DNA of 64,000 bases, from assembly GCF_024505045.1 (NCBI RefSeq), contig NZ_JANIBM010000001.1, forward strand, positions 1 through 64,000, given 5' to 3'. The stretch is from Methylomonas aurea. GTDB lineage: Bacteria; Pseudomonadota; Gammaproteobacteria; Methylococcales; Methylomonadaceae. Of this stretch, positions 1 through 64,000 are shown piece after piece (position 1 is the stretch's first letter; each line of letters starts with the position of its first letter). The notes under the pieces were generated by a model. That model saw nothing but the letters and a program-made list of their open reading frames with translations. It searched no databases and was not told where the DNA came from. Position numbers and translations under genes: made by a program.

Positions 1-35
1 CGGCGGGATTTGCCGCTGCCGCGCCTAAGCCGGCA

Positions 36-3000
36 TTACTCGCGATCTTTCGCTTCGGCTTGCTTGCGCTCGCGATAGCCGCGCCAGTAACCGGCCGCGA
101 ACAAAGCCAGTACGCTGAACAACAGCCACCAACTTTGCTCCGGGCTCAACGCCTGTTGCTGCTCGCCGCTGTCGTTGGCCGCTTTCTTCTCTTCCATCTC
201 GTAGCCTTCCAAGGGTTGGGCGGCATTCGGCGCGGCTTGCGCTTGAGCGGGAGGTTGTTGAGAAGGCGGTTGCTGAGCCTGTGTTGGCTGCGGTTGTGAC
301 TGAGCCGCTGCTGCGGGCGCCGGAGGTTGCGCTTGCGCCCCCTGCGCCGCGGCTTTTGCAGCCTTGGCCGCGTCCTGCTGCTCGGCCAGTTTGCTGATTT
401 CCGGACTGCTGCACGTGTCTTTATTGCAGGCCACACCGGCTTTGGCGATGACTTCCTTGTTGACCTGTTCCAGCTTGGCTTTCACCGCCGGGTCGGCCTG
501 CCAGTAACCCTTGTTGATCGCCACCAGCATCCGGTCCACCATGGCCTGATAGGCCAGCAGGTTGTCGGCTTGTTCGAACTTCTTCTGAATATCGAGCTGG
601 TATTTGTCCTCGACATAGGTTTCGTACATGGCTTGCCATTTCTCGGCGCCGACTGCTTCCGGCACCGTCACCTGCCAGCCCCACAGGTTTTCCGCGACCA
701 TATTGATGAAGCGGGCACCGGCGTAGCCTTCCTTCAACATCGACTCTATCCATTTCGGGTTCAGGTAACGACTTTGCATTTCCCGGCCCTGGTAACGTTC
801 CAGACTCATGGTCTTGGCGGCGGTCGGGTCGGCCAGATCGGCGACCAGCACGTCCGGGGTCTTGCCGTTGACTTGCCTTGCGGCCATTGCCGTACCGCCC
901 AGGTATTGGAAGAAGTCGTCGCCGTCCAACGAGGCGTAGACGTTGCTGGAGCGACTGTGGATGACCGCGTCGGTGTCTTTCAACGACAACTTGAACAAGT
1001 CCACCGCCAGCGTCGCATCCTTGCTGGCCGCTTCGCCCCAATGGCCGCGGCCGTAAACGTGGTGCATGCGATTGAAGAACACGTCGGCCAGTTGTTTTTC
1101 GTCCGTCCAGGTGTTGGACAGCGGAATCGCCCGATCCAGATTGGTACCGTAAGCGCCGGACGGCACGCTGAACAAGCGGGCCGAAGCCATATCCAGCGCT
1201 TCCTCCGGCTTCAAGCCGCGCTTGACCAATTCGGCCTGGGTTTCTTTGATATGTCGACGCAGCGGGTTGTCGGGCTCGTCTTGTTCCTGGGCCTTGGTTT
1301 CGGCCTGATCCAGCAGTTTAATGACCGAAGCGAACAAGTCGCGGTATAAGCCGGACGGAATAATGGTGACGTCGACGCGCGGCCGTCCCAACGTGTCGCG
1401 GGCAATCACGTCCACGCCCTGGGTGCGGCCGCGTTCGTCCCAATGCGGTTTGACGCCGAGCAGATGCATGATCTCGGCTTCCATCACGCCTTCGTGGCGC
1501 GAGCTTTCCACGCCCCATAAATTGAACACCAACCGTTCCGGATAGTGGCCGTGCTGCTTTTTGAAGTCTTTGACCACTTGCTCAGCCAAGCGCGCGCCTT
1601 CGTTGTAAACCGCTTCGCTGGGTATCCGCGACGGATCGAAGCCGTACAAATCCTTGCCCGTCGGCAGTGCGTCCGGGTTGCGTAACGGATCGCCGCCGCT
1701 GCCGGCCGGGATGTAGCGGCCGGCCAGGGCATCGAGCAACGCATCCATTTCCGCGTTGGCGCTCTCGGCAATCAATTTGGCCGTGGCCTGGACTTTTTGT
1801 TTCAACGCAGCGCCTTTCAGCGTCGGATCGCGGGCGACGACGGCTTCGGCGAAACGCAATCGGGTTGCTTCATCCGGCGCCTTGCCGAAGGTATGCAAGC
1901 CCATTGGCACTTTTTTCTCGCGGATTTCCTTCAGATAATGCTCCAGTTCTTCCAACTGGTCGGCCGTTTCGGCCCGTTGCATTTTCAAGTCTTTCAACAG
2001 CCCGGCCTTGCTGGCGATTTGGTTGATCTCGTCCAAGCGAATCTTCGCCAATTGCTCGCTTTTCTGGGCGGCGACGTTGTAGTCGTCCAACAAACCCGCC
2101 AGTTTGGCCAGTTCCGGATTCAGATCGGCTTTATCGAGCGGCGGTGTCATATGCGAGATGATCGTCGCCATCGCCCGCCGCTTGGCCTGCAAGGCTTCGC
2201 CCACATCGTCCATGATGTAGGGGTAAATCTGCGGCACATCGGCCATCAGAATCTCACCGGGATCGGCGGCGGTGAAACCGACTTCCTTTCCGGAGAGCCA
2301 TTCGTGGGTGGCATGCGTACCGAGATGGATCATCGCGTCGGCGTGGTAGCCTTTTTGTAGCCACAAATAGAACGCCACGTATTGATGATGCGGCGGCATC
2401 GTTACGTCGTGGTACAGTTTTTTGACGTCCTGCTCCGAGCCGCGCGACGGTTGCGGCGCCAACAACAAGTTGCCGTATTGCAGTGCCGGCAGGATCAGAA
2501 AGCGTTGGCCTTTGCTGTCGGTCCAGGCGCCGATTTTGCTGTCTTCCGGCTTGCCCCAAGACTTCAGCATCGCGGCCTTGAAGGTTTCCGGCAGCGCCTC
2601 GAACCACTGCTGATACTCGGCGATCGGCAACAACACCGCGCGGCCGCTGGCGGCGGCCTCGGCAATCGCGCCCGGTTCCCAGTTGCCGAGGTTGATGCCG
2701 TGGTTTTTGACGGCGGCTTTCAAGGCTTCGCCATCGGTCGGTGCGTTACCCAATCGGTAACCTTCCTTGCGCAGCCGCTCCATGATCAACAGCAACGATT
2801 CCGGCAACACATTCAGATACGAGGCGCCGATGTTTTCCTTGCCGGGCGGGTAGTTGTAGTACAGCAATGCGACTTTTTTGTCGGCGTTGGCGGTGCGGCG
2901 CAGTTTCGCCCATTTGTCGAGGCGGTCGGCGTAGCGGGCGACGCGTTCCGGAATCGGCGCTTCGCGGACGAAATCCTGGCCGGTGGCCTGGTCGTGCACG

Positions 3001-4004
3001 CTTTCTTTACTTGCCACCACGGTCGGCGCAATTTCGCCGGCGAATTCCGGCAACGCCACTTGCCAAGCCCGCTCCATCACGTCAAGACCGGTCGCCGATT
3101 CGGTCCACTGCGTTTGGCTCTGGCTGTTCAAGGCGATGCCATTCAACACCGGCACGCCCAAACGCGTCAGCGTCGGTACGGTCTTGTCCGGGCTGGCGCC
3201 GATCTTCAACGCCAGCGCGGCGATGGCTGCGACACGGGATTTGCCGTTGCCGTCGACCAGCATTTTTTCCAGCGTCTTGTCGTAGGGATAGCCGAATACC
3301 GGCAGCACGTTGTAGCCCTTGGCTTCCAATTGTTCGGCCAACGCTTTGACGGTGTCGGTCTGGCCGGACAGCGCCGACGAGCGGTAGAACAGGATCGCGA
3401 TCCAGGGCCGGGCAGCCTGATAGCCGGCATAAGCCTTTTGATAGCTGTCGAAATCGGCAAACAATCGTTTGCTGCGCACATCGAAGGCGCCGATCTCCGG
3501 TTGGGCTTGCGGCGGCGCGATTTCGGCTTGGACATGTTTGAATTTGGCCAGGGCCAGCCGGATCATGTTGGCGGCGTTGTCGGCGCCGCCGGCCGACATA
3601 TAGGCTTGCAGGTCTTTATCCAGTTGCAAGCCGTAATCGGCGAAATCGGCGTCGTAACTCAAACCCACCGCATACAACTTGCCGCCGCGCGCGGCGATTT
3701 GTTTGAACACCGCGCCGCCTTCGCGCAAAATGCCGCGCCCGGTGATTTGCGCCAGTACCAAGTTGGATTGCTGCAATTCGGCCTGCTCGGCTTGCGCCAG
3801 TTTCGAGCTGGAATAAACCCGCAGTTTCACGCCTTGCAGTAGCGGATCGTTTTGCAATTTGCGCGCGGCTTCGACGGCGGTTTGCGAATCCAGGTCGCCC
3901 AAAATCAGGCTCAGGTTAACCTGAGCTTGTTCTGCAAATGCCATAGAGTTAAACACCCATAGCAAAATACATAACAGCCAGCCAAAAAGTTTATTCGGGT
4001 ACAT
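36..4004 (-). CDS. Exported, membrane-anchored CobN/HmuS-type chelatase
   Basis: This 1322-residue protein belongs to the CobN/BchH large chelatase subunit family, which inserts or removes metal in tetrapyrroles. The family signature is visible as H560, H564, H567 and the E568-W569 pair in the HLGTHATHEWLSGKEVG segment. Unlike cytoplasmic CobN, it starts with a signal peptide (residues 1-24, ending SMAFA) and ends with an Ala/Gln/Pro-rich linker (about 1205-1275) and one transmembrane helix (about 1290-1310) with a basic tail. I therefore infer a periplasmic, membrane-tethered catalytic domain. It overlaps the DUF2149 gene by 14 bases, and an ExbB-like gene precedes that one. This trio is the one found with HmuS of Bacteroidetes haem operons. 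No CobS/CobT-type ATPase gene is nearby. The substrate is unknown. The nikR gene upstream suggests a nickel-containing chelate, but cobalt or haem iron remains possible. Confidence 0.85.
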   Translation of the reverse strand: MYPNKLFGWLLCILLWVFNSMAFAEQAQVNLSLILGDLDSQTAVEAARKLQNDPLLQGVKLRVYSSSKLAQAEQAELQQSNLVLAQITGRGILREGGAVFKQIAARGGKLYAVGLSYDADFADYGLQLDKDLQAYMSAGGADNAANMIRLALAKFKHVQAEIAPPQAQPEIGAFDVRSKRLFADFDSYQKAYAGYQAARPWIAILFYRSSALSGQTDTVKALAEQLEAKGYNVLPVFGYPYDKTLEKMLVDGNGKSRVAAIAALALKIGASPDKTVPTLTRLGVPVLNGIALNSQSQTQWTESATGLDVMERAWQVALPEFAGEIAPTVVASKESVHDQATGQDFVREAPIPERVARYADRLDKWAKLRRTANADKKVALLYYNYPPGKENIGASYLNVLPESLLLIMERLRKEGYRLGNAPTDGEALKAAVKNHGINLGNWEPGAIAEAAASGRAVLLPIAEYQQWFEALPETFKAAMLKSWGKPEDSKIGAWTDSKGQRFLILPALQYGNLLLAPQPSRGSEQDVKKLYHDVTMPPHHQYVAFYLWLQKGYHADAMIHLGTHATHEWLSGKEVGFTAADPGEILMADVPQIYPYIMDDVGEALQAKRRAMATIISHMTPPLDKADLNPELAKLAGLLDDYNVAAQKSEQLAKIRLDEINQIASKAGLLKDLKMQRAETADQLEELEHYLKEIREKKVPMGLHTFGKAPDEATRLRFAEAVVARDPTLKGAALKQKVQATAKLIAESANAEMDALLDALAGRYIPAGSGGDPLRNPDALPTGKDLYGFDPSRIPSEAVYNEGARLAEQVVKDFKKQHGHYPERLVFNLWGVESSRHEGVMEAEIMHLLGVKPHWDERGRTQGVDVIARDTLGRPRVDVTIIPSGLYRDLFASVIKLLDQAETKAQEQDEPDNPLRRHIKETQAELVKRGLKPEEALDMASARLFSVPSGAYGTNLDRAIPLSNTWTDEKQLADVFFNRMHHVYGRGHWGEAASKDATLAVDLFKLSLKDTDAVIHSRSSNVYASLDGDDFFQYLGGTAMAARQVNGKTPDVLVADLADPTAAKTMSLERYQGREMQSRYLNPKWIESMLKEGYAGARFINMVAENLWGWQVTVPEAVGAEKWQAMYETYVEDKYQLDIQKKFEQADNLLAYQAMVDRMLVAINKGYWQADPAVKAKLEQVNKEVIAKAGVACNKDTCSSPEISKLAEQQDAAKAAKAAAQGAQAQPPAPAAAAQSQPQPTQAQQPPSQQPPAQAQAAPNAAQPLEGYEMEEKKAANDSGEQQQALSPEQSWWLLFSVLALFAAGYWRGYRERKQAEAKDRE

Positions 4005-4326
4005 AAACCACCTTGCCGTCGTTCAACCGGTATGCGGTGCCCAAACGCTCGCCGGAACCGCTGAGTTTGCGGTCGGTGACCTTGGATACCTTGATTTGCG
4101 AGCCTTTTTTGCTGACGATTTCCATCGTGCCGTCGGCGTTTTGCTTGGTCATCGTCACGGTCGATTCGGGATTCATCAGGTCCAGCATGTTGTAGGCCAT
4201 GAACAAGGCCACCATCATGCTGACGATGAATACCACGCTGGCGTCGAACAGGTTGGCGACGCCGGCGATCGGATCTTCCAACGGCTCGCTGTTGCGGTGC
4301 AGGTTAGAGCGTCTCAGATAGCGCAT
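3991..4326 (-). CDS. DUF2149 membrane protein of the CobN/ExbB set
   Basis: A 111-residue protein with one strong transmembrane segment (about residues 25-48, containing VVFIVSMMVALFMAY) followed by a small periplasmic domain. It matches the DUF2149 family, which accompanies CobN-like and MotA/TolQ/ExbB-like proteins. The topology resembles ExbD/TolR: a short cytoplasmic N-terminus, one helix and a periplasmic domain. I infer it is the stator partner of the ExbB-like protein. The start at 4326 is chosen because an AGGAGG lies six bases upstream; the ATG at 4332 would abut that site. It overlaps the upstream gene by 23 bases and the cobN-like gene by 14, consistent with translational coupling in one operon. 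Confidence 0.8.
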   Translation of the reverse strand: MRYLRRSNLHRNSEPLEDPIAGVANLFDASVVFIVSMMVALFMAYNMLDLMNPESTVTMTKQNADGTMEIVSKKGSQIKVSKVTDRKLSGSGERLGTAYRLNDGKVVYVPE

Positions 4327-4909
4327 GGCCATCCTCCTCTATGCTCGCGTCCGGCACGTCCAACATCCGGCTGGCGGCCAGCTCGGCCTGGTGCCGCATC
4401 GCCGCAAAATCGGCGCGCAGCCATTGTTCGCGCACCAGCGCGATCAAATAAGCCACCACGCCGCAACCGAGGCCGGTCACGGTAGCAGTGAACGCGGTGA
4501 CCATGCTGCCGGCCATGCTCGGGATATTGCCTTGGGCCAAGGCAGCCAGCGAAATGCCCATCGGAATCAAGGTGCCCATCAAACCCAGTGCCGGGCCGAG
4601 TTTGATCACGAAACGGATTTGGTCGAGTTTGACCAATTGCCGGTGCTCGTGGTTTTGCAACAGCAGCTCCAATTCCACATCGAGCGGCGCTTCGGAGCGC
4701 CGGTTTTTACCCAGCGCGACGGCCAGATCGAGATTGAAAAGGCGCACGCTACGCGAGCCGGCTTTGCGCCGGTCCAGCCATTCCTGCAACAATCGGCCGC
4801 AGGCATAGACCGAATAGGCTGCCAACAACGTAACGATCAGCAATACCGGCAGGTATAACGACGACGAAATCCGGTACAGAATGGTTTCTAATAAGTGGGT
4901 CAGTTCCAC
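4304..4909 (-). CDS. MotA/TolQ/ExbB-family proton channel protein
   Basis: A 201-residue inner-membrane protein with three predicted helices: an N-terminal one around residues 15-40, a Gly/Pro-rich helix near 95-122 (LGPALGLMGTLIPMG) and a third near 130-155 (TGLGCGVVAYLIALV). This is the ExbB/TolQ/MotA layout. Such proteins couple the proton gradient to work in the envelope. With DUF2149 as an ExbD-like partner, it probably energises the CobN-like protein or its receptor. The GTG at 4909 is preferred because AGGAGG lies six bases before it; an in-frame TTG at 4924 overlaps that ribosome site. About 220 bases separate it from the HupE gene upstream, so the last three genes may also have their own promoter. 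Confidence 0.8.
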   Translation of the reverse strand: MELTHLLETILYRISSSLYLPVLLIVTLLAAYSVYACGRLLQEWLDRRKAGSRSVRLFNLDLAVALGKNRRSEAPLDVELELLLQNHEHRQLVKLDQIRFVIKLGPALGLMGTLIPMGISLAALAQGNIPSMAGSMVTAFTATVTGLGCGVVAYLIALVREQWLRADFAAMRHQAELAASRMLDVPDASIEEDGHALSETL

Positions 4910-4929
4910 GGCCTTCCTCCTCAAGCATT

Positions 4930-4980
4930 TTTGTAGTTGTTTTAATAAAAAATATTTGTATTCAATCGTTTACCAACCTC
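4930..4980 (-). promoter_or_regulatory. AT-rich possible promoter for the exbB-DUF2149-cobN trio
   Basis: The 51 bases before the ExbB-like gene are markedly AT-rich in otherwise GC-rich DNA. On the minus strand TTGGTA is followed after about 16 bases by TATTTT, a loose -35/-10 pair. This is a weak call by eye, but the position and base composition fit an internal promoter. Confidence 0.3.
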
Positions 4981-4998
4981 CAGACCGGAGCCATGGCC

Positions 4999-5045
4999 AA
5001 ACGGCGGGCAATAGCCGGCCCTGGCTGGAAACAGCCGTTTTTTTT
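4999..5045 (+). terminator. Intrinsic-terminator-like hairpin facing the plus strand
   Basis: On the plus strand GGCTG (5023-5027), loop GAAA and CAGCC (5032-5036) are followed by G and eight T (5038-5045), a good rho-independent terminator shape. A competing longer stem is possible between AAACGGC (4999-5005) and GCCGTTT (5034-5040). No plus-strand gene ends here, because both flanking genes are on the minus strand. A second GC-rich stem (GGCCGGG class, around 5062-5081) lies next to it. Confidence 0.4.
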
Positions 5046-5128
5046 CGGTTTGGAAATCGGTCCCGGCCGCGAGGGGCCGGGTTGCAAAACTATCGGCTGA
5101 CGTAAACCGCGCCGCCGGTCGCAGCCGG

Positions 5129-6226
5129 TTACAACATGGTCCGCTCCACCAGCCAGAAGGCGCCCATCACACTGACCGCGACCGAGCCGCCCTTCAAAAA
5201 CCGGCTGGCCGTTGCGACCTGATTGTTCAGCCACCAGATCAACGGCAGCACCAGCGCCGCGACGGCAATCTGTCCGCTTTCTATGCCTAAGTTGAACGCC
5301 AGCAGCGGCAACAAAATCCCGGTGTCGGCCGCCGAGATGTTCATTTCCTGCAACACCCCGGCAAAGCCGAAGCCGTGGATCAGCCCGAAACCGAAGGTCA
5401 GCCAGTGCCGGCCCTTGGGCTTGTCGCCACGGACAATGTTCTCGATGCCGACGTAGATAATCGTCGCGGCGATGAAGGGTTCGACGAAACTGGCCGGCAA
5501 TTCGACTAGCCGCAATCCGGCGCAGGCCAGGGTGATGGAATGGGCGATGGTAAAGAAGGTGATGATCTTCAACGCCGGCCACAAACTATGTGTCACCGCC
5601 AATAATGCGAACAGGAACAGCAGGTGGTCGTAGCCGGTCAGGATGTGTTCGATACCCAACTTAAAAAAGTCGCCGAACGCCGCGAACGCAGCTTGGGGGG
5701 CTGCCGAGTCCGCGGCGGCGGCGAGAGTCAAATCCAACTGGTCATCGCTGCGGCCCAGCATCTTTTCGGCCAGCGATTTTCCGGCGGCATCGCGTACCGT
5801 CAAATATTGCTGGTGGCCGTCCGGCAGCAATGCCAGAAATCCGGATTGCAGCCGCAACTGGCGCTGCGCCACCAGCGGATACTGCAACTCGACCTGGGCA
5901 TTGTTCTTGCCGTCGTAACTGACCGGGCCGGGCTGGCTCTGCGCGTCGACGCCGTCAACCGCGATACGCAATTGTTCCGCCAGCAGTTTGGCGATGGCGG
6001 GCTTGGCCGCTTCGCGCTCGGCGTCGCTGACCTCGGCGTCGAGATCGCTATCCATCGCCACGAAGGCTTCGATATCCTGCAACGCAAAGGTTGCGGTGGC
6101 CTCGATGTGGTCCGGTTTCAGCGCCAGATCCAGCGAGCTGAGTCCGGGCGCATGGGCGGAGGCCCGACCGGCCATCAAAGCCAACACTATCAGCGGCAGC
6201 CGGGAAGCCGGAATGCGAATTGCCAT
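5129..6226 (-). CDS. HupE/UreJ-type permease with periplasmic N-terminal domain
   Basis: A 365-residue protein with a signal peptide (residues 1-25), a periplasmic domain of about 150 residues and a C-terminal membrane domain of the HupE/UreJ_2 type. The membrane part carries HILTGYDHLLFLFALL and a later LIHGFGFAGVL, the two His motifs typical of the family. HupE/UreJ proteins move nickel, cobalt or copper across the inner membrane. Residues 59-70 (DSDLDAEVSDAE) match a calcium-type EF-hand loop, with acidic side chains at positions 1, 3, 5 and 12. The gene starts 10 bases after the TonB receptor stop, so it is almost certainly in the same operon. I infer it takes in the metal that the receptor brings to the periplasm, or that the CobN-like protein releases there. 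Confidence 0.82.
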   Translation of the reverse strand: MAIRIPASRLPLIVLALMAGRASAHAPGLSSLDLALKPDHIEATATFALQDIEAFVAMDSDLDAEVSDAEREAAKPAIAKLLAEQLRIAVDGVDAQSQPGPVSYDGKNNAQVELQYPLVAQRQLRLQSGFLALLPDGHQQYLTVRDAAGKSLAEKMLGRSDDQLDLTLAAAADSAAPQAAFAAFGDFFKLGIEHILTGYDHLLFLFALLAVTHSLWPALKIITFFTIAHSITLACAGLRLVELPASFVEPFIAATIIYVGIENIVRGDKPKGRHWLTFGFGLIHGFGFAGVLQEMNISAADTGILLPLLAFNLGIESGQIAVAALVLPLIWWLNNQVATASRFLKGGSVAVSVMGAFWLVERTML

Positions 6227-6236
6227 ACCGCTTACC

Positions 6237-8474
6237 TCAGAAATTGATCGAAATGGTGCCGCGGAACATGCGCGGTTCGACCGGATGCTTCAAGATGCCG
6301 AACTGGTTGGGCGAACCGTTCGGGTAGGCGTACTCGTAGGCATAGGCAATGTCGTTGCTTTGCGAGCCGAGGATGTTGAACACGTCGATCTCGAACTTGT
6401 ATTGCTTATGTTTGTAACCGGCGCTGAGGTTGACGATGTTGGTATCACCGGACCAATAATCGACATTGGTATCCGGATCGCGGTCTAGGTAGACCCGGCC
6501 GAAATGCCGCAAGCGAATGGCGCCGAATAGGCCGTTCGGCGCTTCGATCGTAGCGCCGGTGGAAACCACCCGGCCGACCGAATTCGGAACGTAAAGATTG
6601 TTGTCGGCGTATTTGGCGGTGGTCAGCGCAAAGTCGGCATCCAGCGTCAACCAATCGAACGGTTTGTAGTAGTTGGTCAGTTCGATACCGTAACGGTGCG
6701 ATTTGCCGGTTGCTTCCGTGGTACCGGCGTCGCCGACGAATACCAATTCCTGGCTCGACTCCAGCCACCACAGGGCGAAGGTACTGTTCAGGCCCGGTAC
6801 ATAATTGGTACGGATACCGGCCTCGCCGCCGCGCGACCAGGCGGCGGGGCGAATGCGGGCAATCGACAGTCCGGCGTCGTCCACCGCCGGCGAACCGTCG
6901 TTGGGATTGCGTTGCAACGTGGTGCCGCGGGCATCATTGGAGTGGTAACCGTAACCGGCGTTAAAGAAAAATTCGGTGTCGTACCAGGGCCCCAATACCA
7001 AGCTGATTTTCGGACTGACCATAACCTTGCCGCGGCTACCGGAGTTGGCGGCGTTGATCGCCGGATCCTGGTTGCGATTGTCCAGCACCTCGACGTCGTT
7101 ATTGATGAAATCGCCGCGCAGGCCGGCGATGGTACGGACCTTATCGTGCCAATGGGTGGTGTTTTTGAAGTAGGTGCCGACCGTGGTGACGCCGACGTTG
7201 CTGCGGCTGACCGTGTTCATGATCCGGCGCGCTTCGGTTTCGTATAGGCCCAGGCCCATGATCTGGTCGTTACGGAATTGCAGGCCGACACTGTTATCCA
7301 TTTCGAAGCCGAACAATTTGTTGTAACGGGTATGCTCGAAATGGCCGCCGGTTTGTACCCGTTGTTCGGTTTGCAGAATCTGGTCGCCGCCGGCACCGCG
7401 GGTGAAGCCGCTGAAGTTGGAATACAAGTCCAGGTCGGTATACACAGCATAGATATTGGCGTCGTTTTTCCAATTGTCGCCCTGATTCCAGAAGCTGCTG
7501 GACAGACTGTAGCGGTTGGTCTTGCCGCCGTCGGTCGGGTCCATAGAGCCGTATAGCCCGAGACTGCCGTTGTCGATCGCCGCCTGCGGAATCTGGTTGG
7601 TCGCGGTCCAACTGTTGGTATAGGCCTTACCGTTGATCGATAGCCCCCAATCGTCGCCCCCCAAGGTGTAACGCAACTGGCCGTTGAATTTCTTCGAGTC
7701 TTCCGGCACTTGCCAGACACCGTCGTAAAGATTGAATTCGCCGGCATAGAGCAAATCGCCGTCGCCGACTTTCATCGAGTTGGCGACCAAAGTCCGGTAA
7801 TAATCGAACGAGCCGGCGGTGAATTTCAAAATGCCCTGGTCCAGTTTGTCCATCGTGAACATCTTGGCGTAACCGGCCGCGGAAAAATCGCCGACCTCGG
7901 CGTAATACGGGCCTTTGCCGTATTCGACTTTCTTGACCAGTTCCGGAATGATGCTATTGATGTCCATGTAACCCTGACCGTGGGCGTGGGTGGTCATGTT
8001 CATCGGGATGCCATCGACGAAGGTGGTGAAGTCGGTGCCGTGATCCAAATTGAAACCGCGCAGGAAGTATTGGTTAGCCTTGCCGGAGCCGCTGTGCTGG
8101 GTGGCGATGGCGCCGGGCACGACTTCGACCAGCTCACCGTTACGCGAGAACGGCCGGTGCTCGAATTGCTTCTGGCTGACTTCACCTTGCGAGGCCGACG
8201 GCGCGATACCGATCAGATTTTTGCCGCGGCCGTCTTCCTCGACTTGCACCGCTTCCAGTTCTTCCGACTTTTCCGCTTTTTTGGCTTTGTTGGCGGTTTT
8301 GACCGCCGGCTTATCCTCTTCTGCAGCGGCGACGGCAACCATATCCGGCGCCGGCTCGGCCAACACTTCGGCCCCGGCCAAACCGAGGGCGATTTCCAGG
8401 CCAACGGCCATTAGTGTTTTGGGAAACAGCGCGGCGCGCCGGGTCAGGCGAAGTGGGTACATATTCTTCCTCAT
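6237..8474 (-). CDS. TonB-dependent outer-membrane receptor (metal-linked)
   Basis: A 745-residue receptor with an N-terminal signal peptide, an Ala/Lys-rich stretch, a TonB-box-like LEAVQVEE (about residues 73-80), a plug domain (about 85-210, with LRGFNLDHGTDFTTFVDGIP) and a 22-strand-type barrel ending in the C-terminal phenylalanine of SINF. The plug includes THAHGQGYMD, a His-containing segment that could face a metal ligand; this is speculation. Its ATG overlaps the stop of the preceding HupE-like gene in an ATGA, so the two are translationally coupled. The genes around it (nikR, two HupE permeases, CobN-like chelatase) point to uptake of a metal or metal chelate, most likely nickel. 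Confidence 0.85.
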   Translation of the reverse strand: MRKNMYPLRLTRRAALFPKTLMAVGLEIALGLAGAEVLAEPAPDMVAVAAAEEDKPAVKTANKAKKAEKSEELEAVQVEEDGRGKNLIGIAPSASQGEVSQKQFEHRPFSRNGELVEVVPGAIATQHSGSGKANQYFLRGFNLDHGTDFTTFVDGIPMNMTTHAHGQGYMDINSIIPELVKKVEYGKGPYYAEVGDFSAAGYAKMFTMDKLDQGILKFTAGSFDYYRTLVANSMKVGDGDLLYAGEFNLYDGVWQVPEDSKKFNGQLRYTLGGDDWGLSINGKAYTNSWTATNQIPQAAIDNGSLGLYGSMDPTDGGKTNRYSLSSSFWNQGDNWKNDANIYAVYTDLDLYSNFSGFTRGAGGDQILQTEQRVQTGGHFEHTRYNKLFGFEMDNSVGLQFRNDQIMGLGLYETEARRIMNTVSRSNVGVTTVGTYFKNTTHWHDKVRTIAGLRGDFINNDVEVLDNRNQDPAINAANSGSRGKVMVSPKISLVLGPWYDTEFFFNAGYGYHSNDARGTTLQRNPNDGSPAVDDAGLSIARIRPAAWSRGGEAGIRTNYVPGLNSTFALWWLESSQELVFVGDAGTTEATGKSHRYGIELTNYYKPFDWLTLDADFALTTAKYADNNLYVPNSVGRVVSTGATIEAPNGLFGAIRLRHFGRVYLDRDPDTNVDYWSGDTNIVNLSAGYKHKQYKFEIDVFNILGSQSNDIAYAYEYAYPNGSPNQFGILKHPVEPRMFRGTISINF

Positions 8475-9745
8475 AGTGCGAATATCGTTGCGGTGGTTGT
8501 TGTTATGAACACCGGTCTCGAGCCGGATTGGATGTGGAAAGCGGTTTTGCTCGCGGCAAACGTGCGGGAACGGCCGGCGCTAAGGCAACGTCGAGCCAAG
8601 CCGTTGCCGGCGGCGCGAAAGGCGGCCGCATGCAGGCGGTAAAAAATTCGGGTGTCGGGAGCGACGCCAAAAGATTCGGCGCGGATTTGCTGAATGGTTT
8701 CAGCCGATACGGAAGGGGTGGAGCGAAACGCTAAAGAAATCGGGGCGGGGCTTGCGGAAACGGAAAGCGGCGGCGAAGTGCGGCCGACACCGCTGCTGAG
8801 CAGTTGGGTGCCCGGTGTCTGGTTGATATCCGGAAAGCGCTGTTTGAAACCGCTCAGGCAATTGCGGGCCATATCGGCCAGCGCCATCGCGCAGAAATCA
8901 AGCACAGGCAACGCGCACGCCGCAACCGATTCGGAGCCAGCGACCGCATGCCCGGCGGGCGGTTTGGCTAGAGCGGCTTTGGCGCTACTGTTCGCCGCCG
9001 CGCTATGGCAGGTCGCAGTTACCGCGACCGCGCCGGAAACTCGCTCCAGCCCGCCGCCGGGGTAGCCCGCCAAATTGCCGGAGTAAAACGCCGCATCCGC
9101 GTGCAAATGTTTCGAAGCGGCAGGTCCGGCGGCTTCGGCCGGGCCGGCTTTGGCCCATACCGCCTGCGAAAACATCGCGGTCAAAAGAAAAGTCGCGGCC
9201 AGCACCACCAACTTGGCGACCACGATGCCGGCGCCATGCAGCAGCAAAGTCGCCAGCATAAAGCCCAGGGTATAAGAGATCAGGCTGGCTGAGGCGGAAA
9301 TTTCCTGGCCGTGGGCAAAACCGTGAAAAAAGGCGAAAAAGGCGACGATCAAGACATTGACCTTGCTGCTGAAGCGGACCTTGCGCGTGATCAGCAGCGC
9401 GAATACCGCACATGACAACAGAACGATGCCTTCGACGCTGGGTATCGTGATCCCGGCAGCGCCGGCCAATCCGCCCAGACTCATCACGCCGACGAAGGCC
9501 AAGGGCAGCATCCAGATCGCTTGGCCGCGCAGCTGAGCGGCCCAAATCCCGACCGCCAACATCGCCAGCAAATGGTCCCACCCGGCCAGCGGATGGTTAA
9601 ATCCGTTATTCCAGCCCAGCGCATCCAAACCGATAAATTGCGCACCCACCAACGCCGCGAATGCAAGGAGCAGCAAGCCGAAACCCAACGGCCGCAGCCA
9701 AACGGGCAACTTGTGGAATGGGGTTTGGGAGCGGCGCAACTTCAT
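8471..9745 (-). CDS. HupE-like permease with a 220-residue unique C-terminal tail
   Basis: Residues 1-200 form a HupE/UreJ-type permease. They contain H51-PLAGW-D57-H58 and H141-GFA-H145-GQE, the two metal-site motifs, and about six helices. Family members normally stop near residue 190-210. Here the frame continues for another 224 residues, rich in Ala, Ser, Gly and Arg, with scattered Cys and His and no recognisable domain. The tail may be a real extension or former non-coding DNA added after loss of a stop codon. The ATGA overlap with the receptor gene suggests translation really does reach its end. The gene is first in the minus-strand operon, 151 bases after nikR. Confidence 0.7.
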   Translation of the reverse strand: MKLRRSQTPFHKLPVWLRPLGFGLLLLAFAALVGAQFIGLDALGWNNGFNHPLAGWDHLLAMLAVGIWAAQLRGQAIWMLPLAFVGVMSLGGLAGAAGITIPSVEGIVLLSCAVFALLITRKVRFSSKVNVLIVAFFAFFHGFAHGQEISASASLISYTLGFMLATLLLHGAGIVVAKLVVLAATFLLTAMFSQAVWAKAGPAEAAGPAASKHLHADAAFYSGNLAGYPGGGLERVSGAVAVTATCHSAAANSSAKAALAKPPAGHAVAGSESVAACALPVLDFCAMALADMARNCLSGFKQRFPDINQTPGTQLLSSGVGRTSPPLSVSASPAPISLAFRSTPSVSAETIQQIRAESFGVAPDTRIFYRLHAAAFRAAGNGLARRCLSAGRSRTFAASKTAFHIQSGSRPVFITTTTATIFAL

Positions 9746-9896
9746 GGTTTAGCGACGAAAAAAGCCTTTTGCAGTCAATTCAAATGCCCGTTAAGACGAA
9801 TGGGCAACGAATCATACGACACATAGCACATTTTTAAAAATTATGAATAATAAATAAAATGTCTTATCATGCGCCGCATCGGGCTTCCTACCCGAC
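9746..9896 (-). promoter_or_regulatory. Promoter region of the receptor/HupE/CobN operon
   Basis: This 151-base gap between nikR and the first hupE-like gene has a very AT-rich core (about 9828-9866), as expected for a promoter. One TCATAC, which is a NikR half-site in enterobacteria, lies at 9812-9817, but its GTATGA partner is absent at the expected distance. A weak hairpin (CGGG/CCCG type, 9878-9896) just after nikR has no T-run. Confidence 0.4.
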
Positions 9897-10364
9897 TCAG
9901 CTATGCGGATGTATATGCGAATGGCTATGGCCGTGGTGATCGTGCTGGTGAGTACCGGTCGCCATTTTGACCGGTACCAGATTGAGCGAGGCGTGGCGGA
10001 CGCCGGTTTCGGCGGACAGCTTGTCGGCGAACGCCCGGATGCGCGCGGTCAATCCGCGTAGAAACAAGGTTTCCAGGCAGTCGTCGTGATCCAGATGCAC
10101 GTGCATCGACGATACCACCAGATCGTGGGCGTCGTGCTGGTGGCCGGTCAGGCGCTCCGCCAGGTTGCGTTCGTGGTGGTTGTAGACATAGGACAGCGTG
10201 GCGATGCTGTAAATGGCTTGATCCTGTTTCAGCCGTTTGGTCTCGATTTCCTTGCGCAACAGGTCGCGGACGGCTTCGGAGCGGTTGGAATAGCCGCGGG
10301 CGGCGATCCATTGGTCGAACTCCGCCGCCAGCTCGTCGCTGAGAGAGATAGTAAAACGTTCCAC
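9897..10364 (-). CDS. nikR: Nickel-responsive transcriptional regulator NikR
   Basis: A 155-residue protein with an N-terminal ribbon-helix-helix DNA-binding domain (residues 1-45, FTISLSDELAAEFDQWI) and a C-terminal ACT-like nickel-binding domain. The four ligands of the high-affinity nickel site are all visible: H77, H88, H90 and C96, each one residue later than H76, H87, H89 and C95 of E. coli NikR. The C-terminus has an additional His-rich tail (about residues 137-155, HQHDHHGHSHSHIH), which could bind further metal. It is encoded on the same strand as, and directly upstream of, the HupE/receptor/CobN operon, so it is likely the nickel sensor for those genes and possibly for itself. Confidence 0.92.
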   Translation of the reverse strand: MERFTISLSDELAAEFDQWIAARGYSNRSEAVRDLLRKEIETKRLKQDQAIYSIATLSYVYNHHERNLAERLTGHQHDAHDLVVSSMHVHLDHDDCLETLFLRGLTARIRAFADKLSAETGVRHASLNLVPVKMATGTHQHDHHGHSHSHIHPHS

Positions 10365-10386
10365 AGCAAGCTCCTGTTCTTATAGT

Positions 10387-10412
10387 CGTTATAGGAGCCG
10401 GCGATTATAACG
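10387..10412. promoter_or_regulatory. Perfect 7-bp dyad in the nikR promoter region
   Basis: CGTTATA (10387-10393) and TATAACG (10406-10412) form a perfect inverted repeat with a 12-base spacer. It lies 23 bases upstream of the nikR start codon and on the other side faces the plus-strand gene at 10502. Spacing and size are close to NikR operators (about 28 bases overall), but the half-site sequence differs from the enterobacterial GTATGA. It could serve nikR autoregulation or the divergent operon. Confidence 0.4.
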
Positions 10413-10501
10413 CAAGCGGAACCCGCACCGCGCCAGCGGCAAAGCGGGTTATTTATGAAAAGAGCCGGGGTTACCGGCCGCGATTCTTAGGGAGAGGCTG
10501 A

Positions 10502-11080
10502 ATGTCCACAGGACATTACACACATGACAATTTCGGCAAAATCGTGATTCGCGCGCAAGTGGGGATTGCACTGGCCCTATTACTCTGTTTACCGCTCGCC
10601 AATTTCTGGTTTCCCAGCGCCTACAGCCTCAAGGCCGGCATCCACGGCCTCAGCGCCATTCTGGCGTTGGTCGTCGGTACTTATTTGACGCATAGGGCCT
10701 TGCCGTTGATCAAAGGCATGCACGTCAATCTGGAGTCGCTGCGCCGCTGGCTACTGGTAGCCACCCTGCTGAACTTGGCCGGCGCGATCAGCGGCAACTG
10801 GATCTACATGCGTTACCGCGGCCAGGACGGTCCCCGCGACTGGATTTTGGAGCGGGTACCCGCAATTCACAACGTGCTGATGGAGTTCAAAGAGTTCGTC
10901 TCGTTGTTTCCGTTCCCATTGATGCTGTCGGCCACCGCGCTGTTGTATTACTACGGCTTGCCGATGCAGACCCGACGTGACCTGTGCCGCTTCGTCGGCA
11001 TCACGATCCTGGTGTCGTGGAGTTTTCTGATGCTCGGTTTCGTGGTCGGCCTGGTGCTGGCCAAACTGCGCTTCGTTTGA
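10502..11080 (+). CDS. Four-helix inner-membrane protein, function unknown
   Basis: A 192-residue protein that I do not recognise by family. It has four hydrophobic segments (about residues 20-37, 47-66, 82-103, 135-154), with a further one at the C-terminus (about 165-187). Several His residues lie in or near helices (H49, the TH pair near 64-65, H74, and the AIH around 123), so haem or metal binding is conceivable. A GGGAGAGG ribosome site precedes the ATG. It is the first gene of a plus-strand set that includes a CopC-like protein and a c-type cytochrome, which suggests a role in periplasmic copper or electron handling. That role is inferred from context only. Confidence 0.6.
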   Translation: MSTGHYTHDNFGKIVIRAQVGIALALLLCLPLANFWFPSAYSLKAGIHGLSAILALVVGTYLTHRALPLIKGMHVNLESLRRWLLVATLLNLAGAISGNWIYMRYRGQDGPRDWILERVPAIHNVLMEFKEFVSLFPFPLMLSATALLYYYGLPMQTRRDLCRFVGITILVSWSFLMLGFVVGLVLAKLRFV

Positions 11081-11094
11081 ACCAGGAACGCCTG

Positions 11095-11505
11095 ATGCAA
11101 CAACAATCCGAATCGAATATTCAAGCGCTACGCTCCGGCCCGGTCGTGGCGGCCAGCCTGGCGTTACTGCTGGCGTTTTTGACGTTGATGGTCAGCCACC
11201 ATATTTCCCGGCTTTCGCCCGGCCTGGACAAGCTGGTGCATAGCTACGGTTACTGGATTCCCGGCTCGCAAGGCAAGGGGCCGGACGGCAGCATCGGCTC
11301 TTACACCGGCAAGGAAACGCTGGCCATCGGCGTCTGGCTGTTGAGTTGGTTGGCATTCCACCTGATGTGGCGCAAACAGGACCTGGACTTGGCGATCTGG
11401 ACCCGGATTTTCGTCATCAGCCTGATCGTTATTACGCTGGGTTTTTTCCACCCGTTGTCAGACCCGCTGGTACTGTTAATCGCCGGTTTTTTTGGCTTGC
11501 CCTGA
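11095..11505 (+). CDS. Small membrane protein of the CopC-containing set
   Basis: A 136-residue protein with about three hydrophobic segments (near residues 15-35, 64-82, 92-132). Between the first two is a polar loop with HHISRLSPGLDKLVHSYGYW, so its His pair may face the periplasm. No family is recognised. It begins 14 bases after the preceding gene and ends eight bases before the copC-like gene, so co-transcription is very likely. The ATG at 11095 is chosen because it follows AGGAACGCC and avoids overlap with the upstream gene. Confidence 0.6.
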   Translation: MQQQSESNIQALRSGPVVAASLALLLAFLTLMVSHHISRLSPGLDKLVHSYGYWIPGSQGKGPDGSIGSYTGKETLAIGVWLLSWLAFHLMWRKQDLDLAIWTRIFVISLIVITLGFFHPLSDPLVLLIAGFFGLP

Positions 11506-11513
11506 GGAAAACC

Positions 11514-11903
11514 ATGCCCAAGTTTTTGAATCTACTCGTCCCCATATTGCTGGCCTTGACCAGCCCAGCCGGCCTGGCCGAAGGCGTATTGTTGAAATCG
11601 GAGCCGAAAAACAACGCCGAAGTGAGCAATTTCGACGGCACCGTCAAATTCTGGTTCAGCGGCAATGTCGGCGAACGCTCGCCGTCGGTCGTCGTGGTCG
11701 ATGCCCACGGCAAACGGGTCGACAACGGCGACACCCGTCTGGTGTTGGGCGAACGCCACCGACTAGCCGCAACCACCCAAGCCCTGCCGCCCGGCCCTTA
11801 CGCCGTCCGCTATCGGGTGATTACCGAGGACGGGCTGGTGGTCAGCGGCATCTCCAAGTTTACCGTCGTCGCCGCAGCAGCGAGTACGGAGGCCAAGCCA
11901 TGA
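11514..11903 (+). CDS. copC: CopC-like periplasmic protein lacking the Cu(II) histidines
   Basis: A 129-residue secreted protein with the CopC/YobA immunoglobulin-like fold: signal peptide (1-22), LLKSEPKNNAEV at the mature N-terminus, a central KFWFSGNVGE and the closing PYAVRYRVITEDGLVVSG. CopC proteins carry copper in the periplasm. In canonical members the mature protein begins with His and the closing motif is DGH. Here the mature N-terminus reads EGVLL and the motif is DGL, so both usual Cu(II)-site histidines are missing. It may use other ligands, bind copper weakly, or work through a partner. The stop overlaps the next start as ATGA. Neighbouring genes are all envelope proteins. Confidence 0.75.
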   Translation: MPKFLNLLVPILLALTSPAGLAEGVLLKSEPKNNAEVSNFDGTVKFWFSGNVGERSPSVVVVDAHGKRVDNGDTRLVLGERHRLAATTQALPPGPYAVRYRVITEDGLVVSGISKFTVVAAAASTEAKP

Positions 11904-12523
11904 AAATATTACCGGCTATGATCCTGGCCGCTACCGCCCTCGGCCAAGCGCAGGCGTCGGTACCGCTGGGCGGCAACCGCAAAGGCGCCGACGGCAATTA
12001 CGACCTCTACGGTTGCATGCTGACCAACGACTATTACGTGGTCAATTTTTCCGCCTACCAGCTCGACCCGAACCAGGCCAAGGACGATAAATCCATACTC
12101 CAAGCCGAATGCGTCGATCTGCCGCGGGTCGGCAAAACCCAAATCGCCGTGGACCTGCTGGACCTGGACGTGCGGAAAAAACCGGTCGGCCTGAAGATTT
12201 TGCGCGAGGATGGTCAAGTGATCGCCGAAGTGCCGATGGCCGTGGTCAAGCAAGGCGTATTGACGGCCAGCGTGGATTTCAAAACCGCCGGCAAATACCA
12301 AGCGGTGCTGTCGGTGGAGGACTCCGATTTGCACACGCCGCCGGAAACCAGCGCCTTGCACATGCCGTTGACGGTCGCTATGGCCGTGGCGCCGTCGGCA
12401 GCCAATGCCGGCAGCGCCAAAGGGTTGGGCGTGGTGTTCGGCGTGCTGGGCCTTTGCCTGGCGTTGGCCGCCTACTATATCCCGCGGCTGCTAAAGCCGC
12501 GCACCGACGGCAGCCCGTCGTAA
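11900..12523 (+). CDS. Membrane-anchored periplasmic Cys/Met protein, PmoD-like candidate
   Basis: A 207-residue protein with a signal peptide (1-19), a soluble periplasmic domain and one C-terminal transmembrane helix (about 178-196, VVFGVLGLCLALAAYYIP) followed by a short basic tail. The N-terminal part has a GCM motif (near residue 37) and a second Cys about 30 residues later (AEC). This layout of periplasmic domain, Cys-Met pair and C-terminal anchor resembles PmoD, the copper protein of methane and ammonia oxidisers, but I cannot confirm homology by eye. Its start overlaps the copC-like stop in ATGA, so the two are probably translated together. A periplasmic copper role is inferred. Confidence 0.55.
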   Translation: MKILPAMILAATALGQAQASVPLGGNRKGADGNYDLYGCMLTNDYYVVNFSAYQLDPNQAKDDKSILQAECVDLPRVGKTQIAVDLLDLDVRKKPVGLKILREDGQVIAEVPMAVVKQGVLTASVDFKTAGKYQAVLSVEDSDLHTPPETSALHMPLTVAMAVAPSAANAGSAKGLGVVFGVLGLCLALAAYYIPRLLKPRTDGSPS

Positions 12524-12588
12524 CCTGTCGCCGATGCTGCGCGATTAGCGTGGCTCGATCCGGTCACCATTACTACCAGGAAACATTT

Positions 12589-13062
12589 ATGAGAGCGACA
12601 TTACCAAAACCGTTTACGGCTTTAATCCTGGCCGCCCTGCTTGGCGCCTGCGCCCATCCGGAACGGCATGGGCAGGAGATCGCCGGTTTCGTACCCGGCC
12701 TGGGCGAAATCATGGCCCAAACCGCCACTCGCCATGCCAAGTTATGGTTTGCCGGACAGGCGCAAAATTGGGATCTGGCTGCTTACGAAGTCGACGAACT
12801 GCACGAAGGCATCGAAGATGCCGGCAAATATCACCCGACCCACAAACAGATTCGCCAACCGATTCCCGATCTGTTGGCGCTGTATCTGGACCAACCCTTG
12901 GCCGAGCTGGATCAAGCCGTCACAGCCAAAAATCAACAGGCATTTATCGCGAATTACGATAAGCTTACCGCTGCCTGCAACGCCTGCCACCAAGCCACCG
13001 AATTCGGTTTCAACGTCGTGGTGCGACCCAGCTTCAACCCGTTCGCCAACCAGGCGTTCTGA
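12589..13062 (+). CDS. c-type haem lipoprotein (cytochrome c'-like)
   Basis: A 157-residue protein with a lipoprotein signal (LLGAC, lipid cysteine at 21), a helical body and a single haem c motif CNACH at residues 130-134, near the C-terminus. One CxxCH late in a small helical protein is the arrangement of cytochrome c' and related four-helix cytochromes. The protein is probably tethered to the outer or inner membrane facing the periplasm. It follows the copper-type genes by 66 bases with its own AGGAAA ribosome site. Its partner and redox role are unknown; electron transfer to or from the preceding metal proteins is plausible. Confidence 0.7.
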   Translation: MRATLPKPFTALILAALLGACAHPERHGQEIAGFVPGLGEIMAQTATRHAKLWFAGQAQNWDLAAYEVDELHEGIEDAGKYHPTHKQIRQPIPDLLALYLDQPLAELDQAVTAKNQQAFIANYDKLTAACNACHQATEFGFNVVVRPSFNPFANQAF

Positions 13063-13150
13063 GCGACGGCTTCGTTCGTTTAGCAGGGGCGGTTGCCGCG
13101 GCCCGGCGTTGCAGTTGCGGTAATTTATCCATTCTCAGCAAGCGAACACT

Positions 13151-13858
13151 ATGCGCAAATTTTTACCACGCCGGACGGCAGCCTGCCTGCTGTTGCCGGC
13201 AACATTCGCCGCGGCGGCCGGACCGGTGCGCGACGATTTCGGCGTCTGGATCAGCAATACTTACCAAACCGACTTTGGCGGCAGCCCCTATCTGGCTTTT
13301 TTGGAACTGGCGCCCAGAACCAAGACCGACAACGACCAATTCGCCCAAATCATCGTCCGGCCGCTGGTCGGTTACAAGCTCACAAAAAAGTTGCAACTCT
13401 GGGCCGGCTACACCTGGCAAGGCGAATACAGCGAACAGACCGATTTCGAATTGGCCACCAACGATGCGATGCAACAGTTGCAATGGGTAGACAACTGGTC
13501 GCCGGAGTGGAATTTTCAGTACCGTTTCCGGTTGGAGCAACGCTTTTTCTCCGAGGAAGACAACGTCGCCCACCGCATGCGCCACCGCTTTCGTTTGGTG
13601 TACTCGATACCCGACACCAAAGCCTATCTGATCGGCATCGACGAGCTCTTCGTCTATTTCAATTCGTTCGACGACGGCCGTCTGGCACGTTCGGTGCAAA
13701 CCGGCATCAACCAGAACCGCAGTTATGTCGGCGTAGGTTATAAACTGACACCGCAACTGAATGTCGATACCGGCTACCAATTACAATACGTGCATAACTA
13801 CGGCGCGCCGGATTTGGTCAACCATGTCTGGTTTACCAACATCAACGTCAACTTCTGA
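13151..13858 (+). CDS. DUF2490 outer-membrane protein
   Basis: A 235-residue secreted protein with a signal peptide (1-23) and alternating beta-strand pattern throughout (for example KLQLWAGYTWQGEY and WNFQYRFRLEQRFF), ending in the outer-membrane-type terminal phenylalanine (INVNF). This matches DUF2490, a family of predicted outer-membrane beta-barrel proteins of unknown role. It closes the plus-strand cluster, 88 bases after the haem lipoprotein. No plus-strand intrinsic terminator is seen after it, since the hairpin just downstream has its T-run on the other strand. Confidence 0.75.
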   Translation: MRKFLPRRTAACLLLPATFAAAAGPVRDDFGVWISNTYQTDFGGSPYLAFLELAPRTKTDNDQFAQIIVRPLVGYKLTKKLQLWAGYTWQGEYSEQTDFELATNDAMQQLQWVDNWSPEWNFQYRFRLEQRFFSEEDNVAHRMRHRFRLVYSIPDTKAYLIGIDELFVYFNSFDDGRLARSVQTGINQNRSYVGVGYKLTPQLNVDTGYQLQYVHNYGAPDLVNHVWFTNINVNF

Positions 13859-13874
13859 GGCGGTTCTGCCGCGC

Positions 13875-13901
13875 AAAAAAAAGGGCGGCTCAGGCCGCCC
13901 C
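13875..13901 (-). terminator. Rho-independent terminator of the 13944-14312 gene
   Basis: Read on the minus strand, GGGGCGGCC, a short TGA loop and GCCGCCC are followed by eight T. The stem is strong and the T-run lies on the minus strand only, so it ends transcription of the small gene starting at 14312. Confidence 0.8.
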
Positions 13902-13943
13902 TAGTCGATACATGAAATAGAAACAGCTGTAACTGACTTCCTG

Positions 13944-14312
13944 TTATTGGAATTTGGTCAGCCCGGCAAAGCCTTCGCGAGCTTCTTTCAGTTCTTGCTC
14001 CGCGCCGGCGAAATCGGATTTTTTAGCCAACTCTCTGGCTTTTTTCAGTTTCAAAACCACTTTGTCGCGCTCGAATTCGAATTTGTAGTTGGCGCTCAGT
14101 TCGCTGGCGTTCTCTGAAATTTCCTTGATCAAACTCGCGACTTTGGTCGAATCGGCAGAAGGAATCGCGTCCAAAGCGGCTTGCACCTTGGCATCCACTT
14201 CTTTCAATACCTCAGGCACGCTCTTTTTGGCTTCTTTGGCCAAGGTCGCGCCGGAAAAGCCCAGCATTGAAAAAAACAGGGTGAACGCGATTAAAACTTT
14301 TTTGAATGACAT
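13944..14312 (-). CDS. Small secreted helical protein, function unknown
   Basis: A 122-residue protein with a clear signal peptide (1-25, ending ATLAKEAKK) and a Lys/Glu/Ala-rich mature part predicted to be almost wholly alpha-helical, with no Cys and no recognised motif. A strong intrinsic terminator follows, so it is a well-delimited, probably well-expressed transcript. It lies downstream of the hupE gene at 14414-14980 on the same strand, with 101 bases between them. A periplasmic role linked to metal handling is possible from position only. Confidence 0.65.
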   Translation of the reverse strand: MSFKKVLIAFTLFFSMLGFSGATLAKEAKKSVPEVLKEVDAKVQAALDAIPSADSTKVASLIKEISENASELSANYKFEFERDKVVLKLKKARELAKKSDFAGAEQELKEAREGFAGLTKFQ

Positions 14313-14413
14313 GTTTACTCTCGATAATTAAATTGAACGATGGGGGTAAAGCGAAATTTCCTGGTTTGCGATTGAACTTGGCTGAACGGAACTCCTTTGG
14401 TTGAAATTATTGC

Positions 14414-14980
14414 TTAATTTATTCGGGCTGCGCCCCAGCGGGCTGGCGCGGCCAGCAATGCCGGGATGGCCCGATTTGCGGCAACGCCGAGCGCTAGTTG
14501 ACTCAAAGTCGCTAAGGTAAAACCTGCGGTATAACCGAGCGCGTCGCTATCCAGCCAAATATCGTAAGCATGGGCGTATCCATGGCATACCGCGACGCCG
14601 GCAATCACCGATAACGACAAAGCCCAATGCAATTGGCGTCCCGACGCCAGCAGTAAGCCCAGCACCAAAATGCCGGCGTACATCAGCGTTTCGGGATGGG
14701 CAATCTCCAGCGGAACCAAAGCCATTGCGCCGCCCACCAACAGCAACGCCAGGAATGACAGCGCCAGCGAGACGACGGCTCGAACATGGCCGCTGCGGCA
14801 GAGCCAAAAGCCGACCGCGAGCATCGTCAAGATATGGTCCGAACTGGAAAAAGGATGCAGCAATCCGCTACCGAAACCGATCGCTTCGCCGGCCTCATGG
14901 AAAGGATGGGCATAGGCCGGCATCGAACCGGCCGAAAACATTAATATCGTTAACAAAAAACGCTTGAAAGACTTGCTCAT
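14414..14980 (-). CDS. hupE: HupE/UreJ family metal permease
   Basis: A 188-residue permease of typical HupE length with a cleavable signal peptide (ending PAYA), the N-terminal metal motif H42-PFSSS-D48-H49 and a later CHGYAHAYD, and six hydrophobic segments. HupE/UreJ proteins transport nickel, cobalt or similar ions into the cytoplasm. The ATG at 14980 is chosen over an in-frame one at 14998 because AGAGG lies just upstream. It is the third HupE-type gene in this 15-kb stretch and sits downstream of a second TonB receptor gene. An operator-like inverted repeat is found about 150 bases upstream. Confidence 0.85.
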   Translation of the reverse strand: MSKSFKRFLLTILMFSAGSMPAYAHPFHEAGEAIGFGSGLLHPFSSSDHILTMLAVGFWLCRSGHVRAVVSLALSFLALLLVGGAMALVPLEIAHPETLMYAGILVLGLLLASGRQLHWALSLSVIAGVAVCHGYAHAYDIWLDSDALGYTAGFTLATLSQLALGVAANRAIPALLAAPARWGAARIN

Positions 14981-15125
14981 AGTGACCTCTGCCTGCAAAA
15001 GGTTATGGTGGACACTGAACCTGGTTCGAACGGCGCGCCACTCCGAAATGATGGTTTGGCGGCACCAGCCCGACTTTGGAGGGCGTCAGCGCCGGCACCA
15101 CGCAAACGAGGGCTATCTTAGCAAA

Positions 15126-15154
15126 AATATGAAGTTTTAATAATATTTCATATT
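15126..15154. promoter_or_regulatory. NikR-operator-like dyad upstream of hupE
   Basis: AATATGAA (15126-15133) and TTCATATT (15147-15154) are a perfect 8-bp inverted repeat. Read as ATATGA-N15-TCATAT, it differs from the enterobacterial NikR site GTATGA-N16-TCATAC by one spacer base and the outermost base of each half. It lies in an AT-rich patch between the receptor gene ending at 15311 and hupE. Confidence 0.45.
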
Positions 15155-15310
15155 GACCGCATGCCCGCGCCAATCAGCGGAATCTTGCCAGAGCAACATG
15201 ACAGGCTGTTGACCGGGCCGCCGCGTTACGCCAAAGCGAACATTCAGGGCGGGGTTCCGCCATTAAAACGCCCTTTTCCGCGGAACAGACGCAATCCCGA
15301 CAAAACCGAG

Positions 15311-17560
15311 TCAGAACTCGTACTTGAACCCGGCCTGGACCAGACGCGGCATGCCGGACTGGATACCTCGCACCCGGTCGGTGATATAAGTGTTGTCCAG
15401 CAGATTTTTCATCGCCACGAACAGGGTCAAATCCTTCTGCACTTTGTAGGAGCTGGCGAAGTTGACGACCACGTAGTCGTTGATTTTGCCGTAGCTGCCG
15501 CCCAATGCCGCGTTGCTGGTGGGCCCATCCGGGTGGTCGGCGCCGCTGTCCAGATTCAGGAAATCGGCATATTGTTCGCTGACGAAGGCCGCTTCCAAAT
15601 GGGCGTCGAAGCCGTTTACATGCGAGTAGCCCAGGGTTGCGGTCAACAGGCTTTCCGGCGCGTACGGTGCGCGCTTGCCTGCGGCGGAACCGCGGACATA
15701 ACCGTCCGGACAGCTTGCGGGCAGAACCCCGCTGGATAACGGCACACAACGGAAGGCCTCGTTGGTTTCTGCGGTCGGCAACCACATATAGGCGATTTGG
15801 GCGTAGGGGTTATGCGCCGAATCGAATACGTCACCGAAATCGGCCCGCGCCATCAGCTCAATCCCTTCGTACAAAGCCTTGCCCTGCGCCACCGGCACGG
15901 TGCCGCCGCCGACCGTACCTAACACGGTCAACGCCTCGAAGTCGTTGTGAAAGTAAGTCAACTCGGCTTTGACGCCGCGCAGCGGCCGAGCGCGGATACC
16001 GAATTCGGTGTTCCAACTGATCTCCGCGCCGATCTCGGCCGAACCGCCGGTATCGTTGTAAACCGCGTCTTCAACCCGCGGCGGCGCAAAACCGCGGTGA
16101 ATCCCGAAGAACAGGTCGGCCCGATCGACAGGCGAATAGGTCAGCGCAAACGAAGGCAGAATTTCGGTCAAGCTGTGCTGGCCTTGGGCGCCATTCAGCA
16201 AGTTGCTGCGGCGGTAGCCGACCGATTCGACGCGCACGCCCGGAGTAACCGTCCAGTCGCCCCAAATGAATTTGTTTTGGACAAATCCGGAATAGGCATC
16301 AGCGAAACGTTCGTTTTTCTCCAATAGCTGGCCTGCGCGAGCGTTCGGCGTATTTCCCCGGATCATTTCCCGGTCCTGGCTTTCGAAGTGGCCGCGGAAA
16401 CCGGCGTCCAACCGACTTTCGATCCCGAACAAATCGTGTTTGGCGTGCAAGGTCGGCGCCACGCCCCAGGTTTGGTAATTGCGCTTGCGGCCAACCGTGT
16501 AATTGCACAAATCCATATCGATCGGTATTCCGTTTTGGCGGCTGGCAACGTAAGCCGGATAACTTGCCGAGCATTGGCTTTCGGTCGGAAATTCGTTCTG
16601 CTGCCGCCACCAGTTACGTTCGTAGGCCGACCAATAAAAACTGGTTTCCAGGGTCACGTCACTGTTGAAGCTGTGTTCGTAAGTCGCGGAAGTCGACCAA
16701 CGGTCGTTGGTGAAACTGGCGTTTTTGTCCGGGTTATAACGGGCACCCAGCTTGCGGTATTCGGCGTCGGTCAAACCGAAGGCCGCGCCAGGTTCGTCCT
16801 GATGGTAAAAGTCACCGCGTAAAGTCAGACGATTGCGGGCATCGAAGTCGACGATACTTTTCAGATTGACGTCATCGACCACCGCAAAGGTGTTGTCGCG
16901 GTTTGCCATACCTTCCTTGTGTATGTAATCGATTACGCCGCCCACCGCGTCGAGCCCCCGGACGTTGTTGACCATGCTGCCGTAGCGGGCGTGGCCGTTC
17001 AGATAGTCGCGGTTGCCGCCGGTAAAACTGACGAAACCGCCGGGAGTATTAGGTACTTTCGGTGTCAGATAATTGACCGCACCATTGATGGTTTGCGGGC
17101 CGAATTGGGTGAGGTCGGCGCCTTTGTAAATCTCGATGCCGTCGTAACGTTCGATCGGCGGATGGTAGTAAATGTCGTTGTCGCCGTAGGGCGCGAAGTT
17201 GAACGGAATGCCGTCTTCCAGGAACAACACCTTGGTGGAACGGAACGGGTTCTGGCCGCGAAAGGCGATATTCGGCCGCAAACCGAAGCCCTCTTCATCT
17301 CGGACGTAGACGCCCGGCGCCTTGCGCAAGGCTTCGTTGACGGTGAACACTTGATCCCTTTCCAAGGTGTCTTTACTGATCACCGCCGTCGAACCGGAAA
17401 AAGTCGCCGCCTTTTCGAAGCTTTCCTCGACTTCGACGCTGGACAGTGTGTCGGCGGCGTTCTCAGTTGGTGGGAAATGGGTTTCGGCTTCGGCGGCCGC
17501 CACGCTGTGGGCCATAAAGCCGGCCAGCAAAAACGGCAATAATCCGTAGTGTTTGGGCAT
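15311..17560 (-). CDS. TonB-dependent receptor, FecA-like
   Basis: A 749-residue outer-membrane receptor with a signal peptide (1-23), a TonB-box-like SSVEVEES (about residues 40-47), a plug domain (about 50-175) and a barrel ending in KYEF. The plug carries the FecA-type sequence NIAFRGQNPFRSTKVLFLEDG and YKGADLTQFGPQTINGAVNY. FecA relatives import ferric dicitrate or other metal-chelator complexes. No FecIR-type sigma/anti-sigma pair is present and there is no N-terminal signalling domain. With hupE 330 bases downstream on the same strand, import of a nickel, cobalt or copper complex is a reasonable alternative to iron. Confidence 0.82.
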   Translation of the reverse strand: MPKHYGLLPFLLAGFMAHSVAAAEAETHFPPTENAADTLSSVEVEESFEKAATFSGSTAVISKDTLERDQVFTVNEALRKAPGVYVRDEEGFGLRPNIAFRGQNPFRSTKVLFLEDGIPFNFAPYGDNDIYYHPPIERYDGIEIYKGADLTQFGPQTINGAVNYLTPKVPNTPGGFVSFTGGNRDYLNGHARYGSMVNNVRGLDAVGGVIDYIHKEGMANRDNTFAVVDDVNLKSIVDFDARNRLTLRGDFYHQDEPGAAFGLTDAEYRKLGARYNPDKNASFTNDRWSTSATYEHSFNSDVTLETSFYWSAYERNWWRQQNEFPTESQCSASYPAYVASRQNGIPIDMDLCNYTVGRKRNYQTWGVAPTLHAKHDLFGIESRLDAGFRGHFESQDREMIRGNTPNARAGQLLEKNERFADAYSGFVQNKFIWGDWTVTPGVRVESVGYRRSNLLNGAQGQHSLTEILPSFALTYSPVDRADLFFGIHRGFAPPRVEDAVYNDTGGSAEIGAEISWNTEFGIRARPLRGVKAELTYFHNDFEALTVLGTVGGGTVPVAQGKALYEGIELMARADFGDVFDSAHNPYAQIAYMWLPTAETNEAFRCVPLSSGVLPASCPDGYVRGSAAGKRAPYAPESLLTATLGYSHVNGFDAHLEAAFVSEQYADFLNLDSGADHPDGPTSNAALGGSYGKINDYVVVNFASSYKVQKDLTLFVAMKNLLDNTYITDRVRGIQSGMPRLVQAGFKYEF

Positions 17561-17941
17561 ATGATTCAGTTCGATTCGATTTTGGATAGCACCGCATTCA
17601 AGCTCGGGCGGGCCGAAACTGAATGCCGGCGCGCACTGTAACCAAGCTAGCTGAATCGAAACTGAAAATCCCGGCTCTCTAAATCCGGTTTATTGGCTTG
17701 GCGGAACGGAATCCTTAGCGATTTTTTCGCAGCGTTGAACCTGCGGTAGCCGTCTCGGGATTAACTGTCGAGCGCTGTCCGGTTTGCTTCTCGTCCCCCT
17801 TGTTAAACCCAGGCCGGCTCGTTCAAGCCCGACGTGGATACATGCCAAACCCATGTAACCCGCATCACCCGTTATCGACGAATCCCGGTTTTGCCGGCGG
17901 TTTGCCGTATCCGATCGATCATGACAACAGAGGATGGACGT
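17561..17941. other. Intergenic region between divergent genes
   Basis: This 381-base gap separates the minus-strand receptor gene from a plus-strand PEP-CTERM gene and must hold both promoters. I looked for a cobalamin riboswitch because of the receptor and found no B12 box or the usual conserved core. No clear operator or terminator is seen. Confidence 0.5.
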
Positions 17942-18598
17942 ATGAGATTAAAAATTGCGAAGCAACTACTGGCGGCGGCAATACTAAGCGCCGCGGCACA
18001 GGCTCAGGTCGGCCTGGTGAACGACGCCACCGCCGATTATGTGGCCGGATATGCCGGCAGTACCGCCGGCGATTTGGATGTGGTAAGCGCATCGGTCGCT
18101 TACAATCCGCTAACCGATATATTTCATTTCGAAAGCACCTTTGCCGCCGCAATCGGCACCTCCCCCGGCGGCTTGTACGTGCTGGGTTTCGACCGCGGTG
18201 CCGGCACCGGCCGCTTTGCGGCGAACGGTCTGCCGAACGTATTGTTCGACTCGGTAGTCGTGATCAATGCCAACGGCAGCGGCGCGGTGAATCTGTTAGT
18301 GCCGCAACCGGTTGTTTCGACGCCGTTCGCAGCAGGTACGGCCGTAATCGACGGTGCTAAATTGAGTCTGGATATTTTGGGCAGTTGGCTGCCGTCGGCC
18401 GGCTTCAGCAAGTCCCAATATACTTGGAACCTGTGGCCGCGCGACGGTTTGCAACCGGCAGGATTCGGCCAGATTTCCGATTTCGCGCCTGATAGCGTGA
18501 ATGCCGCGGTACAGGTCGTACCGCTGCCAGGAGCGGTCTGGCTATTCGGCTCGGCGCTTGCCGGTTTTGTCGCAGCCCGGCGGCGAGCTTTCCGCTAG
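17942..18598 (+). CDS. PEP-CTERM-type secreted protein
   Basis: A 218-residue protein with a signal peptide (1-21), a beta-rich body and a C-terminal sorting signal: VPLPGAVWLFGSALAGF followed by the basic AARRRAFR. This is the VPLPA/PEP-CTERM pattern, recognised by exosortase, which removes the tail and passes the protein to the cell surface or extracellular matrix. The ATG at 17942 is chosen because it directly precedes the signal peptide; in-frame sequence before it is not signal-like. The function of the body domain is unknown. Two further proteins of this kind occur in the window. Confidence 0.75.
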   Translation: MRLKIAKQLLAAAILSAAAQAQVGLVNDATADYVAGYAGSTAGDLDVVSASVAYNPLTDIFHFESTFAAAIGTSPGGLYVLGFDRGAGTGRFAANGLPNVLFDSVVVINANGSGAVNLLVPQPVVSTPFAAGTAVIDGAKLSLDILGSWLPSAGFSKSQYTWNLWPRDGLQPAGFGQISDFAPDSVNAAVQVVPLPGAVWLFGSALAGFVAARRRAFR

Positions 18599-18646
18599 CC
18601 GCCTTGGTTAAGCGCTACAGAACGGTTAGATTTCGGCTTCGCCCGC

Positions 18647-19159
18647 TCAGCGCGAGCCGGGCGAGGCATCCAGAATTTCCACCGACACTTGCGCCAAGCC
18701 GTTAACGCCGATGCGTTTGGCGGCGCCGTGCGATAAGTCGATCAAGCGATCGGCGACGAACGGGCCGCGGTCGTTGACCGTGACATCGATATGGCGGCCG
18801 TTTGCCAGATTGGTGACCCTGACTTTGGACGGTATCGGCAGCGTCTTGTGGGCGGCGGTCAGGCCGTTGGGTTTGAAACGGTTGCCGTTGGCGGTGCGCT
18901 CGCCGGATTCGGCGCCGTACCAGGACGCCAGCCCGACTTCCCGGTAACCGTCCCGGCTCAATAACGGAAAATAGGTTTTGCCTTTCACCGTGTAGGGCTG
19001 GTTATAAAGTGCCTGGTCGCGGTAAGACGGCATTTGCGCCTGCGAATCCGAAGGCGGCAGCGGCGGCTCGGAGGCGCATCCGGCCAGTAACACTATCGAA
19101 GCCAGTAGCCTCAGCGGCAAATATTTCGAAGCCATGTCGTAATTTAAGTGGTTGAACAT
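18647..19159 (-). CDS. rlpA: RlpA-like septal lytic transglycosylase lipoprotein
   Basis: A 170-residue lipoprotein (lipobox LLAGC near residue 28) with a double-psi beta-barrel domain characteristic of RlpA: GLASWYGAESGERTANGNRF and VTVNDRGPFVADRLIDLS, which include the catalytic-site Asp and His-region residues. RlpA cleaves peptidoglycan strands lacking stem peptides at the septum. The C-terminal SPOR domain of E. coli RlpA is absent, so septal targeting must be by another route. The start at 19159 follows AAGGA by about seven bases. The gene appears monocistronic. Confidence 0.85.
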   Translation of the reverse strand: MFNHLNYDMASKYLPLRLLASIVLLAGCASEPPLPPSDSQAQMPSYRDQALYNQPYTVKGKTYFPLLSRDGYREVGLASWYGAESGERTANGNRFKPNGLTAAHKTLPIPSKVRVTNLANGRHIDVTVNDRGPFVADRLIDLSHGAAKRIGVNGLAQVSVEILDASPGSR

Positions 19160-19404
19160 AGTCGGTCCTTTTCCAGCGGACTCGGCGGCATGGTCCTTTG
19201 CCAAACTTAACGGTTTATTAAAAACTCGTGCCGTCGGCATTCGTAGACGCGCTACTCTGGCATCGGCGCGAGGCGCAGCCCGTCAAAATCGGCCAGCCGG
19301 GATGCGATTGGTTATAATGCCGCGAGCGAGGGAATTCAAAACAATGCAGGGACGGCGCTTTCTGGGCTTGGCTAAGGCCTGGCATCACTCGAGGGGGGAA
19401 CAGC

Positions 19405-20703
19405 ATGGCGGAAAAACACAAGATATTGATCGTCGGCGGCGGTGCGGCCGGCCTGGAGTTGGCGACCGAACTGGGACAAAAACTCGGCAAAGCCGGCAAG
19501 GCGGAAATCACGCTGCTGGACGCCGCCTCCACCCATATCTGGAAACCGTTGTTGCACGAAGTGGCCTCCGGCACGCTGGCCGAGGCCGAAGAAATCGAGT
19601 ACCTGTCGCAGGCCCACCGCAACCATTTCCGTTTTCTGTTCGGCAAAATGGAAGGCCTGGACCGCGCCAACAAGGAAATCATCGTCGCGCCGATTACCAA
19701 CAAGCAAGGCGCCGAATTGATCCCGCAACGCCGTTTCAAATACGACACGTTGGTGATGGCGGTCGGTAGCGTCAGCAACACCTTCGGCATCAAAGGCGTC
19801 GACAAATACTGCCGCTTCATCGATACCACCAAGGAAGCCTTTCGCTTCCAGAAGCAACTGGTGGAAACCTATTACCTGCAATCCTACGCCAATCAAAACC
19901 AGCAGCGCGACAAGCCGCTGTCCATCGTCATCGTCGGCGCCGGCGCCACTGGGGTTGAACTGTCGGCCGAATTGCACGAAGTGACCAAATTGCTGGCCAC
20001 CTACGGTTTGGAAGGCTCGATTGCCGTCAACATCACCATCATCGAAGCCGCGACCCAGTTGTTGCCGGCATTGCCGGCCAAACTGTCGCAAGCGACGATG
20101 GAGCAACTGGTCAAACTGGGCATCAGCCTGAAACTGGGCCGGCGCGTCACCGAAGTCACCGAAACCGCGGTGCATACCCACGACGGCGAAGTGTTCGACG
20201 CCGACCTGAAAGTCTGGGCGGCCGGCATCAAGGCGCCGGACTGGATGAAAAACCTGGACGGCTTGGAAACCAACCACATCAACCAATTGGTGGTTGATCA
20301 AACCTTGCAGACCAGCGATCCGGATATCTTTGCAATCGGCGATTGCGCCGCCTGCGAATGGGTCGGCCATGGCGGCAATGTGCCGCCGCGTGCCCAATCC
20401 GCCCATCAAATGGCATCGGCCGTCGCCAAGAGCATCGTCAATCGCCTGAAAGGCAAACCGGGCGTCAAATTCGTCTACCGCGACTACGGCTCGCTGGTGT
20501 CGTTGGGCAAATTCAGCACCGTCGGCAGCCTGATGGGCAGTTTGATGGGCACCGTCAGCGTCGGCGGCTTCATCGCCTACATGGTGTATTTGTCGTTGTA
20601 CAAAATGCACCAAGTAGCGATCCACGGCTATTTCCGCACCGCAATGCTGACCTTGTCGAACCTGTTCCGGCGCAGTACCCACGCCAAAATGAAAATGCAT
20701 TAA
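19405..20703 (+). CDS. ndh: Type II NADH dehydrogenase
   Basis: A 432-residue flavoprotein with two dinucleotide-binding motifs: FAD site ILIVGGGAAGLELA (residues 7-20) and NADH site IVIVGAGATGVELS (about 174-187). It also has the late FAD-contact segment PDIFAIGDCAACE (about 306-318). The C-terminal part has a hydrophobic stretch (about 378-400, MGTVSVGGFIAYMVYLSLY) for membrane attachment. NDH-2 enzymes pass electrons from NADH to quinone without pumping protons. A GAGGGGGG-like ribosome site precedes the ATG. The next gene starts 20 bases after its stop, so the two are probably co-transcribed. Confidence 0.9.
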   Translation: MAEKHKILIVGGGAAGLELATELGQKLGKAGKAEITLLDAASTHIWKPLLHEVASGTLAEAEEIEYLSQAHRNHFRFLFGKMEGLDRANKEIIVAPITNKQGAELIPQRRFKYDTLVMAVGSVSNTFGIKGVDKYCRFIDTTKEAFRFQKQLVETYYLQSYANQNQQRDKPLSIVIVGAGATGVELSAELHEVTKLLATYGLEGSIAVNITIIEAATQLLPALPAKLSQATMEQLVKLGISLKLGRRVTEVTETAVHTHDGEVFDADLKVWAAGIKAPDWMKNLDGLETNHINQLVVDQTLQTSDPDIFAIGDCAACEWVGHGGNVPPRAQSAHQMASAVAKSIVNRLKGKPGVKFVYRDYGSLVSLGKFSTVGSLMGSLMGTVSVGGFIAYMVYLSLYKMHQVAIHGYFRTAMLTLSNLFRRSTHAKMKMH

Positions 20704-20723
20704 TCCCTTAACCGAGCTTATCC

Positions 20724-21245
20724 ATGTTAGATATCGAATACGAATTCCGCGAAGAAGATCTGGTTCATTTCAACGAACTGCGCCTGAAAAGCGACCCGGA
20801 AATGCAGAAAAAAATTCGCCAGAACCGCATCTTCGCACCGGGCGTAATGATGGCGATTGCGCTGTTTTACTACGTGTATTACGTGGATATGAAAACCACC
20901 GCCTACATCACTGTGTTGGCGCTGGCCTGGGCAATTGCCTCGCCGTTCATCATGAAGATCGACATGCGCCGGCAGTTTTTCAACAAATACACCGAAGCGG
21001 AAAAGAAAGCGCTGTTCGGCATGCACCATTTGACGATCGAACCGGAATTCCTGCAGGAACGGGCTCCAGGCGGCAAAAGCAAAACCCCGTGGAAAGACAT
21101 GCTGCGGGTCGAAAAGCATAAGGATTACGTCTACATCTACGTCGATATCGATGCGGCCATCGTGATTCCGCGCGCCACGGTCAAGAAAGGCGACTTGAAA
21201 GCGTTTGCCAAGCAGGTTGAGGGAATGATTGACAGGGCGGGGTGA
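20724..21245 (+). CDS. YcxB-like membrane protein
   Basis: A 173-residue protein with two adjacent hydrophobic helices (about residues 36-53 and 60-78) and a C-terminal soluble domain containing KTPWKDMLRVEKHKDYVYIYV. That pattern matches the YcxB-like C-terminal domain, a small family of unknown function. It follows ndh closely and is likely in the same transcript, but nothing in the sequence indicates a joint role. Confidence 0.7.
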   Translation: MLDIEYEFREEDLVHFNELRLKSDPEMQKKIRQNRIFAPGVMMAIALFYYVYYVDMKTTAYITVLALAWAIASPFIMKIDMRRQFFNKYTEAEKKALFGMHHLTIEPEFLQERAPGGKSKTPWKDMLRVEKHKDYVYIYVDIDAAIVIPRATVKKGDLKAFAKQVEGMIDRAG

Positions 21246-21579
21246 GTTTTTGACGGCAGACCAGTAGCCAAATATAAAATCCGTGCCGTATATCTCCCGT
21301 GTGCAACAGTTATTGTGAAAGCCTAGGCCTTTTTAGCCCTATATGATCAGTCCGGCTTCGGTTCGAATACCCGCTCTCGCAAGACTTGGCACTGTATCGC
21401 CATACTATGCGTCCGTACCAAGTTGCGATTGGCAGCGTTGCTGGGAACGAAGACGAGCACCTGCTGCAGCGTTTTTAATCCTTAAGGCTGTAAGGTTGCG
21501 ATTATGCTCCCGGGTTCGCTTTACAGTAGAAATACAGCTCCTCGTTTAGACTCCTTTACCATTGGACAAGGCTTACAGC
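21246..21579. other. Intergenic region upstream of tRNA-fMet
   Basis: These 334 bases hold no convincing gene. A short palindrome followed by T-residues (CCTAGGCCTTTTT at 21322-21334) recurs in the terminator after tRNA-fMet (21725-21737) and may end the ndh transcript. Confidence 0.4.
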
Positions 21580-21607
21580 TTGCTTTTTTTGGGGGCGGCT
21601 GTATAAT
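21580..21607 (+). promoter_or_regulatory. Sigma70-type promoter of tRNA-fMet
   Basis: TTGCTT (21580-21585) and a perfect TATAAT (21602-21607) are separated by 16 bases. The -10 lies 13 bases before the first tRNA base. Confidence 0.75.
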
Positions 21608-21620
21608 GTGAAACATTAAT

Positions 21621-21697
<77 letters not shown>

Positions 21698-21708
21698 GAC
21701 AAATCAAA

Positions 21709-21738
21709 GGCTTAGGTTTAACGACCTAGGCCTTTTTT
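21709..21738 (+). terminator. Rho-independent terminator after tRNA-fMet
   Basis: GGCTTAGGT (21709-21717) pairs with ACCTAGGCC (21724-21732) across a TTAACG loop, with one G-T pair, and is followed by six T (21733-21738). It begins 12 bases after the tRNA CCA. Confidence 0.85.
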
Positions 21739-22677
21739 ATCGACTGATGGTTTTGTTTAGGCACTTTGTAGGCAAATTTCGTCAATTTTTGGAGTATCGA
21801 TCAACTCTCTTTGCCGGCTCGTAATTAAACCCTCGCCTCTACCAGACAGCTCGGCGTATTAATCGCGCTGCTCTCGCACCCCACTGCAAATATTCCTGAT
21901 TATCTATCGCTTATGCGGTAGTCGATGACCAAGTCCACAATCCGCGCGCCTGCGGCCTGCTTTTTCCTGGTTTCAGCATTTCTTGCGTCCAACTTATTGG
22001 CGTGGGCGTTGGGTATGTAAACCCAGCCAGCAAAATGCTTGCGCATGGCTTACCAACCGCTGGGCTTAGTCTTCGCCGATCACGTCCGCATTTTCTTGCT
22101 GGGTTACTGATTATTGGCGCTTGGTTTTGATTGCTATCGGAATTCAACGCTACCAGGGGCATTGTAGGCATCTTCCAACAGATACCAGCAGGCATTCAAA
22201 TTACAAACAGCTCCCTCAAAGACACAGACCGTCCAGGAGTAGTCAGTCGCGCCCGGCTCTTTTCCGATGGGCTAGCCAGATCGGGCCAAGCGCTATCTCC
22301 TTACGAATCCTCATGCACCGGGAGTAGAAGCCTACCACTCGCCCTTGGCCGACCGCTTGGCTTGGCATCTTCGTCAATGCGCCAGTCCGTACGCCGACCT
22401 ACAGGGAAGCCGGAAGTGCGGAAAATGCAGGATCATTTTTCGTAACCGCAGCGCCGCAACTCGATCACGGCAACAGCCCTTGTGCCCGAAAGGGTAAAAC
22501 AAAAAAGCCTAGATCACCCACTACAGCAAGGTGGAAATAGCCAATCTCATAGACTGCGCGAGCTATTGTGAACGGGACGAGTAAGCCAGAGTTGACGCTG
22601 ATACGTCGCGCGGAGTCGTCAAAATATCGCCAGCAAAAAAGCGGAACAAGATAATTCTTTGACTTGAAAGGATTTGT
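21739..22677. other. Decayed sequence between two tRNA genes
   Basis: About 940 bases without an intact gene. On the minus strand some stretches read as coherent protein but are broken by stops and frame changes. One of about 48 residues starts near 22045 (MRKHFAGWVYIPNAHANKLD...). Others lie around 22140-22330 in two frames. I recognise no family. A copy of the tRNA-fMet 3' edge plus flank (TACCAGACA) recurs at 21840-21848. This looks like the remnant of an insertion beside tRNA-fMet; mobile genes such as an integrase are not visible. Confidence 0.4.
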
Positions 22678-22754
22678 TGGTCGGAGTGAGAGGATTCGAA
22701 CCTCCGGCCCCTGCCTCCCGAAGGCAGTGCTCTACCAAGCTGAGCTACACTCCG
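22678..22754 (-). tRNA. tRNA-Pro (CGG)
   Basis: A 77-base cloverleaf on the minus strand, CGGAGTG acceptor 5' strand pairing with CACTCCG and encoded CCA. The anticodon stem CTGCC/GGCAG encloses the loop TTCGGGA, giving anticodon CGG followed by G37, as in proline tRNAs. It reads CCG codons. Confidence 0.93.
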
Positions 22755-22985
22755 TAACTCTGAATTATTTTAACAAAGACCGGCAGATCAGACATGCTAT
22801 TTTTGCGCTGCATTAGCAGGCGGTCGACTGTGTCTCTCTGTCCAAGTCGCATTGATTTGGCTACATCCTGCCAAATGGAGTTCGCAAACTTTGCGTGTTG
22901 CAGAATGGTATTTTCTGGCTGATATAACGCCAAGAGGGGAGGGGCCGCCAGTATAGTAGCCGTTACAACCTAGCGGCCGCAGCTT

Positions 22986-23627
22986 TCAGCCCGTTTTTTC
23001 CATCAACCAAGTCGCCTCGACCGCCGCCACGATGCCTTTCAAGCCGCCTTCGACCTCGGTGCGCGCCAGCAGCGTCAAGCGGTAGTTGCCAGAGTAAAGG
23101 TCGCATACTTCGTCTGTTGCCACCGAAAACGGCGGGCCTTCCGCCAACAGTTGGTCGTATTCGTATGCCACCAGCAACTGCGGAGCGACGGCTGTCAAAC
23201 CGGTCAGATGGGCTGCGTATTTTTGTCGGATTTCGGCGGGCAATGCGACTAAAGCGGCACGGTCGTATACCGCGTCCACCGGACCGAGCAGGTCGGCCGA
23301 CAGCTCGAAAATATCGCCGACGAACAGGTCGATGTTATCCGCCCGGTAGTGCCATAGCGGGCCGGCTGATTGAATTTGCGGCTCCAGTTCCAGTTCGTCG
23401 AACAACTCCTCGACCGCGATCTTGCTCAGTTCCGCGCCGGCGACGCGGAAACCGGATGCCAGCAACCAGGCGATGTCGCGGGTTTTGCCGCACAAGGGCA
23501 ACATTACCCGGCTGCCGGCTGCCAGCTTCAATTTATCGAAATGGGCCACCAATAACGGGTTGGCCTGTTGCTGATGAAAGCCGATTTCGCGGCGTTCCCA
23601 TTTTTGGTGCCAAAAATTTGCATCCAT
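22986..23627 (-). CDS. tpm: Thiopurine S-methyltransferase
   Basis: A 213-residue SAM-dependent methyltransferase of the bacterial TPMT family. It starts with the diagnostic FWHQKWERREIGFHQ (residues 5-19), followed by the SAM motif MLPLCGKTRDIAWLL (about 42-56) and DAVYDRAALVALP (about 118-130). Bacterial TPMTs methylate thiol, selenium and tellurium compounds; tellurite and selenite detoxification is known for relatives. It is transcribed away from the MerR gene at 23761, with about 130 bases between them, so that regulator could control it. This is inference from the divergent arrangement. Confidence 0.9.
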   Translation of the reverse strand: MDANFWHQKWERREIGFHQQQANPLLVAHFDKLKLAAGSRVMLPLCGKTRDIAWLLASGFRVAGAELSKIAVEELFDELELEPQIQSAGPLWHYRADNIDLFVGDIFELSADLLGPVDAVYDRAALVALPAEIRQKYAAHLTGLTAVAPQLLVAYEYDQLLAEGPPFSVATDEVCDLYSGNYRLTLLARTEVEGGLKGIVAAVEATWLMEKTG

Positions 23628-23760
23628 ATTTTCTCCTCACGGATTCGGGTTCGATGCCATGCCGCCGCGTTGCATCGGGCATTGCGGGGAATGGGGTTCC
23701 GGCTCAGAATACGAATTCAAGTCGACTTTAAGTCAAGTATTAATTTTGAAAGGAAAGCTA

Positions 23761-24183
23761 ATGGATATTGCCGAAGTCGCACGGATTTCCGGATTGCCGG
23801 CGTCGACGTTGCGGTATTACGAGGAAAAAGGCCTGATCCGCTCCAGCGGCCGGGTCGGCCTGCGGCGGCAATTCGATACTGCGACGTTGCAAAGGCTGGG
23901 GCTGATCGCTTTGGGCCGGCGTGCCGGGTTGTCGCTGGACCAGATTGCCACGATGTTCTCGGCCGACGGGATGAACATCGACCGCGATTTGTTGCGCGCG
24001 CAGGCTCTGGAGCTGGATCGCAGAATCCAGGAATTGGCCTTGATGCGCGACGGCCTGCTTCATGCCGCCGACTGCAACGCGGCCAGCCATTTCGAGTGCC
24101 CGAAGTTTTTACGCTTGCTGAAAATTTCTACGCGGAAGCCAAGAACCGGCCGAATCGGGAAAAACTTCAAGAACGGCGACTAG
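23761..24183 (+). CDS. MerR-family transcriptional regulator
   Basis: A 140-residue regulator with the MerR winged helix-turn-helix at the N-terminus (MDIAEVARISGLPASTLRYYEEKGLI) and a dimerisation helix (about 75-100). The C-terminal segment HAADCNAASHFECPKF holds two cysteines (about 103 and 112), which could sense metal or oxidant, but the CueR/ZntR metal loops are not recognisable. It is divergent from tpm and convergent with the glutathione peroxidase gene. The inducer is unknown; thiol or redox stress is suggested by the two neighbours. Confidence 0.8.
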   Translation: MDIAEVARISGLPASTLRYYEEKGLIRSSGRVGLRRQFDTATLQRLGLIALGRRAGLSLDQIATMFSADGMNIDRDLLRAQALELDRRIQELALMRDGLLHAADCNAASHFECPKFLRLLKISTRKPRTGRIGKNFKNGD

Positions 24184-24215
24184 CGCAGCACGAAATTTTC
24201 CCGACCCGCACGGAA

Positions 24216-24758
24216 TCAACGCCCTGACAGCAATTCGCCGATTTTAGCGTCCAATTGCTCCGGCGTAGTGTTACTGGGGAAAGCCGAGATTAACTCGCCA
24301 TTACGGCCGATTAGATATTTATGAAAGTTCCATTGCGGCGCCTGGCCGCTGGCCTCGGCCAGTTTCCGGAAGAATGGGTTGGCATTGGCGCCGGTCACCG
24401 CGCTTTTCTCCAGCATCGGGAAGGTCACGCCGTAATTGATGTAACACACTTTCGCGGTTTTTTCGGCCTCGTCGAATTCCTGATTGAAGTCGTTGGACGG
24501 AAAGCCCACCACTGCCAACCCGCGATCCTTGTATTTTTGATATAGCGCTTCCAGACCTTTGAATTGCGGGGTGTAGCCGCAATTACTGGCGGTGTTGACC
24601 GCCAGAACCAGTTTACCCCGGAAGGCTTGGCAAAAGTCGATTTGTTCGGTGGATCGCAACCGGGCCATTTTAAAGTTCAGCAGGTCCGCGCAGGTTTCGG
24701 CGCCGAACGCCGGCAGCGCGACGCCGCAGATACTCAGCAATATCATCAAGGTTTTCAT
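24216..24758 (-). CDS. Periplasmic glutathione peroxidase
   Basis: A 180-residue glutathione peroxidase with a signal peptide (1-19, ending PAFG). The peroxidatic cysteine lies in NTASNCGYTPQFKGLE (about residue 59), and the later VGFPSNDFNQE and WNFHKYLIGRNG supply the Gln and Trp of the catalytic tetrad. The enzyme reduces peroxides with a thiol donor, and the signal peptide places it in the periplasm. It is encoded convergently with the MerR gene, 32 bases apart. Confidence 0.9.
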   Translation of the reverse strand: MKTLMILLSICGVALPAFGAETCADLLNFKMARLRSTEQIDFCQAFRGKLVLAVNTASNCGYTPQFKGLEALYQKYKDRGLAVVGFPSNDFNQEFDEAEKTAKVCYINYGVTFPMLEKSAVTGANANPFFRKLAEASGQAPQWNFHKYLIGRNGELISAFPSNTTPEQLDAKIGELLSGR

Positions 24759-24811
24759 AGTCGTTCTCCGCTTGTAACCAGGCAGGCCAGTTTACCGGGC
24801 TGCGCGGCAAG

Positions 24812-26842
24812 TCAAGCGCCGATCTTGAACTGGTTAATCAAGCCGTTCAGATTTTCCGCCAGCCGGTTCAGATGGCTGGCGGCTTGCGTGGTTTGTTCTG
24901 CACCGGTCGCGGTTTGCTCGGACAGGCTAGTGATGTGGATGATGTTGCGGTTGATTTCTTCGGTCACGGCGCTTTGCTGCTCGGCGGCGCTGGCGATCTG
25001 CAAATTCATCGCGTCTATCGTCGCCACCGAACGGCCGATCGATTCCAACATCGCCATAGCGTCTTGCGAACGCTCGACGCCGATCTGGGCTTGGCTACAG
25101 CTCTGTTGCATCACCCTGACCGCCTCGCGCGTACCGCTTTGCAATTGGGCGATCATGTTTTCTATCGTTGCAGTGGATTCTTGGGTCCGGCTGGCCAGGC
25201 TGCGCACCTCGTCGGCTACGACCGCGAAACCGCGGCCGTGCTCGCCGGCTCTGGCCGCTTCGATCGCAGCGTTCAGCGCCAGCAGATTGGTCTGTTCGGC
25301 GATGCTTTTGATCACATCCAACAACGCGCCGATCGATTCGCTGCTCTTTTCCAGATTTCGAATCACGTTAGCGGCCGCTTCGACGTCGCGCGCCAACTGG
25401 CTGATGGCCTGGGTGGTACTCTGGACCACGTTTTTACCGTTTTTGGCCTGCTCGTTGGCACTGCTGGCGGCCTGCGCCGCGTTACTGGTGGTGGCCGCCA
25501 CATCGTGGATCGTTGCGCTCATCTCGGTAACCGCGGTTGCCACCGACGCGGTCTCTTGGCGTTGGCGGTCAATATGGGCGGCGCTCTGGCTGGCGACGTT
25601 ATAGACCTGTTCCGAAGACACATGCAGCTCACTGCTGGTATGCATGATCTGGCGCAGCAGCGCCGAGCTGGTTTCGACCATCGCATTGAAATTCTTGCCG
25701 ATTTCGCGCATTTCGTCCTCGGATTCGATATGCAGCCTTACAGTCAAGTCGTTTCTGGCAATGCGTTGGGTGGCGCTATTGATCAACGTGATATTCCGGT
25801 TTACCGAGCGGGTCAGTCCGGCCAGCAGTAGCACCACGGCGATCAATATCCCGGCCAAACCGGCCACAGTCAGTTGCAAAGACTGGTTCGCCGCGTCGGC
25901 GCGGGCCGCGAACAGGCCGCTCAGTTCTTGAATCAGACCGTTGTAGAGTCGGTAAGACTGGGTGATGGCGTCGGTGGACATCTGGAACACGCTGTCGCTA
26001 CCAACGCGAACAGTATCGCTTTCCAGCAATTCGCGCCGGATCAAATCCTGCATCGCCTGCAAGGCCTGGCTGTGGTTCTGGATAGCAACCTGAAGTTTAG
26101 AGCCGACCTCGGGATTTTCGGCGGCGGCTACTCGTAACCCTCGATCCAATTTTCGGGCATAAGTGTCGATGTTGGCCATCAGCAGCAACAGTTTGTTTTT
26201 CGTTTCCGGGCTGAGTTGGCCTTTCGCGGCGGCTCCGGATGCCAGCGCCCGGGTTTGGCCCATGAATTCGATCAGTTGCGGCAAATCCACGGTCAACGCG
26301 AAACCCAGATGAAAACTGTCCAACTTCGGATCGAGGACGATGCCGGAGGTATTGGCGATATGCGTAATCAAATCCAGGCCATCGGCGATCAAGGCATTGT
26401 GGGCGGCGATCACCGCGCCTAGTTCCTGCTCCATCGCATTGGATTGTACCGAAGTCCATTGCTGTCGGAGTCTGGCCAGCGGCTCGGCCGTTTTTAAAAG
26501 GATGGTTGCCGTTTGATCGAGCCGCGCCAACTCCGCAAAATCGGTATCGATCTCCTGACGTTTGCCGATGATGCGTTCCTTGAATTGTTCTGCGCCGTTG
26601 CGATAGGCGTTGGTCATGCCGCGATGCTGTTGAATGTGCTCGATCGGTAGCCGCAGCAACTTGATGTAATCCAAGCCGAGCCGCTCGCCTTCCAGGTAAT
26701 TGACTTCGCCGACGAACTGCTTGACCAGGATAGTACCCATTCCCAGCATCGGAATCAGGACTATGACGAACAACAAAAAGAATTTGGCCGGATAACTTAG
26801 TCTATTCATCAAAGCGACGGCCGGAGCGATCAAAAAATCCAT
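24812..26842 (-). CDS. Methyl-accepting chemotaxis protein
   Basis: A 676-residue chemoreceptor. One N-terminal helix (about residues 15-36) is followed by a large all-helical periplasmic sensor (about 300 residues), a second helix (about 345-365, [17 protein letters not shown]), a HAMP domain, and a long cytoplasmic coiled coil. The conserved signalling tip is intact: [20 protein letters not shown]. There is no C-terminal pentapeptide for CheR/CheB docking. The ATG at 26842 is used because AGG lies nine bases upstream and the next in-frame start adds 35 residues that do not resemble a receptor. The large helical sensor resembles HBM-type ligand domains; the ligand is unknown. Confidence 0.88.
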
Positions 26843-27189
26843 AACTAAACCTGTTTGATTAATTTCGGCAAAGTATAGGCAATGATTATTGGGATAGTGT
26901 TTTCGGCGGACAAAGTTAGATGCTAACCAGGTTATTAATGTCCGCAATCTAATCGCATAAAATTTAAACGGATTTTAGGTATGGACCGGCGCGGGAGAAA
27001 ACCTGCAAGCTCAGGCGCGTTGGCCTCGCCCGGTTGGCAGCCGCTCGTGGCAAGTTCTGCCCTACTGGAAGGGCGCCCCCAAAGGGCGGAACGATTGTTT
27101 GCGAGCGATTGATTTCTGCCGGCAAACCACGTAATTTTCAGCTCCGGCAACGGCCGCCTCCCAATCGAAAAATAAAAAGAGGGTAGAAC
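26843..27189. other. Intergenic region between divergent genes
   Basis: These 347 bases separate the chemoreceptor gene from the zeta-like kinase gene and must contain both promoters. I see no clear operator, repeat or convincing small gene. Confidence 0.5.
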
Positions 27190-29355
27190 ATGTCAAACCC
27201 CTGCCGGAACCTGCCGGGTTACCGCCCGTTAAAACGTTTGCGCACCGCGTTGGCGATAGCTCAGGGCACCAGCCTGTTATCCACGCTGTTAAATGAATTG
27301 GAAACCACGGTTTCCCATGATCAGACTAAACGGGTCACTTACATGACCGGTTTATATTCGCGGATCCACCGCGAGATGTTCGGCGACTGGAAGGATCAGC
27401 CCACCGTCCCCCATCGCCCCGGCACGATGCCGGATGCCGACAAACGCAAGCAATTCCGGATCGCCATCGAACGCTTGGTGCTCGACGGCGACAGCAACCG
27501 CGATAGCGCGATTTTCGACAATAACGGCTTCGTGATCTTCAGCGACGACATGGCGGAAAGACTGGCCAGTTTTTACCACTCGCTACGCATAATCAGGCCA
27601 TTCGCTTACGGCAATCGGATTACGCTGGATTTCTTTATCTCCGCTCTGGGCAACCTGCCGGCCTTCAAGGCGGTTTACGACCAGGGTATCGACTTTCGCC
27701 GGCTGACCGTCGAAGACGCCCGAGTGTTGCACGACCATGCCAGCCAGCACCGGGCTTTAAGCCGGGCCTTTCAACATGCGCTCGATTGCAGCCGTAGCAA
27801 ATATTTGCGCAATCAGGCCAACCGCTACGGCAAATGGCCGGAGAACAAACGGTTTTTACTCGGTATTCCGTTTCTGTCGCACACCACGCCGGACGGTATC
27901 GAGTGCCTGCTCACCGTGACCGGCGGCTTGGTGCCGTTATCGAGCATTGCCGCCGAGCAATTGATCGCCGGCCAACATTTTGCAGACAATCCGCTCAGCG
28001 TATCGGAACACGTGATCGGCTATCTGCCCGGCACCGAGGACTTGCGAGCTCCGGGCAAGACCGAGATCGACGCAATTCCGATCCGCGCCGACGGCGTTGC
28101 GCCGTTATTCTGTCTCGACGTGAATATGCTGACCGGTTTGCGCTCGCCGAGCCAGGCCGAGTTGATCGACTTATTGAAGCAGTGCGCCGGGGAGCAGGCC
28201 AATCTGTTCTGGCTGGCGGACAACGCATCGCTCAGAGACAAGATGCTTGCCGCCGCCCAGCGCGAGACGCGGCTGCGGCGTACCGTCGAGATCGCCTACG
28301 CCCGGCTCGGAAAAATCAACGCGATGTTGATGGCTGCCTGCGACGCGATTTTTGCCGGCAAAACCGCGGTGGCCGAGCCGCAATTTTTAATGAGTATGGG
28401 CGGAGCCGGGGCCGGTAAAACTGCGGTCGAGGAAATTGCCGGCGCGATCTGCGGCGATAATTTCGTGATCGCCTCGCTGGACGAATTCCGCAAGCTCAGC
28501 GACTTGTACCGCTTGTTGACCGCCGCCAACCACCACAGCGACGACTACATCTACATCGAACCCTTCGCCAACCGCCTGCGCGACTTGGTGGCGCAACGGG
28601 CTTGCGAACAACGCATCAACATTTTGTACGACGGCACCGGCATTCCTTACCATCCGCGCTACTCGGCCATCATCAAACAATTCCGCGCCGCTGGTTTCCG
28701 TACCCGGATTACCGCCGTCGATGCATTTTTGGTGAAACCGGCCGGCCGGGAGTTGGAGCTGTCGCGCTCCGGCGTGGTCGGCAGTGTCAAAGCCCGGTTT
28801 CAGGCCAGCGGCCGGGCGTTGCCGTGGGTGGTGACCATCGACAAACACATACGCTCGCCGCAGGAATTTTTGCATGCGCTGGAGGATGCAGCCGTGTCGA
28901 AAATAGCGCTGTTCGCCAACGACGGCGAGCGCGACCGCCACTATCTGGTGGCTGAAAGCTTTCTGATGGATGATGGCGAATTGGAAGACTTGCAACAGCA
29001 ACAACTGAGCGGCAATCTGGCGGAATATTTGCTCGGCCTGATCCGCTCGCATCCCGATTCGGCCTTGAAAAGTCTGGCCGGTACCGACGAGCAGCGCTTG
29101 GCCGCCTTGCTGGCGCGCAATAGCGAAAGCGGCGAAGACAACGTGGGTTATCTGGTTTACAAAGGCGCCGAAACCAATCGGGTGCTGGCGATTTACCACT
29201 TGCGCCGCTTGATCGATTTCGTCGAAAAGCGCCAACTCAACCCGAATGCGTCCGGCGAAGAAGGCTTGCTGCATAAACCGGCCGCATTGGCGTTCCATAT
29301 CGATCCTTACGCCAAAGATTCCTGGGTGACGCGCTTGCAGGGCAGCCAGGAGTGA
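27190..29355 (+). CDS. Zeta-toxin-like kinase fused to a degenerate Fic-like domain
   Basis: A 721-residue cytoplasmic protein. The C-terminal half (from about 395) is a zeta-toxin/UNAG-kinase-type P-loop domain: MGGAGAGKTAVEE (about 400-412), then SLDEFRKL, which supplies a catalytic-type Asp, and LYDGTGIPYHPRYSAII. Zeta toxins phosphorylate UDP-N-acetylglucosamine and poison wall synthesis. The N-terminal half looks like a Fic fold: TGLYSRIHREMFGDW (53-67), LASFYHSLRIIRPFAYGNRI (125-144). The Fic motif HPFxxGNGR reads RPFAYGNRI here, so the catalytic His and the Arg are gone. No epsilon-type antitoxin is adjacent. The start follows AAGAGGG. It could be a toxin, a regulatory kinase or an effector; I cannot decide. 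Confidence 0.65.
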   Translation: MSNPCRNLPGYRPLKRLRTALAIAQGTSLLSTLLNELETTVSHDQTKRVTYMTGLYSRIHREMFGDWKDQPTVPHRPGTMPDADKRKQFRIAIERLVLDGDSNRDSAIFDNNGFVIFSDDMAERLASFYHSLRIIRPFAYGNRITLDFFISALGNLPAFKAVYDQGIDFRRLTVEDARVLHDHASQHRALSRAFQHALDCSRSKYLRNQANRYGKWPENKRFLLGIPFLSHTTPDGIECLLTVTGGLVPLSSIAAEQLIAGQHFADNPLSVSEHVIGYLPGTEDLRAPGKTEIDAIPIRADGVAPLFCLDVNMLTGLRSPSQAELIDLLKQCAGEQANLFWLADNASLRDKMLAAAQRETRLRRTVEIAYARLGKINAMLMAACDAIFAGKTAVAEPQFLMSMGGAGAGKTAVEEIAGAICGDNFVIASLDEFRKLSDLYRLLTAANHHSDDYIYIEPFANRLRDLVAQRACEQRINILYDGTGIPYHPRYSAIIKQFRAAGFRTRITAVDAFLVKPAGRELELSRSGVVGSVKARFQASGRALPWVVTIDKHIRSPQEFLHALEDAAVSKIALFANDGERDRHYLVAESFLMDDGELEDLQQQQLSGNLAEYLLGLIRSHPDSALKSLAGTDEQRLAALLARNSESGEDNVGYLVYKGAETNRVLAIYHLRRLIDFVEKRQLNPNASGEEGLLHKPAALAFHIDPYAKDSWVTRLQGSQE

Positions 29356-29437
29356 AGCCGATTGTCCTTTGGTTCAGTCTCATTTAAGTTTCGGGCCGCT
29401 AAAATCGCTACCATCTATTTTAAAAGCGAGACCGCAA

Positions 29438-30172
29438 ATGAATTGGACAGTTACTTACAAAACCGCGGCGATGGCCGGCGTTCTGATGCTATCGGCCGCT
29501 TCAGCCTCGGCCGCACCGACCAGCTTTAATTTCACCCGCATCACCAGCAATGCGGCCGAAGACGTCGGCAGCCAATTGCAAATGGATGTCTACAACAATG
29601 CCGATGCTTCGGCGTTTCTGAATCAAACCCTGACCAACCAAGTCCTGTTTACCTTTGCTAACAGCGCCCAGACCGCCGCCAATATTGCCGAAGTTTACTT
29701 CGACGATAACGGCTTTCTGGCTTCGCAAACCGCGATCTTGAACAGCTTGGAGGGCTTTACTTCTTTCAGCCCGGTGAGCTGGACCAAACCCAACGGTACT
29801 TTGAAAAACGTGGTGTTGCCGGGCGGTAATAACGCAGACCCGGATTTCCAACCTACCCCGTATTTCGGTGCGAACGTCGACCCGGGTAATCCGAGCCTAG
29901 GCGTTAATACCGGCTCCGACCTGTTAGGCATCCTGGTGTCGTTGAATAACGGCTACGGCTTCGACGATATCAGCTCCGCGCTGGCCAGCGGCGATTTACG
30001 CATCGGTTTACACGTCAGATCGATCGGTGTAGCGGGAGCGAGCGATTCGTTTATCAATAACCGAATTCCAACCGAAACCATCAGCGGTGTGCCGCTGCCG
30101 GCAAGCGCCTGGATGTTCCTGAGCGGCTTGGTTGGTTTTTTGGGCTGGCAGCGCCGCAGAACCGAAGCTTAA
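29438..30172 (+). CDS. PEP-CTERM-type secreted protein
   Basis: A 244-residue protein with a signal peptide (1-26, ending SASAA), a Asn/Thr-rich body and a C-terminal exosortase sorting signal: VPLPASAWMFLSGLVGFL followed by GWQRRRTEA. The VPLPA form of the PEP-CTERM signal is exact. The ATG at 29438 is chosen because it leads straight into the signal peptide. It is followed by an intrinsic terminator, so it forms a single-gene unit or the end of the kinase transcript (82 bases upstream). The body function is unknown. Confidence 0.85.
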   Translation: MNWTVTYKTAAMAGVLMLSAASASAAPTSFNFTRITSNAAEDVGSQLQMDVYNNADASAFLNQTLTNQVLFTFANSAQTAANIAEVYFDDNGFLASQTAILNSLEGFTSFSPVSWTKPNGTLKNVVLPGGNNADPDFQPTPYFGANVDPGNPSLGVNTGSDLLGILVSLNNGYGFDDISSALASGDLRIGLHVRSIGVAGASDSFINNRIPTETISGVPLPASAWMFLSGLVGFLGWQRRRTEA

Positions 30173-30196
30173 ACCTCTCACTCAACTGATTCTTGA

Positions 30197-30222
30197 ACGG
30201 CCCGCCGCGACGGGCCGTTTTT
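30197..30222 (+). terminator. Rho-independent terminator of the PEP-CTERM gene
   Basis: ACGGCCCG (30197-30204) pairs perfectly with CGGGCCGT (30211-30218) around CCGCGA and is followed by a T-run to 30222. It lies 25 bases after the stop codon. Confidence 0.88.
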
Positions 30223-30396
30223 ATTTCCAATTCCAGGCGACGGCCAAGCTTTCCGATGGATTGGCCGGTCTCGGTAGCCAAGTATTCGACGATATTCTCT
30301 AGGCAAACTCGCCTGCATTGCCCTCGGCTTCCGCTCGAAACCAATTTATTATCGTGTGGCAGGTCGGCGGACCGGCCGATCGCCGGCTTCCCACTT

Positions 30397-31464
30397 TCAC
30401 TCGGCTAAAAACGGATAATCGGTATATCCCTTGCTCGGCCCTGCTTCGCCGTAGAGATAAAACGTCGCAGCGTCGAACGGCGTCAACGGTGCGCCGATTT
30501 GTAGGCGACGCGGCAGATCGGGGTTGGCGATGAAATGTTTGCCGAACGACACCGCGTCCGCCTCGCCATCGGCGACAGCTTGTGCCGCACTCTCCGCCGT
30601 GAAGTTTTCATTGGCGATCAACACGCCGCCGAAACGGCATTTCAAGGCCGGGCTGATCGCGTCGGCGCCTTGCGCTTCGCGGGTGAAGATAAAGGCGACC
30701 TGGCGTCGGCCCAGTTGCTCGGCGACGTAACCGAATGTCGCCAGCGGGTCGGAGTCGCCCATGCTATGCATGTCGCAGCGCGGCGACAGATGCACGCCGA
30801 CGCGACCGGCGCCCCAGACCGAAATCGCGGCATCGGTCACTTCCAGCAACAAGCGGGCGCGGTTTGCCACCGGGCCGCCGTAGACGTCGTCGCGGCGGTT
30901 AGTACTGTCTTGCAAGAACTGGTCGAGCAAATAGCCGTTGGCGGCGTGAATTTCGACGCCGTCGAAGCCGGCCAGTTTGGCGTTGGCCGCACCTTGGCGA
31001 AAGGCTTCGACGATGGCGGGAATTTCGTCCAGTGCCAGCGCGCGCGGCGTAACGAAATCGCGCATCGGCCGTAACAGGCTGACGTGGCCTTGGGCGGCAA
31101 TCGCACTCGGTGCGACCGGCAATTCCCCATCCAGATAGTAGGGGTCGGAAATCCGGCCGACATGCCACAATTGCAACAACATACGGCCGCCGGCGGCGTG
31201 GACGGCCGCGGTGACGCCGCGCCAGCCGTCGATTTGCGCTTGCGACCAGATCCCCGGCGTGTCCGGATAACCAACGCCCTGCGGGCTGACGCAGGTGGCT
31301 TCGCTGATAATCAGACCGGCACTGGCCCGCTGCGCGTAGTACTCCGCCATCAACGCATTGGGGACGCGGCCGGCGCTGGCGCGGCAGCGGGTCAACGGCG
31401 CCATGACGATGCGGTTGGGCAATTCGAGCTCGCCGATACGGATAGGTTCGAACAATGGCTTCAT
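30397..31464 (-). CDS. Old Yellow Enzyme-type NADH:flavin oxidoreductase
   Basis: A 355-residue FMN-dependent TIM-barrel enzyme of the OYE family. It begins LFEPIRIGELELPNRIVMAPLTR, and carries LWHVGRISDP (about 101-110) and the family motif GVEIHAANGYLLDQF (about 172-186). Relatives such as NemA reduce electrophilic alkenes, N-ethylmaleimide and nitrate esters. The HxxN pair expected in NemA-type enzymes reads as H for the first residue in the EIHAANGY segment. The gene stands alone, convergent with the PEP-CTERM gene. No NemR-type regulator is adjacent. Confidence 0.9.
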   Translation of the reverse strand: MKPLFEPIRIGELELPNRIVMAPLTRCRASAGRVPNALMAEYYAQRASAGLIISEATCVSPQGVGYPDTPGIWSQAQIDGWRGVTAAVHAAGGRMLLQLWHVGRISDPYYLDGELPVAPSAIAAQGHVSLLRPMRDFVTPRALALDEIPAIVEAFRQGAANAKLAGFDGVEIHAANGYLLDQFLQDSTNRRDDVYGGPVANRARLLLEVTDAAISVWGAGRVGVHLSPRCDMHSMGDSDPLATFGYVAEQLGRRQVAFIFTREAQGADAISPALKCRFGGVLIANENFTAESAAQAVADGEADAVSFGKHFIANPDLPRRLQIGAPLTPFDAATFYLYGEAGPSKGYTDYPFLAE

Positions 31465-31745
31465 GCGTTACTGCTCCTGCTTGCTGGATTTGAAAAACGG
31501 TCAATATAGCAGCCGCAGACTAAGACGCACATCTGACGAACAACCAGCACGCCGTTACCGGCAACGCTCGACGGACAGCGTTGCACTAAGCGCACCTGGA
31601 TTTTGGGGAGACGGCATATTGGTCTATTCCAGACCGCACTCCACTTGAGAATCGCCATGCATCGACGAATACGGTTACCTAGCGATGGTCGGCCAAATTG
31701 GCGCTCGCCGGCAACTGCAACTTTTCCCTAACCCCGCCGCTCGGC

Positions 31746-34700
31746 TCATTTCTCGCCCAACAGCGCGTAACACGCCGGGGTCAAAATCAAGCTGGCCGCC
31801 ATGCCGATCAGCAGGCCGGCGGACAGCGATAAGGTCATCGGGATCAGGAATTGGGCTTGCGGGCTGGTTTCCAGCAGGGTGGGCAGGAAGCCGGCGAAGT
31901 TGGTCAGGAAGGCCAGCAGGATGGGCCGAAAGCGGGAGCAGCAGGCTTCGGCGATCAGCTCGTCCACCGGGCGGTCGTCGCCGTCGTGCTGGCGCAGATA
32001 GTCCAGCAACACCAGGCTGTCGTTGACGACGACGCCGCTGGCGGCGATCATGCCGACCAGGGATTCCATCGACAACGGCAGGCCGGCCGCCCAGTGGGCC
32101 AGCACCGCACCGCACCAGGCCACCGGCGCAGCCAGCAGAAAGATTAGCGGTTTGGCGTAGGAGCGGAACGGCACTGCCATCAGCGCGTAGATCACCAACA
32201 GCGCGATCAACGTGTTTTTACCGAATGCGGCCAGCAGTTGTTTCTGTTCCTGGCGCTGTTGGCCGATTTTGACGTTCAGGCCGGGAAAACGGCTTTCCAG
32301 TAGCGGGAACACGTCGCGCTCCAGCACCGCGTAGACTTCGTTGGCGTCGGCCACGGTCGGATCGACCCTGGCCTGGACTTTCAAGACCCGTTGCCGGTCT
32401 TCGCGCACGATGCGGGCGTAACCTTGCAGCACTTCGACGGCGGCCAAGCTAGACAGCGGCGCGCTGGCGCCGTTGGGCAGGCGCACCGGCTGGGCCTTGA
32501 GTTGCTCCAGCGAACGGCGCTCGCGCAGCGGAAAACGCACCATTACCTTGACTTCCTTGCGGCCGCGCATGAAGCGATGCACTTCCTCGCCGTAATAGCC
32601 GTTGCGGACCTGCTCGGCCAGTTGTTCCAGGCGCATGCCCAGCCGTTCGGCTTCGGGCTTCAGCGTTAAGTGAATCTCCGGCTTGCCGGGTTCGCCGGAA
32701 TCGATCACGTCGTAGGCGCCGCGAAAGCCCTTGATCTGTTGCTTGAGCTGTTCGACCGCTGGGCCGAGTTGGGCCGGATTGTCGGCGCCGACCGTCAGTT
32801 CCAGGTCGTAGGGTTGGTCGCCTTCCTTGAAAATGAAATCGACCTGGCCGATTTGAATGTCGCCGATGCGCTGGCGCCAGTCGCGGATGAAGTCCTCGAC
32901 CTTGATGCGCTGGCGGCCGGCCGCCGACAATTCCAGCCACAGGCCGGCGCCGTGTTCCCAGACGATGGTTTCGACGCCGACGATGACACTGTGCTCGGGG
33001 TGTTGGCCGCGCTTGCCGGCGCCGGGCGGCACGCCGTCCAGTTCGTCGCGTAATTCAAACAAGGCGTTTTCGACCCGGTTGGCCAAGGCTTGGGTTTCGC
33101 TGTACGGCGCGCTTTGCGGCAGCCGGATCGACACCCAGAAGCTGTCCTTGGACACGTCCGGATTGATCGATTGGCGCACCCGGTCGCTGGCGACCAGCCC
33201 CCAACAAATAATCAACAAGGCGGCGAACAGCGCGACGGTCAGATAGCGCCAGCGCAACGCGCCCGCCAGCAGCGGCCGGTACACTTGCTCGACGAAACTG
33301 TCCAGGCCGCCGTTCAGCCGGGCGCGCAACCGGTGCAAGCCGTTGGCGGCGGTCGGCGCCGGTACCGGCGCGACCAGATGCGAGGGCAGGATCAACAGGG
33401 CCTCGACCAGCGAGAACACCAGCGTCAGGATCATGATCAGACAGATCGGCCGCATCATTTGCCCGGCCCAGCCCGGTAAATACAAGCCCGGCAGAAACGC
33501 GACCAACACGATCAACACCGACAGCGTGACCGGCAAGGCCACCGCGCGCACGCCGTTGACTGCGGCTTGCAGAGGGGTTTCGCCGCCTTCGAGCTGGCGG
33601 CTGTGCACGCTTTCGCCGATGATGATCGCATCGTCCACCAGCACGCCCATCGCCAGTAAAAAGCCGAACAAGGACAGCATGTTCAGCGAAACATCCAACG
33701 CCGGCATCAGCCAGAATGCGCCCAACACCGAGGTGAAAATGCCGACGCCGGCCCATAGTGCCACCCGCACTCGCAGGAACAGCGTCAAAACCAAACACAC
33801 CAGCAAAAAGCCGCTCAAACCGTCTTCGAGCAAAGTGCCGATGCGTTCGTCATAGGCCTGGGAATCGTCCCACCAGGTAATCAAACGCAAACCTTCCGGC
33901 AGGCCGGCGCGCATGGCCGCGATTTCCGATTTGACTTTGCGCGCCACTGCCACGCTGTCGCGTTCGGTATGCACCTCCCAACCTTGCGCGGTTTCGCCGT
34001 TGTGGCGCCAGTCGTACAAGCGTTCTTCCAGGCCGTCGTGGATCGTGGCGATTTGGTCCAGCTGCAGCCGATTGCCGTCCGGCAAAGTCTTGACGATCAA
34101 CGCGCCGACCGCGTCGGCATCCTTGGCCCGGCCGGCCACCCGTAGCAACAATTCGCCGTCCGGATTGCGCACCAAGCCGCCCGGGAGATCGACCGACGCC
34201 GCGCGCACAGCCCGGGTGACATCGTCCAGCGTCAATTGGTATTTGCGCATTTGCTCCGGCGCGACTTCGATGCCGATCTCGTAATTGCGTTCGCCATAAT
34301 TGCGCACCCGGCTGACGCCCGGTATCGTCGACAATTGCTGTTGAATCCGATCGCCGAACTGCTGCAGCTTAAAGGCATCGGTAGCGCCGTGCAGCGCCAC
34401 CCAGATCACGCCGTCGTCGTCCTTGCGGTCGGCCGGCAATACGTCGATTTTTTCCAGTTGCCTGGGCAGGCGCGGAATGGCTTGCACCCTGGCGCGCAGC
34501 AAGGCCATCATTTGCTCGCGGTCACGGTCGGGCATCATCTCGACCGCCAAGGTGCAGGTGTCGCCCTGAATTTCGCCGTGCAAATGCTTGATGCCGGGCA
34601 GGTCGTGCACCGCTTCTTCGATTGGGATGCACACCGCTTCCTCGACTTCGGACGGCCCGGCGCCGGGGAAGACGGCGGTAATTTCGATCTGATGCGGACT

Positions 34701-34850
34701 GAAGCGCGGAAACACTTCCTTGTCGACGTCCAACATGCCGATCAAGCCGCCAGCCAGGATCAGCAACATCAATAAATTGGCCGCGACCGGATTGCCGGCA
34801 AACCAGGCCAAGACCCCACCCAGGCGGGCCGCGCCGTTCGAGCCGCTCAT
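31746..34850 (-). CDS. RND efflux permease (AcrB/HAE family)
   Basis: A 1034-residue inner-membrane transporter with the duplicated RND plan: a helix, a large periplasmic loop, six helices, repeated. It starts with FAGNPVAANLLMLLILAGG, carries AVFPGAGPSEVEEAV in the first porter loop and the proton-relay pair in GVLVDDAIIIGESV (about 405-418). It is driven by proton influx. It overlaps the adaptor gene by four bases, so the adaptor, permease and outer-membrane channel are one operon. The sequence does not tell the substrate. It does not look like the CusA/CzcA heavy-metal branch by motif. Confidence 0.88.
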   Translation of the reverse strand: MSGSNGAARLGGVLAWFAGNPVAANLLMLLILAGGLIGMLDVDKEVFPRFSPHQIEITAVFPGAGPSEVEEAVCIPIEEAVHDLPGIKHLHGEIQGDTCTLAVEMMPDRDREQMMALLRARVQAIPRLPRQLEKIDVLPADRKDDDGVIWVALHGATDAFKLQQFGDRIQQQLSTIPGVSRVRNYGERNYEIGIEVAPEQMRKYQLTLDDVTRAVRAASVDLPGGLVRNPDGELLLRVAGRAKDADAVGALIVKTLPDGNRLQLDQIATIHDGLEERLYDWRHNGETAQGWEVHTERDSVAVARKVKSEIAAMRAGLPEGLRLITWWDDSQAYDERIGTLLEDGLSGFLLVCLVLTLFLRVRVALWAGVGIFTSVLGAFWLMPALDVSLNMLSLFGFLLAMGVLVDDAIIIGESVHSRQLEGGETPLQAAVNGVRAVALPVTLSVLIVLVAFLPGLYLPGWAGQMMRPICLIMILTLVFSLVEALLILPSHLVAPVPAPTAANGLHRLRARLNGGLDSFVEQVYRPLLAGALRWRYLTVALFAALLIICWGLVASDRVRQSINPDVSKDSFWVSIRLPQSAPYSETQALANRVENALFELRDELDGVPPGAGKRGQHPEHSVIVGVETIVWEHGAGLWLELSAAGRQRIKVEDFIRDWRQRIGDIQIGQVDFIFKEGDQPYDLELTVGADNPAQLGPAVEQLKQQIKGFRGAYDVIDSGEPGKPEIHLTLKPEAERLGMRLEQLAEQVRNGYYGEEVHRFMRGRKEVKVMVRFPLRERRSLEQLKAQPVRLPNGASAPLSSLAAVEVLQGYARIVREDRQRVLKVQARVDPTVADANEVYAVLERDVFPLLESRFPGLNVKIGQQRQEQKQLLAAFGKNTLIALLVIYALMAVPFRSYAKPLIFLLAAPVAWCGAVLAHWAAGLPLSMESLVGMIAASGVVVNDSLVLLDYLRQHDGDDRPVDELIAEACCSRFRPILLAFLTNFAGFLPTLLETSPQAQFLIPMTLSLSAGLLIGMAASLILTPACYALLGEK

Positions 34851-36013
34851 GGTTGGCTTGGCGCCGCTTCGACCCGCATGCCGGCCACCGGCAGCGGCAT
34901 TTCCGAAACCACCACCCGGTCGCCGGTCTGCAAGCCGGACTTGACGACGACCCGACCCGGCTCGCTGCGCAGGATCTCGACGTCGCGGAACATCAGGCGC
35001 TGTTCGGCATCGATCAACTTAACCTGCTGCAGATTGTTCAACGCGCTACGCGGCAAGGCATACAGTCCGGCGCGGGCCACGCCCTCGATTTCGGCTTGGA
35101 CGAACAGGCCGCTCAACAGCGGCGCGGCGCCGTCCCGGCTGTGATCGGGTTGCTCGACTTGGGCGACCAGAAACAACTGGCCGCTGCTGCTGTCCAGCTC
35201 GGCCTCGCTGCGGACGATGCGCCCGCGCCAGGTTTGCGGCTGGCCGGCCACCTCCGCGCTCAAGGTCACCGCCGGCCAATGCGCCGCGCGGCCGGCTTGG
35301 CCCAGCGGCAAATCCAGAAAGGCCAGTTCGTTGATACCGACCGGCAACCGAATCTCGGCGATGTCGTTGGCGTAAATCCTTGCAATCGTCGCGCCGGCCT
35401 GCAAAAACTGGCCGCGGCCGACTTGCTTGCTCAACACCCGGCCGGAAAACGGCGCCCGGATCTCGCAGCGGCTGCGGTCGAGTTTGGCTTTGGCCAGATC
35501 GGCTGCGGCGGCCTGCAATTTGGCTTCGGCTTCGGCCAGTTGCGGTTTGCGCAAGGCCAGATCGCTGGCTTCGCCCTGGCCCAGTGCCTGCCATTCGCTC
35601 AGCGCCTGTTCGGCCTGGGCGCGTTCGTTGATCAGCACCCGCTTGGCTTCGGCAATCTTGGCCTGGGTGGCGACGATGGCGTAATCGTAGTCGCGCGGGT
35701 CTATCGTCGCCAACAGTTCGTCGGCCTTGAAAAAACCGCCGGACACCAGCGCCGGGTGCATCTGCTCGACTTTGCCGGAGACTTGGGCGATCAGGTCGAT
35801 CGCTTCGCGCGGGGCAACCACGCCTTGCGAATGCACGTTCATTTGCAAGGTTTGCGGCTGCACCTCGACCACTTCGACCTGAGGTACCGGCGGCTCGGCC
35901 GGCGCCGGAAAACTGCTCGGCCGCAAGGCGATCATGGCCCAGGCCGCACCAACGGCCGCGCTCAACACCGCAGCCGGCAAGATCAATTGTAACCAACGGG
36001 ATTTTTCGTTCAC
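34847..36013 (-). CDS. RND periplasmic adaptor (membrane fusion protein)
   Basis: A 388-residue adaptor with one N-terminal membrane anchor (about 8-30), a lipoyl-like half-domain (AIDLIAQVSGKVEQ), a long coiled-coil hairpin (about 100-165, rich in Ala, Glu and Lys) and the second lipoyl half (IRAPFSGRVLSKQVGRGQF). Beta-barrel and membrane-proximal domains follow. It bridges the permease to the outer-membrane channel. Its stop overlaps the permease start and its start overlaps the stop of the upstream channel gene, each by four bases. Confidence 0.88.
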   Translation of the reverse strand: MNEKSRWLQLILPAAVLSAAVGAAWAMIALRPSSFPAPAEPPVPQVEVVEVQPQTLQMNVHSQGVVAPREAIDLIAQVSGKVEQMHPALVSGGFFKADELLATIDPRDYDYAIVATQAKIAEAKRVLINERAQAEQALSEWQALGQGEASDLALRKPQLAEAEAKLQAAAADLAKAKLDRSRCEIRAPFSGRVLSKQVGRGQFLQAGATIARIYANDIAEIRLPVGINELAFLDLPLGQAGRAAHWPAVTLSAEVAGQPQTWRGRIVRSEAELDSSSGQLFLVAQVEQPDHSRDGAAPLLSGLFVQAEIEGVARAGLYALPRSALNNLQQVKLIDAEQRLMFRDVEILRSEPGRVVVKSGLQTGDRVVVSEMPLPVAGMRVEAAPSQP

Positions 36014-37413
36014 ACCGGGCCGCCCAAGGCTAAGTACAAGTTGATGCGATTGGCTAGTAATTGCCGCCGCACCGCCAGATGCGCGCTTTGCGCGTTCAGG
36101 GTGCTGCGGTAGCTGTCCAGCAGGGTCAGAATTTCGATCAGGCCCTGCTGGTAGGAATACACCGCCAGCTTGCGGCTGGCTTCGGTTTGCTCGACGGCCT
36201 CGCGTAGCGCCTGTTCCTGCTCCCGCAAGCGGGTTTCGGCGGCCAGGGCTTGTTCGACTTCGCGGAACGCGTTCAACGCCACGCTCTGGTATTGTTGGTA
36301 GGCCTCGCGAACTCGGGCCTGATTCAAGCGAATCTCGGCTTGCAAACGGTCGCCGGTAAACAAGGGTTGAGCCAGGCCGGCCGCCAAATTCCAGGCCGCT
36401 GCGCGCGGATCGATAATTTCGGCCAAGGCCGGGCTGGCGCTGCCGCCGGCAGCCGTCAACGTCAGCCGCGGCAATAGTGCTTTTTCGGCGCTTTCCAGGC
36501 CGGAGTCGGCGGCTTGCAAGCGTTGGAAGGCGGCGGTAATGTCGGGGCGGCGCTGCAGCAGTTCCGCCGGCAGGCCGGCGGCCAGGCCGGGCGGCGGCTC
36601 CGGCAAGCTGTTCGGAGCGGAAGCGGATGTGCTGCTTACATCGGATTGGGCTACCCGGCCGTCCGGATAACGGCCGAGCAGGGTTTGCAGTAGCCGCGCC
36701 AACAATTGCACATCGTTGTCGGCTTGCGCCAGTTGGGCTTGGGCATTGGCCAGATCGGTCAATGCCAGGCGCAAATCCAGGCCGCGGGTCAGACCCCTAT
36801 TAAAACGGCCACGCACCAGGTCGACGATCACGCCGCGGTCATGCACCGATTGCGCCGCAACTTGTGCCTGCAAGCGGGCTTCGGCCAAGGCAAAATAAGC
36901 TTGGGCAATCCGCGCCGCCAGCGAGAGCCTGGCCGCCCGATAATCGTCGGTCACCGCCTCGGCGTTAAGGGTCGCGGCCTGTTGCCCGGCCTTGATCCGG
37001 CCCCAGACATCCAGTTCCCAACTCAAATTAAACAGCGCGGCAAACCGGCCGGATTCGCTGCCGAGTTCGCGGCTACGCTGGTAACCGGGACTGAAATAAG
37101 TCTGCGGCCAACGCCCGGCACCAGCCACCACGGCTTGTTCGCGAGCGACATCGATGCGGGCCGCGGCGGCCTTCAAATCGAAATTGCCGGCCAGGCCATC
37201 GGCCACTAACGCCGTCAATTGCGCGTCGGTAAAGCGATCCAGCCACGCCGTGACCGACTGCTCCGGCGGCGTCGGCTGTTCCGACCATCGCGGCGGCGTC
37301 GCGAAGGCGAGATCCTGCGGATCGCGAGGCGGTAGCGGCTGGCAAGCGCACGCCGCCGCAACCAGCCAAGCGCAGAGCGTTAAAGTCGAGGCCGGTTTGC
37401 GGGGTAAGGGCAT
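36010..37413 (-). CDS. NodT-type outer-membrane efflux channel lipoprotein
   Basis: A 467-residue TolC-like factor of the NodT family. A lipoprotein signal (LVAAACAC, residues 17-24) precedes two OEP repeats with long helical hairpins (for example LEQVRDQ-like stretches and NLSWELDVWGRIKAGQQAA at about 130-148). The motif SWELDVWG is typical. It completes the tripartite pump. It is the first gene of the operon, and a 20-base palindrome lies about 105 bases upstream. Confidence 0.88.
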   Translation of the reverse strand: MPLPRKPASTLTLCAWLVAAACACQPLPPRDPQDLAFATPPRWSEQPTPPEQSVTAWLDRFTDAQLTALVADGLAGNFDLKAAAARIDVAREQAVVAGAGRWPQTYFSPGYQRSRELGSESGRFAALFNLSWELDVWGRIKAGQQAATLNAEAVTDDYRAARLSLAARIAQAYFALAEARLQAQVAAQSVHDRGVIVDLVRGRFNRGLTRGLDLRLALTDLANAQAQLAQADNDVQLLARLLQTLLGRYPDGRVAQSDVSSTSASAPNSLPEPPPGLAAGLPAELLQRRPDITAAFQRLQAADSGLESAEKALLPRLTLTAAGGSASPALAEIIDPRAAAWNLAAGLAQPLFTGDRLQAEIRLNQARVREAYQQYQSVALNAFREVEQALAAETRLREQEQALREAVEQTEASRKLAVYSYQQGLIEILTLLDSYRSTLNAQSAHLAVRRQLLANRINLYLALGGPV

Positions 37414-37517
37414 GCGTCGATGAATGAACGGTTTTGGACGGTGAGGCGGCCCTTCGCCTGCAGGGCCTCTTCAGTTAAGACGTTTCACAATCCAAAATCC
37501 CCACCGGCTTGCAAAAA

Positions 37518-37537
37518 AATAGGGCATATGCCGTATT
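37518..37537. promoter_or_regulatory. 20-base near-perfect palindrome upstream of the RND operon
   Basis: AATAGGGCAT (37518-37527) and ATGCCGTATT (37528-37537) match as inverted halves in nine of ten positions, with an exact central GGCATATGCC. The position between the fumarase gene end and the efflux operon start suits a repressor operator. No regulator gene is adjacent, so the protein that binds is unknown. Confidence 0.45.
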
Positions 37538-37618
37538 TGTGCCGATTATGGAGGGAGCACAGGCCGGCCTCGGCTTCAGAGCCCTGCTTGTAAAATCAAG
37601 CGCTTGCGCGCAACACGC

Positions 37619-39139
37619 CTACTCCGCGACCACCTTGATTTTGCCGATTTTCGCTTGCCACAGCTTAGGCGCGCTGCTGTGAATAGACTCGCCGCGGCTG
37701 TCTACCGCGACCGTGACCGGCATGTCCTCGACCACGAATTCGTGGATCGCTTCCATGCCCAATTCCGGGAACGCGACGACCCGCGCTTGCTTGATGGCTT
37801 TGGATACCAAATAGGCCGCGCCGCCGACTGCAATCAAATACACCGCTTTGTGTCTGGCGATGGCCTCGATGGCTTGCGGGCCGCGTTCGGATTTACCGAT
37901 CATGCCCAGCAGGCCGGTCTTTGCCAGCACCGTGTCGGTAAAACTGTCCATCCGCGTCGCGGTGGTCGGGCCGGCCGGGCCGACCACTTCGTCGCGCACC
38001 GGATCGACCGGGCCGACGTAGTAAATGAATTTGTCCTTTAAATCGACCCCGTCCGGCAACGCTTCGCCTTTGTTCAGCAAATCGACGATGCGTTTATGCG
38101 CGGCATCGCGGCCGGTCAACAAAGTGCCGCTAAGCAGCAGGGTTTCGCCCGGTTTCCAGTCAGCAACATCTTGCTTGCTCAGGCCGTCGATATTGACCCG
38201 GCGAGCCGTGCTGGCCGATTGGGTGATGGCCGGCCAGTCCGATAGTTTCGGCGGTGTCAAGATGGCCGGCCCGGAACCGTCCAGCTCGAAATGGGCGTGG
38301 CGGGTCGCGGCGCAGTTGGGGATCATCGCCACCGGCTTGTTGGCGGCGTGGGTTGGGTAATCGAGGATTTTGACATCCAGCACCGTGGTCAGGCCGCCCA
38401 GGCCTTGGGCGCCGATGCCCAGCGCGTTGACCTTGTCGTACAGCTCCAGCCGTAGTTCTTCGATGGCATTGCACGGCCCGCGCGCGATCAGATCTTGTAT
38501 GTCGATCGAGCCCATGCAGGCCTGCTTGGCCAAAATCATCGCTTTCTCGGCAGTGCCGCCGATGCCGATGCCAAGGATGCCGGGCGGACACCAGCCGGCG
38601 CCCATGGTCGGCACGGTTTTCAACACCCAATCGACGATGTTGTCGGCCGGGTTCAACATGACGAATTTGGACTTGGCTTCCGAGCCACCGCCTTTTGCCG
38701 CGACTTCCACCTCTACCTTGTCGCCCGGCACCAGTTCCATATGCACCACCGCCGGCGTGTTGTCCTTCGTATTTATACGCTTGCCGGCCGGATCCGCCAG
38801 AATCGACGCGCGCAGCACGTTGTCCGGATGCTGATAGGCCTGGCGCACGCCCGCGTTGACCATTTCGGTCACGCTCAATTCGGCATCCCAGCGTAGGTCC
38901 ATGCCAATCTTTAAAAACACCGTGACGATGCCGGTGTCCTGGCAAATCGGCCGCCGGCCTTCAGCGCACATCCTGGAGTTGATCAGTATCTGCGCCATCG
39001 CATCCTTCGCCGCCGGGCTTTGTTCCTTTTGATACGCGGCGTATAAGGCGTCGATGAAATCCTTCGGGTGGTAATAGGAAATGAACTGCAACGCGTCGGC
39101 GATGCTTTGGATGAAATCGGCTTGGCGGATCGTGGTCAT
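37619..39139 (-). CDS. fumA: Class I fumarate hydratase
   Basis: A 506-residue iron-sulfur fumarase that interconverts fumarate and malate in the citric acid cycle. The cluster cysteines are visible in RRPICQDTGIVTVF (about residue 100), GCNAIEEL-type GPCNAIEELRLELYDK and IPNCAATRHAHFELDGSG. The C-terminal beta domain starts around LLSGTLLTGRDAAHKRI and includes GPAGPTTATRMDSFTD. The ATG at 39139 is preferred over an in-frame one at 39163, because family members begin shortly before IRQADFIQSI. Class I enzymes are oxygen-sensitive; a class II gene is not in the window. Confidence 0.92.
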   Translation of the reverse strand: MTTIRQADFIQSIADALQFISYYHPKDFIDALYAAYQKEQSPAAKDAMAQILINSRMCAEGRRPICQDTGIVTVFLKIGMDLRWDAELSVTEMVNAGVRQAYQHPDNVLRASILADPAGKRINTKDNTPAVVHMELVPGDKVEVEVAAKGGGSEAKSKFVMLNPADNIVDWVLKTVPTMGAGWCPPGILGIGIGGTAEKAMILAKQACMGSIDIQDLIARGPCNAIEELRLELYDKVNALGIGAQGLGGLTTVLDVKILDYPTHAANKPVAMIPNCAATRHAHFELDGSGPAILTPPKLSDWPAITQSASTARRVNIDGLSKQDVADWKPGETLLLSGTLLTGRDAAHKRIVDLLNKGEALPDGVDLKDKFIYYVGPVDPVRDEVVGPAGPTTATRMDSFTDTVLAKTGLLGMIGKSERGPQAIEAIARHKAVYLIAVGGAAYLVSKAIKQARVVAFPELGMEAIHEFVVEDMPVTVAVDSRGESIHSSAPKLWQAKIGKIKVVAE

Positions 39140-39450
39140 AATGGCTCTCGGCTTGGCGGGCAATCGCCGTTGCGCCTATGGCGTCAGGCGGCGGTCGTTC
39201 CCGATTGCGAACGATGCGGCACACAAGCGGCCGCGGCAATGAAGCCCGGATTGTACTTGAAACCGCGACGCTGCCGGTCGGCAAAAATAACTGCCTGTCG
39301 CTAGCCGGAACGGCGGCGTAGGCAATATTGGCGATTGGGTCGACAATTGGCCGCACCCAGGTTTGAAATCGAAGCCGCGTCGGCTATGCTCGCGGTTTTG
39401 CCGGCCGCCGGCTCATCGGACCGGGCCGGCCCTTTCTGGAGGAGAATCGA

Positions 39451-40512
39451 GTGTTCAACGCCAAACCGTTTCAATTATTGCGGCTGATATTGGCCTTGGC
39501 CTGCTTGCCTGGCAACAGCGTGCAGGCCGAGGCGATTTCGCCGTTGTACCGTCCCGCGCCGGCCCTGAGCGGGCAGGATCTGGCCGTGATCGTCAACGAC
39601 GCCGATCCGTTGAGCCGGCAGATCGGGGAATATTACAGCCAGCAGCGACAAATTCCGGCCGAGCAAATCATCCATCTGCAGTTTCCGCCGCGGCAGGCGG
39701 TGATGTCGCAACGCACTTTCGAGGCGCTGAAACGGCAGGTCGACCAACAAACCCCCGCTCACGTGCAGGCGTATGCTCTGACCTGGCTGCTGCCGTTTCG
39801 GGTGGATTGCATGTCGATCACGACGGCATTCGCGGCCGGTTACGACCCTGCTTTTTGCGCCAAAGGCTGCCAGACTACGCGCAACAGCCCCTATTTCACC
39901 TCAGAAACCGATAAACCGTTTAAGGCGCACGCCTGGCGGCCGACCATGGCTGTGGCCGGCAAAACCTTCGAAGAGGCCAAGAAATTGATCGATACCGGCG
40001 TCGCTGCCGATTATTCTCATCCGCAAGGTGCGGCATATTTGCTGAAAACCTCGGACAAGGCGCGCAGTTCCCGCGCCCAGAATTTTCCGAAAGTGGCCGA
40101 GGCGCTGCAGAATTTTTGGCCGGTGCACTATCTGGAGCAGGACTACATCAGCGGCCGCCAGGACGTGATGTTTTATTTCACCGGCCTGACCCATGTGCCG
40201 CATCTGGACGAAAACCGTTATCTGCCGGGGGCGATTGCCGACCATTTGACATCGGCCGGCGGCGTACTGTCAGGCGGCGGCCAAATGAGCATCACCGAAT
40301 GGCTGCGCGCCGGGGCCACCGCCAGCTACGGCGCGGTGGTGGAGCCGTGTAATTTTCCGGCCAAGTTTCCGAATCCGGGCGTGGTGCTGTATTTCTACCT
40401 GCGCGGGAGCAGTTTGATCGAAGCGTATTGGAAAAGCGTGCAGCAGCCGGGACAGGGCATTTTCGTCGGCGAACCGTTGGCCAAACCCTTCGCCTACCGG
40501 CCTAAACCTTAA
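39451..40512 (+). CDS. TIGR03790-family secreted protein
   Basis: A 353-residue protein with a signal peptide (1-26, ending NSVQA), starting at a GTG preceded by GGAGGAG. It carries the family blocks DLAVIVNDADPLSRQIGEYY, YALTWLLPFRVDCMSITTAF, and SITEWLRAGATASYGAVVEPCNF. TIGR03790 is an uncharacterised family whose members occur in genomes with exosortase. That is consistent with the three PEP-CTERM proteins here. It may act in modification or export of these proteins, but its activity is not known. The downstream cyclase gene is convergent, 5 bases away. Confidence 0.8.
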   Translation: MFNAKPFQLLRLILALACLPGNSVQAEAISPLYRPAPALSGQDLAVIVNDADPLSRQIGEYYSQQRQIPAEQIIHLQFPPRQAVMSQRTFEALKRQVDQQTPAHVQAYALTWLLPFRVDCMSITTAFAAGYDPAFCAKGCQTTRNSPYFTSETDKPFKAHAWRPTMAVAGKTFEEAKKLIDTGVAADYSHPQGAAYLLKTSDKARSSRAQNFPKVAEALQNFWPVHYLEQDYISGRQDVMFYFTGLTHVPHLDENRYLPGAIADHLTSAGGVLSGGGQMSITEWLRAGATASYGAVVEPCNFPAKFPNPGVVLYFYLRGSSLIEAYWKSVQQPGQGIFVGEPLAKPFAYRPKP

Positions 40513-40517
40513 CCGGC

Positions 40518-41891
40518 CTAGCCGGCAACGACCAACCGGTTGCGGCCGGCTTCCTTGGCAACGTACAGAGCCTGATCGGCCCGGTTCAGCAACTCGACCC
40601 GGTTGCTGCCGTGTTCCGGAAAAATCGCTACGCCGATCGACACGCTCAGGTTGGGTAACTGCTGATTACCGAACTTGACGCTCAGATGCTCCACTTCCAG
40701 CCGCAGCCCCTCCAGGCGGCGTAAAATTTTCTGCGGATCGACTTCGGTCGTTACTACGACGAATTCTTCGCCGCCGTAGCGGCAGACGATATCGCTGCCC
40801 TCGCGAAAACCGTTCAGCAAATGGCCGGTTTTCTTCAACACCTCGTCGCCGGCATCGTGGCCGTAGTTATCGTTGAATATCTTGAAATGGTCGATATCGA
40901 TCATCGCCACGGCCAGCATTTGCTCGCTCCGCCGCATCCGCAGCAGTTCCCGGTCCAGCACTTCCTCCAGAAAGCGGCGATTGAACAAGCCGGTCAACGG
41001 ATCGCGAATCGACAATTCGTGCAGCTCTTCGCGTAAAGTCAGGTTGGCCAGCGCCAGGCGGGCGCTGTCGGCCGCCGCTTCGGCGATCGACAACGTGCGC
41101 TCGATGCCGTCGGCGTTCGGGTCGGCGAAGTGGGGTTCGATACAGATCAATCCCAGACCGCGGGCGTGAGCCAACAACGGAATGCACAAATAGGGGCCGA
41201 CATCGGCGCGCATATGGCCGCAGACCGGGTTGATCGACTTGCCGCAACCGGCGAGATGGATGCGGCCGCGGCGCATGCCCCAGCATTCGTCCGGGTTGAA
41301 AACCGCTTCCAACTGGATGTTACCCCAGGAATCTTCTAGCACCAACGAGTTGCCGTCCGCGTCCAGCATGTATAGGCCGCCGTTGGATTCCGGAAACAGG
41401 CGGACGAAAGCTGCCTTCATGATCGGATAGGCTTCGTCCATTTTCTGGCAACTTTGCAGCAGATCGGTCATTTCCCGGATCAATTGCATGTGCAGGATCG
41501 CCGCTTCCAATTCGCGCTGGGCTTTTTTCAAGGCCGTGACATCGCGAGCCGCCGCGAATATGCCGGCAATATTGCCGTCTTCGTCGCGATAGACCGTGGC
41601 GTTGTAAAGAACTTCGGTGATCTTACCGGAGACGTGGCAGATCGCCAGCGGATAATCGGTGACCTTGCCTTGCGAAAATGCCAGGCGGTAGCCGTCGCGG
41701 GCTTTTTGCGGATCGGTGAAATAATTGGAGAAATCGCTGCCGATCAGTTCCTTGCGCGGCACGCCGGTGACTTTTTCGGTGGCGCTGTTGACGTCCATGA
41801 TTTTGCCGTCGGCGCTGATCGTCACCAACGGATCGAGGCTGGCCTCGATCAGGCTCCGCGCATACGATGTTTTTGCAGATTTCGCCAACAT
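40518..41891 (-). CDS. PAS-GAF diguanylate cyclase
   Basis: A 457-residue cytoplasmic signalling protein: PAS domain (about 10-125, SLDPLVTISADGKIMDVN and GSDFSNYFTDPQKARDGY), GAF domain (about 150-285) and a GGDEF domain (about 300-455). The active-site motif is YGGEEFVVV, so cyclase activity is expected: two GTP to cyclic di-GMP. Upstream of it, the GGDEF signature IRDPLTGLFNRRFLEEVL is intact. There is no transmembrane segment. The ligands of PAS and GAF are unknown. Confidence 0.9.
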   Translation of the reverse strand: MLAKSAKTSYARSLIEASLDPLVTISADGKIMDVNSATEKVTGVPRKELIGSDFSNYFTDPQKARDGYRLAFSQGKVTDYPLAICHVSGKITEVLYNATVYRDEDGNIAGIFAAARDVTALKKAQRELEAAILHMQLIREMTDLLQSCQKMDEAYPIMKAAFVRLFPESNGGLYMLDADGNSLVLEDSWGNIQLEAVFNPDECWGMRRGRIHLAGCGKSINPVCGHMRADVGPYLCIPLLAHARGLGLICIEPHFADPNADGIERTLSIAEAAADSARLALANLTLREELHELSIRDPLTGLFNRRFLEEVLDRELLRMRRSEQMLAVAMIDIDHFKIFNDNYGHDAGDEVLKKTGHLLNGFREGSDIVCRYGGEEFVVVTTEVDPQKILRRLEGLRLEVEHLSVKFGNQQLPNLSVSIGVAIFPEHGSNRVELLNRADQALYVAKEAGRNRLVVAG

Positions 41892-41925
41892 GCCGAACCG
41901 CCGGATTGGATGTTAAGAATAAAGA

Positions 41926-42528
41926 TTATTCGAAGGCTTTGCCCCAGTGTCCGCAATAGAAGCGCTGCTCCAAAGCGGCTCGACTGCGTTCGCCGCGTTC
42001 ACCGGCCTGAAAGTCCTCAGGCAATATCGAGGCGTCCGCCGGGTAGCCAACTGCAATCATTGCCATTGGCGTGCAGTTTTCCGGCAGGCCGAAACATTGC
42101 CGGGCCAAATCGGCATCGAAACCGCCCATTTGGTGGGCCGCCAAACCCAACGCGGCGGCCTGGAGACAGAGGCTCAGCGCGGCGGCGCCGGTATCGTAAG
42201 GCGCCCAACGGTTCGGCTTGTCGTTGTGGTTGAAATTATTCATCGCTACGGCCAGCAACAACACCGGCGCATTGTGCGCCCACAACCGGTTCTTTTCGAC
42301 GACGACGTTCAGAGCGATTTGCCAAGCCTCGCCGTCGCTGAATTTATCGCAAACGATAAATCGCCAGGGTTGGTCGTTGAAACACGAGGGCGCCCAACGC
42401 GCCGCCTCCAGCAACGCGGTCAGATCGTGCCGGCTGACCGGTTTGTCGGCGACAAACGCGCGCGGGCTCCAGCGTTCGGCAATCAAGCCGCTAATTTCCA
42501 CCGAGGTTTGGGCTGGTTTTCTCTGCAT
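41926..42528 (-). CDS. Nitroreductase-family oxidoreductase
   Basis: A 200-residue FMN-binding nitroreductase-fold protein: ERWSPRAFVADKPVSRHDL at the N-terminus, then ARWAPSCFNDQPWRFIV (FMN contacts), and GLAAHQMGGFDADLARQCFGLP. The substrate is not predictable. It differs from the BluB-type member at 53911-54567, which has the BluB-specific DMRHF start. The ATG at 42528 has AGGG eight bases upstream; an in-frame GTG at 42537 is the alternative. Confidence 0.85.
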   Translation of the reverse strand: MQRKPAQTSVEISGLIAERWSPRAFVADKPVSRHDLTALLEAARWAPSCFNDQPWRFIVCDKFSDGEAWQIALNVVVEKNRLWAHNAPVLLLAVAMNNFNHNDKPNRWAPYDTGAAALSLCLQAAALGLAAHQMGGFDADLARQCFGLPENCTPMAMIAVGYPADASILPEDFQAGERGERSRAALEQRFYCGHWGKAFE

Positions 42529-42537
42529 AAAGATCAC

Positions 42538-43071
42538 CCTACATTGGGAATGAAAAAAGGTTTGCGCACTCCGGTTTTGGCGCTAACATGATAGCGAGTC
42601 AAAACCATATCGATAACTCGAGTCGGAGCTTTATCATGCCAAAAAAAGCCTGTGGTGGTTGTTTAGCATTTGCACTATGGCCGCTGCAACCGCTCCCGCT
42701 CGTTCTTGGGCGGTAAATCTTCTGGTTTTAGAGACAGTCTCCGCCGATAGCGTTTCGGTGTACGACCATCCGCTAGTGGCGTGTGCCGTTAGCGTCCTCA
42801 TTGGCGCGGTATACGGTCTGTATTGGTTGCGTAACCGCGTTTGAGTGCGACCTTCATCCTCCGCCGAAAAAGTCGATCCGGCGGAGTTGCAAAGCGATTC
42901 CCGCTTCGTTACGGTTTCCTGCTTTGCGCAGCCTGCGCTTTATAGCGCTTGCCGGTTGATGCTAGAATCGCGCGTTCACTATTATTGAACCGTTCGGCAA
43001 ATCGGCGCAAGCGTTGGGCTTCAGCGGCCGGTGCCGGCGAGCCCGCGCCGGAATGCTACGCAGAAAACACC
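42538..43071. other. Intergenic region upstream of ileS with an uncertain small frame
   Basis: These 534 bases lack a convincing gene. A plus-strand frame ending at 42844 (possible ATG at 42677, about 55 residues) has a C-terminal hydrophobic stretch ACAVSVLIGAVYGLYWL followed by RNRV, like a small membrane protein, but it has no clear ribosome site. Another start at 42636 gives only 26 residues. The ileS promoter should lie in the last 150 bases; no T-box is seen or expected in this group. Confidence 0.35.
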
Positions 43072-45903
43072 ATGACCATCGATTATAAACAGACTCTGAA
43101 CCTGCCCAAGACCGAATTTGCGATGAAGGCCAATCTGGCCCAGCGCGAACCGGAGATGTTGAAACAGTGGAACGAAAACCAACTATATCAAAAGATTCGC
43201 GAGGTTTGCGCCGGCCGGCCCAAATTCGTCCTGCACGACGGCCCGCCGTATGCGAACGGCGCGATTCATATCGGCCATGCCGTCAATAAAGTCCTGAAAG
43301 ACATCATCGTCAAATCGAAAACCCTGGCCGGTTTCGATGCACCCTACGTGCCGGGCTGGGACTGCCACGGCTTGCCGATCGAATTGATGGTGGAAAAGTC
43401 GGTCGGCAAGGCCGGCGTCAAGGTCTCGCCGGCCGAATTCCGCAAGGAATGCCGCGCCTACGCCAAGAAACAGGTCGGCATTCAAAAAGAAGAATTCATC
43501 CGTCTCGGCGTGTTGGGCGATTGGGACAATCCCTATTTGACGATGGATTTTGCGTTCGAAGCCGACATCGTCCGCGCCCTGGGCCGCATCGCCGCCAAGG
43601 GCCATCTCAGCAAGGGCTTTAAGCCGGTACATTGGTGTACCGATTGCGGCTCGGCACTCGCGGAAGCCGAAGTCGAATACGAAGACAAGCATTCGCCGGC
43701 GATCGACGTGCGCTTTGCCGTCGTCGACGAGCATGCCTTTATGGAAAAGTGCCATCATGCCGGCGACCGCGAAGGCAAAGGCCCGCTGTCGGTCATGATC
43801 TGGACCACCACGCCCTGGACTTTGCCGGCCAACCAAGCGGTGGCATTGAATCCGGAACTGGAATATGCGGTGGTGCAATGCGAAATCGACGGCCAGACCG
43901 AACGCCTGCTGCTGGCTGAAGCATTATTAAAAGATGCGGTATTACGTTACGGCATCGGCGAGCACCATATCGTCGGCTATTGCAGGGGCAACGCGCTGGA
44001 AGGACTCCTGTTGCAACATCCGTTTTACGACCGCCAGGTACCGATCATCCTCGGCGACCATGTTACCACCGACGCCGGTACCGGCGCCGTGCATACCGCT
44101 CCCGGCCACGGCCAGGAAGACTATGTAGTGGGGATGAAATACGACCTGCCGGTCGACAACCCGGTCGGCAGCAATGGCGTGTTCCTGCCCGGCACCGAAT
44201 TATTCGCCGGTCTGCACGTATTCAGCGCCAACGACAAGGTACTGGACGTATTGCGCGAGCGCGGCAAATTGCTGCACCACCACGCCTTGCTGCACAGTTA
44301 TCCGCATTGCTGGCGCCACAAAACCCCGATCATTTTCCGCGCCACGCCGCAGTGGTTTATTTCGATGGAAAAAAACGGTTTGCGTGACACCGCCTTGAAT
44401 GAAGTCAAACGCGTCGACTGGGTGCCGGATTGGGGCCAGGCGCGGATCGAGGCGATGATTTCCAACCGCCCGGACTGGTGCATCTCGCGCCAGCGCACCT
44501 GGGGTGTGCCGATCGCGTTTTTCGTACACAAGGAAAGCGGCGAACTGCATCCGCGCAGCGCCGAATTGATCGAGCAAGTGGCGCAACGCATCGAACAACA
44601 AGGCATAGACGCCTGGTTCGAGCTGGATGCGGCCGAATTGCTGGGTAGCGATGCCGAGCACTACGAGAAAGTCGCCGATACGCTGGACGTTTGGTTCGAC
44701 TCAGGCGTGACTCATGCCGCCGTGCTGGAGCGGCGCGAGCAACTGCGCTTCCCGGCCGATTTGTATCTGGAAGGTTCCGACCAGCATCGCGGATGGTTCC
44801 AGTCGTCGTTGATGGCCTCGGTGGCGATGAACGACGTCGCGCCTTATAAGGAAGTGTTGACCCACGGCTTCACCGTCGATGCCGAAGGCAAGAAAATGTC
44901 CAAATCCAAAGGCAACGTGGTACTGCCGCAGACGGTGATGAAATCGCTGGGTGCAGACGTGTTGCGGCTGTGGGTGGCCAGCACCGACTATCGCTACGAA
45001 ATGTCGGTATCCGACGAAATTTTGAAACGCACCTCCGACGCCTACCGCCGTCTGCGCAATACCGCGCGCTTTTTGTTGGCGAATCTGGACGGCTTCGATC
45101 CAGCGCAACATTTGGTCGGCAAGCACAACCTGCTGGCTTTGGACCGTTGGGTGGTCGATAAGGCCTGGCAGTTGCAGGAAGAAATCAAGACTGCCTACGA
45201 CGAGTACCAATTCCAGGTGATTTACCAAAAAGTGCTGAATTTCTGCAGCATCGACTTGGGCGGCTTTTACCTGGACATCGTCAAGGACCGCCAATACACC
45301 GCCAAGGAAGATTGCCTGGCGCGCCGCTCCGGCCAGACCGCGATGTACCATGTCGTCGAAGCGCTGGTGCGCTGGCTGGCTCCGATCACCAGCTATACCG
45401 CCGACGAAATCTGGCAATTCATTCCCGGAAATCGTAGCGAGTCGGTATTCCTGGAAACCTGGTACCAAGGCCTGTTCCCGCTGGAGTCCGACGCCGAGAT
45501 CAACCGCGACACCTGGGACAAAGTCATGGCGGTACGGGCCGCGGTGTCGAAGGAGTTGGAAGCCTTGCGTAAAGACGGCGCGATCGGCGCGTCGTTGAAT
45601 GCCGAAGTCGATTTATATTGCGACGAAGTTTACGCCGCCGAATTGAACAAACTGGGCAAAGAGCTGCATTTTGTGTTCATCACTTCCAACGCCGGGGTGT
45701 CCGATATGCAATTCTGCCCGGAAGATGCGGTTACGACCGATTTGGATGGCGTGAAGCTTAAAGTTCGAGTGTCGGAACATGCCAAATGCGTGCGTTGCTG
45801 GCACCAGCGCTACGACATCGGCGAGCAGCCGGAGCATCCGGAGTTGTGCGGCCGTTGCGTCGAAAATGTGGCCGGCGCCGGCGAGAGCCGTTTGTATGCT
45901 TAA
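43072..45903 (+). CDS. ileS: Isoleucyl-tRNA synthetase
   Basis: A 943-residue class I aminoacyl-tRNA synthetase. The HIGH motif is in [19 protein letters not shown] (about residues 58-76), KMSKS in [12 protein letters not shown] (about 605-616), and the C-terminal zinc site in CVRCWHQR and CGRCVENV. The CP1 editing domain (about 200-400) is intact, with the [13 protein letters not shown] block. The ATG at 43072 gives the usual start [18 protein letters not shown]. Its last eight bases overlap lspA, the common ileS-lspA operon arrangement. Confidence 0.97.
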
Positions 45904-46375
45904 GTGGTTATGGCTGTCCGCGCTGGTGTTGGTATTGGACCAAGCCAGCAAACTCGCGGTCGACGCGACGATGCAACTTTACCAGTCTATCCCGCTACTG
46001 CCGTATTTCAATCTGACTTACGCCCATAACACCGGTGCCGCCTTCAGCTTTCTGGCCAACGCCGGCGGCTGGCAGCGTTGGTTGTTTGCCGGGCTGGCGG
46101 TGGTGATGAGCGGCATCATCGGCGTCTGGTTGTACCGACTGAAACCGCATGAAACCCTGATGGCCTGGGCCTTGTCGCTGGTGTTGGGCGGCGCGATCGG
46201 CAATCTGATCGACCGGGTGGCCTACGGCTACGTGATCGATTTTCTCGACGTTTATTACCAAAACTGGCATTGGCCGGCGTTCAATATCGCCGATTCGGCG
46301 ATTTGCATCGGCGTCGGCCTGATGTTGCTGGAAAGCTTCGGCGTCGGCCGCAGTAGCGGCGATACGCCGGCATAA
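45896..46375 (+). CDS. lspA: Lipoprotein signal peptidase (signal peptidase II)
   Basis: A 159-residue inner-membrane aspartyl protease with four helices. It has the family motifs [10 protein letters not shown] (residues 13-22), [38 protein letters not shown] (catalytic Asp) and [11 protein letters not shown] (second catalytic Asp). It cleaves prolipoprotein signal peptides. Several lipoproteins in this window are substrates by type. The start overlaps the end of ileS by eight bases. Confidence 0.97.
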
Positions 46376-46536
46376 TCCGCAACAGTTCCATCGGCGCCGC
46401 CCGGCAATGCGGCGGCGCGCCCTCCTGCCGCATCCGCTGCCCCTGAGTCGGCGTCTGCGCCCGACTCAACCTCCGAAGTCCTGAAAAGTCCGTTCCCAGC
46501 CATTATCATGTCGCTTTTGCCGCGAGGAAACACAGT

Positions 46537-47010
46537 ATGGCGCTCGAAGTGGAACACAAATTTTTATTGGCTAACGATGCCTGGCGTGACGAAGTCGAGG
46601 ATTCGGTCTTATACAAACAAGGCTATCTGAGCGGTAGTCCGCTCAGTTCGATCCGGGTACGGATTTCCGACAGCCAGGCCTGGTTGAATATAAAAAGCGC
46701 GACGATCGGCAGCCATCGACTGGAATTCGAATACGAGATTCCGTTGGCCGATGCCGAGCAATTGCTGGCCGAACTTTGCCATAAACCGGTAATCGAAAAA
46801 GTCCGCCATTTCGTGCGCCGCGAACCGCATCTATGGGAGATCGACGAATTCCTCGGCGACAACCAAGGCTTGATCGTGGCCGAGATCGAGTTGTCGCAAA
46901 TTGGCGAATCTTTCGCAAAACCGGCCTGGCTGGGGCAAGAAGTCACCGATGATTTGCGCTATTACAACAATAACTTGGCAAAAAATCCTTTCAAGGATTG
47001 GGATAAATAA
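46537..47010 (+). CDS. CYTH-domain triphosphatase-like protein
   Basis: A 157-residue protein formed by one CYTH domain. It starts with the hallmark EVEHKFLL (residues 4-11, ExExK motif) and has the paired RVRISDSQAWLNIKS and EIDEFLGDNQGLIVAEIEL that line the tunnel fold. Bacterial single-domain members hydrolyse inorganic triphosphate or act on adenylate derivatives. A GAGG ribosome site lies before the ATG. The CHAD domain often found with it is absent. Confidence 0.88.
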   Translation: MALEVEHKFLLANDAWRDEVEDSVLYKQGYLSGSPLSSIRVRISDSQAWLNIKSATIGSHRLEFEYEIPLADAEQLLAELCHKPVIEKVRHFVRREPHLWEIDEFLGDNQGLIVAEIELSQIGESFAKPAWLGQEVTDDLRYYNNNLAKNPFKDWDK

Positions 47011-47046
47011 CAATAATTTACGAGAAGTATTGAAAAGCGGAGTGCA

Positions 47047-47760
47047 ATGCTCTATATTTTCTGTATGAGTAGAGCCACTGTTGTTGTTTTTTTGATACTT
47101 TTCTCGGCACGGAGTTTCGCTTCGGAGCTGGCCGCGGCTATCGATAGCCTGGAAAGCGAATGGGCCCAGGTTTATTACCAAAGCGACGAGAGCCTGCAGC
47201 GGAAGGCCTATCCGGGCTTGATCGACAAGGCCGCCGAGTTGGGCAAGCGTTTCCCGCGTGCGGCCGAACCGAAAATCTGGCAGGCAACCATCATTGCCAC
47301 CAATGCCGCGTTTCAGTCCTCGCTGGAAGCGCTGTCCAGCCTAAAGACGGCCAAAGGCTTGCTCGAACAAGCCATCGCCTTGCAGCCGGACGCCCTGGAG
47401 GGAGCCGCGTACGTGACGCTGGGAACCTTGTATTACATGGCGCCCGGTTGGCCGATTTCTTTCGGCGATAACCGATTGGCCGAGCAAATGCTGCAAACCA
47501 GCCTGAAAATCAACCCGGACGGCATCGACGCCAATTACTTTTACGCCGATTATTTGTTGCAGCAAGACCGTAGCGCCGAAGCCGAAGAGTATTTGCGCAA
47601 AGCGGCGCAGGCGCCGTTACGCAAAAACCAGCATTTTGCCGACAGCCAATTGCAAAACGAGGCCAAACTAGCCCTGGCCAGCACCCAGCAACGTAAGTCC
47701 AATACCGGCAAGAACAAGTTTCAAGCGATCTTTACTACCGCAACCTACAGCGCCGACTAA
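47047..47760 (+). CDS. Secreted TPR-like (TatT-type) protein
   Basis: A 237-residue protein with an N-terminal signal peptide (ending ARSFA) and helical repeats. AKGLLEQAIALQPDALEGAAYVTLGTLY and LAEQMLQTSLKINPDGIDANYFYADYLL are TPR-like hairpins. This resembles the TatT/TRAP-associated helical proteins. It is probably periplasmic and mediates protein-protein contacts. The ATG at 47047 has GGAG just before it. The neighbour 66 bases downstream is a membrane sensor, and a joint role is not evident. Confidence 0.7.
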   Translation: MLYIFCMSRATVVVFLILFSARSFASELAAAIDSLESEWAQVYYQSDESLQRKAYPGLIDKAAELGKRFPRAAEPKIWQATIIATNAAFQSSLEALSSLKTAKGLLEQAIALQPDALEGAAYVTLGTLYYMAPGWPISFGDNRLAEQMLQTSLKINPDGIDANYFYADYLLQQDRSAEAEEYLRKAAQAPLRKNQHFADSQLQNEAKLALASTQQRKSNTGKNKFQAIFTTATYSAD

Positions 47761-47825
47761 ATCCGGCTGGGGCATTTGATTTTTGGATGTAGAATAACCC
47801 TACTTTCGTTCCGGCGTGCTGCCCC

Positions 47826-50800
47826 ATGAGAAAAAGCTTTATTCGGCTGGCAACGGTTTTTGCCGTGTCGTTCAATGCCGTCGCCTTCGATGCCGGGCCA
47901 ACGCCGGAGCCGGTAGTGTTGCAATTGAAATGGTTTCACCAATTCCAATTCGCCGGTTACTACGCCGCCCTCGAACAAGGTTACTACGCCGAAGAAGGTC
48001 TGCAGGTCGAGATCCGCGAACGCGATCCTAAGCAGGATTTCGTCGACCAAGTCGTTTCCGGCCAGGCCGAATACGGGATCGGCGATTCCGGCCTGATAGT
48101 GCATTATGCCAACGGCAAGCCTATCGTGGCCTTGGCCGCCATCTTCCAGCACGACGCGTTGGCGTTGTTCAGCAAGCAATCTTCCGGCATTCTCAGCCCC
48201 TACGAAATGGCGGGCAAGCGCATCATGTTCGATCTTGCCGGCGAAAACAATGCCCAAGTCCGCGCCCTACTGGCCGAGGCCAATCTCGACGACAGCCGTT
48301 TTCAGAAGGTGGCGCAAAGCTTTTCCAACGACGACTTGATCCGCAACAAAGTCGACGTGATGGCCGGATACGTGACCGACCAGCCCTTCCTGCTACGGCA
48401 GAAAGGCGTCAAATTCAATCTGATTTCTCCGCAAAATTACGGCATCGATTTTTACGGCGACATCCTGTTTACCACCAACGCCGAGCAGGAAAACCATCCC
48501 GGACGCAGTGAGGCGTTTCGCCGCGCCAGTCTGAAGGGTTGGCAATATGCGCTGGAGCATCCCGAGGCGCTGATCGAGCTGATCCGCAGCAAATACCACA
48601 GCAAACTCAGCCGGGAACAATTGCGGTTCGAAGCTGAGGAGACCCGCAAGCGGATTCAGGCCGACACCATTCCGCTCGGCCAAATCGAGGCCGGCCGGTT
48701 GTACAGGGTCGCGGAAATTTACGCCGGCCTGAAACTGATCCGTGCGCTAAAACCCAGGGATTTGGACGGATTCATCCAGAGCGGCGGCCGCTTGAACGGT
48801 ATCCCGATAACCGAGGCCGAGCGGCAATGGCTGAAAGCCCATCCGACGATCCGGCTTGGCGTGGACCGGAACTTTATGCCTTACGAAAAGCTGGATGCCG
48901 AAGGCCACTACATCGGCGCGATTCCCGATTTTCTGAAACTGCTGGAAGCGCGATTGGGTGTCAAATTCGTCCCAGTGCCAAACAAATCCTGGCAGGAAGT
49001 GCTGGATATGGCCAAGCGCGGCGAACTGGACATGATCGGCGCTGCGGTAAAAACGCCGGACCGCGAACAATACTTGAATTTCACCGAGCCGGTGGTCTCG
49101 ATGCCGGCGGTCATTATCGGCAATAAATCCAGCACTTATATCAATTCTCTGCAAATGCTGGCCGGGCGGCGGGTGGCCGTGGAACAAGGCTATTTCGTAC
49201 ACGAACTGTTGCGCCGCGATTACCCTCAATTGCAGTTGGCGGTTACATTATCGGTACAGGATTGTTTGCGATTGCTGGCCGAAGGCAAAGTCGACGCTTA
49301 CGTCGGCGATGCGGCCTCCGCCAGTTACGCGATCAAACAGCTGGGTTTGTCGAATCTGCGTATCGTCGGCCAGACCGGTTATATCAGCGAGAGCCGGATA
49401 GCGGTGGCCAAAGCCCATCCCGAATTGCTGAGCATATTGGAAAAAGCATTGGCGGCGATAGACCCGGCCCAACGCGACGCGATTATCAACCGCTGGATGG
49501 GTTTGCAAGTCGACGCCGGTATCGACGTCAAAGCCTTGGCCAGGCCGGCGCTAGCCTTGCTGCTGGCCTTGGTGTTATGCGTTTACTGGGTTTACCGGTT
49601 ACGCCGCGAGATTCGGGCCCGCAAATCCAGCGAAGCCGATCTGGCGCGCTTGTACACCAACATGTCGTTGGGTTTTGCGCTGCACCAGGTGATCCGCGAC
49701 CCGGGCGGAAAAATCGTCGACTACCGTTATCTGGACATCAATCCGGCTTTCGAAAAAATGACCGGGCTTGGCCGGGAAAACTGGATCGGCAAGACCGTCA
49801 AACAAGTGTTGCCGCAGACCGAGGCGGCCTGGATCAGCAGTTTCGACGGCCTCGACACCAGCGGCGAACCGAAACATTTCGAAAACCATGTGGCGCAAAT
49901 CGACCGTTGGTATGCGATCGATAGCTACAAAGCCGGCCACGACCGTTTCGTCGTGCTGGTACAGGACATTACCGAACGCAAACAGACCGAACTGGCACTG
50001 AAGCAAAGCGAAGAGCGGTTCCGTATCAGCCAGATTTACGGCGGTATCGGCATCTGGGAGTCGGATTTGCAAACCAACCGCCAATTCTGGTCCGAGATCG
50101 TCACGTCCGAATTGGGTTTTCCAGCCAAAGACATCCTTACCTGGGCCGATTTTCTGGCCGTGGTTTGCCCGGAAGACCGGCATTTACTATTGGAGGCGAC
50201 GCGGCGCCATATCGAAACCGGCACCAAATACGAGGTTGAATACCGGATGCAAAGCACCAGCGGCGAGCGGCGCTGGATGCGCTCGGTAGGCCAGGCCGAG
50301 CGCGACGCGTCCGGCAAGCCGCTGCGGATGCGCGGCATCGTCCACGATATCAGCGAGCGCAAAAAAGCCGAAGAAAAACTGCGGCTGTCGGCGCGGGTCT
50401 TCTCCGACGCCCACGAAGGCATCATGATTACCGGCGTCGACGCGTTGATTATCGACGTCAATACCGCATTCAGCGAAATCACCGGCTACAGCCGCGACGA
50501 AGCGATCGGCCAGAATCCGCGGTTTCTCAAATCCGGCCGCCAGTCCAACGAGTTTTATGAACAGATGTGGCAAATCCTGAGCCAAAGCGGACATTGGCGC
50601 GGCGAAATCTGGAACCGGCGCAAAAGCGGCGAATTGTACGCCGAGCTGTTGACCATCTCGGCGCTGCGCGACGAATCCGGCGCCGTCATCAACTACATCG
50701 GCTTGTTTTCCGACATCACCGAAACCAAAAAGCAGCAACAGGAACTCGAGGTGCTGGCGCATTTCGATCCGCTGACCCAGTTGCCGAATCGGGCCTTGTT

Positions 50801-52451
50801 TGCCGACCGTTTCGCCCAGGCCATCGCCCACAGCAAGCGCGCCGAGTCGCTGTTGGCGCTGTGTTATCTGGATCTGGACGGCTTCAAACAGGTCAACGAC
50901 CATTTCGGCCACGAAACCGGCGACCAGTTATTGGTCGAAGTGGCCAAACGCATCAAGATGAATCTGCGCGAGGGCGACACGGTATGCCGGCTGGGCGGCG
51001 ACGAATTCGCGTTGCTGTTCGAGAATCTGCAGTCGATCCAGCAATGCGAAGACACGCTGAGCCGAATTCACCAGGCTTTGGCCGAGCCGTTCGAGTTAGC
51101 GGAACGCCATGTCCGCATCGCCGCCAGCAGCGGCGTGACGATTTACCCGCTGGACCGGGAAGACCCGGACATTCTGCTGCGCCACGCCGACCAGGCCATG
51201 TACCAGGCCAAGCTCGACGGCCGCAACCGCTTCAAACTGTACGAACATCTGGCACAACCCAGCAGCAGCTACAGCCAGCGCCCGAGCCGGCTGGAGCAAG
51301 CGTTGGCCGAAGTGGGCCAAGCCTTGGCGCAAAACCAGTTCCGCTTGTATTACCAACCCAAGGTCAATTTGAAATCGGGCGAGATCGTCGGCATGGAAGC
51401 GCTGATCCGCTGGCGCCACCCCGAGCGCGGCCTGTTGCCGCCGGCCGAATTCCTGCCGATCATCGAAAACACGCCACTGGAAATCGACGTCGCTAACTGG
51501 GTGTTGCGCCAGGCCTTTATCCAATTGCAAACTTGGCGGGATCAGGGGTTGAACCAGCAAGTCAGCGTCAATATTTCGCCGCGGCATTTGCAGTGGCCGG
51601 ATTTCATCAAGACCCTGGAAACGCTGCTGGCCGAGTTCCCGCAGCTGTCGTCCCGGCAACTGGAACTGGAAGTGCTGGAAAGCAGCGTGTTGGAGGATTT
51701 GATTTCGGTCGGCGAGGTGTTGAAGCAGTGCTACCACGAATTGGGCGTGCCGTGCGCGCTGGACGATTTCGGCACCGGTTACTCGTCGCTGGCCCATCTG
51801 CGCCACCTGACCATCAACACCGTCAAAATCGACCAAAGTTTCGTCCGCGACATGATCGACGATCCGGACGACATGGCCATCGTCGAGAGTGTGATCGCAC
51901 TCGCCAAAGCCTTCAAACGCGAGGCGGTGGCCGAGGGCGTCGAGGACCTGGAACATGGCGTGTTTCTGATCGATTTGGGCTGCTGTATCGCCCAGGGTTA
52001 CGGTATTGCCCGGCCGATGCCGGCCGACGCGGTGCCGGGCTGGGTCGCCAATTACCGCCATCCGCCGGCTTGGCGCCGCGAGGCCAAAACCGAGCGCAGC
52101 GCCTGGCACAGCCAGTTGGAATTACTGAAATTGCAACAGCAATACTGGCTGCGCCGCCTGGAGCAATGTCTGCACGGCGAGGACAAAACCCAACCGCGCT
52201 GGCCGGTCGCGACGGCGAAAAAGTCGCATCTGGGCCGCTGGCTGGAGCGGCAGAAAAGCGAACGCAGCGTCGACCGGCAATTATTGGAGCGGCTGGAACG
52301 CGCGCAGGAACAGCAACACCGGCTGGCGCAACTGATGTGGCGCAGCCGGCAAGAGGGCCGCGGCGCGGAAGCCGCCGAGCAGTTTAAAAAGCTACTGGAA
52401 GTGAATCTGGAGATCGTCCAATTACTGGAGCATTGCGAGTTATTGTTCTGA
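47826..52451 (+). CDS. Two-sensor PAS/GGDEF/EAL protein with degenerate CZB-like C-terminus
   Basis: A 1541-residue membrane signalling protein. After a signal peptide come an NMT1/THI5-type periplasmic binding domain (about 30-275, [21 protein letters not shown]), a second family-3 solute-binding domain (about 330-560), one transmembrane helix (about 575-595), three PAS domains, GGDEF ([11 protein letters not shown]) and EAL ([24 protein letters not shown]). Both catalytic motifs are intact, so it may make and break cyclic di-GMP. The C-terminal 115 residues align in spacing with the zinc-sensing CZB domain of DgcZ, but three of four ligands are replaced: Q1438, S1467 and Q1494; only H1498 is kept. 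The gene overlaps the convergent cobQ by 12 bases. Confidence 0.88.
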
Positions 52452-53921
52452 GCGGAACCGGCGGACGCCGGCTTCCAGCTTGGCGAAATCGCAGTGCTCG
52501 GCCAGGCAGTCGGCCAAACGCTCAATGCCGGCCTCGCGCAGCGCATTGAAGTCGACGGCTTGGTTGGCGCTGTAACCAGCCCAGGCCAACAGCGCGTCGC
52601 AGGCTTCCGGCAGATCGAACAAACCGTGCAGATAGCTGCCGGCGACTTGGCCGTCGGCGGCAATCGCGCCGTCCGGGCCGTCAGCCAACTCGAACAACGG
52701 GCGGGACAAGGCCGGGCCGCTGCTGATACCGAGATGGATTTCGTAGCCGGCCACGGCTGTGTTCCGGCCGAAAAAACGCCCGGAGGTGCGTTTCAGGCAT
52801 TTTTCCGCTAGCAACTCGGTCGCCATATCCAGCAATCCCAACCCCTCGGCTTGGCCGGGGGTGCCTTCCAGACCAAGCGGATCGGCTATCGTTTGGCCCA
52901 GCATCTGGAAACCGCCGCAAATGCCCAGCAACTTGCCGCCGTAGCGCAAATGCCGGCGAATGAAGCCATCCCAGCCGCGCTCGCGCAATTGCGCCAGATC
53001 GCTACGCACCGCTTTGCTGCCCGGCAGCACGACCAAGTCTGCGCCGTCGACCTGGTCCGGCCGCTTGGCAAAGCTGACTTTGACGCCGGGATGCAATTGC
53101 AGCGGGTCGAAGTCGGTATGGTTGCTGAAACTGGGCAGGTGCGGCACGACGACATGAAAACCGCCGGCGCCGGCTGCGCCATGGCGGGTGGACAGCGCAT
53201 CCTCCGCCTCGAGGTACAAGTCGTGCAGATAAGGCAACACGGCCAGCACCGGCTTGCCGGTTTTGGTTTCCAGCCAGTCCAGGCCGGGCTGCAACAAACC
53301 GATGTCGCCGCGGAAGCGGTTGATGACGAATCCCACTACCCGCCGCCGCTCGCTGTCTGACAGCAATTCCAGCGTACCGACCAGATGGGCGAACACGCCG
53401 CCGCGGTCGATATCGGCGATCAAAATCACCGGACAATCCACCGCTTCGGCGAAGCCCATGTTGGCGATATCGCCGGCGCGCAAATTGATTTCTGCCGGGC
53501 TGCCGGCGCCTTCGACGATGATCATCGCGTATTGCTCGGTCAGGCGCCGCCACGACTCCAGCACGGCTTGTTTCGCAACTTTTTTATAGTCGTGGTACTG
53601 AGCCGCAGACTGGTTTTGCAATACTTTGCCGTGGATGATGACTTGCGCCGTGGTATCGGAATTGGGCTTCAGCAATATCGGATTCATATCGCTATGCGGC
53701 GGCAAGCCGCAGGCGGCGGCCTGTGCCGCCTGGGCCCGGCCGATCTCGCCGCCGTCTATGGTCACGGCACTGTTCAAGGCCATGTTTTGCGGTTTGAATG
53801 GCGCTACGCTGACGCCCCGGCGCCGGTAGTGACGGCATAAGGCCGTGACCAGCGTACTTTTGCCGGCATCGGAGGTGGTGCCCTGCACCATCAAGGCCGG
53901 AAACGGCGAGTTAGCTTGCAT
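52440..53921 (-). CDS. cobQ: Cobyric acid synthase
   Basis: A 493-residue glutamine-dependent amidotransferase. Its P-loop-like [20 protein letters not shown] (residues 11-30) binds ATP. The C-terminal glutaminase part has the nucleophile in [13 protein letters not shown] (about residue 335) and a late His in GSYLHGLFD. It amidates adenosylcobyrinic acid a,c-diamide four times in corrinoid synthesis. The ATG at 53921 gives the usual start and overlaps bluB by 11 bases. It lies at the 3' end of the minus-strand cob genes. No ring-synthesis genes are in the window. Confidence 0.95.
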
Positions 53922-54567
53922 CGGGCCAGCTATTTTCGTAAACGAATGCCGACAACGGCTGCGGCGCGGCCCAATTCTGCAATTCCAGCATCGGCTTCGG
54001 GTAAAACTCGGCGACATGGCCCAGACACAGAATCGCAATCGGCCGGCTGCCGGCCGGCATGTGCAATAACGTTGCCAGCGCCTGCGGCTCGAACAACGAT
54101 ACCCAGCCCAAGCCCAAGCCTTCGGCGCGGGCCGCCAGCCACAGGTTCTGGATCGCGCAGGCCGCCGAAGCCAGATCCATTTCCGGCAGCGTGCGCCGCC
54201 CGAAGATGTGGCGTTCGCGCCGGTCCGGCAGCGCGACAACCAACAGCTCGCCGCAATCGAGGATGCCTTCCACTTTCAGTTTCATGAATTCGTCGTGGCG
54301 TTCGGCTAACGCCTCAGCGGTGGCGCGGCGTTCGGCTTCAACCAGTTCATGGATTTGCCGGCGCAGTTCGCGGTCGCTGATGCGCAAAAACCGCCAGGGT
54401 TGCATTAGGCCGACGCTGCCGGCCTGATGCGCGGCTTGCAGCAAGCGCGCCAGGATTTGCGGATCGACCGGAAGATCCAGGAAATGGCGCATGTCGCGGC
54501 GTTCGGCGATAGCGCGGTAAACGCCGTTCAATTCCGGCTCGGAAAAGCGATAAGGCGACTGCGTCAT
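53911..54567 (-). CDS. bluB: 5,6-dimethylbenzimidazole synthase
   Basis: A 218-residue nitroreductase-fold enzyme. The start [20 protein letters not shown] (about 20-39), [11 protein letters not shown], and [13 protein letters not shown] are BluB features. BluB breaks down reduced FMN with oxygen to give dimethylbenzimidazole, the lower ligand of B12, so the organism can make true cobalamin aerobically. It overlaps cobQ by 11 bases and cobS by four, indicating tight coupling. Confidence 0.93.
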
Positions 54568-55286
54568 CGGAATGCGGCAGCGGCAATCACTGCGGTTTCG
54601 ACCAACTCCACCGCCGCACCGTAGACGTCGCCGGTGCAGCCGCCCAAGCGGGCGATGGCGGCCCGGCGCAGCCAAAACAGCAGCAGGCCCGCGGCCAATA
54701 GCGCCGGCCAGCCCAGAATCATCAAACCCAATACTGCGCTCGTCGCGATCGGCCAGCGCGCCGCGTCCGCCGGAAACTGTTCCAGCAGTTTAGCTGCCAA
54801 GCCGTGAGGATTGACGTAGGCAGTGTTGCACATCAACAGCAAAATCGCCGCCCGGCCCAATACCGGCGCCAACACCAGCGCCGCATAGCACTGTTCGTCC
54901 AGCAGCGCGTCGATCGCCGCGAATTTCAGCAGCAACACCAGTAGCAAGACGCACACCGCAATCGGGCCGGAGCTGGGGTCTTTCATAATCCGCAAGCTGC
55001 GCTCGCGGTCGCCGTAGCCGCCGACCCAAGCATCGGCGCAATCGGCCAAACCGTCCAGATGCAGGCCGCCGGTCAGCAACACCCAGGCGGCCAGCACCAG
55101 AGCGGCGCTCGCCAAGTGCGGACCGCCGGCCAATAGCGCCGCCAACAGAACCAGCAGCAAGCCCAGCAGCAGGCCGACCACCGGATAATACAGTGCGGAT
55201 TGGCCCAGCCGGCGCGGGTCGGCCGGACCGGTGTCCGCGACCGGAATGCGGGTTAAGAACTGTAACGCCAGCCAGAATGCCTGCAC
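54564..55286 (-). CDS. cobS: Adenosylcobinamide-GDP ribazoletransferase
   Basis: A 240-residue integral membrane enzyme with about six helices. The motif TGGLHLDGLADCADA (about 72-86) contains the acidic metal-binding residues, and MKDPSSGP (about 101-108) follows. CobS joins GDP-cobinamide to alpha-ribazole in the last-but-one step of B12 synthesis. It starts two bases before the TM2-domain gene ends upstream, and it overlaps bluB by four bases. Confidence 0.95.
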   Translation of the reverse strand: MQAFWLALQFLTRIPVADTGPADPRRLGQSALYYPVVGLLLGLLLVLLAALLAGGPHLASAALVLAAWVLLTGGLHLDGLADCADAWVGGYGDRERSLRIMKDPSSGPIAVCVLLLVLLLKFAAIDALLDEQCYAALVLAPVLGRAAILLLMCNTAYVNPHGLAAKLLEQFPADAARWPIATSAVLGLMILGWPALLAAGLLLFWLRRAAIARLGGCTGDVYGAAVELVETAVIAAAAFR

Positions 55287-55288
55287 GG

Positions 55289-55702
55289 TTATTTCAAATG
55301 CCTGCCCTTGGCGTCTTTATCGATATGGCCGGTAAAAATCAGCACGCCTTCGATAAAGCCCCACATCACGCCGAAACCGCCGGTCCCCAACGTGACCAGG
55401 GTTTGCAACAGGCCCAGCATATAAAACCCGAGATAGATCCGGTGCAGACCGATGGCGCCGAAGGCAATACCCAACAAGGCCGCCAGCATCCGGCTCTTTA
55501 CCGGTTTGGCTTCCATCAAATAAGCGCCGACCGGACTGACTTCGGTGACTTTGCCGTCGTCCTGATCGAAATCAACGTCGTCACCGGCTTTGGGCGGTTC
55601 TTGCGAGGTCCATTGGTCGATATGGAATTCGTAAAACTGGTTTTGGTATTTGATAACGCCGGTTTGGCAGCGTTCATCGTAGCTTTCGATATGTCCTAGC
55701 AT
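55289..55702 (-). CDS. TM2-domain protein with N-terminal cold-shock-like OB fold
   Basis: A 137-residue protein. Residues 1-60 resemble a cold-shock OB fold (YDERCQTGVIKYQNQFYEFH, GDDVDFDQDDGKVTEV), and residues 70-125 form a TM2 domain with two helices (GIAFGAIGLHRIYLGFY, GGFGVMWGFIEGVLIF). TM2 proteins are small membrane proteins of unknown function. It sits between cobT and cobS, with two bases to cobS, so it is probably co-transcribed with the B12 genes, though no link to cobalamin is known. Confidence 0.75.
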   Translation of the reverse strand: MLGHIESYDERCQTGVIKYQNQFYEFHIDQWTSQEPPKAGDDVDFDQDDGKVTEVSPVGAYLMEAKPVKSRMLAALLGIAFGAIGLHRIYLGFYMLGLLQTLVTLGTGGFGVMWGFIEGVLIFTGHIDKDAKGRHLK

Positions 55703-55835
55703 GGGCTAATCCGCGTTTGGTTTGAGTTGTTTTTATTATTCTGCCGCGCCGGAATCGGGGCGGGTATGCGCAGCGCCGGCCATGATACGGGAAAGCGCCA
55801 TGGCCTGCCATCGTCCGCAACGCTCGCCGCGGATT

Positions 55836-56876
55836 TCAGCCTGCGGACACTCCGGCTTCGGCAAAAGTCGCCATTTCGTTATGCAGCCGGCAGGCCATCC
55901 GCAAGATCGGTACCGCCAACGCCGCACCGCTGCCTTCGCCCAGACGCATGTCCATCGTCAACAGCGGCCGGGCTTGCAGCGCCTGCAATACCCGGGCATG
56001 GCCCTTTTCCGCCGAGCAATGGCCGAAGAAAAACCAGGCCGAGCAGTTGGAGTTGAGTTGTGCGGCCAACAACGCGGCGACACTGCTGATGAAGCCGTCG
56101 ACCAAAACCGGCAATCCCTGCTGCGCGGCGGCAATATAAGCGCCGGTCAAAGCGGCAATTTCGAATCCGCCCAAGGTTTGCAGGATGGCAAGCGGCGTGT
56201 CCAACAGCGGGCGGTGGCGTTGCAGCGCGGCCTCGATCAGCGCCGCCTTTCGGTCGATTTGTTCCGGCAGCAGACCGGTCCCGGCGCCGGTAATCTCTGC
56301 GGCCGGCAAACCCAAACAGGCCGCGGCCAAAGCGCTGGCGCTGGTGGTATTGGCGATGCCCATTTCGCCGCCGACGAACAGTTGCGCGCGATTGTTCAGT
56401 GCCCGCGTCAAAGCACGGCGGCCGGCCGCCAGGGCGAATTCCAGTTGCGCAGCGGTCATCGCCGGACTATCGACGAAATTGGCCGTGCCGGCTCCGGCCC
56501 GGTCGGCAATCACGTTCGGCAGCGCCACCGGCTGCAGTAAGCCGGTATCGACCACTTCGAAATCAGCGCCGATTTGCCGCGCCAGCACGTTGACCGCGGC
56601 GCCGCCGGCGGCGAAATTTTTCACCATTTCCGCGGTGACCGCTTGGGGAAAGGCCGATACGCCCTCGGCGGCGACGCCGTGGTCGGCAGCGAAGACGCTG
56701 ATATGGATCCGGTCTATGCTCGGCGCCGCGCGGCGTTGCATCGCCGCCAACCGGGCGGCGCAGTCCTCCAACACGCCCAACGAACCGGGCGGTTTGGTCA
56801 ATTGCTGCTGGCGTTGTTGGGCTTGCAGGTAATAGTCGGCCGCGGGCGCGGCGATCGGCTCGTAGATCCAATTCAT
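55836..56876 (-). CDS. cobT: Nicotinate-nucleotide-dimethylbenzimidazole phosphoribosyltransferase
   Basis: A 346-residue enzyme with the family blocks TKPPGSLGVLEDCA (about 27-40), VFAADHGVAAEGVSAFP, GEMGIANTTSASAL, and MDMRLGEGSGAALA, which contains the catalytic Glu near residue 315. It makes alpha-ribazole phosphate from dimethylbenzimidazole, the product of BluB. The ATG at 56876 gives the usual MNW start, eight bases after cobU stops. Confidence 0.95.
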   Translation of the reverse strand: MNWIYEPIAAPAADYYLQAQQRQQQLTKPPGSLGVLEDCAARLAAMQRRAAPSIDRIHISVFAADHGVAAEGVSAFPQAVTAEMVKNFAAGGAAVNVLARQIGADFEVVDTGLLQPVALPNVIADRAGAGTANFVDSPAMTAAQLEFALAAGRRALTRALNNRAQLFVGGEMGIANTTSASALAAACLGLPAAEITGAGTGLLPEQIDRKAALIEAALQRHRPLLDTPLAILQTLGGFEIAALTGAYIAAAQQGLPVLVDGFISSVAALLAAQLNSNCSAWFFFGHCSAEKGHARVLQALQARPLLTMDMRLGEGSGAALAVPILRMACRLHNEMATFAEAGVSAG

Positions 56877-56884
56877 CGGCGGGA

Positions 56885-57412
56885 TTAAACCTGTTTCAGA
56901 ATTTGCGGCAAACCGGCGGTGACCAGTACCACACGATCGCAAATTTGGGCCAGTTTTTGGTGGAGGAAGCCGGCTTCGTCGACGAAGCGGCGCGTCATCG
57001 GATCGGCGGCGACCACGCCGAGGCCGACTTCGTTGCTGACCAGAATCACCCGCTGGCCGCCAGCGCTCAGTGCCTTACATAGCGCATCACTATGGTCGCG
57101 GTAACGCTCCGCCTGCAGATGGCCTTGTTTGTCGAACAACACGTTGCACAGCCACAAGGTCAGGCAATCCACCAGCAGGCAGTGGCGGCGGCCGGCGGCT
57201 TCGCTAACCACGCGCGCCAAATCCAGCGGTTCTTCGACGGTTGTCCAATCGGTCGGCCGCCGCTGCCGGTGGTGGTCTATCCGCGCCCGCATTTCGGCGT
57301 CGCCGGCTTCGGCCGTCGCCACATAAACTACCGGCAAACCGCTGGCCAGGGCCTGCTGCTCGGCATAGCGGCTCTTGCCGGAACGGGCGCCGCCCAGCAC
57401 CAATTCAATCAT
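56885..57412 (-). CDS. cobU: Adenosylcobinamide kinase / guanylyltransferase
   Basis: A 175-residue bifunctional enzyme with the N-terminal P-loop LVLGGARSGKSRYAEQ (residues 4-19), the guanylylation-site region RIDHHRQRRPTDWTTVEEP (about 44-62), DCLTLWLCN and VSNEVGLGVVA. It phosphorylates adenosylcobinamide and adds GMP, activating it for CobS. It overlaps the upstream universal stress gene by eight bases, so it is probably transcribed from that gene's promoter or further up. Confidence 0.95.
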   Translation of the reverse strand: MIELVLGGARSGKSRYAEQQALASGLPVVYVATAEAGDAEMRARIDHHRQRRPTDWTTVEEPLDLARVVSEAAGRRHCLLVDCLTLWLCNVLFDKQGHLQAERYRDHSDALCKALSAGGQRVILVSNEVGLGVVAADPMTRRFVDEAGFLHQKLAQICDRVVLVTAGLPQILKQV

Positions 57413-57848
57413 CGGCCAGGCGTACCGCCAGCACGTCGCATTTGGCGTGGTGCAACACGCCGTTGGCAGTGGAGCCCAACAACAGGGCCAGGCCGTGGCG
57501 GCCGTGCGAGCCGACCACGATCAAATCGACTCGGTTTTCCACCGCGACGCGAACGATTTCCAGTTTCGGGCTGCCCATCTCCAGCCATTGCCGCTCGGCG
57601 GGTACGCCCAATTTTTCGCCCAATTCGGCCAGCCGTTTTTTCGTGGCTTCGATCAGTTCCTGGGTCAAGTCGACGTCGAACGGAATCATCGGCCCGTAGG
57701 CCGGATCGGTAATCGGTAGGTTATCGACCACATGCACCAGGCTGAGTTGCGCCTGGTTTTGCTCGGCGAGACGTTTGGCTTTTTCCGCGACTTGCTGACC
57801 GTGTTCGAAAAAATCGGCGGCCAGGAGGATGTGTTTGTACAAGGTCAT
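57405..57848 (-). CDS. UspA-family universal stress protein
   Basis: A 147-residue single-domain universal stress protein: start YKHILLAADFFEHGQQ and the ATP-binding-type end VVGSHGRHGLALLLGSTANGVLHHAKCDVLAV (G-x2-G-x9-G-S/T arrangement). It likely binds ATP and is induced under stress. A GGAG site precedes the ATG. Placement directly before cobU looks incidental, but the overlap implies co-translation. Confidence 0.9.
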   Translation of the reverse strand: MTLYKHILLAADFFEHGQQVAEKAKRLAEQNQAQLSLVHVVDNLPITDPAYGPMIPFDVDLTQELIEATKKRLAELGEKLGVPAERQWLEMGSPKLEIVRVAVENRVDLIVVGSHGRHGLALLLGSTANGVLHHAKCDVLAVRLADD

Positions 57849-57861
57849 ATGGGCTCCAGAG

Positions 57862-58368
57862 TTAATCGGCGGCGGGTCCGGCGAATAATAAGGTCATTAC
57901 TTGCGAGGAAATCAGTATATATAAAAACGCCAACGCCAAGCCGAAAAGCAAGGGCCGATCCAGCGCATTACGGAAGATATGGCCGTTGACCAACCAATGC
58001 CAGATCATCATGCCCATCACGGCAATGAAAGCAACGTCGCCGATCTGGGTCTGCAGGCTGGCCACGGCCGGAATCGCACATAGACTGATCACGGCGTCGG
58101 TACCCAGCAAGGCGGTAAAGGTCTGCGGAAACCGCGCGGTTTTGCCGGCAAAATACAGCAGCGGATAACAAAACCCGACCAGCAACGCCGTTTCCACCGC
58201 GATCTGGGCAATAGCTTTGCTCCAGGAACCGTCCAGCAGCAGAATCAACAGATTCACGCCGATATAGGGCACGAATACCAGCCGGTACAACACCGGCGCG
58301 GCCGGTACATCCTGCGGACCTTTGCGCAGGATGGTAATCTCGAAAAACAACACGATCAGTTGATACAT
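57862..58368 (-). CDS. Multi-helix membrane protein, function unknown
   Basis: A 168-residue protein with about five hydrophobic helices. The pattern suggests the Yip1-like family (KGPQDVPAAPVLYRLVF and IGVNLLILLLDGSW are reminiscent), but this is uncertain. The ATG at 58368 lies within the end of the ABC-F gene, with GGAG upstream, so it is translationally coupled to it. It is followed 13 bases later by the universal stress gene. Confidence 0.65.
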   Translation of the reverse strand: MYQLIVLFFEITILRKGPQDVPAAPVLYRLVFVPYIGVNLLILLLDGSWSKAIAQIAVETALLVGFCYPLLYFAGKTARFPQTFTALLGTDAVISLCAIPAVASLQTQIGDVAFIAVMGMMIWHWLVNGHIFRNALDRPLLFGLALAFLYILISSQVMTLLFAGPAAD

Positions 58369-58370
58369 GG

Positions 58371-60260
58371 TCACTCCGCTTGTTGTAGGTTTTCCTCCGC
58401 GGCCAGCCAATCCATCTCGGCTTGTTCCAGCGCGCTGTCGATCTGGCTTTTGCGGCTTAGCAGCTGTTTTAATTGTTCCTTGTGTTGGTCGGCATAAATC
58501 GCCGGATCCGCCAGCATTTCCTCCAGATCCCGTTGTTGCTGGTGAAACTTTTCCACCGCCGCTTCGGCTTTTTTGACCGCATCCAGCAGCGGCTTCAGCC
58601 GTTGCCGGCGCTCGGCATCCTGCTTGCGCTGGTCTTTGCGCGATACGTTGCTGGCCGGTTCGCTACCGGCAGCAGGTTCGTCCGCAGCCTTCTTCTGCTC
58701 CGCCAGCCATTGCTTGTAATCGTCTAGATCTCCGTCGAAAGGCTGCAGCCGGCAACCGGCCACCAACAGCAATTGATCGGTGACCGAACGTAGCAAGTGC
58801 CGGTCGTGGGAGACCACCACCAGCGCCCCCTGGTATTCCTGCAAGGCCACACTCAGGGCGTGGCGCATTTCCAGATCCAGGTGGTTGGTCGGTTCGTCCA
58901 GCAACAGCAGATTCGGATTTTGATAGACCAGCATCGCCAGCACCAGCCGGGCTTTTTCGCCGCCGGAAAATGGCCCGACCGGATCGTTAACCTTGTCGCC
59001 GCGAAAATCGAAGCCGCCCAGGAAATTGCGCAAATCCTTCTCGGTGGCCTGTTTGTCCAGTTGCTGCAGATGCCACAGCGGGCTTTCCTCCAGCCGCAGC
59101 AATTCGAGCTGGTGCTGGGCGAAATAGCCGATGTTCAAATCCTGGGCGGTCTGCAGCTTACCAGCCAAAGCCGGCATTTGCCCGGACAATACTTTGATCA
59201 GGCTGGATTTGCCGGCACCGTTGGGGCCGAGCAGGCCGATCCTGTCGCCGGGCGAGATCGACAGACTGGCGTTTTTGATCACCACCTTGTCGGCGTAACC
59301 GATGTCGGCTTCCTCGATCTTCAATAGCGGATTCGGCATCCGTTTCGGCGGCGGAAAGGCGAATCCGAAGGGCGAATCGACATGGGCCTGAGCGATGATT
59401 TCCATCCGCTCCAGCGCCTTGATCCGGCTTTGCGCCTGGCGGGCCTTGGTGGCTTTGGCTTTGAAGCGGTCGATGAAGCTCTGGATGTGGGCAATCTCGC
59501 GCTGCTGCTTTTCGAAGGCGGATTGCTGCTGCGCCAGTTTTTCGGCCCGCATCCGCTCGAAGTCGGAATAGTTGCCGGTATAGATCTCGGCCTTGCCTTG
59601 TTCGATATGAACGATGTGGTCGGTGATCGCATCCAGAAAGTCGCGGTCGTGCGAAATCAGCAACAGCGTGCCGGGATATTTGACCAGCCAGTCCTGCAAA
59701 TAAATCACGGCGTCCAGATCCAGGTGGTTGGTGGGTTCGTCCAGCAACAACACGTCGGAGCGGCACATCAGGGCCTGGGCCAGATTCAGCCGCATCCGCC
59801 AGCCGCCGGAAAACGAACTGACCGGCCTGGCTTCCTGCTCGCTGGTAAAACCCAGGCCGTTCAACAGCCGCGAGGCGCGTGCTTGGGCAGTGTAGCCACC
59901 GGCGTGTTCCAGTGCCGCATGCAATTCGGCCAGCTTCAAACCGTCGTGCGCTTGCTCCGCCGCGGCCAACTCGGCCTGCAGCCGGCGCAAGGCCTGATCG
60001 CCGTCCAGCACGTAATCGATCGCCGAACACGGCAATGCCGGGGTTTCCTGGGCGACATGAGCGATTTCCAGATTCGGCGGCAGCGAGAACTCGCCTTCGT
60101 CGGCATGCAACTCGCCGCGCAACAGCGCGAACAAGCTGGATTTGCCGGCACCATTGGCGCCGGTCAAGCCGATTTTCTGGCCTTTATGAATGGTGAAAGA
60201 CGCCCCGCTGAACAGTTGGCGGCTGCCGCGGCGAATCGCGATGTTTTTGAAATTGAGCAT
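58371..60260 (-). CDS. ABC-F family ATPase (YheS/Uup type)
   Basis: A 629-residue soluble protein with two ABC domains: Walker A GANGAGKSS and GPNGAGKSS, signatures SFSGGWRMRLNLAQAL and PFSGGEKARLVLAML, and Walker B LLLDEPTNHLDLD repeated. The linker between domains is long and charged, and a C-terminal coiled coil (about 540-625) follows. ABC-F proteins act on the ribosome to resolve stalled states. The layout matches YheS more than EttA. The ATG at 60260 gives the typical MLNFKNIAIRRG start. Confidence 0.9.
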   Translation of the reverse strand: MLNFKNIAIRRGSRQLFSGASFTIHKGQKIGLTGANGAGKSSLFALLRGELHADEGEFSLPPNLEIAHVAQETPALPCSAIDYVLDGDQALRRLQAELAAAEQAHDGLKLAELHAALEHAGGYTAQARASRLLNGLGFTSEQEARPVSSFSGGWRMRLNLAQALMCRSDVLLLDEPTNHLDLDAVIYLQDWLVKYPGTLLLISHDRDFLDAITDHIVHIEQGKAEIYTGNYSDFERMRAEKLAQQQSAFEKQQREIAHIQSFIDRFKAKATKARQAQSRIKALERMEIIAQAHVDSPFGFAFPPPKRMPNPLLKIEEADIGYADKVVIKNASLSISPGDRIGLLGPNGAGKSSLIKVLSGQMPALAGKLQTAQDLNIGYFAQHQLELLRLEESPLWHLQQLDKQATEKDLRNFLGGFDFRGDKVNDPVGPFSGGEKARLVLAMLVYQNPNLLLLDEPTNHLDLEMRHALSVALQEYQGALVVVSHDRHLLRSVTDQLLLVAGCRLQPFDGDLDDYKQWLAEQKKAADEPAAGSEPASNVSRKDQRKQDAERRQRLKPLLDAVKKAEAAVEKFHQQQRDLEEMLADPAIYADQHKEQLKQLLSRKSQIDSALEQAEMDWLAAEENLQQAE

Positions 60261-60436
60261 GGTTGTGGCAAAAACGGTCGGCTTGGCGACATGCCGCGCC
60301 GGGATCGCGATTTTAGCGCGGGACGCCGATTGGGGTGTGACGGATTTTTCGCTTCGGCGCCAACCCAAGGCCGACGGGCCTTGCCGGACGGTCCCGCAAT
60401 CCGCTGATGTTCGGCAAAGGCCACCGCAAAAATTGT

Positions 60437-60467
60437 TTGACCTTGCCACGGTGGTAAGCCGAACACT
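60437..60467 (+). promoter_or_regulatory. CueR-type promoter of the copA remnant
   Basis: TTGACC (-35, 60437-60442) and AACACT (-10, 60462-60467) are separated by 19 bases, the long spacer typical of MerR-family promoters. The spacer holds the dyad CTTGCCAC/GTGGTAAG (60442-60458, one mismatch), like copper-responsive CueR sites. It lies 35 bases before the ATG at 60502. Confidence 0.7.
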
Positions 60468-60501
60468 GCCAGCACAGTCAAACAACACTGGAGAAGCGAT
60501 C

Positions 60502-61680
60502 ATGTCGACACCCCATACCGAACACCATACCGAACACCCTACCGATCATACGCTGACGCTGGCGATAGCCGGCATGACCTGCGCCTCCTGTGCCGGGCGG
60601 GTCGAACAAGCCCTGGCTAAAGTCGCCGGGGTGCGCCAGGCCCGAGTCAATCTGGCCGGCGAGATCGCCATCGTCAGCGGCGATGCGCTGGACCTCGAGC
60701 GGTTGCAGCAAGCCGTCGCCAAAGCCGGTTATCGGGCCCTGCCCGGACAGTATCGAGCTAAGTCCGATTCGGAACGCCAACCCGGCATATCAGTAATGTT
60801 GTCGGCCGTATTATCGTTGCCATTGGCGCCGCCGATGCTGTTGGAACCCTTCGGTTTGCATCCGATGCTGCCGGGCTGGCTACAGCTGTGTTTTGCCAGC
60901 ACGGTTCAATTCGGCTTGGGTGGAGGGTTTTACCGGTCGGGCTGGAAGGCCTTGCGGTCCGGCAGCATTGATGGCCGGCACCGGAATCGCCGCCCCCCAC
61001 GGGATTTTGATCAAAAATGCGGAGGTATTGGCGCTTGCGCACCGGATCTCCACCGTGATCTTCGATAAAACCGGAACCTTGACCGAGGGCAAAGCCAATC
61101 TGGTGGAAACCGTCGCCGTCGGTATCGACCGGAACCGGATATTGCAGTTGGCCGCCTCGCTACAGCAAGGCAGCGTGCATCCGTTGGCGAAAGCCGTGCT
61201 CGAAAAGGCGGGCCGGCTGAAGATCGACCCGCTGCCGGCGCTAGCGGTCAAGGCCATCCCGGATCGCGGCCTGTCCGGACGCGTCGACAATCTTGACCTG
61301 GTGCTGGGCAGCAGTCGCTGGGTGAGCGAATTCGGCGCCGACTTGGCGGGACTGGCCGCGCATGCGAAAAATCTGGAAAATCAAGGTTACAGTATTTCCT
61401 GGCTGGCGACGTCCGCGCCGCAGACAATCGTGCTGGGCATGATGGCGTTCGGCGACAAACTCAGGCCGAATGCATATCCGGCAATCAAACAGTTGCAAGC
61501 TTTGAATCTGCACGCGGTGCTGTTGAGCGGAGATAATCGCGGCAGCGCCAGAGCCGTCGGCCAGGCCCTGGGCATCCGCGACGTCGGCGACGGCGACGGC
61601 ATCAACGATGCCCCGGCACTGAGTATTGCGGCAACGCGCCGATCCGCATTTGACGGCATTGGATTTTGGGGGAACAAGCG
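60502..61680 (+). pseudogene. copA: Broken copper-exporting P-type ATPase (copA remnant)
   Basis: Intact CopA proteins have about 750-800 residues. Here only pieces remain. The first frame (60502-about 60960) encodes a His-rich start, the copper-binding GMTCASCAGRVEQAL domain and the first helices, to GGFYRSGWKALRSGS. The next piece is in another frame (about 60970-61680). It resumes at MAGTGIAAPHGILIKNAEVL, with the intact phosphorylation motif DKTGTLTEGKA, and runs to GDGINDAPAL. The actuator domain and the CPC helix are missing. About 25 residues before GDGINDAPAL are also gone, and the end is lost, replaced by unrelated residues before cueR. The product cannot transport copper. Confidence 0.85.
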
Positions 61681-62073
61681 ATGAACATTAGCCAAGCGGC
61701 AAGTTTGACCGGCGTCTCGGCCAAAATGATCCGCCATTATGAAAGCATCGGCCTGATCAGAAAAAGCGCGCGCAGCGTTTCCGGCTACCGGATCTATCGG
61801 GAGGATGACCTGCAGGTGTTACGCATGATCAAACGCGCCCGCCATTTGGGCTTCTCGCTGGAACAGATTCGGGAATTGGTCTCGCTGTGGCAAGATCCGG
61901 CCCGGGCCAGCGCCGACGTCAAAGCGATCGCCCGGGCTCACATCGCCGACTTGAATCGCCGCATCGCCGAGTTGAGCGAGATGCGCGATATCCTCGCGCA
62001 ATTGACTCAGAACTGTAGCGGCGATGCCATGCCGGATTGCCCGATCATCGATACCTTGGCCTCAAGCGGCTGA
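61681..62073 (+). CDS. cueR: CueR-like copper-responsive MerR regulator
   Basis: A 130-residue MerR-family regulator. The N-terminal helix-turn-helix is MNISQAASLTGVSAKMIRHYESIGLI, then SGYRIYREDDLQVLRMIKRAR, and a dimerisation helix. The C-terminal Cys pair typical of CueR is present: the first in LTQNCSGDAMP and the second in DCPII, eight residues later. CueR activates copA in response to Cu(I). The gene directly follows the copA remnant, as usual, and its last 12 bases overlap the convergent PEP-CTERM gene. Confidence 0.9.
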   Translation: MNISQAASLTGVSAKMIRHYESIGLIRKSARSVSGYRIYREDDLQVLRMIKRARHLGFSLEQIRELVSLWQDPARASADVKAIARAHIADLNRRIAELSEMRDILAQLTQNCSGDAMPDCPIIDTLASSG

Positions 62074-62904
62074 CCGATTGGTCGGCGCCAAGCTTTTTCG
62101 GCGGAAACCGCCGGCCAATGTTACTGCTGCGCCGGTCAAAAACAACGGCAACACCGCCGGCAACGGCACCGGTTGAATCGGAACGCCGAACGTGCCGGAC
62201 TCGGAGGCGGCGATCTCCACCCCTTGCGGCAGAATCAGATTCAGTGTCGCGGTGTTGTTCAAGGCGCCGGTGATGATGGCGTTCGGATCGACCGCGAATA
62301 TCGTGAAGCTCAACAAGGCGCCGATATCGGCGTCGACGTTGCCGGTAAAAGTTTTGGTCACCGACAAGGTATCGCTGAAGGCGCCGTCGCTACTATAAAA
62401 GCTGGAGTCGAAGGCATCGGCGCCGCTGGTCGGTCCGAAATTGATCGAAGCGAAGCCGTTGGCGCTGCCGCCTACGATGCTCAAGATGCCGTCCACTTGC
62501 AGTTCGAAAGTCACCTCGTAAGGCGTAGCCAGGTCGGAGTGCAGGGAAATCACGTCGTCCAATTCGGCGCGAGCGCTGAGTACGCCGATTTCACCGTTGG
62601 CTTTAGCGTCTTGCGCGGTATTGTCGATTTGGCCGAACACCTTCAACTCCAGCAGGCCGATATCGGCCGAGGCACTGTAATAGAAGGCGCCGTTCGGATC
62701 GCCGGCCTGGACCGCGACGACCGACCGGTCGAACGGCGTACCGGGCGGACTGGGTTCGGCATCCGCGGTCACATTTTCGCGAACGAAATTGCCGTCCAAA
62801 TCGGTATAACCGGCCGCCGCGATTTGGGAGACGGCGTGGGCGGATAAACTGAAGCAGGCTAGCAAGCCGCCGTAAAGCAGGGAATAAGCGCTAGGGTTTC
62901 GCAT
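62062..62904 (-). CDS. PEP-CTERM-type secreted protein
   Basis: A 280-residue protein with a signal peptide (1-25), a beta-rich body and a C-terminal sorting signal VPLPAVLPLFLTGAAVTLAG followed by FRRKSLAP. It is the third exosortase substrate of the window. A GGAGGA site precedes the ATG. The end overlaps cueR by 12 bases on the opposite strand. The body function is unknown. Confidence 0.83.
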   Translation of the reverse strand: MRNPSAYSLLYGGLLACFSLSAHAVSQIAAAGYTDLDGNFVRENVTADAEPSPPGTPFDRSVVAVQAGDPNGAFYYSASADIGLLELKVFGQIDNTAQDAKANGEIGVLSARAELDDVISLHSDLATPYEVTFELQVDGILSIVGGSANGFASINFGPTSGADAFDSSFYSSDGAFSDTLSVTKTFTGNVDADIGALLSFTIFAVDPNAIITGALNNTATLNLILPQGVEIAASESGTFGVPIQPVPLPAVLPLFLTGAAVTLAGGFRRKSLAPTNRSAA

Positions 62905-63236
62905 TGGGAATCCTCCTGAAAGTTGCAGGTAAAGGCCAAACGGCAGCGATAGTCTAACGCGCGGGAATAGCGAATAATATGTTAGCTATTTCACATTTTA
63001 TGTCCGAATTTACTGACTTGATCTATGCCTTATGCAGGCCTGAAATCGATCGGAAATAAACCAAAGGCAAAGCCGGCAGGAATGGGATTGGAAAGCTATG
63101 GCGCTTGGAATGCGAGGGAATGAGGGGGATCGACCCGTTGCTGCCTATCGCCCAACGTGATTCAATGACAGCGTTTGAATCGTTACCAGTCATCGCTGCC
63201 TATCATTGATGATATACAGAACTTTTTAATTACTAG
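62905..63236. other. Junction region between chromosomal genes and the cassette array
   Basis: A 332-base gap. It must contain the promoter of the minus-strand PEP-CTERM gene. It has no visible integron integrase gene. From about 63150 it holds an inverted repeat (separate entry), and it ends at the GTTAGGA core site (63236-63242), where cassette DNA begins. Confidence 0.5.
63150..63188. repeat. attC-like inverted repeat before the first cassette
   Basis: GCCCAAC (63150-63156, fits RYYYAAC) and GTTACCA (63182-63188) flank GATTCAA (63159-63165) and TTGAATC (63175-63181), which pair perfectly. AAC and GTT extend the stem past a GT bulge. The arrangement resembles a short or decayed attC, but 39 bases is below the usual minimum. 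Confidence 0.35.
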
Positions 63237-63796
63237 TTAGGACTTTGCAATGCCGCCACTTCCAGATCTAGTCGTTGGTGCGTTTCTAGCATTGCTTGGC
63301 GTCCTTGTTTCGCAACTCGTAGCCATGATCCAAGCGCGTCTAGAACGCGAACACAAACGCGATGTGCTCTTGCGAACCAAGTACGAAGAACTTGGGGCTC
63401 ATTTCCTTGAGTCAATGAAACTTCCACATACCTTAATGACAGCGGAGAGTACCGAAGACATTCTCGCTTTAACGCATCAAGCATCTGGGAATCATGCGCA
63501 TCTGCTGGCCATGATTTACTTCCCGAGACTTCGAGAGTCAACCGGGAAGTACATAGAGTCATATTCACAGCTTTGTCTTGCGGCAGCCGAATTACACAAC
63601 CCGGACGACAAGCGTCCTCTCGGAATGCAAGTTTTCGATAAACCGTCCTATATCTCGGCTCGCAATGCTCACATTGCCGCGCGAGATTTCCTGCAAGAAC
63701 AAATTGAACGTTATGCCGACACATACGCAAAGTCCTAACCCTGCGGTCCACCGGACGCTGCGCGATAAAGCCGTGCAGCGTCCGGTGACCTCCACG
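63237..63796 (+). mobile_element. Integron gene cassette
   Basis: The element runs from the base after the G of GTTAGGA (63236-63242) to the G of GTTATGC (63796-63802). Its attC begins with TCCTAAC (63733-63739), the exact reverse complement of GTTAGGA, as expected when a cassette circle recombines. It carries one gene in the usual orientation and has a 13-bp attC stem. Confidence 0.82.
63250..63738 (+). CDS. Cassette-encoded membrane-anchored protein, function unknown
   Basis: A 162-residue protein with one N-terminal transmembrane segment (about residues 7-28, VVGAFLALLGVLVSQLVAMI), followed by a charged, helical cytoplasmic part (REHKRDVLLRTKYEELGAHF, LRESTGKYIESYSQLCLAAAE). No family is recognised. 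Base composition is lower in GC and codon use differs from chromosomal neighbours, which fits cassette origin. Its stop codon lies inside the attC start. The ATG is only seven bases after the cassette core site, with AGGA just upstream, typical for cassette genes. The overall look recalls small helical membrane proteins carried in cassettes. Confidence 0.75.
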   Translation: MPPLPDLVVGAFLALLGVLVSQLVAMIQARLEREHKRDVLLRTKYEELGAHFLESMKLPHTLMTAESTEDILALTHQASGNHAHLLAMIYFPRLRESTGKYIESYSQLCLAAAELHNPDDKRPLGMQVFDKPSYISARNAHIAARDFLQEQIERYADTYAKS

Positions 63797-63802
63797 TTAT
63801 GC
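63733..63802 (+). other. attC recombination site
   Basis: A 70-base attC: TCCTAAC (63733-63739), a 13-bp perfect stem CACCGGACGCTGC (63749-63761) with GCAGCGTCCGGTG (63775-63787), a 13-base loop, and GTTATGC (63796-63802). Core-site orientation and stem-loop form are diagnostic of integron cassettes. Confidence 0.88.
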
Positions 63803-63824
63803 AGTCAGCCAACAGGAGACACGA

Positions 63825-64000
63825 ATGGCGCGAAATACGACGAATTGGATGAAACTCTGGGGAATCGTTGCGATCTTTCTGACCGGGATCGCCCTTGCGG
63901 AGCCGTCGATATCGCCGAGTTACGTTACGGGAAAAGCCAAGAAACTCTATAGCGTAATCTTCGGTATAGTGGTGGAGGCCAATGGTTCAGTCCATTCAGT
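63825..64000 (+). CDS. Start of a second cassette gene, cut by the window edge
   Basis: An open frame begins at ATG 63825, 22 bases after the attC site, with CAGGAGA as ribosome site. The visible 58 residues start with a signal peptide (MARNTTNWMKLWGIVAIFLT, ending ALA) and continue EPSISPSYVTGKAKKLYSV with no stop before the window end. The protein is probably secreted; function is not recognisable from this part. The position marks it as the next cassette in the array. Confidence 0.7.
   Translation, partial: MARNTTNWMKLWGIVAIFLTGIALAEPSISPSYVTGKAKKLYSVIFGIVVEANGSVHS

Follow-up and report, generated by a model that had tools for sequence, protein, structure and literature searches.

Seven genes, nikR, hupE1, TBDT1, hupE2, exbB-like, DUF2149 and cobN-like, lie in this order and in one direction on the minus strand of the window (the whole stretch of DNA analyzed, 64,000 nucleotides from Methylomonas aurea; Table 1). 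The original prediction had described them as a one-directional set joined by overlaps or small gaps; all seven were found, with overlapping pairs (hupE1/TBDT1, exbB-like/DUF2149, and DUF2149/cobN-like) and a spacing of 10 nt between TBDT1 and hupE2, but the description does not hold for the intervals between nikR and hupE1 (151 nt) and between hupE2 and the exbB-like gene (219 nt). The ORF list starts the exbB-like gene at 4924, but a GTG at 4909 behind GAGGAGG is the likelier start. As the window begins at base 1 of the contig, the region downstream of the cobN-like gene is absent from these data. The complete seven-gene order is present in 8 of 37 Methylomonas genomes (source genome counted), which argues that the arrangement is not due to chance. 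The full cassette is also carried by a laboratory strain, Methylomonas sp. LW13.

Table 1. Features of the nikR–cobN-like region, with positions in the window.
Feature	Position	Strand	Basis
nikR, nickel-responsive regulator, His-rich C-terminal tail	9897-10364	-	Pfam NikR_C 106 bits; NCBIfam PRK02967
Candidate NikR box A	9845-9872	-	3 mismatches to GTATGAT-N13/14-ATCATAC
Candidate NikR box B	9791-9817	-	GTATGAT left half perfect; right half degenerate, 3 mismatches
hupE1, HupE/UreJ permease with C-terminal tail	8471-9745	-	Pfam HupE_UreJ 144.8 bits
TBDT1, TonB-dependent receptor of nickel-linked family	6237-8474	-	Pfam Plug 51 bits
hupE2, HupE/UreJ_2 permease	5129-6226	-	Pfam HupE_UreJ_2 156.5 bits, residues 187-335
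hupE2-exbB gap, 219 nt, hairpins and conserved 19-nt block	4910-5128 (block 4997-5015)	-	
exbB-like, proton-channel subunit	4304-4909	-	Pfam MotA_ExbB 42.6 bits
DUF2149	3991-4332	-	Pfam DUF2149 110 bits
cobN-like	36-4004	-	Pfam CobN-Mg_chel 1036 bits

The nikR product contains both the NikR_C nickel-binding domain and an RHH domain; it scored 184.5 bits against PRK02967 (cut-off 83) and 143.5 bits against TIGR02793, which does not reach the cut-off of that model (175.45). NikR-like boxes with at most three mismatches were present just after nikR in 19 of 28 loci (shuffle mean 0.58), these being the 30 NikR matches of the genus minus L166 and L168 (29% NikR) and L167 (broken NikR), plus L105 from another genus; as the loci are related, the 28 are not independent. 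The signal is strong across this set but weak for the window's own two candidates, which have three mismatches each. The score of box A was equalled by 2 of 100 shuffles of a 300-nt stretch and by 5 of 60 shuffles of a wider one, and box B occupies a comparable position in L101, L102, L146 and L147. A search for receptor kin among PDB sequences gave no match at E 0.001, and relatives of TBDT1 on plasmids have nikR, hoxN or NiFe-hydrogenase genes nearby in seven of the nine records opened; the source genome itself contains a NiFe-hydrogenase match (754 bits). In the hupE1 product, the permease makes up the first ~190 residues and is followed by a tail of ~200 residues in which a FPDINQTPGTQL motif is conserved in the alignment, and the hupE2 product carries a long N-terminal part ahead of its permease domain. 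The proposal that nickel is the metal of the receptor and HupE part is supported by context, namely the linkage to nikR, the NikR-like boxes, and the hydrogenase or nikR neighbors of related receptors; the front half of the locus (nikR, hupE1, TBDT1 and hupE2) appears to be a nickel cluster.

The rear half (exbB-like, DUF2149 and cobN-like) is a module separable from this cluster. It was found in 12 Methylomonas genomes, accompanied by hupE1 in every case, by TBDT1 together with hupE2 in 10, and by nikR within 7 kb in 8; in two of the modules without adjacent nikR (L150 and L151), TBDT1 and hupE2 are missing from the neighborhood as well. Relatives that lack nikR and respond to haem or iron only had been named as an observation that would speak against the nickel pathway, and on the first point the genus gives a mixed answer: nikR is not adjacent to 4 of the 12 modules, but hupE is kept in all 12. 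Box scores next to the four nikR-less modules were no better than those of shuffles, and three of the eight nikR-bearing ones reach only boxes with four mismatches, a level that 9 to 15 of 100 shuffles also attain. The gap between hupE2 and the exbB-like gene may contain an internal promoter or attenuator. Hairpins are predicted in it; no NikR box was found there (best, six mismatches in the window and five to six across 10 loci), and a conserved RNA structure received no support (covariation term 0.03). With hairpins predicted and no NikR box in this gap, the rear half may lie outside the control of NikR. Downstream of cobN, a second receptor (TBDT2) follows in all nine Methylomonas loci long enough to show it.

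Within the module, the ExbB-like protein is related to canonical ExbB (hhalign probability 95), and kinship of DUF2149 with ExbD is weak (hhalign probability 16 with the transmembrane Asp in register, using just two ExbD rows). The AF2 model of DUF2149, with a mean pLDDT of only 65, consists of one long helix (residues 21–53), the first part of which carries an Asp, followed by a β-rich part; this low-confidence model had no Foldseek match at E 0.001. DUF2149 is flanked by CobN and ExbB in 63 of the 66 bacterial loci examined, and it occurs in 91 of 294 genomes of one archaeal phylum, where the 20 loci fetched have an adjacent ExbB (20), DUF2162 (19) and CobN (18). All 12 archaeal CobN proteins with a readable end have a C-terminal hydrophobic stretch. 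Because archaea retain the set, ExbB and DUF2149 appear to belong with CobN and not with the receptor. That they partner the CobN-like protein, as had been predicted, is supported by this context; the pair may also have the predicted energy role. No match to the TonB plug was found in the genomes of two module carriers (Clostridiales L081 and Methanophagales L089), an absence that is not proof as both are drafts (3.0 and 1.1 Mb, respectively). Modules without outer-membrane parts were found in many archaea.

The model of the CobN-like protein matches CobN (7c6o) with the best E-value and HmuS (9d26) with the second best, but its TM-score is higher for HmuS (0.72) than for CobN (0.65); in a phmmer search, CobN 7c6o scored 462 bits versus 448 for HmuS. 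Against NCBIfam CobN models, the protein stays below the cut-off (best, 870 of 1,248 bits). It is the product of the only CobN gene in the source genome, in which no CobS was found above the cut-off (best, 94 and 88 bits versus 558.55). Its N terminus is signal-like on the basis of hydropathy (1.94 over 17 residues), and a weakly hydrophobic C-terminal stretch (1.44 over 17 residues) is a possible membrane anchor. The export that had been claimed for this protein is in keeping with the N terminus, which would place it outside the inner membrane.

HmuS was reported in 2025 to remove iron from haem (PMC12583661), and of the four HmuS features tested, the CobN-like protein lacks three. His538 of HmuS, in HFG(T/A)HG, corresponds to H564 in HLGTHA; as its equivalent is described as conserved across the superfamily (PMC12583661), this match is weak evidence for kinship with HmuS. 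His1209 and Glu1212 (LSLDHxxEFMGG) are replaced by D1030 and Q1033, whereas the hmu homologues L204, L205 and L207 retain both residues; the haem ligand His254 is replaced by I268 (pairwise match to 9d26, hand-counted); and the methionine-rich insert of at least 22 residues is absent, no 82-residue stretch within residues 601–841 holding more than 3 Met. For a tree, 104 ORFs obtained at E 1e-20 were reduced to 75 of at least 950 residues and 70 distinct ones, and the final 58 rows include one added canonical CobN and leave out 13 near-duplicates. The window protein falls in a clade separate from the three hmu rows.

Outside the genus, the metal context varies. In Runella, the module lies between hypF and hypC, together with a TBDT and a NiCoT-like protein (the Runella NicO-like protein versus HoxN, hhalign probability 95). 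Counting against nickel, two of the nearest CobN relatives lie in operons preceded by cobalamin riboswitches, in Trichlorobacter (CobN 48% and DUF2149 73% to the window) and G662 (DUF2149 52%), and a further close relative, L079, lies in a TBDT–PepSY_TM locus without matches to HupE or nikR. Azospirillum was considered as a third nickel context and rejected; its nikR is divergent to an ORF read by eye as nikA-like, and the module there has a cobalamin riboswitch next to it. The slot before ExbB is occupied in relatives by a NiCoT-like or DUF2162 protein. That one permease family is shared in this slot is unsupported, no hhalign comparison of DUF2162 or HmuT with HupE or NicO being significant; these negatives say little, as the positive control, HupE1 with HupE2 (shared Pfam families), reached only a probability of 4.8.

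With a little more confidence than doubt, we read the locus as a nickel uptake cluster linked to NikR, with a CobN-like metal-release step powered by the ExbB-like/DUF2149 pair. In this reading, a nickel complex would enter through TBDT1 in the outer membrane; the metal (nickel, possibly cobalt) would be stripped from the imported chelate by the CobN-like protein, located on the outer side of the inner membrane; and the HupE permeases would bring the ion into the cytoplasm. The ExbB-like/DUF2149 pair would pass the proton-motive force to the CobN-like protein, occupying the place of the ATP-driven AAA+ partner in cytoplasmic cobalt and magnesium chelatases. The original prediction of such a pathway is partly supported; within it, a tetrapyrrole or metallophore as the ligand, the removal of the metal and regulation of the rear genes by NikR are inferences.

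Several findings could be read differently. The rear module might handle cobalt or a corrinoid and merely be placed beside a nickel receptor, in line with the riboswitches ahead of the Trichlorobacter and G662 modules and with cobalt transport by HupE permeases, as reported in a review (PMC7689651); this is unlikely given that no cobalamin riboswitch reaches the Rfam gathering score in the window, that nikR is near most of the genus modules, and that hyp genes flank the Runella module on both sides. The constant TBDT2, the solitary modules of L150 and L151, the long gap before exbB and the PepSY_TM neighbor in L079 would suit an independently regulated passenger that works with TBDT2 on iron or another chelate and is unrelated to nickel, as would the TBDT2 of L073, whose best match is a haem-receptor model, although its 194 bits do not reach the cut-off of 317. 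We think such a passenger unlikely, since hupE1 never parts from the module in the genus and relatives keep a NiCoT-like or DUF2162 protein before ExbB.

A haem-iron system like that of Bacteroidota is favored by the shared kinds of genes, by the rank of HmuS among the fold matches (best by TM-score, second by E-value) and by the close phmmer scores, but the three substitutions, the missing insert and the separate clade make it very improbable indeed. Whether ExbB and DUF2149 might instead energize TonB receptors is a question raised by the homology to ExbB and by the model for HmuU/HmuV, which is drawn so in PMC12583661; it is quite improbable in view of a set common in an archaeal phylum, the two draft genomes without a plug match, and the separate ExbB/ExbD/TonB that the Trichlorobacter operon also carries. 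The locus is best read as a counterpart of the Hmu haem de-chelatase for nickel (or cobalt), in which ExbB/DUF2149 would work for CobN and not for the receptor.

The HmuS paper draws attention to "CobN" proteins in archaea, the function of which it leaves unclear (PMC12583661). The Methylomonas locus links a protein of the HmuS/"CobN" kind to a regulator and permeases for nickel, and in archaea the link is to ExbB and DUF2149, which suggests a general proton-powered route by which metals are freed, outside the cytoplasm, from their organic complexes. Methanogens have a high need for nickel and cobalt. More broadly, transporter, ExbB, DUF2149 and CobN may together be an ancient metal-release machine, free-standing and shared by archaea and bacteria, with CobN outside the membrane and a proton-powered ExbB/DUF2149 motor replacing the AAA+ partner. 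Which metal is handled would depend on the outer-membrane receptors, on the membrane protein preceding ExbB and on the type of regulator (NikR, cobalamin riboswitch or iron control): nickel at this locus, cobalt in Trichlorobacter and haem iron in hmu. This is a tentative proposal that we would sooner doubt than assert.

Among known systems, the CobN-like protein shares its fold and a DDxxQ stretch with CobN/ChlH, but the signal-like N terminus, a genome without CobS above the cut-off and surroundings in which no cobalamin genes were seen set it apart from canonical cytoplasmic cobaltochelatases. Bacteroidota hmu loci (HmuYRSTUV) resemble the locus in combining a CobN-like protein, ExbB-like protein and DUF2149 with a TBDT and a membrane protein before ExbB, and in the first active-site His (H564); the Methylomonas locus differs in having NikR and HupE beside it, in the Asp, Gln and Ile substitutions, in the lack of the Met-rich insert and in its clade. 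The plasmid cobN-exbB-exbD-tonB cluster of Geobacter (Trichlorobacter) lovleyi, the exact role of which its authors call unknown (PMC3403914), belongs to the same CobN clade and has the same ExbB–DUF2149–CobN order, but has cobalamin riboswitches ahead and DUF2162 in place of HupE. The nickel or NikR-linked TonB receptors named in PMC11247825, including FrpB4, FecA3, NikH and Bll6948, are described as lying beside nikR or nickel permease genes with a NikR-like box, as TBDT1 does; set side by side with these descriptions, the Methylomonas locus is distinguished by the CobN/ExbB-like/DUF2149 module attached to it.

All seven genes of the original prediction were found, oriented in the same direction on the minus strand. 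The assembly comprises 93 contigs, and the contig whose initial 64 kb form the window (C1) starts at window base 1. In relatives with long enough sequence, cobN was followed at its 3′ side by a gene for a second TonB-dependent receptor (TBDT2; 9 of 9), in addition to the one located between the two hupE genes (TBDT1). The genome contains a full-length NiFe-hydrogenase match (754 bits) and a single CobN gene, and no CobS above the cut-off. The C-terminal tail of HupE1 (∼200 residues), alike across an alignment of four Methylomonas proteins, carries a conserved FPDINQTPGTQL motif and yielded no match in a Pfam search. The cluster divergent to nikR, encoding a CopC domain protein, a DUF2490 protein, and several unknowns, stays beside nikR across many Methylomonas genomes.

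Features of the locus in window coordinates
Feature	Coordinates	Strand
cobN-like	36-4004	minus
DUF2149	3991-4332	minus
exbB-like	4304-4909	minus
hupE2-exbB gap	4910-5128	
hupE2	5129-6226	minus
TBDT1	6237-8474	minus
hupE1	8471-9745	minus
hupE1 C-terminal tail	8471-9110	minus
nikR	9897-10364	minus
CopC/DUF2490 cluster	10502-13858	
additional HupE-like gene	near 14504-14887	

Among 37 Methylomonas genomes surveyed, NikR was present in 25 and a DUF2149 match in 16, of which 12 belonged to a close type scoring at least 109 bits. Beside these 12 close modules (exbB-like, DUF2149, and cobN-like), hupE1 was always found, and TBDT1 together with hupE2 in 10. The predicted adjacency of nikR applied to eight of them (within 7 kb; the window genome, G107, G117, G394, G395, G405, G410, and G411), but not to the other four: in genomes G038 and G406, NikR was not matched at all, although TBDT1 and hupE2 still adjoin the module, and in G404 and G407 the module lacks adjacent nikR, TBDT1, and hupE2. 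Conversely, TBDT1 was near 20 of the 30 NikR matches of the genus, and the CobN module was missing from 12 of those 20. Two loci (L101 and L102) retain a 3′ remnant of TBDT2 (37–38 codons) about 2 kb behind hupE2 and gave no hit for exbB-like, DUF2149, or cobN, which fits the expectation of module loss there. Because of this distribution, nikR-TBDT1-HupE looks like the core of the system and exbB-DUF2149-cobN-TBDT2 like an accessory part.

The 300 nt after nikR were scanned in 28 loci for the enterobacterial NikR box (GTATGAT-N13/14-ATCATAC, as given in PMC545781). Candidate boxes with at most three mismatches were present in 19 loci (shuffles: mean 0.58, maximum 3) and with at most one in seven (mean 0.01, maximum 1), the 28 loci sharing kinship and therefore not being independent. 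The window has two candidates, each with three mismatches; in modules without nikR, matches did not exceed those in shuffles (4 of 4). Of the eight module loci with nikR, five had a box with at most three mismatches; the remaining three reached four at best, which 9–15 of every 100 shuffles equalled. Four loci (L153, L154, L155, and L165) have good NikR-like boxes right after nikR and no reference nickel gene downstream. The 219 nt between hupE2 and exbB are noncoding and conserved, with hairpins and a 19-nt block; this stretch occurs in every one of the 10 loci sharing this gene order but is absent before exbB in L150 and L151, modules without nikR, TBDT1, and hupE2. It had no match in Rfam, no support from covariation for an RNA structure, and no NikR box.

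Receptors related to TBDT1 were matched in 52 plasmid records, nine of which, from 15 among the matches listed, were examined. In seven (Cupriavidus pHG1, Afipia pHCG3, Methylomagnum, Paraburkholderia, a Comamonadaceae strain, and two Bradyrhizobium), nikR, hoxN, or NiFe-hydrogenase genes lay within about 9 kb; none of these was found near the Indioceanicola receptor, and that of M. extorquens CM4 neighbors cobalamin genes, not the nickel set. Nickel receptors of this general type are not new, several being named in PMC11247825. In another genus of the family (L105, 1-5640), tonB-exbB-exbD lies immediately 5′ of nikR-TBDT-hupE2, perhaps as a TonB system devoted to nickel.

CobN and ExbB adjoin DUF2149 in 63 of 66 bacterial loci examined, the exceptions (L053, L054, and L173) being partial, low-scoring DUF2149 matches; L054 and L173 show a hydrogenase large-subunit-like hit alongside, and no CobN or ExbB hits. 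Nine of ten plasmid records with DUF2149 were examined. The Runella plasmid encodes a TBDT, a NiCoT-like protein, ExbB, DUF2149, and CobN, flanked by hypF and hypC; genes for a hydrogenase lie further downstream. On the Trichlorobacter plasmid, two tandem cobalamin riboswitches precede TBDT, DUF2162, ExbB, DUF2149, CobN, ExbB, ExbD, TonB, and TBDT; this cluster was described in PMC3403914, whose authors considered the precise function of its CobN unknown. Three records are hmu operons with HmuY, and Diaphorobacter, the Comamonadaceae strain, and Pseudoalteromonas NC201 were assigned to no metal. Azospirillum was not counted as a nickel context, its module having a cobalamin riboswitch. In a quick CobN tree (58 rows), the window falls into a clade of 15 (SH-aLRT 99) with genome G662 (riboswitch-TBDT-DUF2162-ExbB-DUF2149-CobN), Runella, Trichlorobacter, Methylotenera, Sideroxydans, and nine other Methylomonas rows. 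Three hmu rows fall outside it, as do 26 proteobacterial rows together with archaeon L089 (Methanophagales). The Runella branch is long and its position therefore less sure. Members of the window's clade occur in nickel (Methylomonas, Runella) and in cobalt or corrinoid contexts (Trichlorobacter, G662); Methylotenera, with PepSY_TM at its locus, and Sideroxydans were assigned to no metal.

In the phylum to which L089 belongs, 91 of 294 genomes had DUF2149, compared with 18 of 274 in a sample of the window's class. In 20 archaeal loci picked for strong DUF2149 matches, DUF2149 was accompanied by ExbB in 20, by DUF2162 in 19, and by CobN in 18; of the two loci lacking CobN, one lies at a contig end. 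Archaeal CobN has a hydrophobic stretch within the first 90 residues (15 of 15 ORFs) and at the C terminus (12 of 12 with readable end), and, where the motif was readable (13), DD in 12 and DH in one. Archaea are not known to have TonB receptors, and no TonB plug was matched in two draft genomes encoding CobN, ExbB, and DUF2149, those of L081 (Clostridiales; 3.0 Mb) and L089 (1.1 Mb). These findings point to CobN or the transporter, rather than an outer-membrane receptor, as what ExbB/DUF2149 serve; a resemblance of DUF2149 to ExbD is suggestive only.

A nickel complex would enter via TBDT1, and a second ligand perhaps via TBDT2. The metal would be removed outside the inner membrane by the CobN-like protein, a step that we infer to be powered by ExbB/DUF2149, and the freed ion would cross through HupE. 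NikR would turn the genes off once nickel suffices, its control of the rear genes (the module) being doubtful because the gap before exbB has hairpins and no NikR box. The C-terminal stretch of the window protein is weakly hydrophobic (1.44 vs 2.1–2.9 in archaea), and its anchoring is therefore less sure than that of archaeal CobN. The open literature searched contained no report tying CobN/DUF2149 to nickel and no mention of DUF2162; a 2006 survey, which reportedly covered nickel and cobalt transporters, may mention the former. DUF2149 appears in five papers, PMC10434189 among them, two of the five concerning other matters; CobN and ExbB both appear in PMC3621897, and HmuT is termed a putative permease in PMC13227078.

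The overall likeness of the CobN-like protein to HmuS, the heme de-chelatase of the Bacteroidota hmu operon, is as high as that to CobN, which counts against setting it apart from HmuS: phmmer gave 462 bits for CobN (7c6o) and 448 for HmuS (9d26), and an AF2 model (residues 25–1205, pLDDT 76) matched CobN best by E-value (2.8e-66 vs 6.1e-65 for HmuS) and HmuS better by TM-score (0.72 vs 0.65 for CobN). Of the HmuS hallmarks (His538, His1209/Glu1212, Met79, His254, and a Met-rich insert, according to PMC12583661), His538 is kept as H564. In contrast, His1209 and Glu1212 correspond to D1030 and Q1033, His254 to I268, and the Met-rich insert is absent; judged by these sequence features, the CobN-like protein would not be an HmuS.
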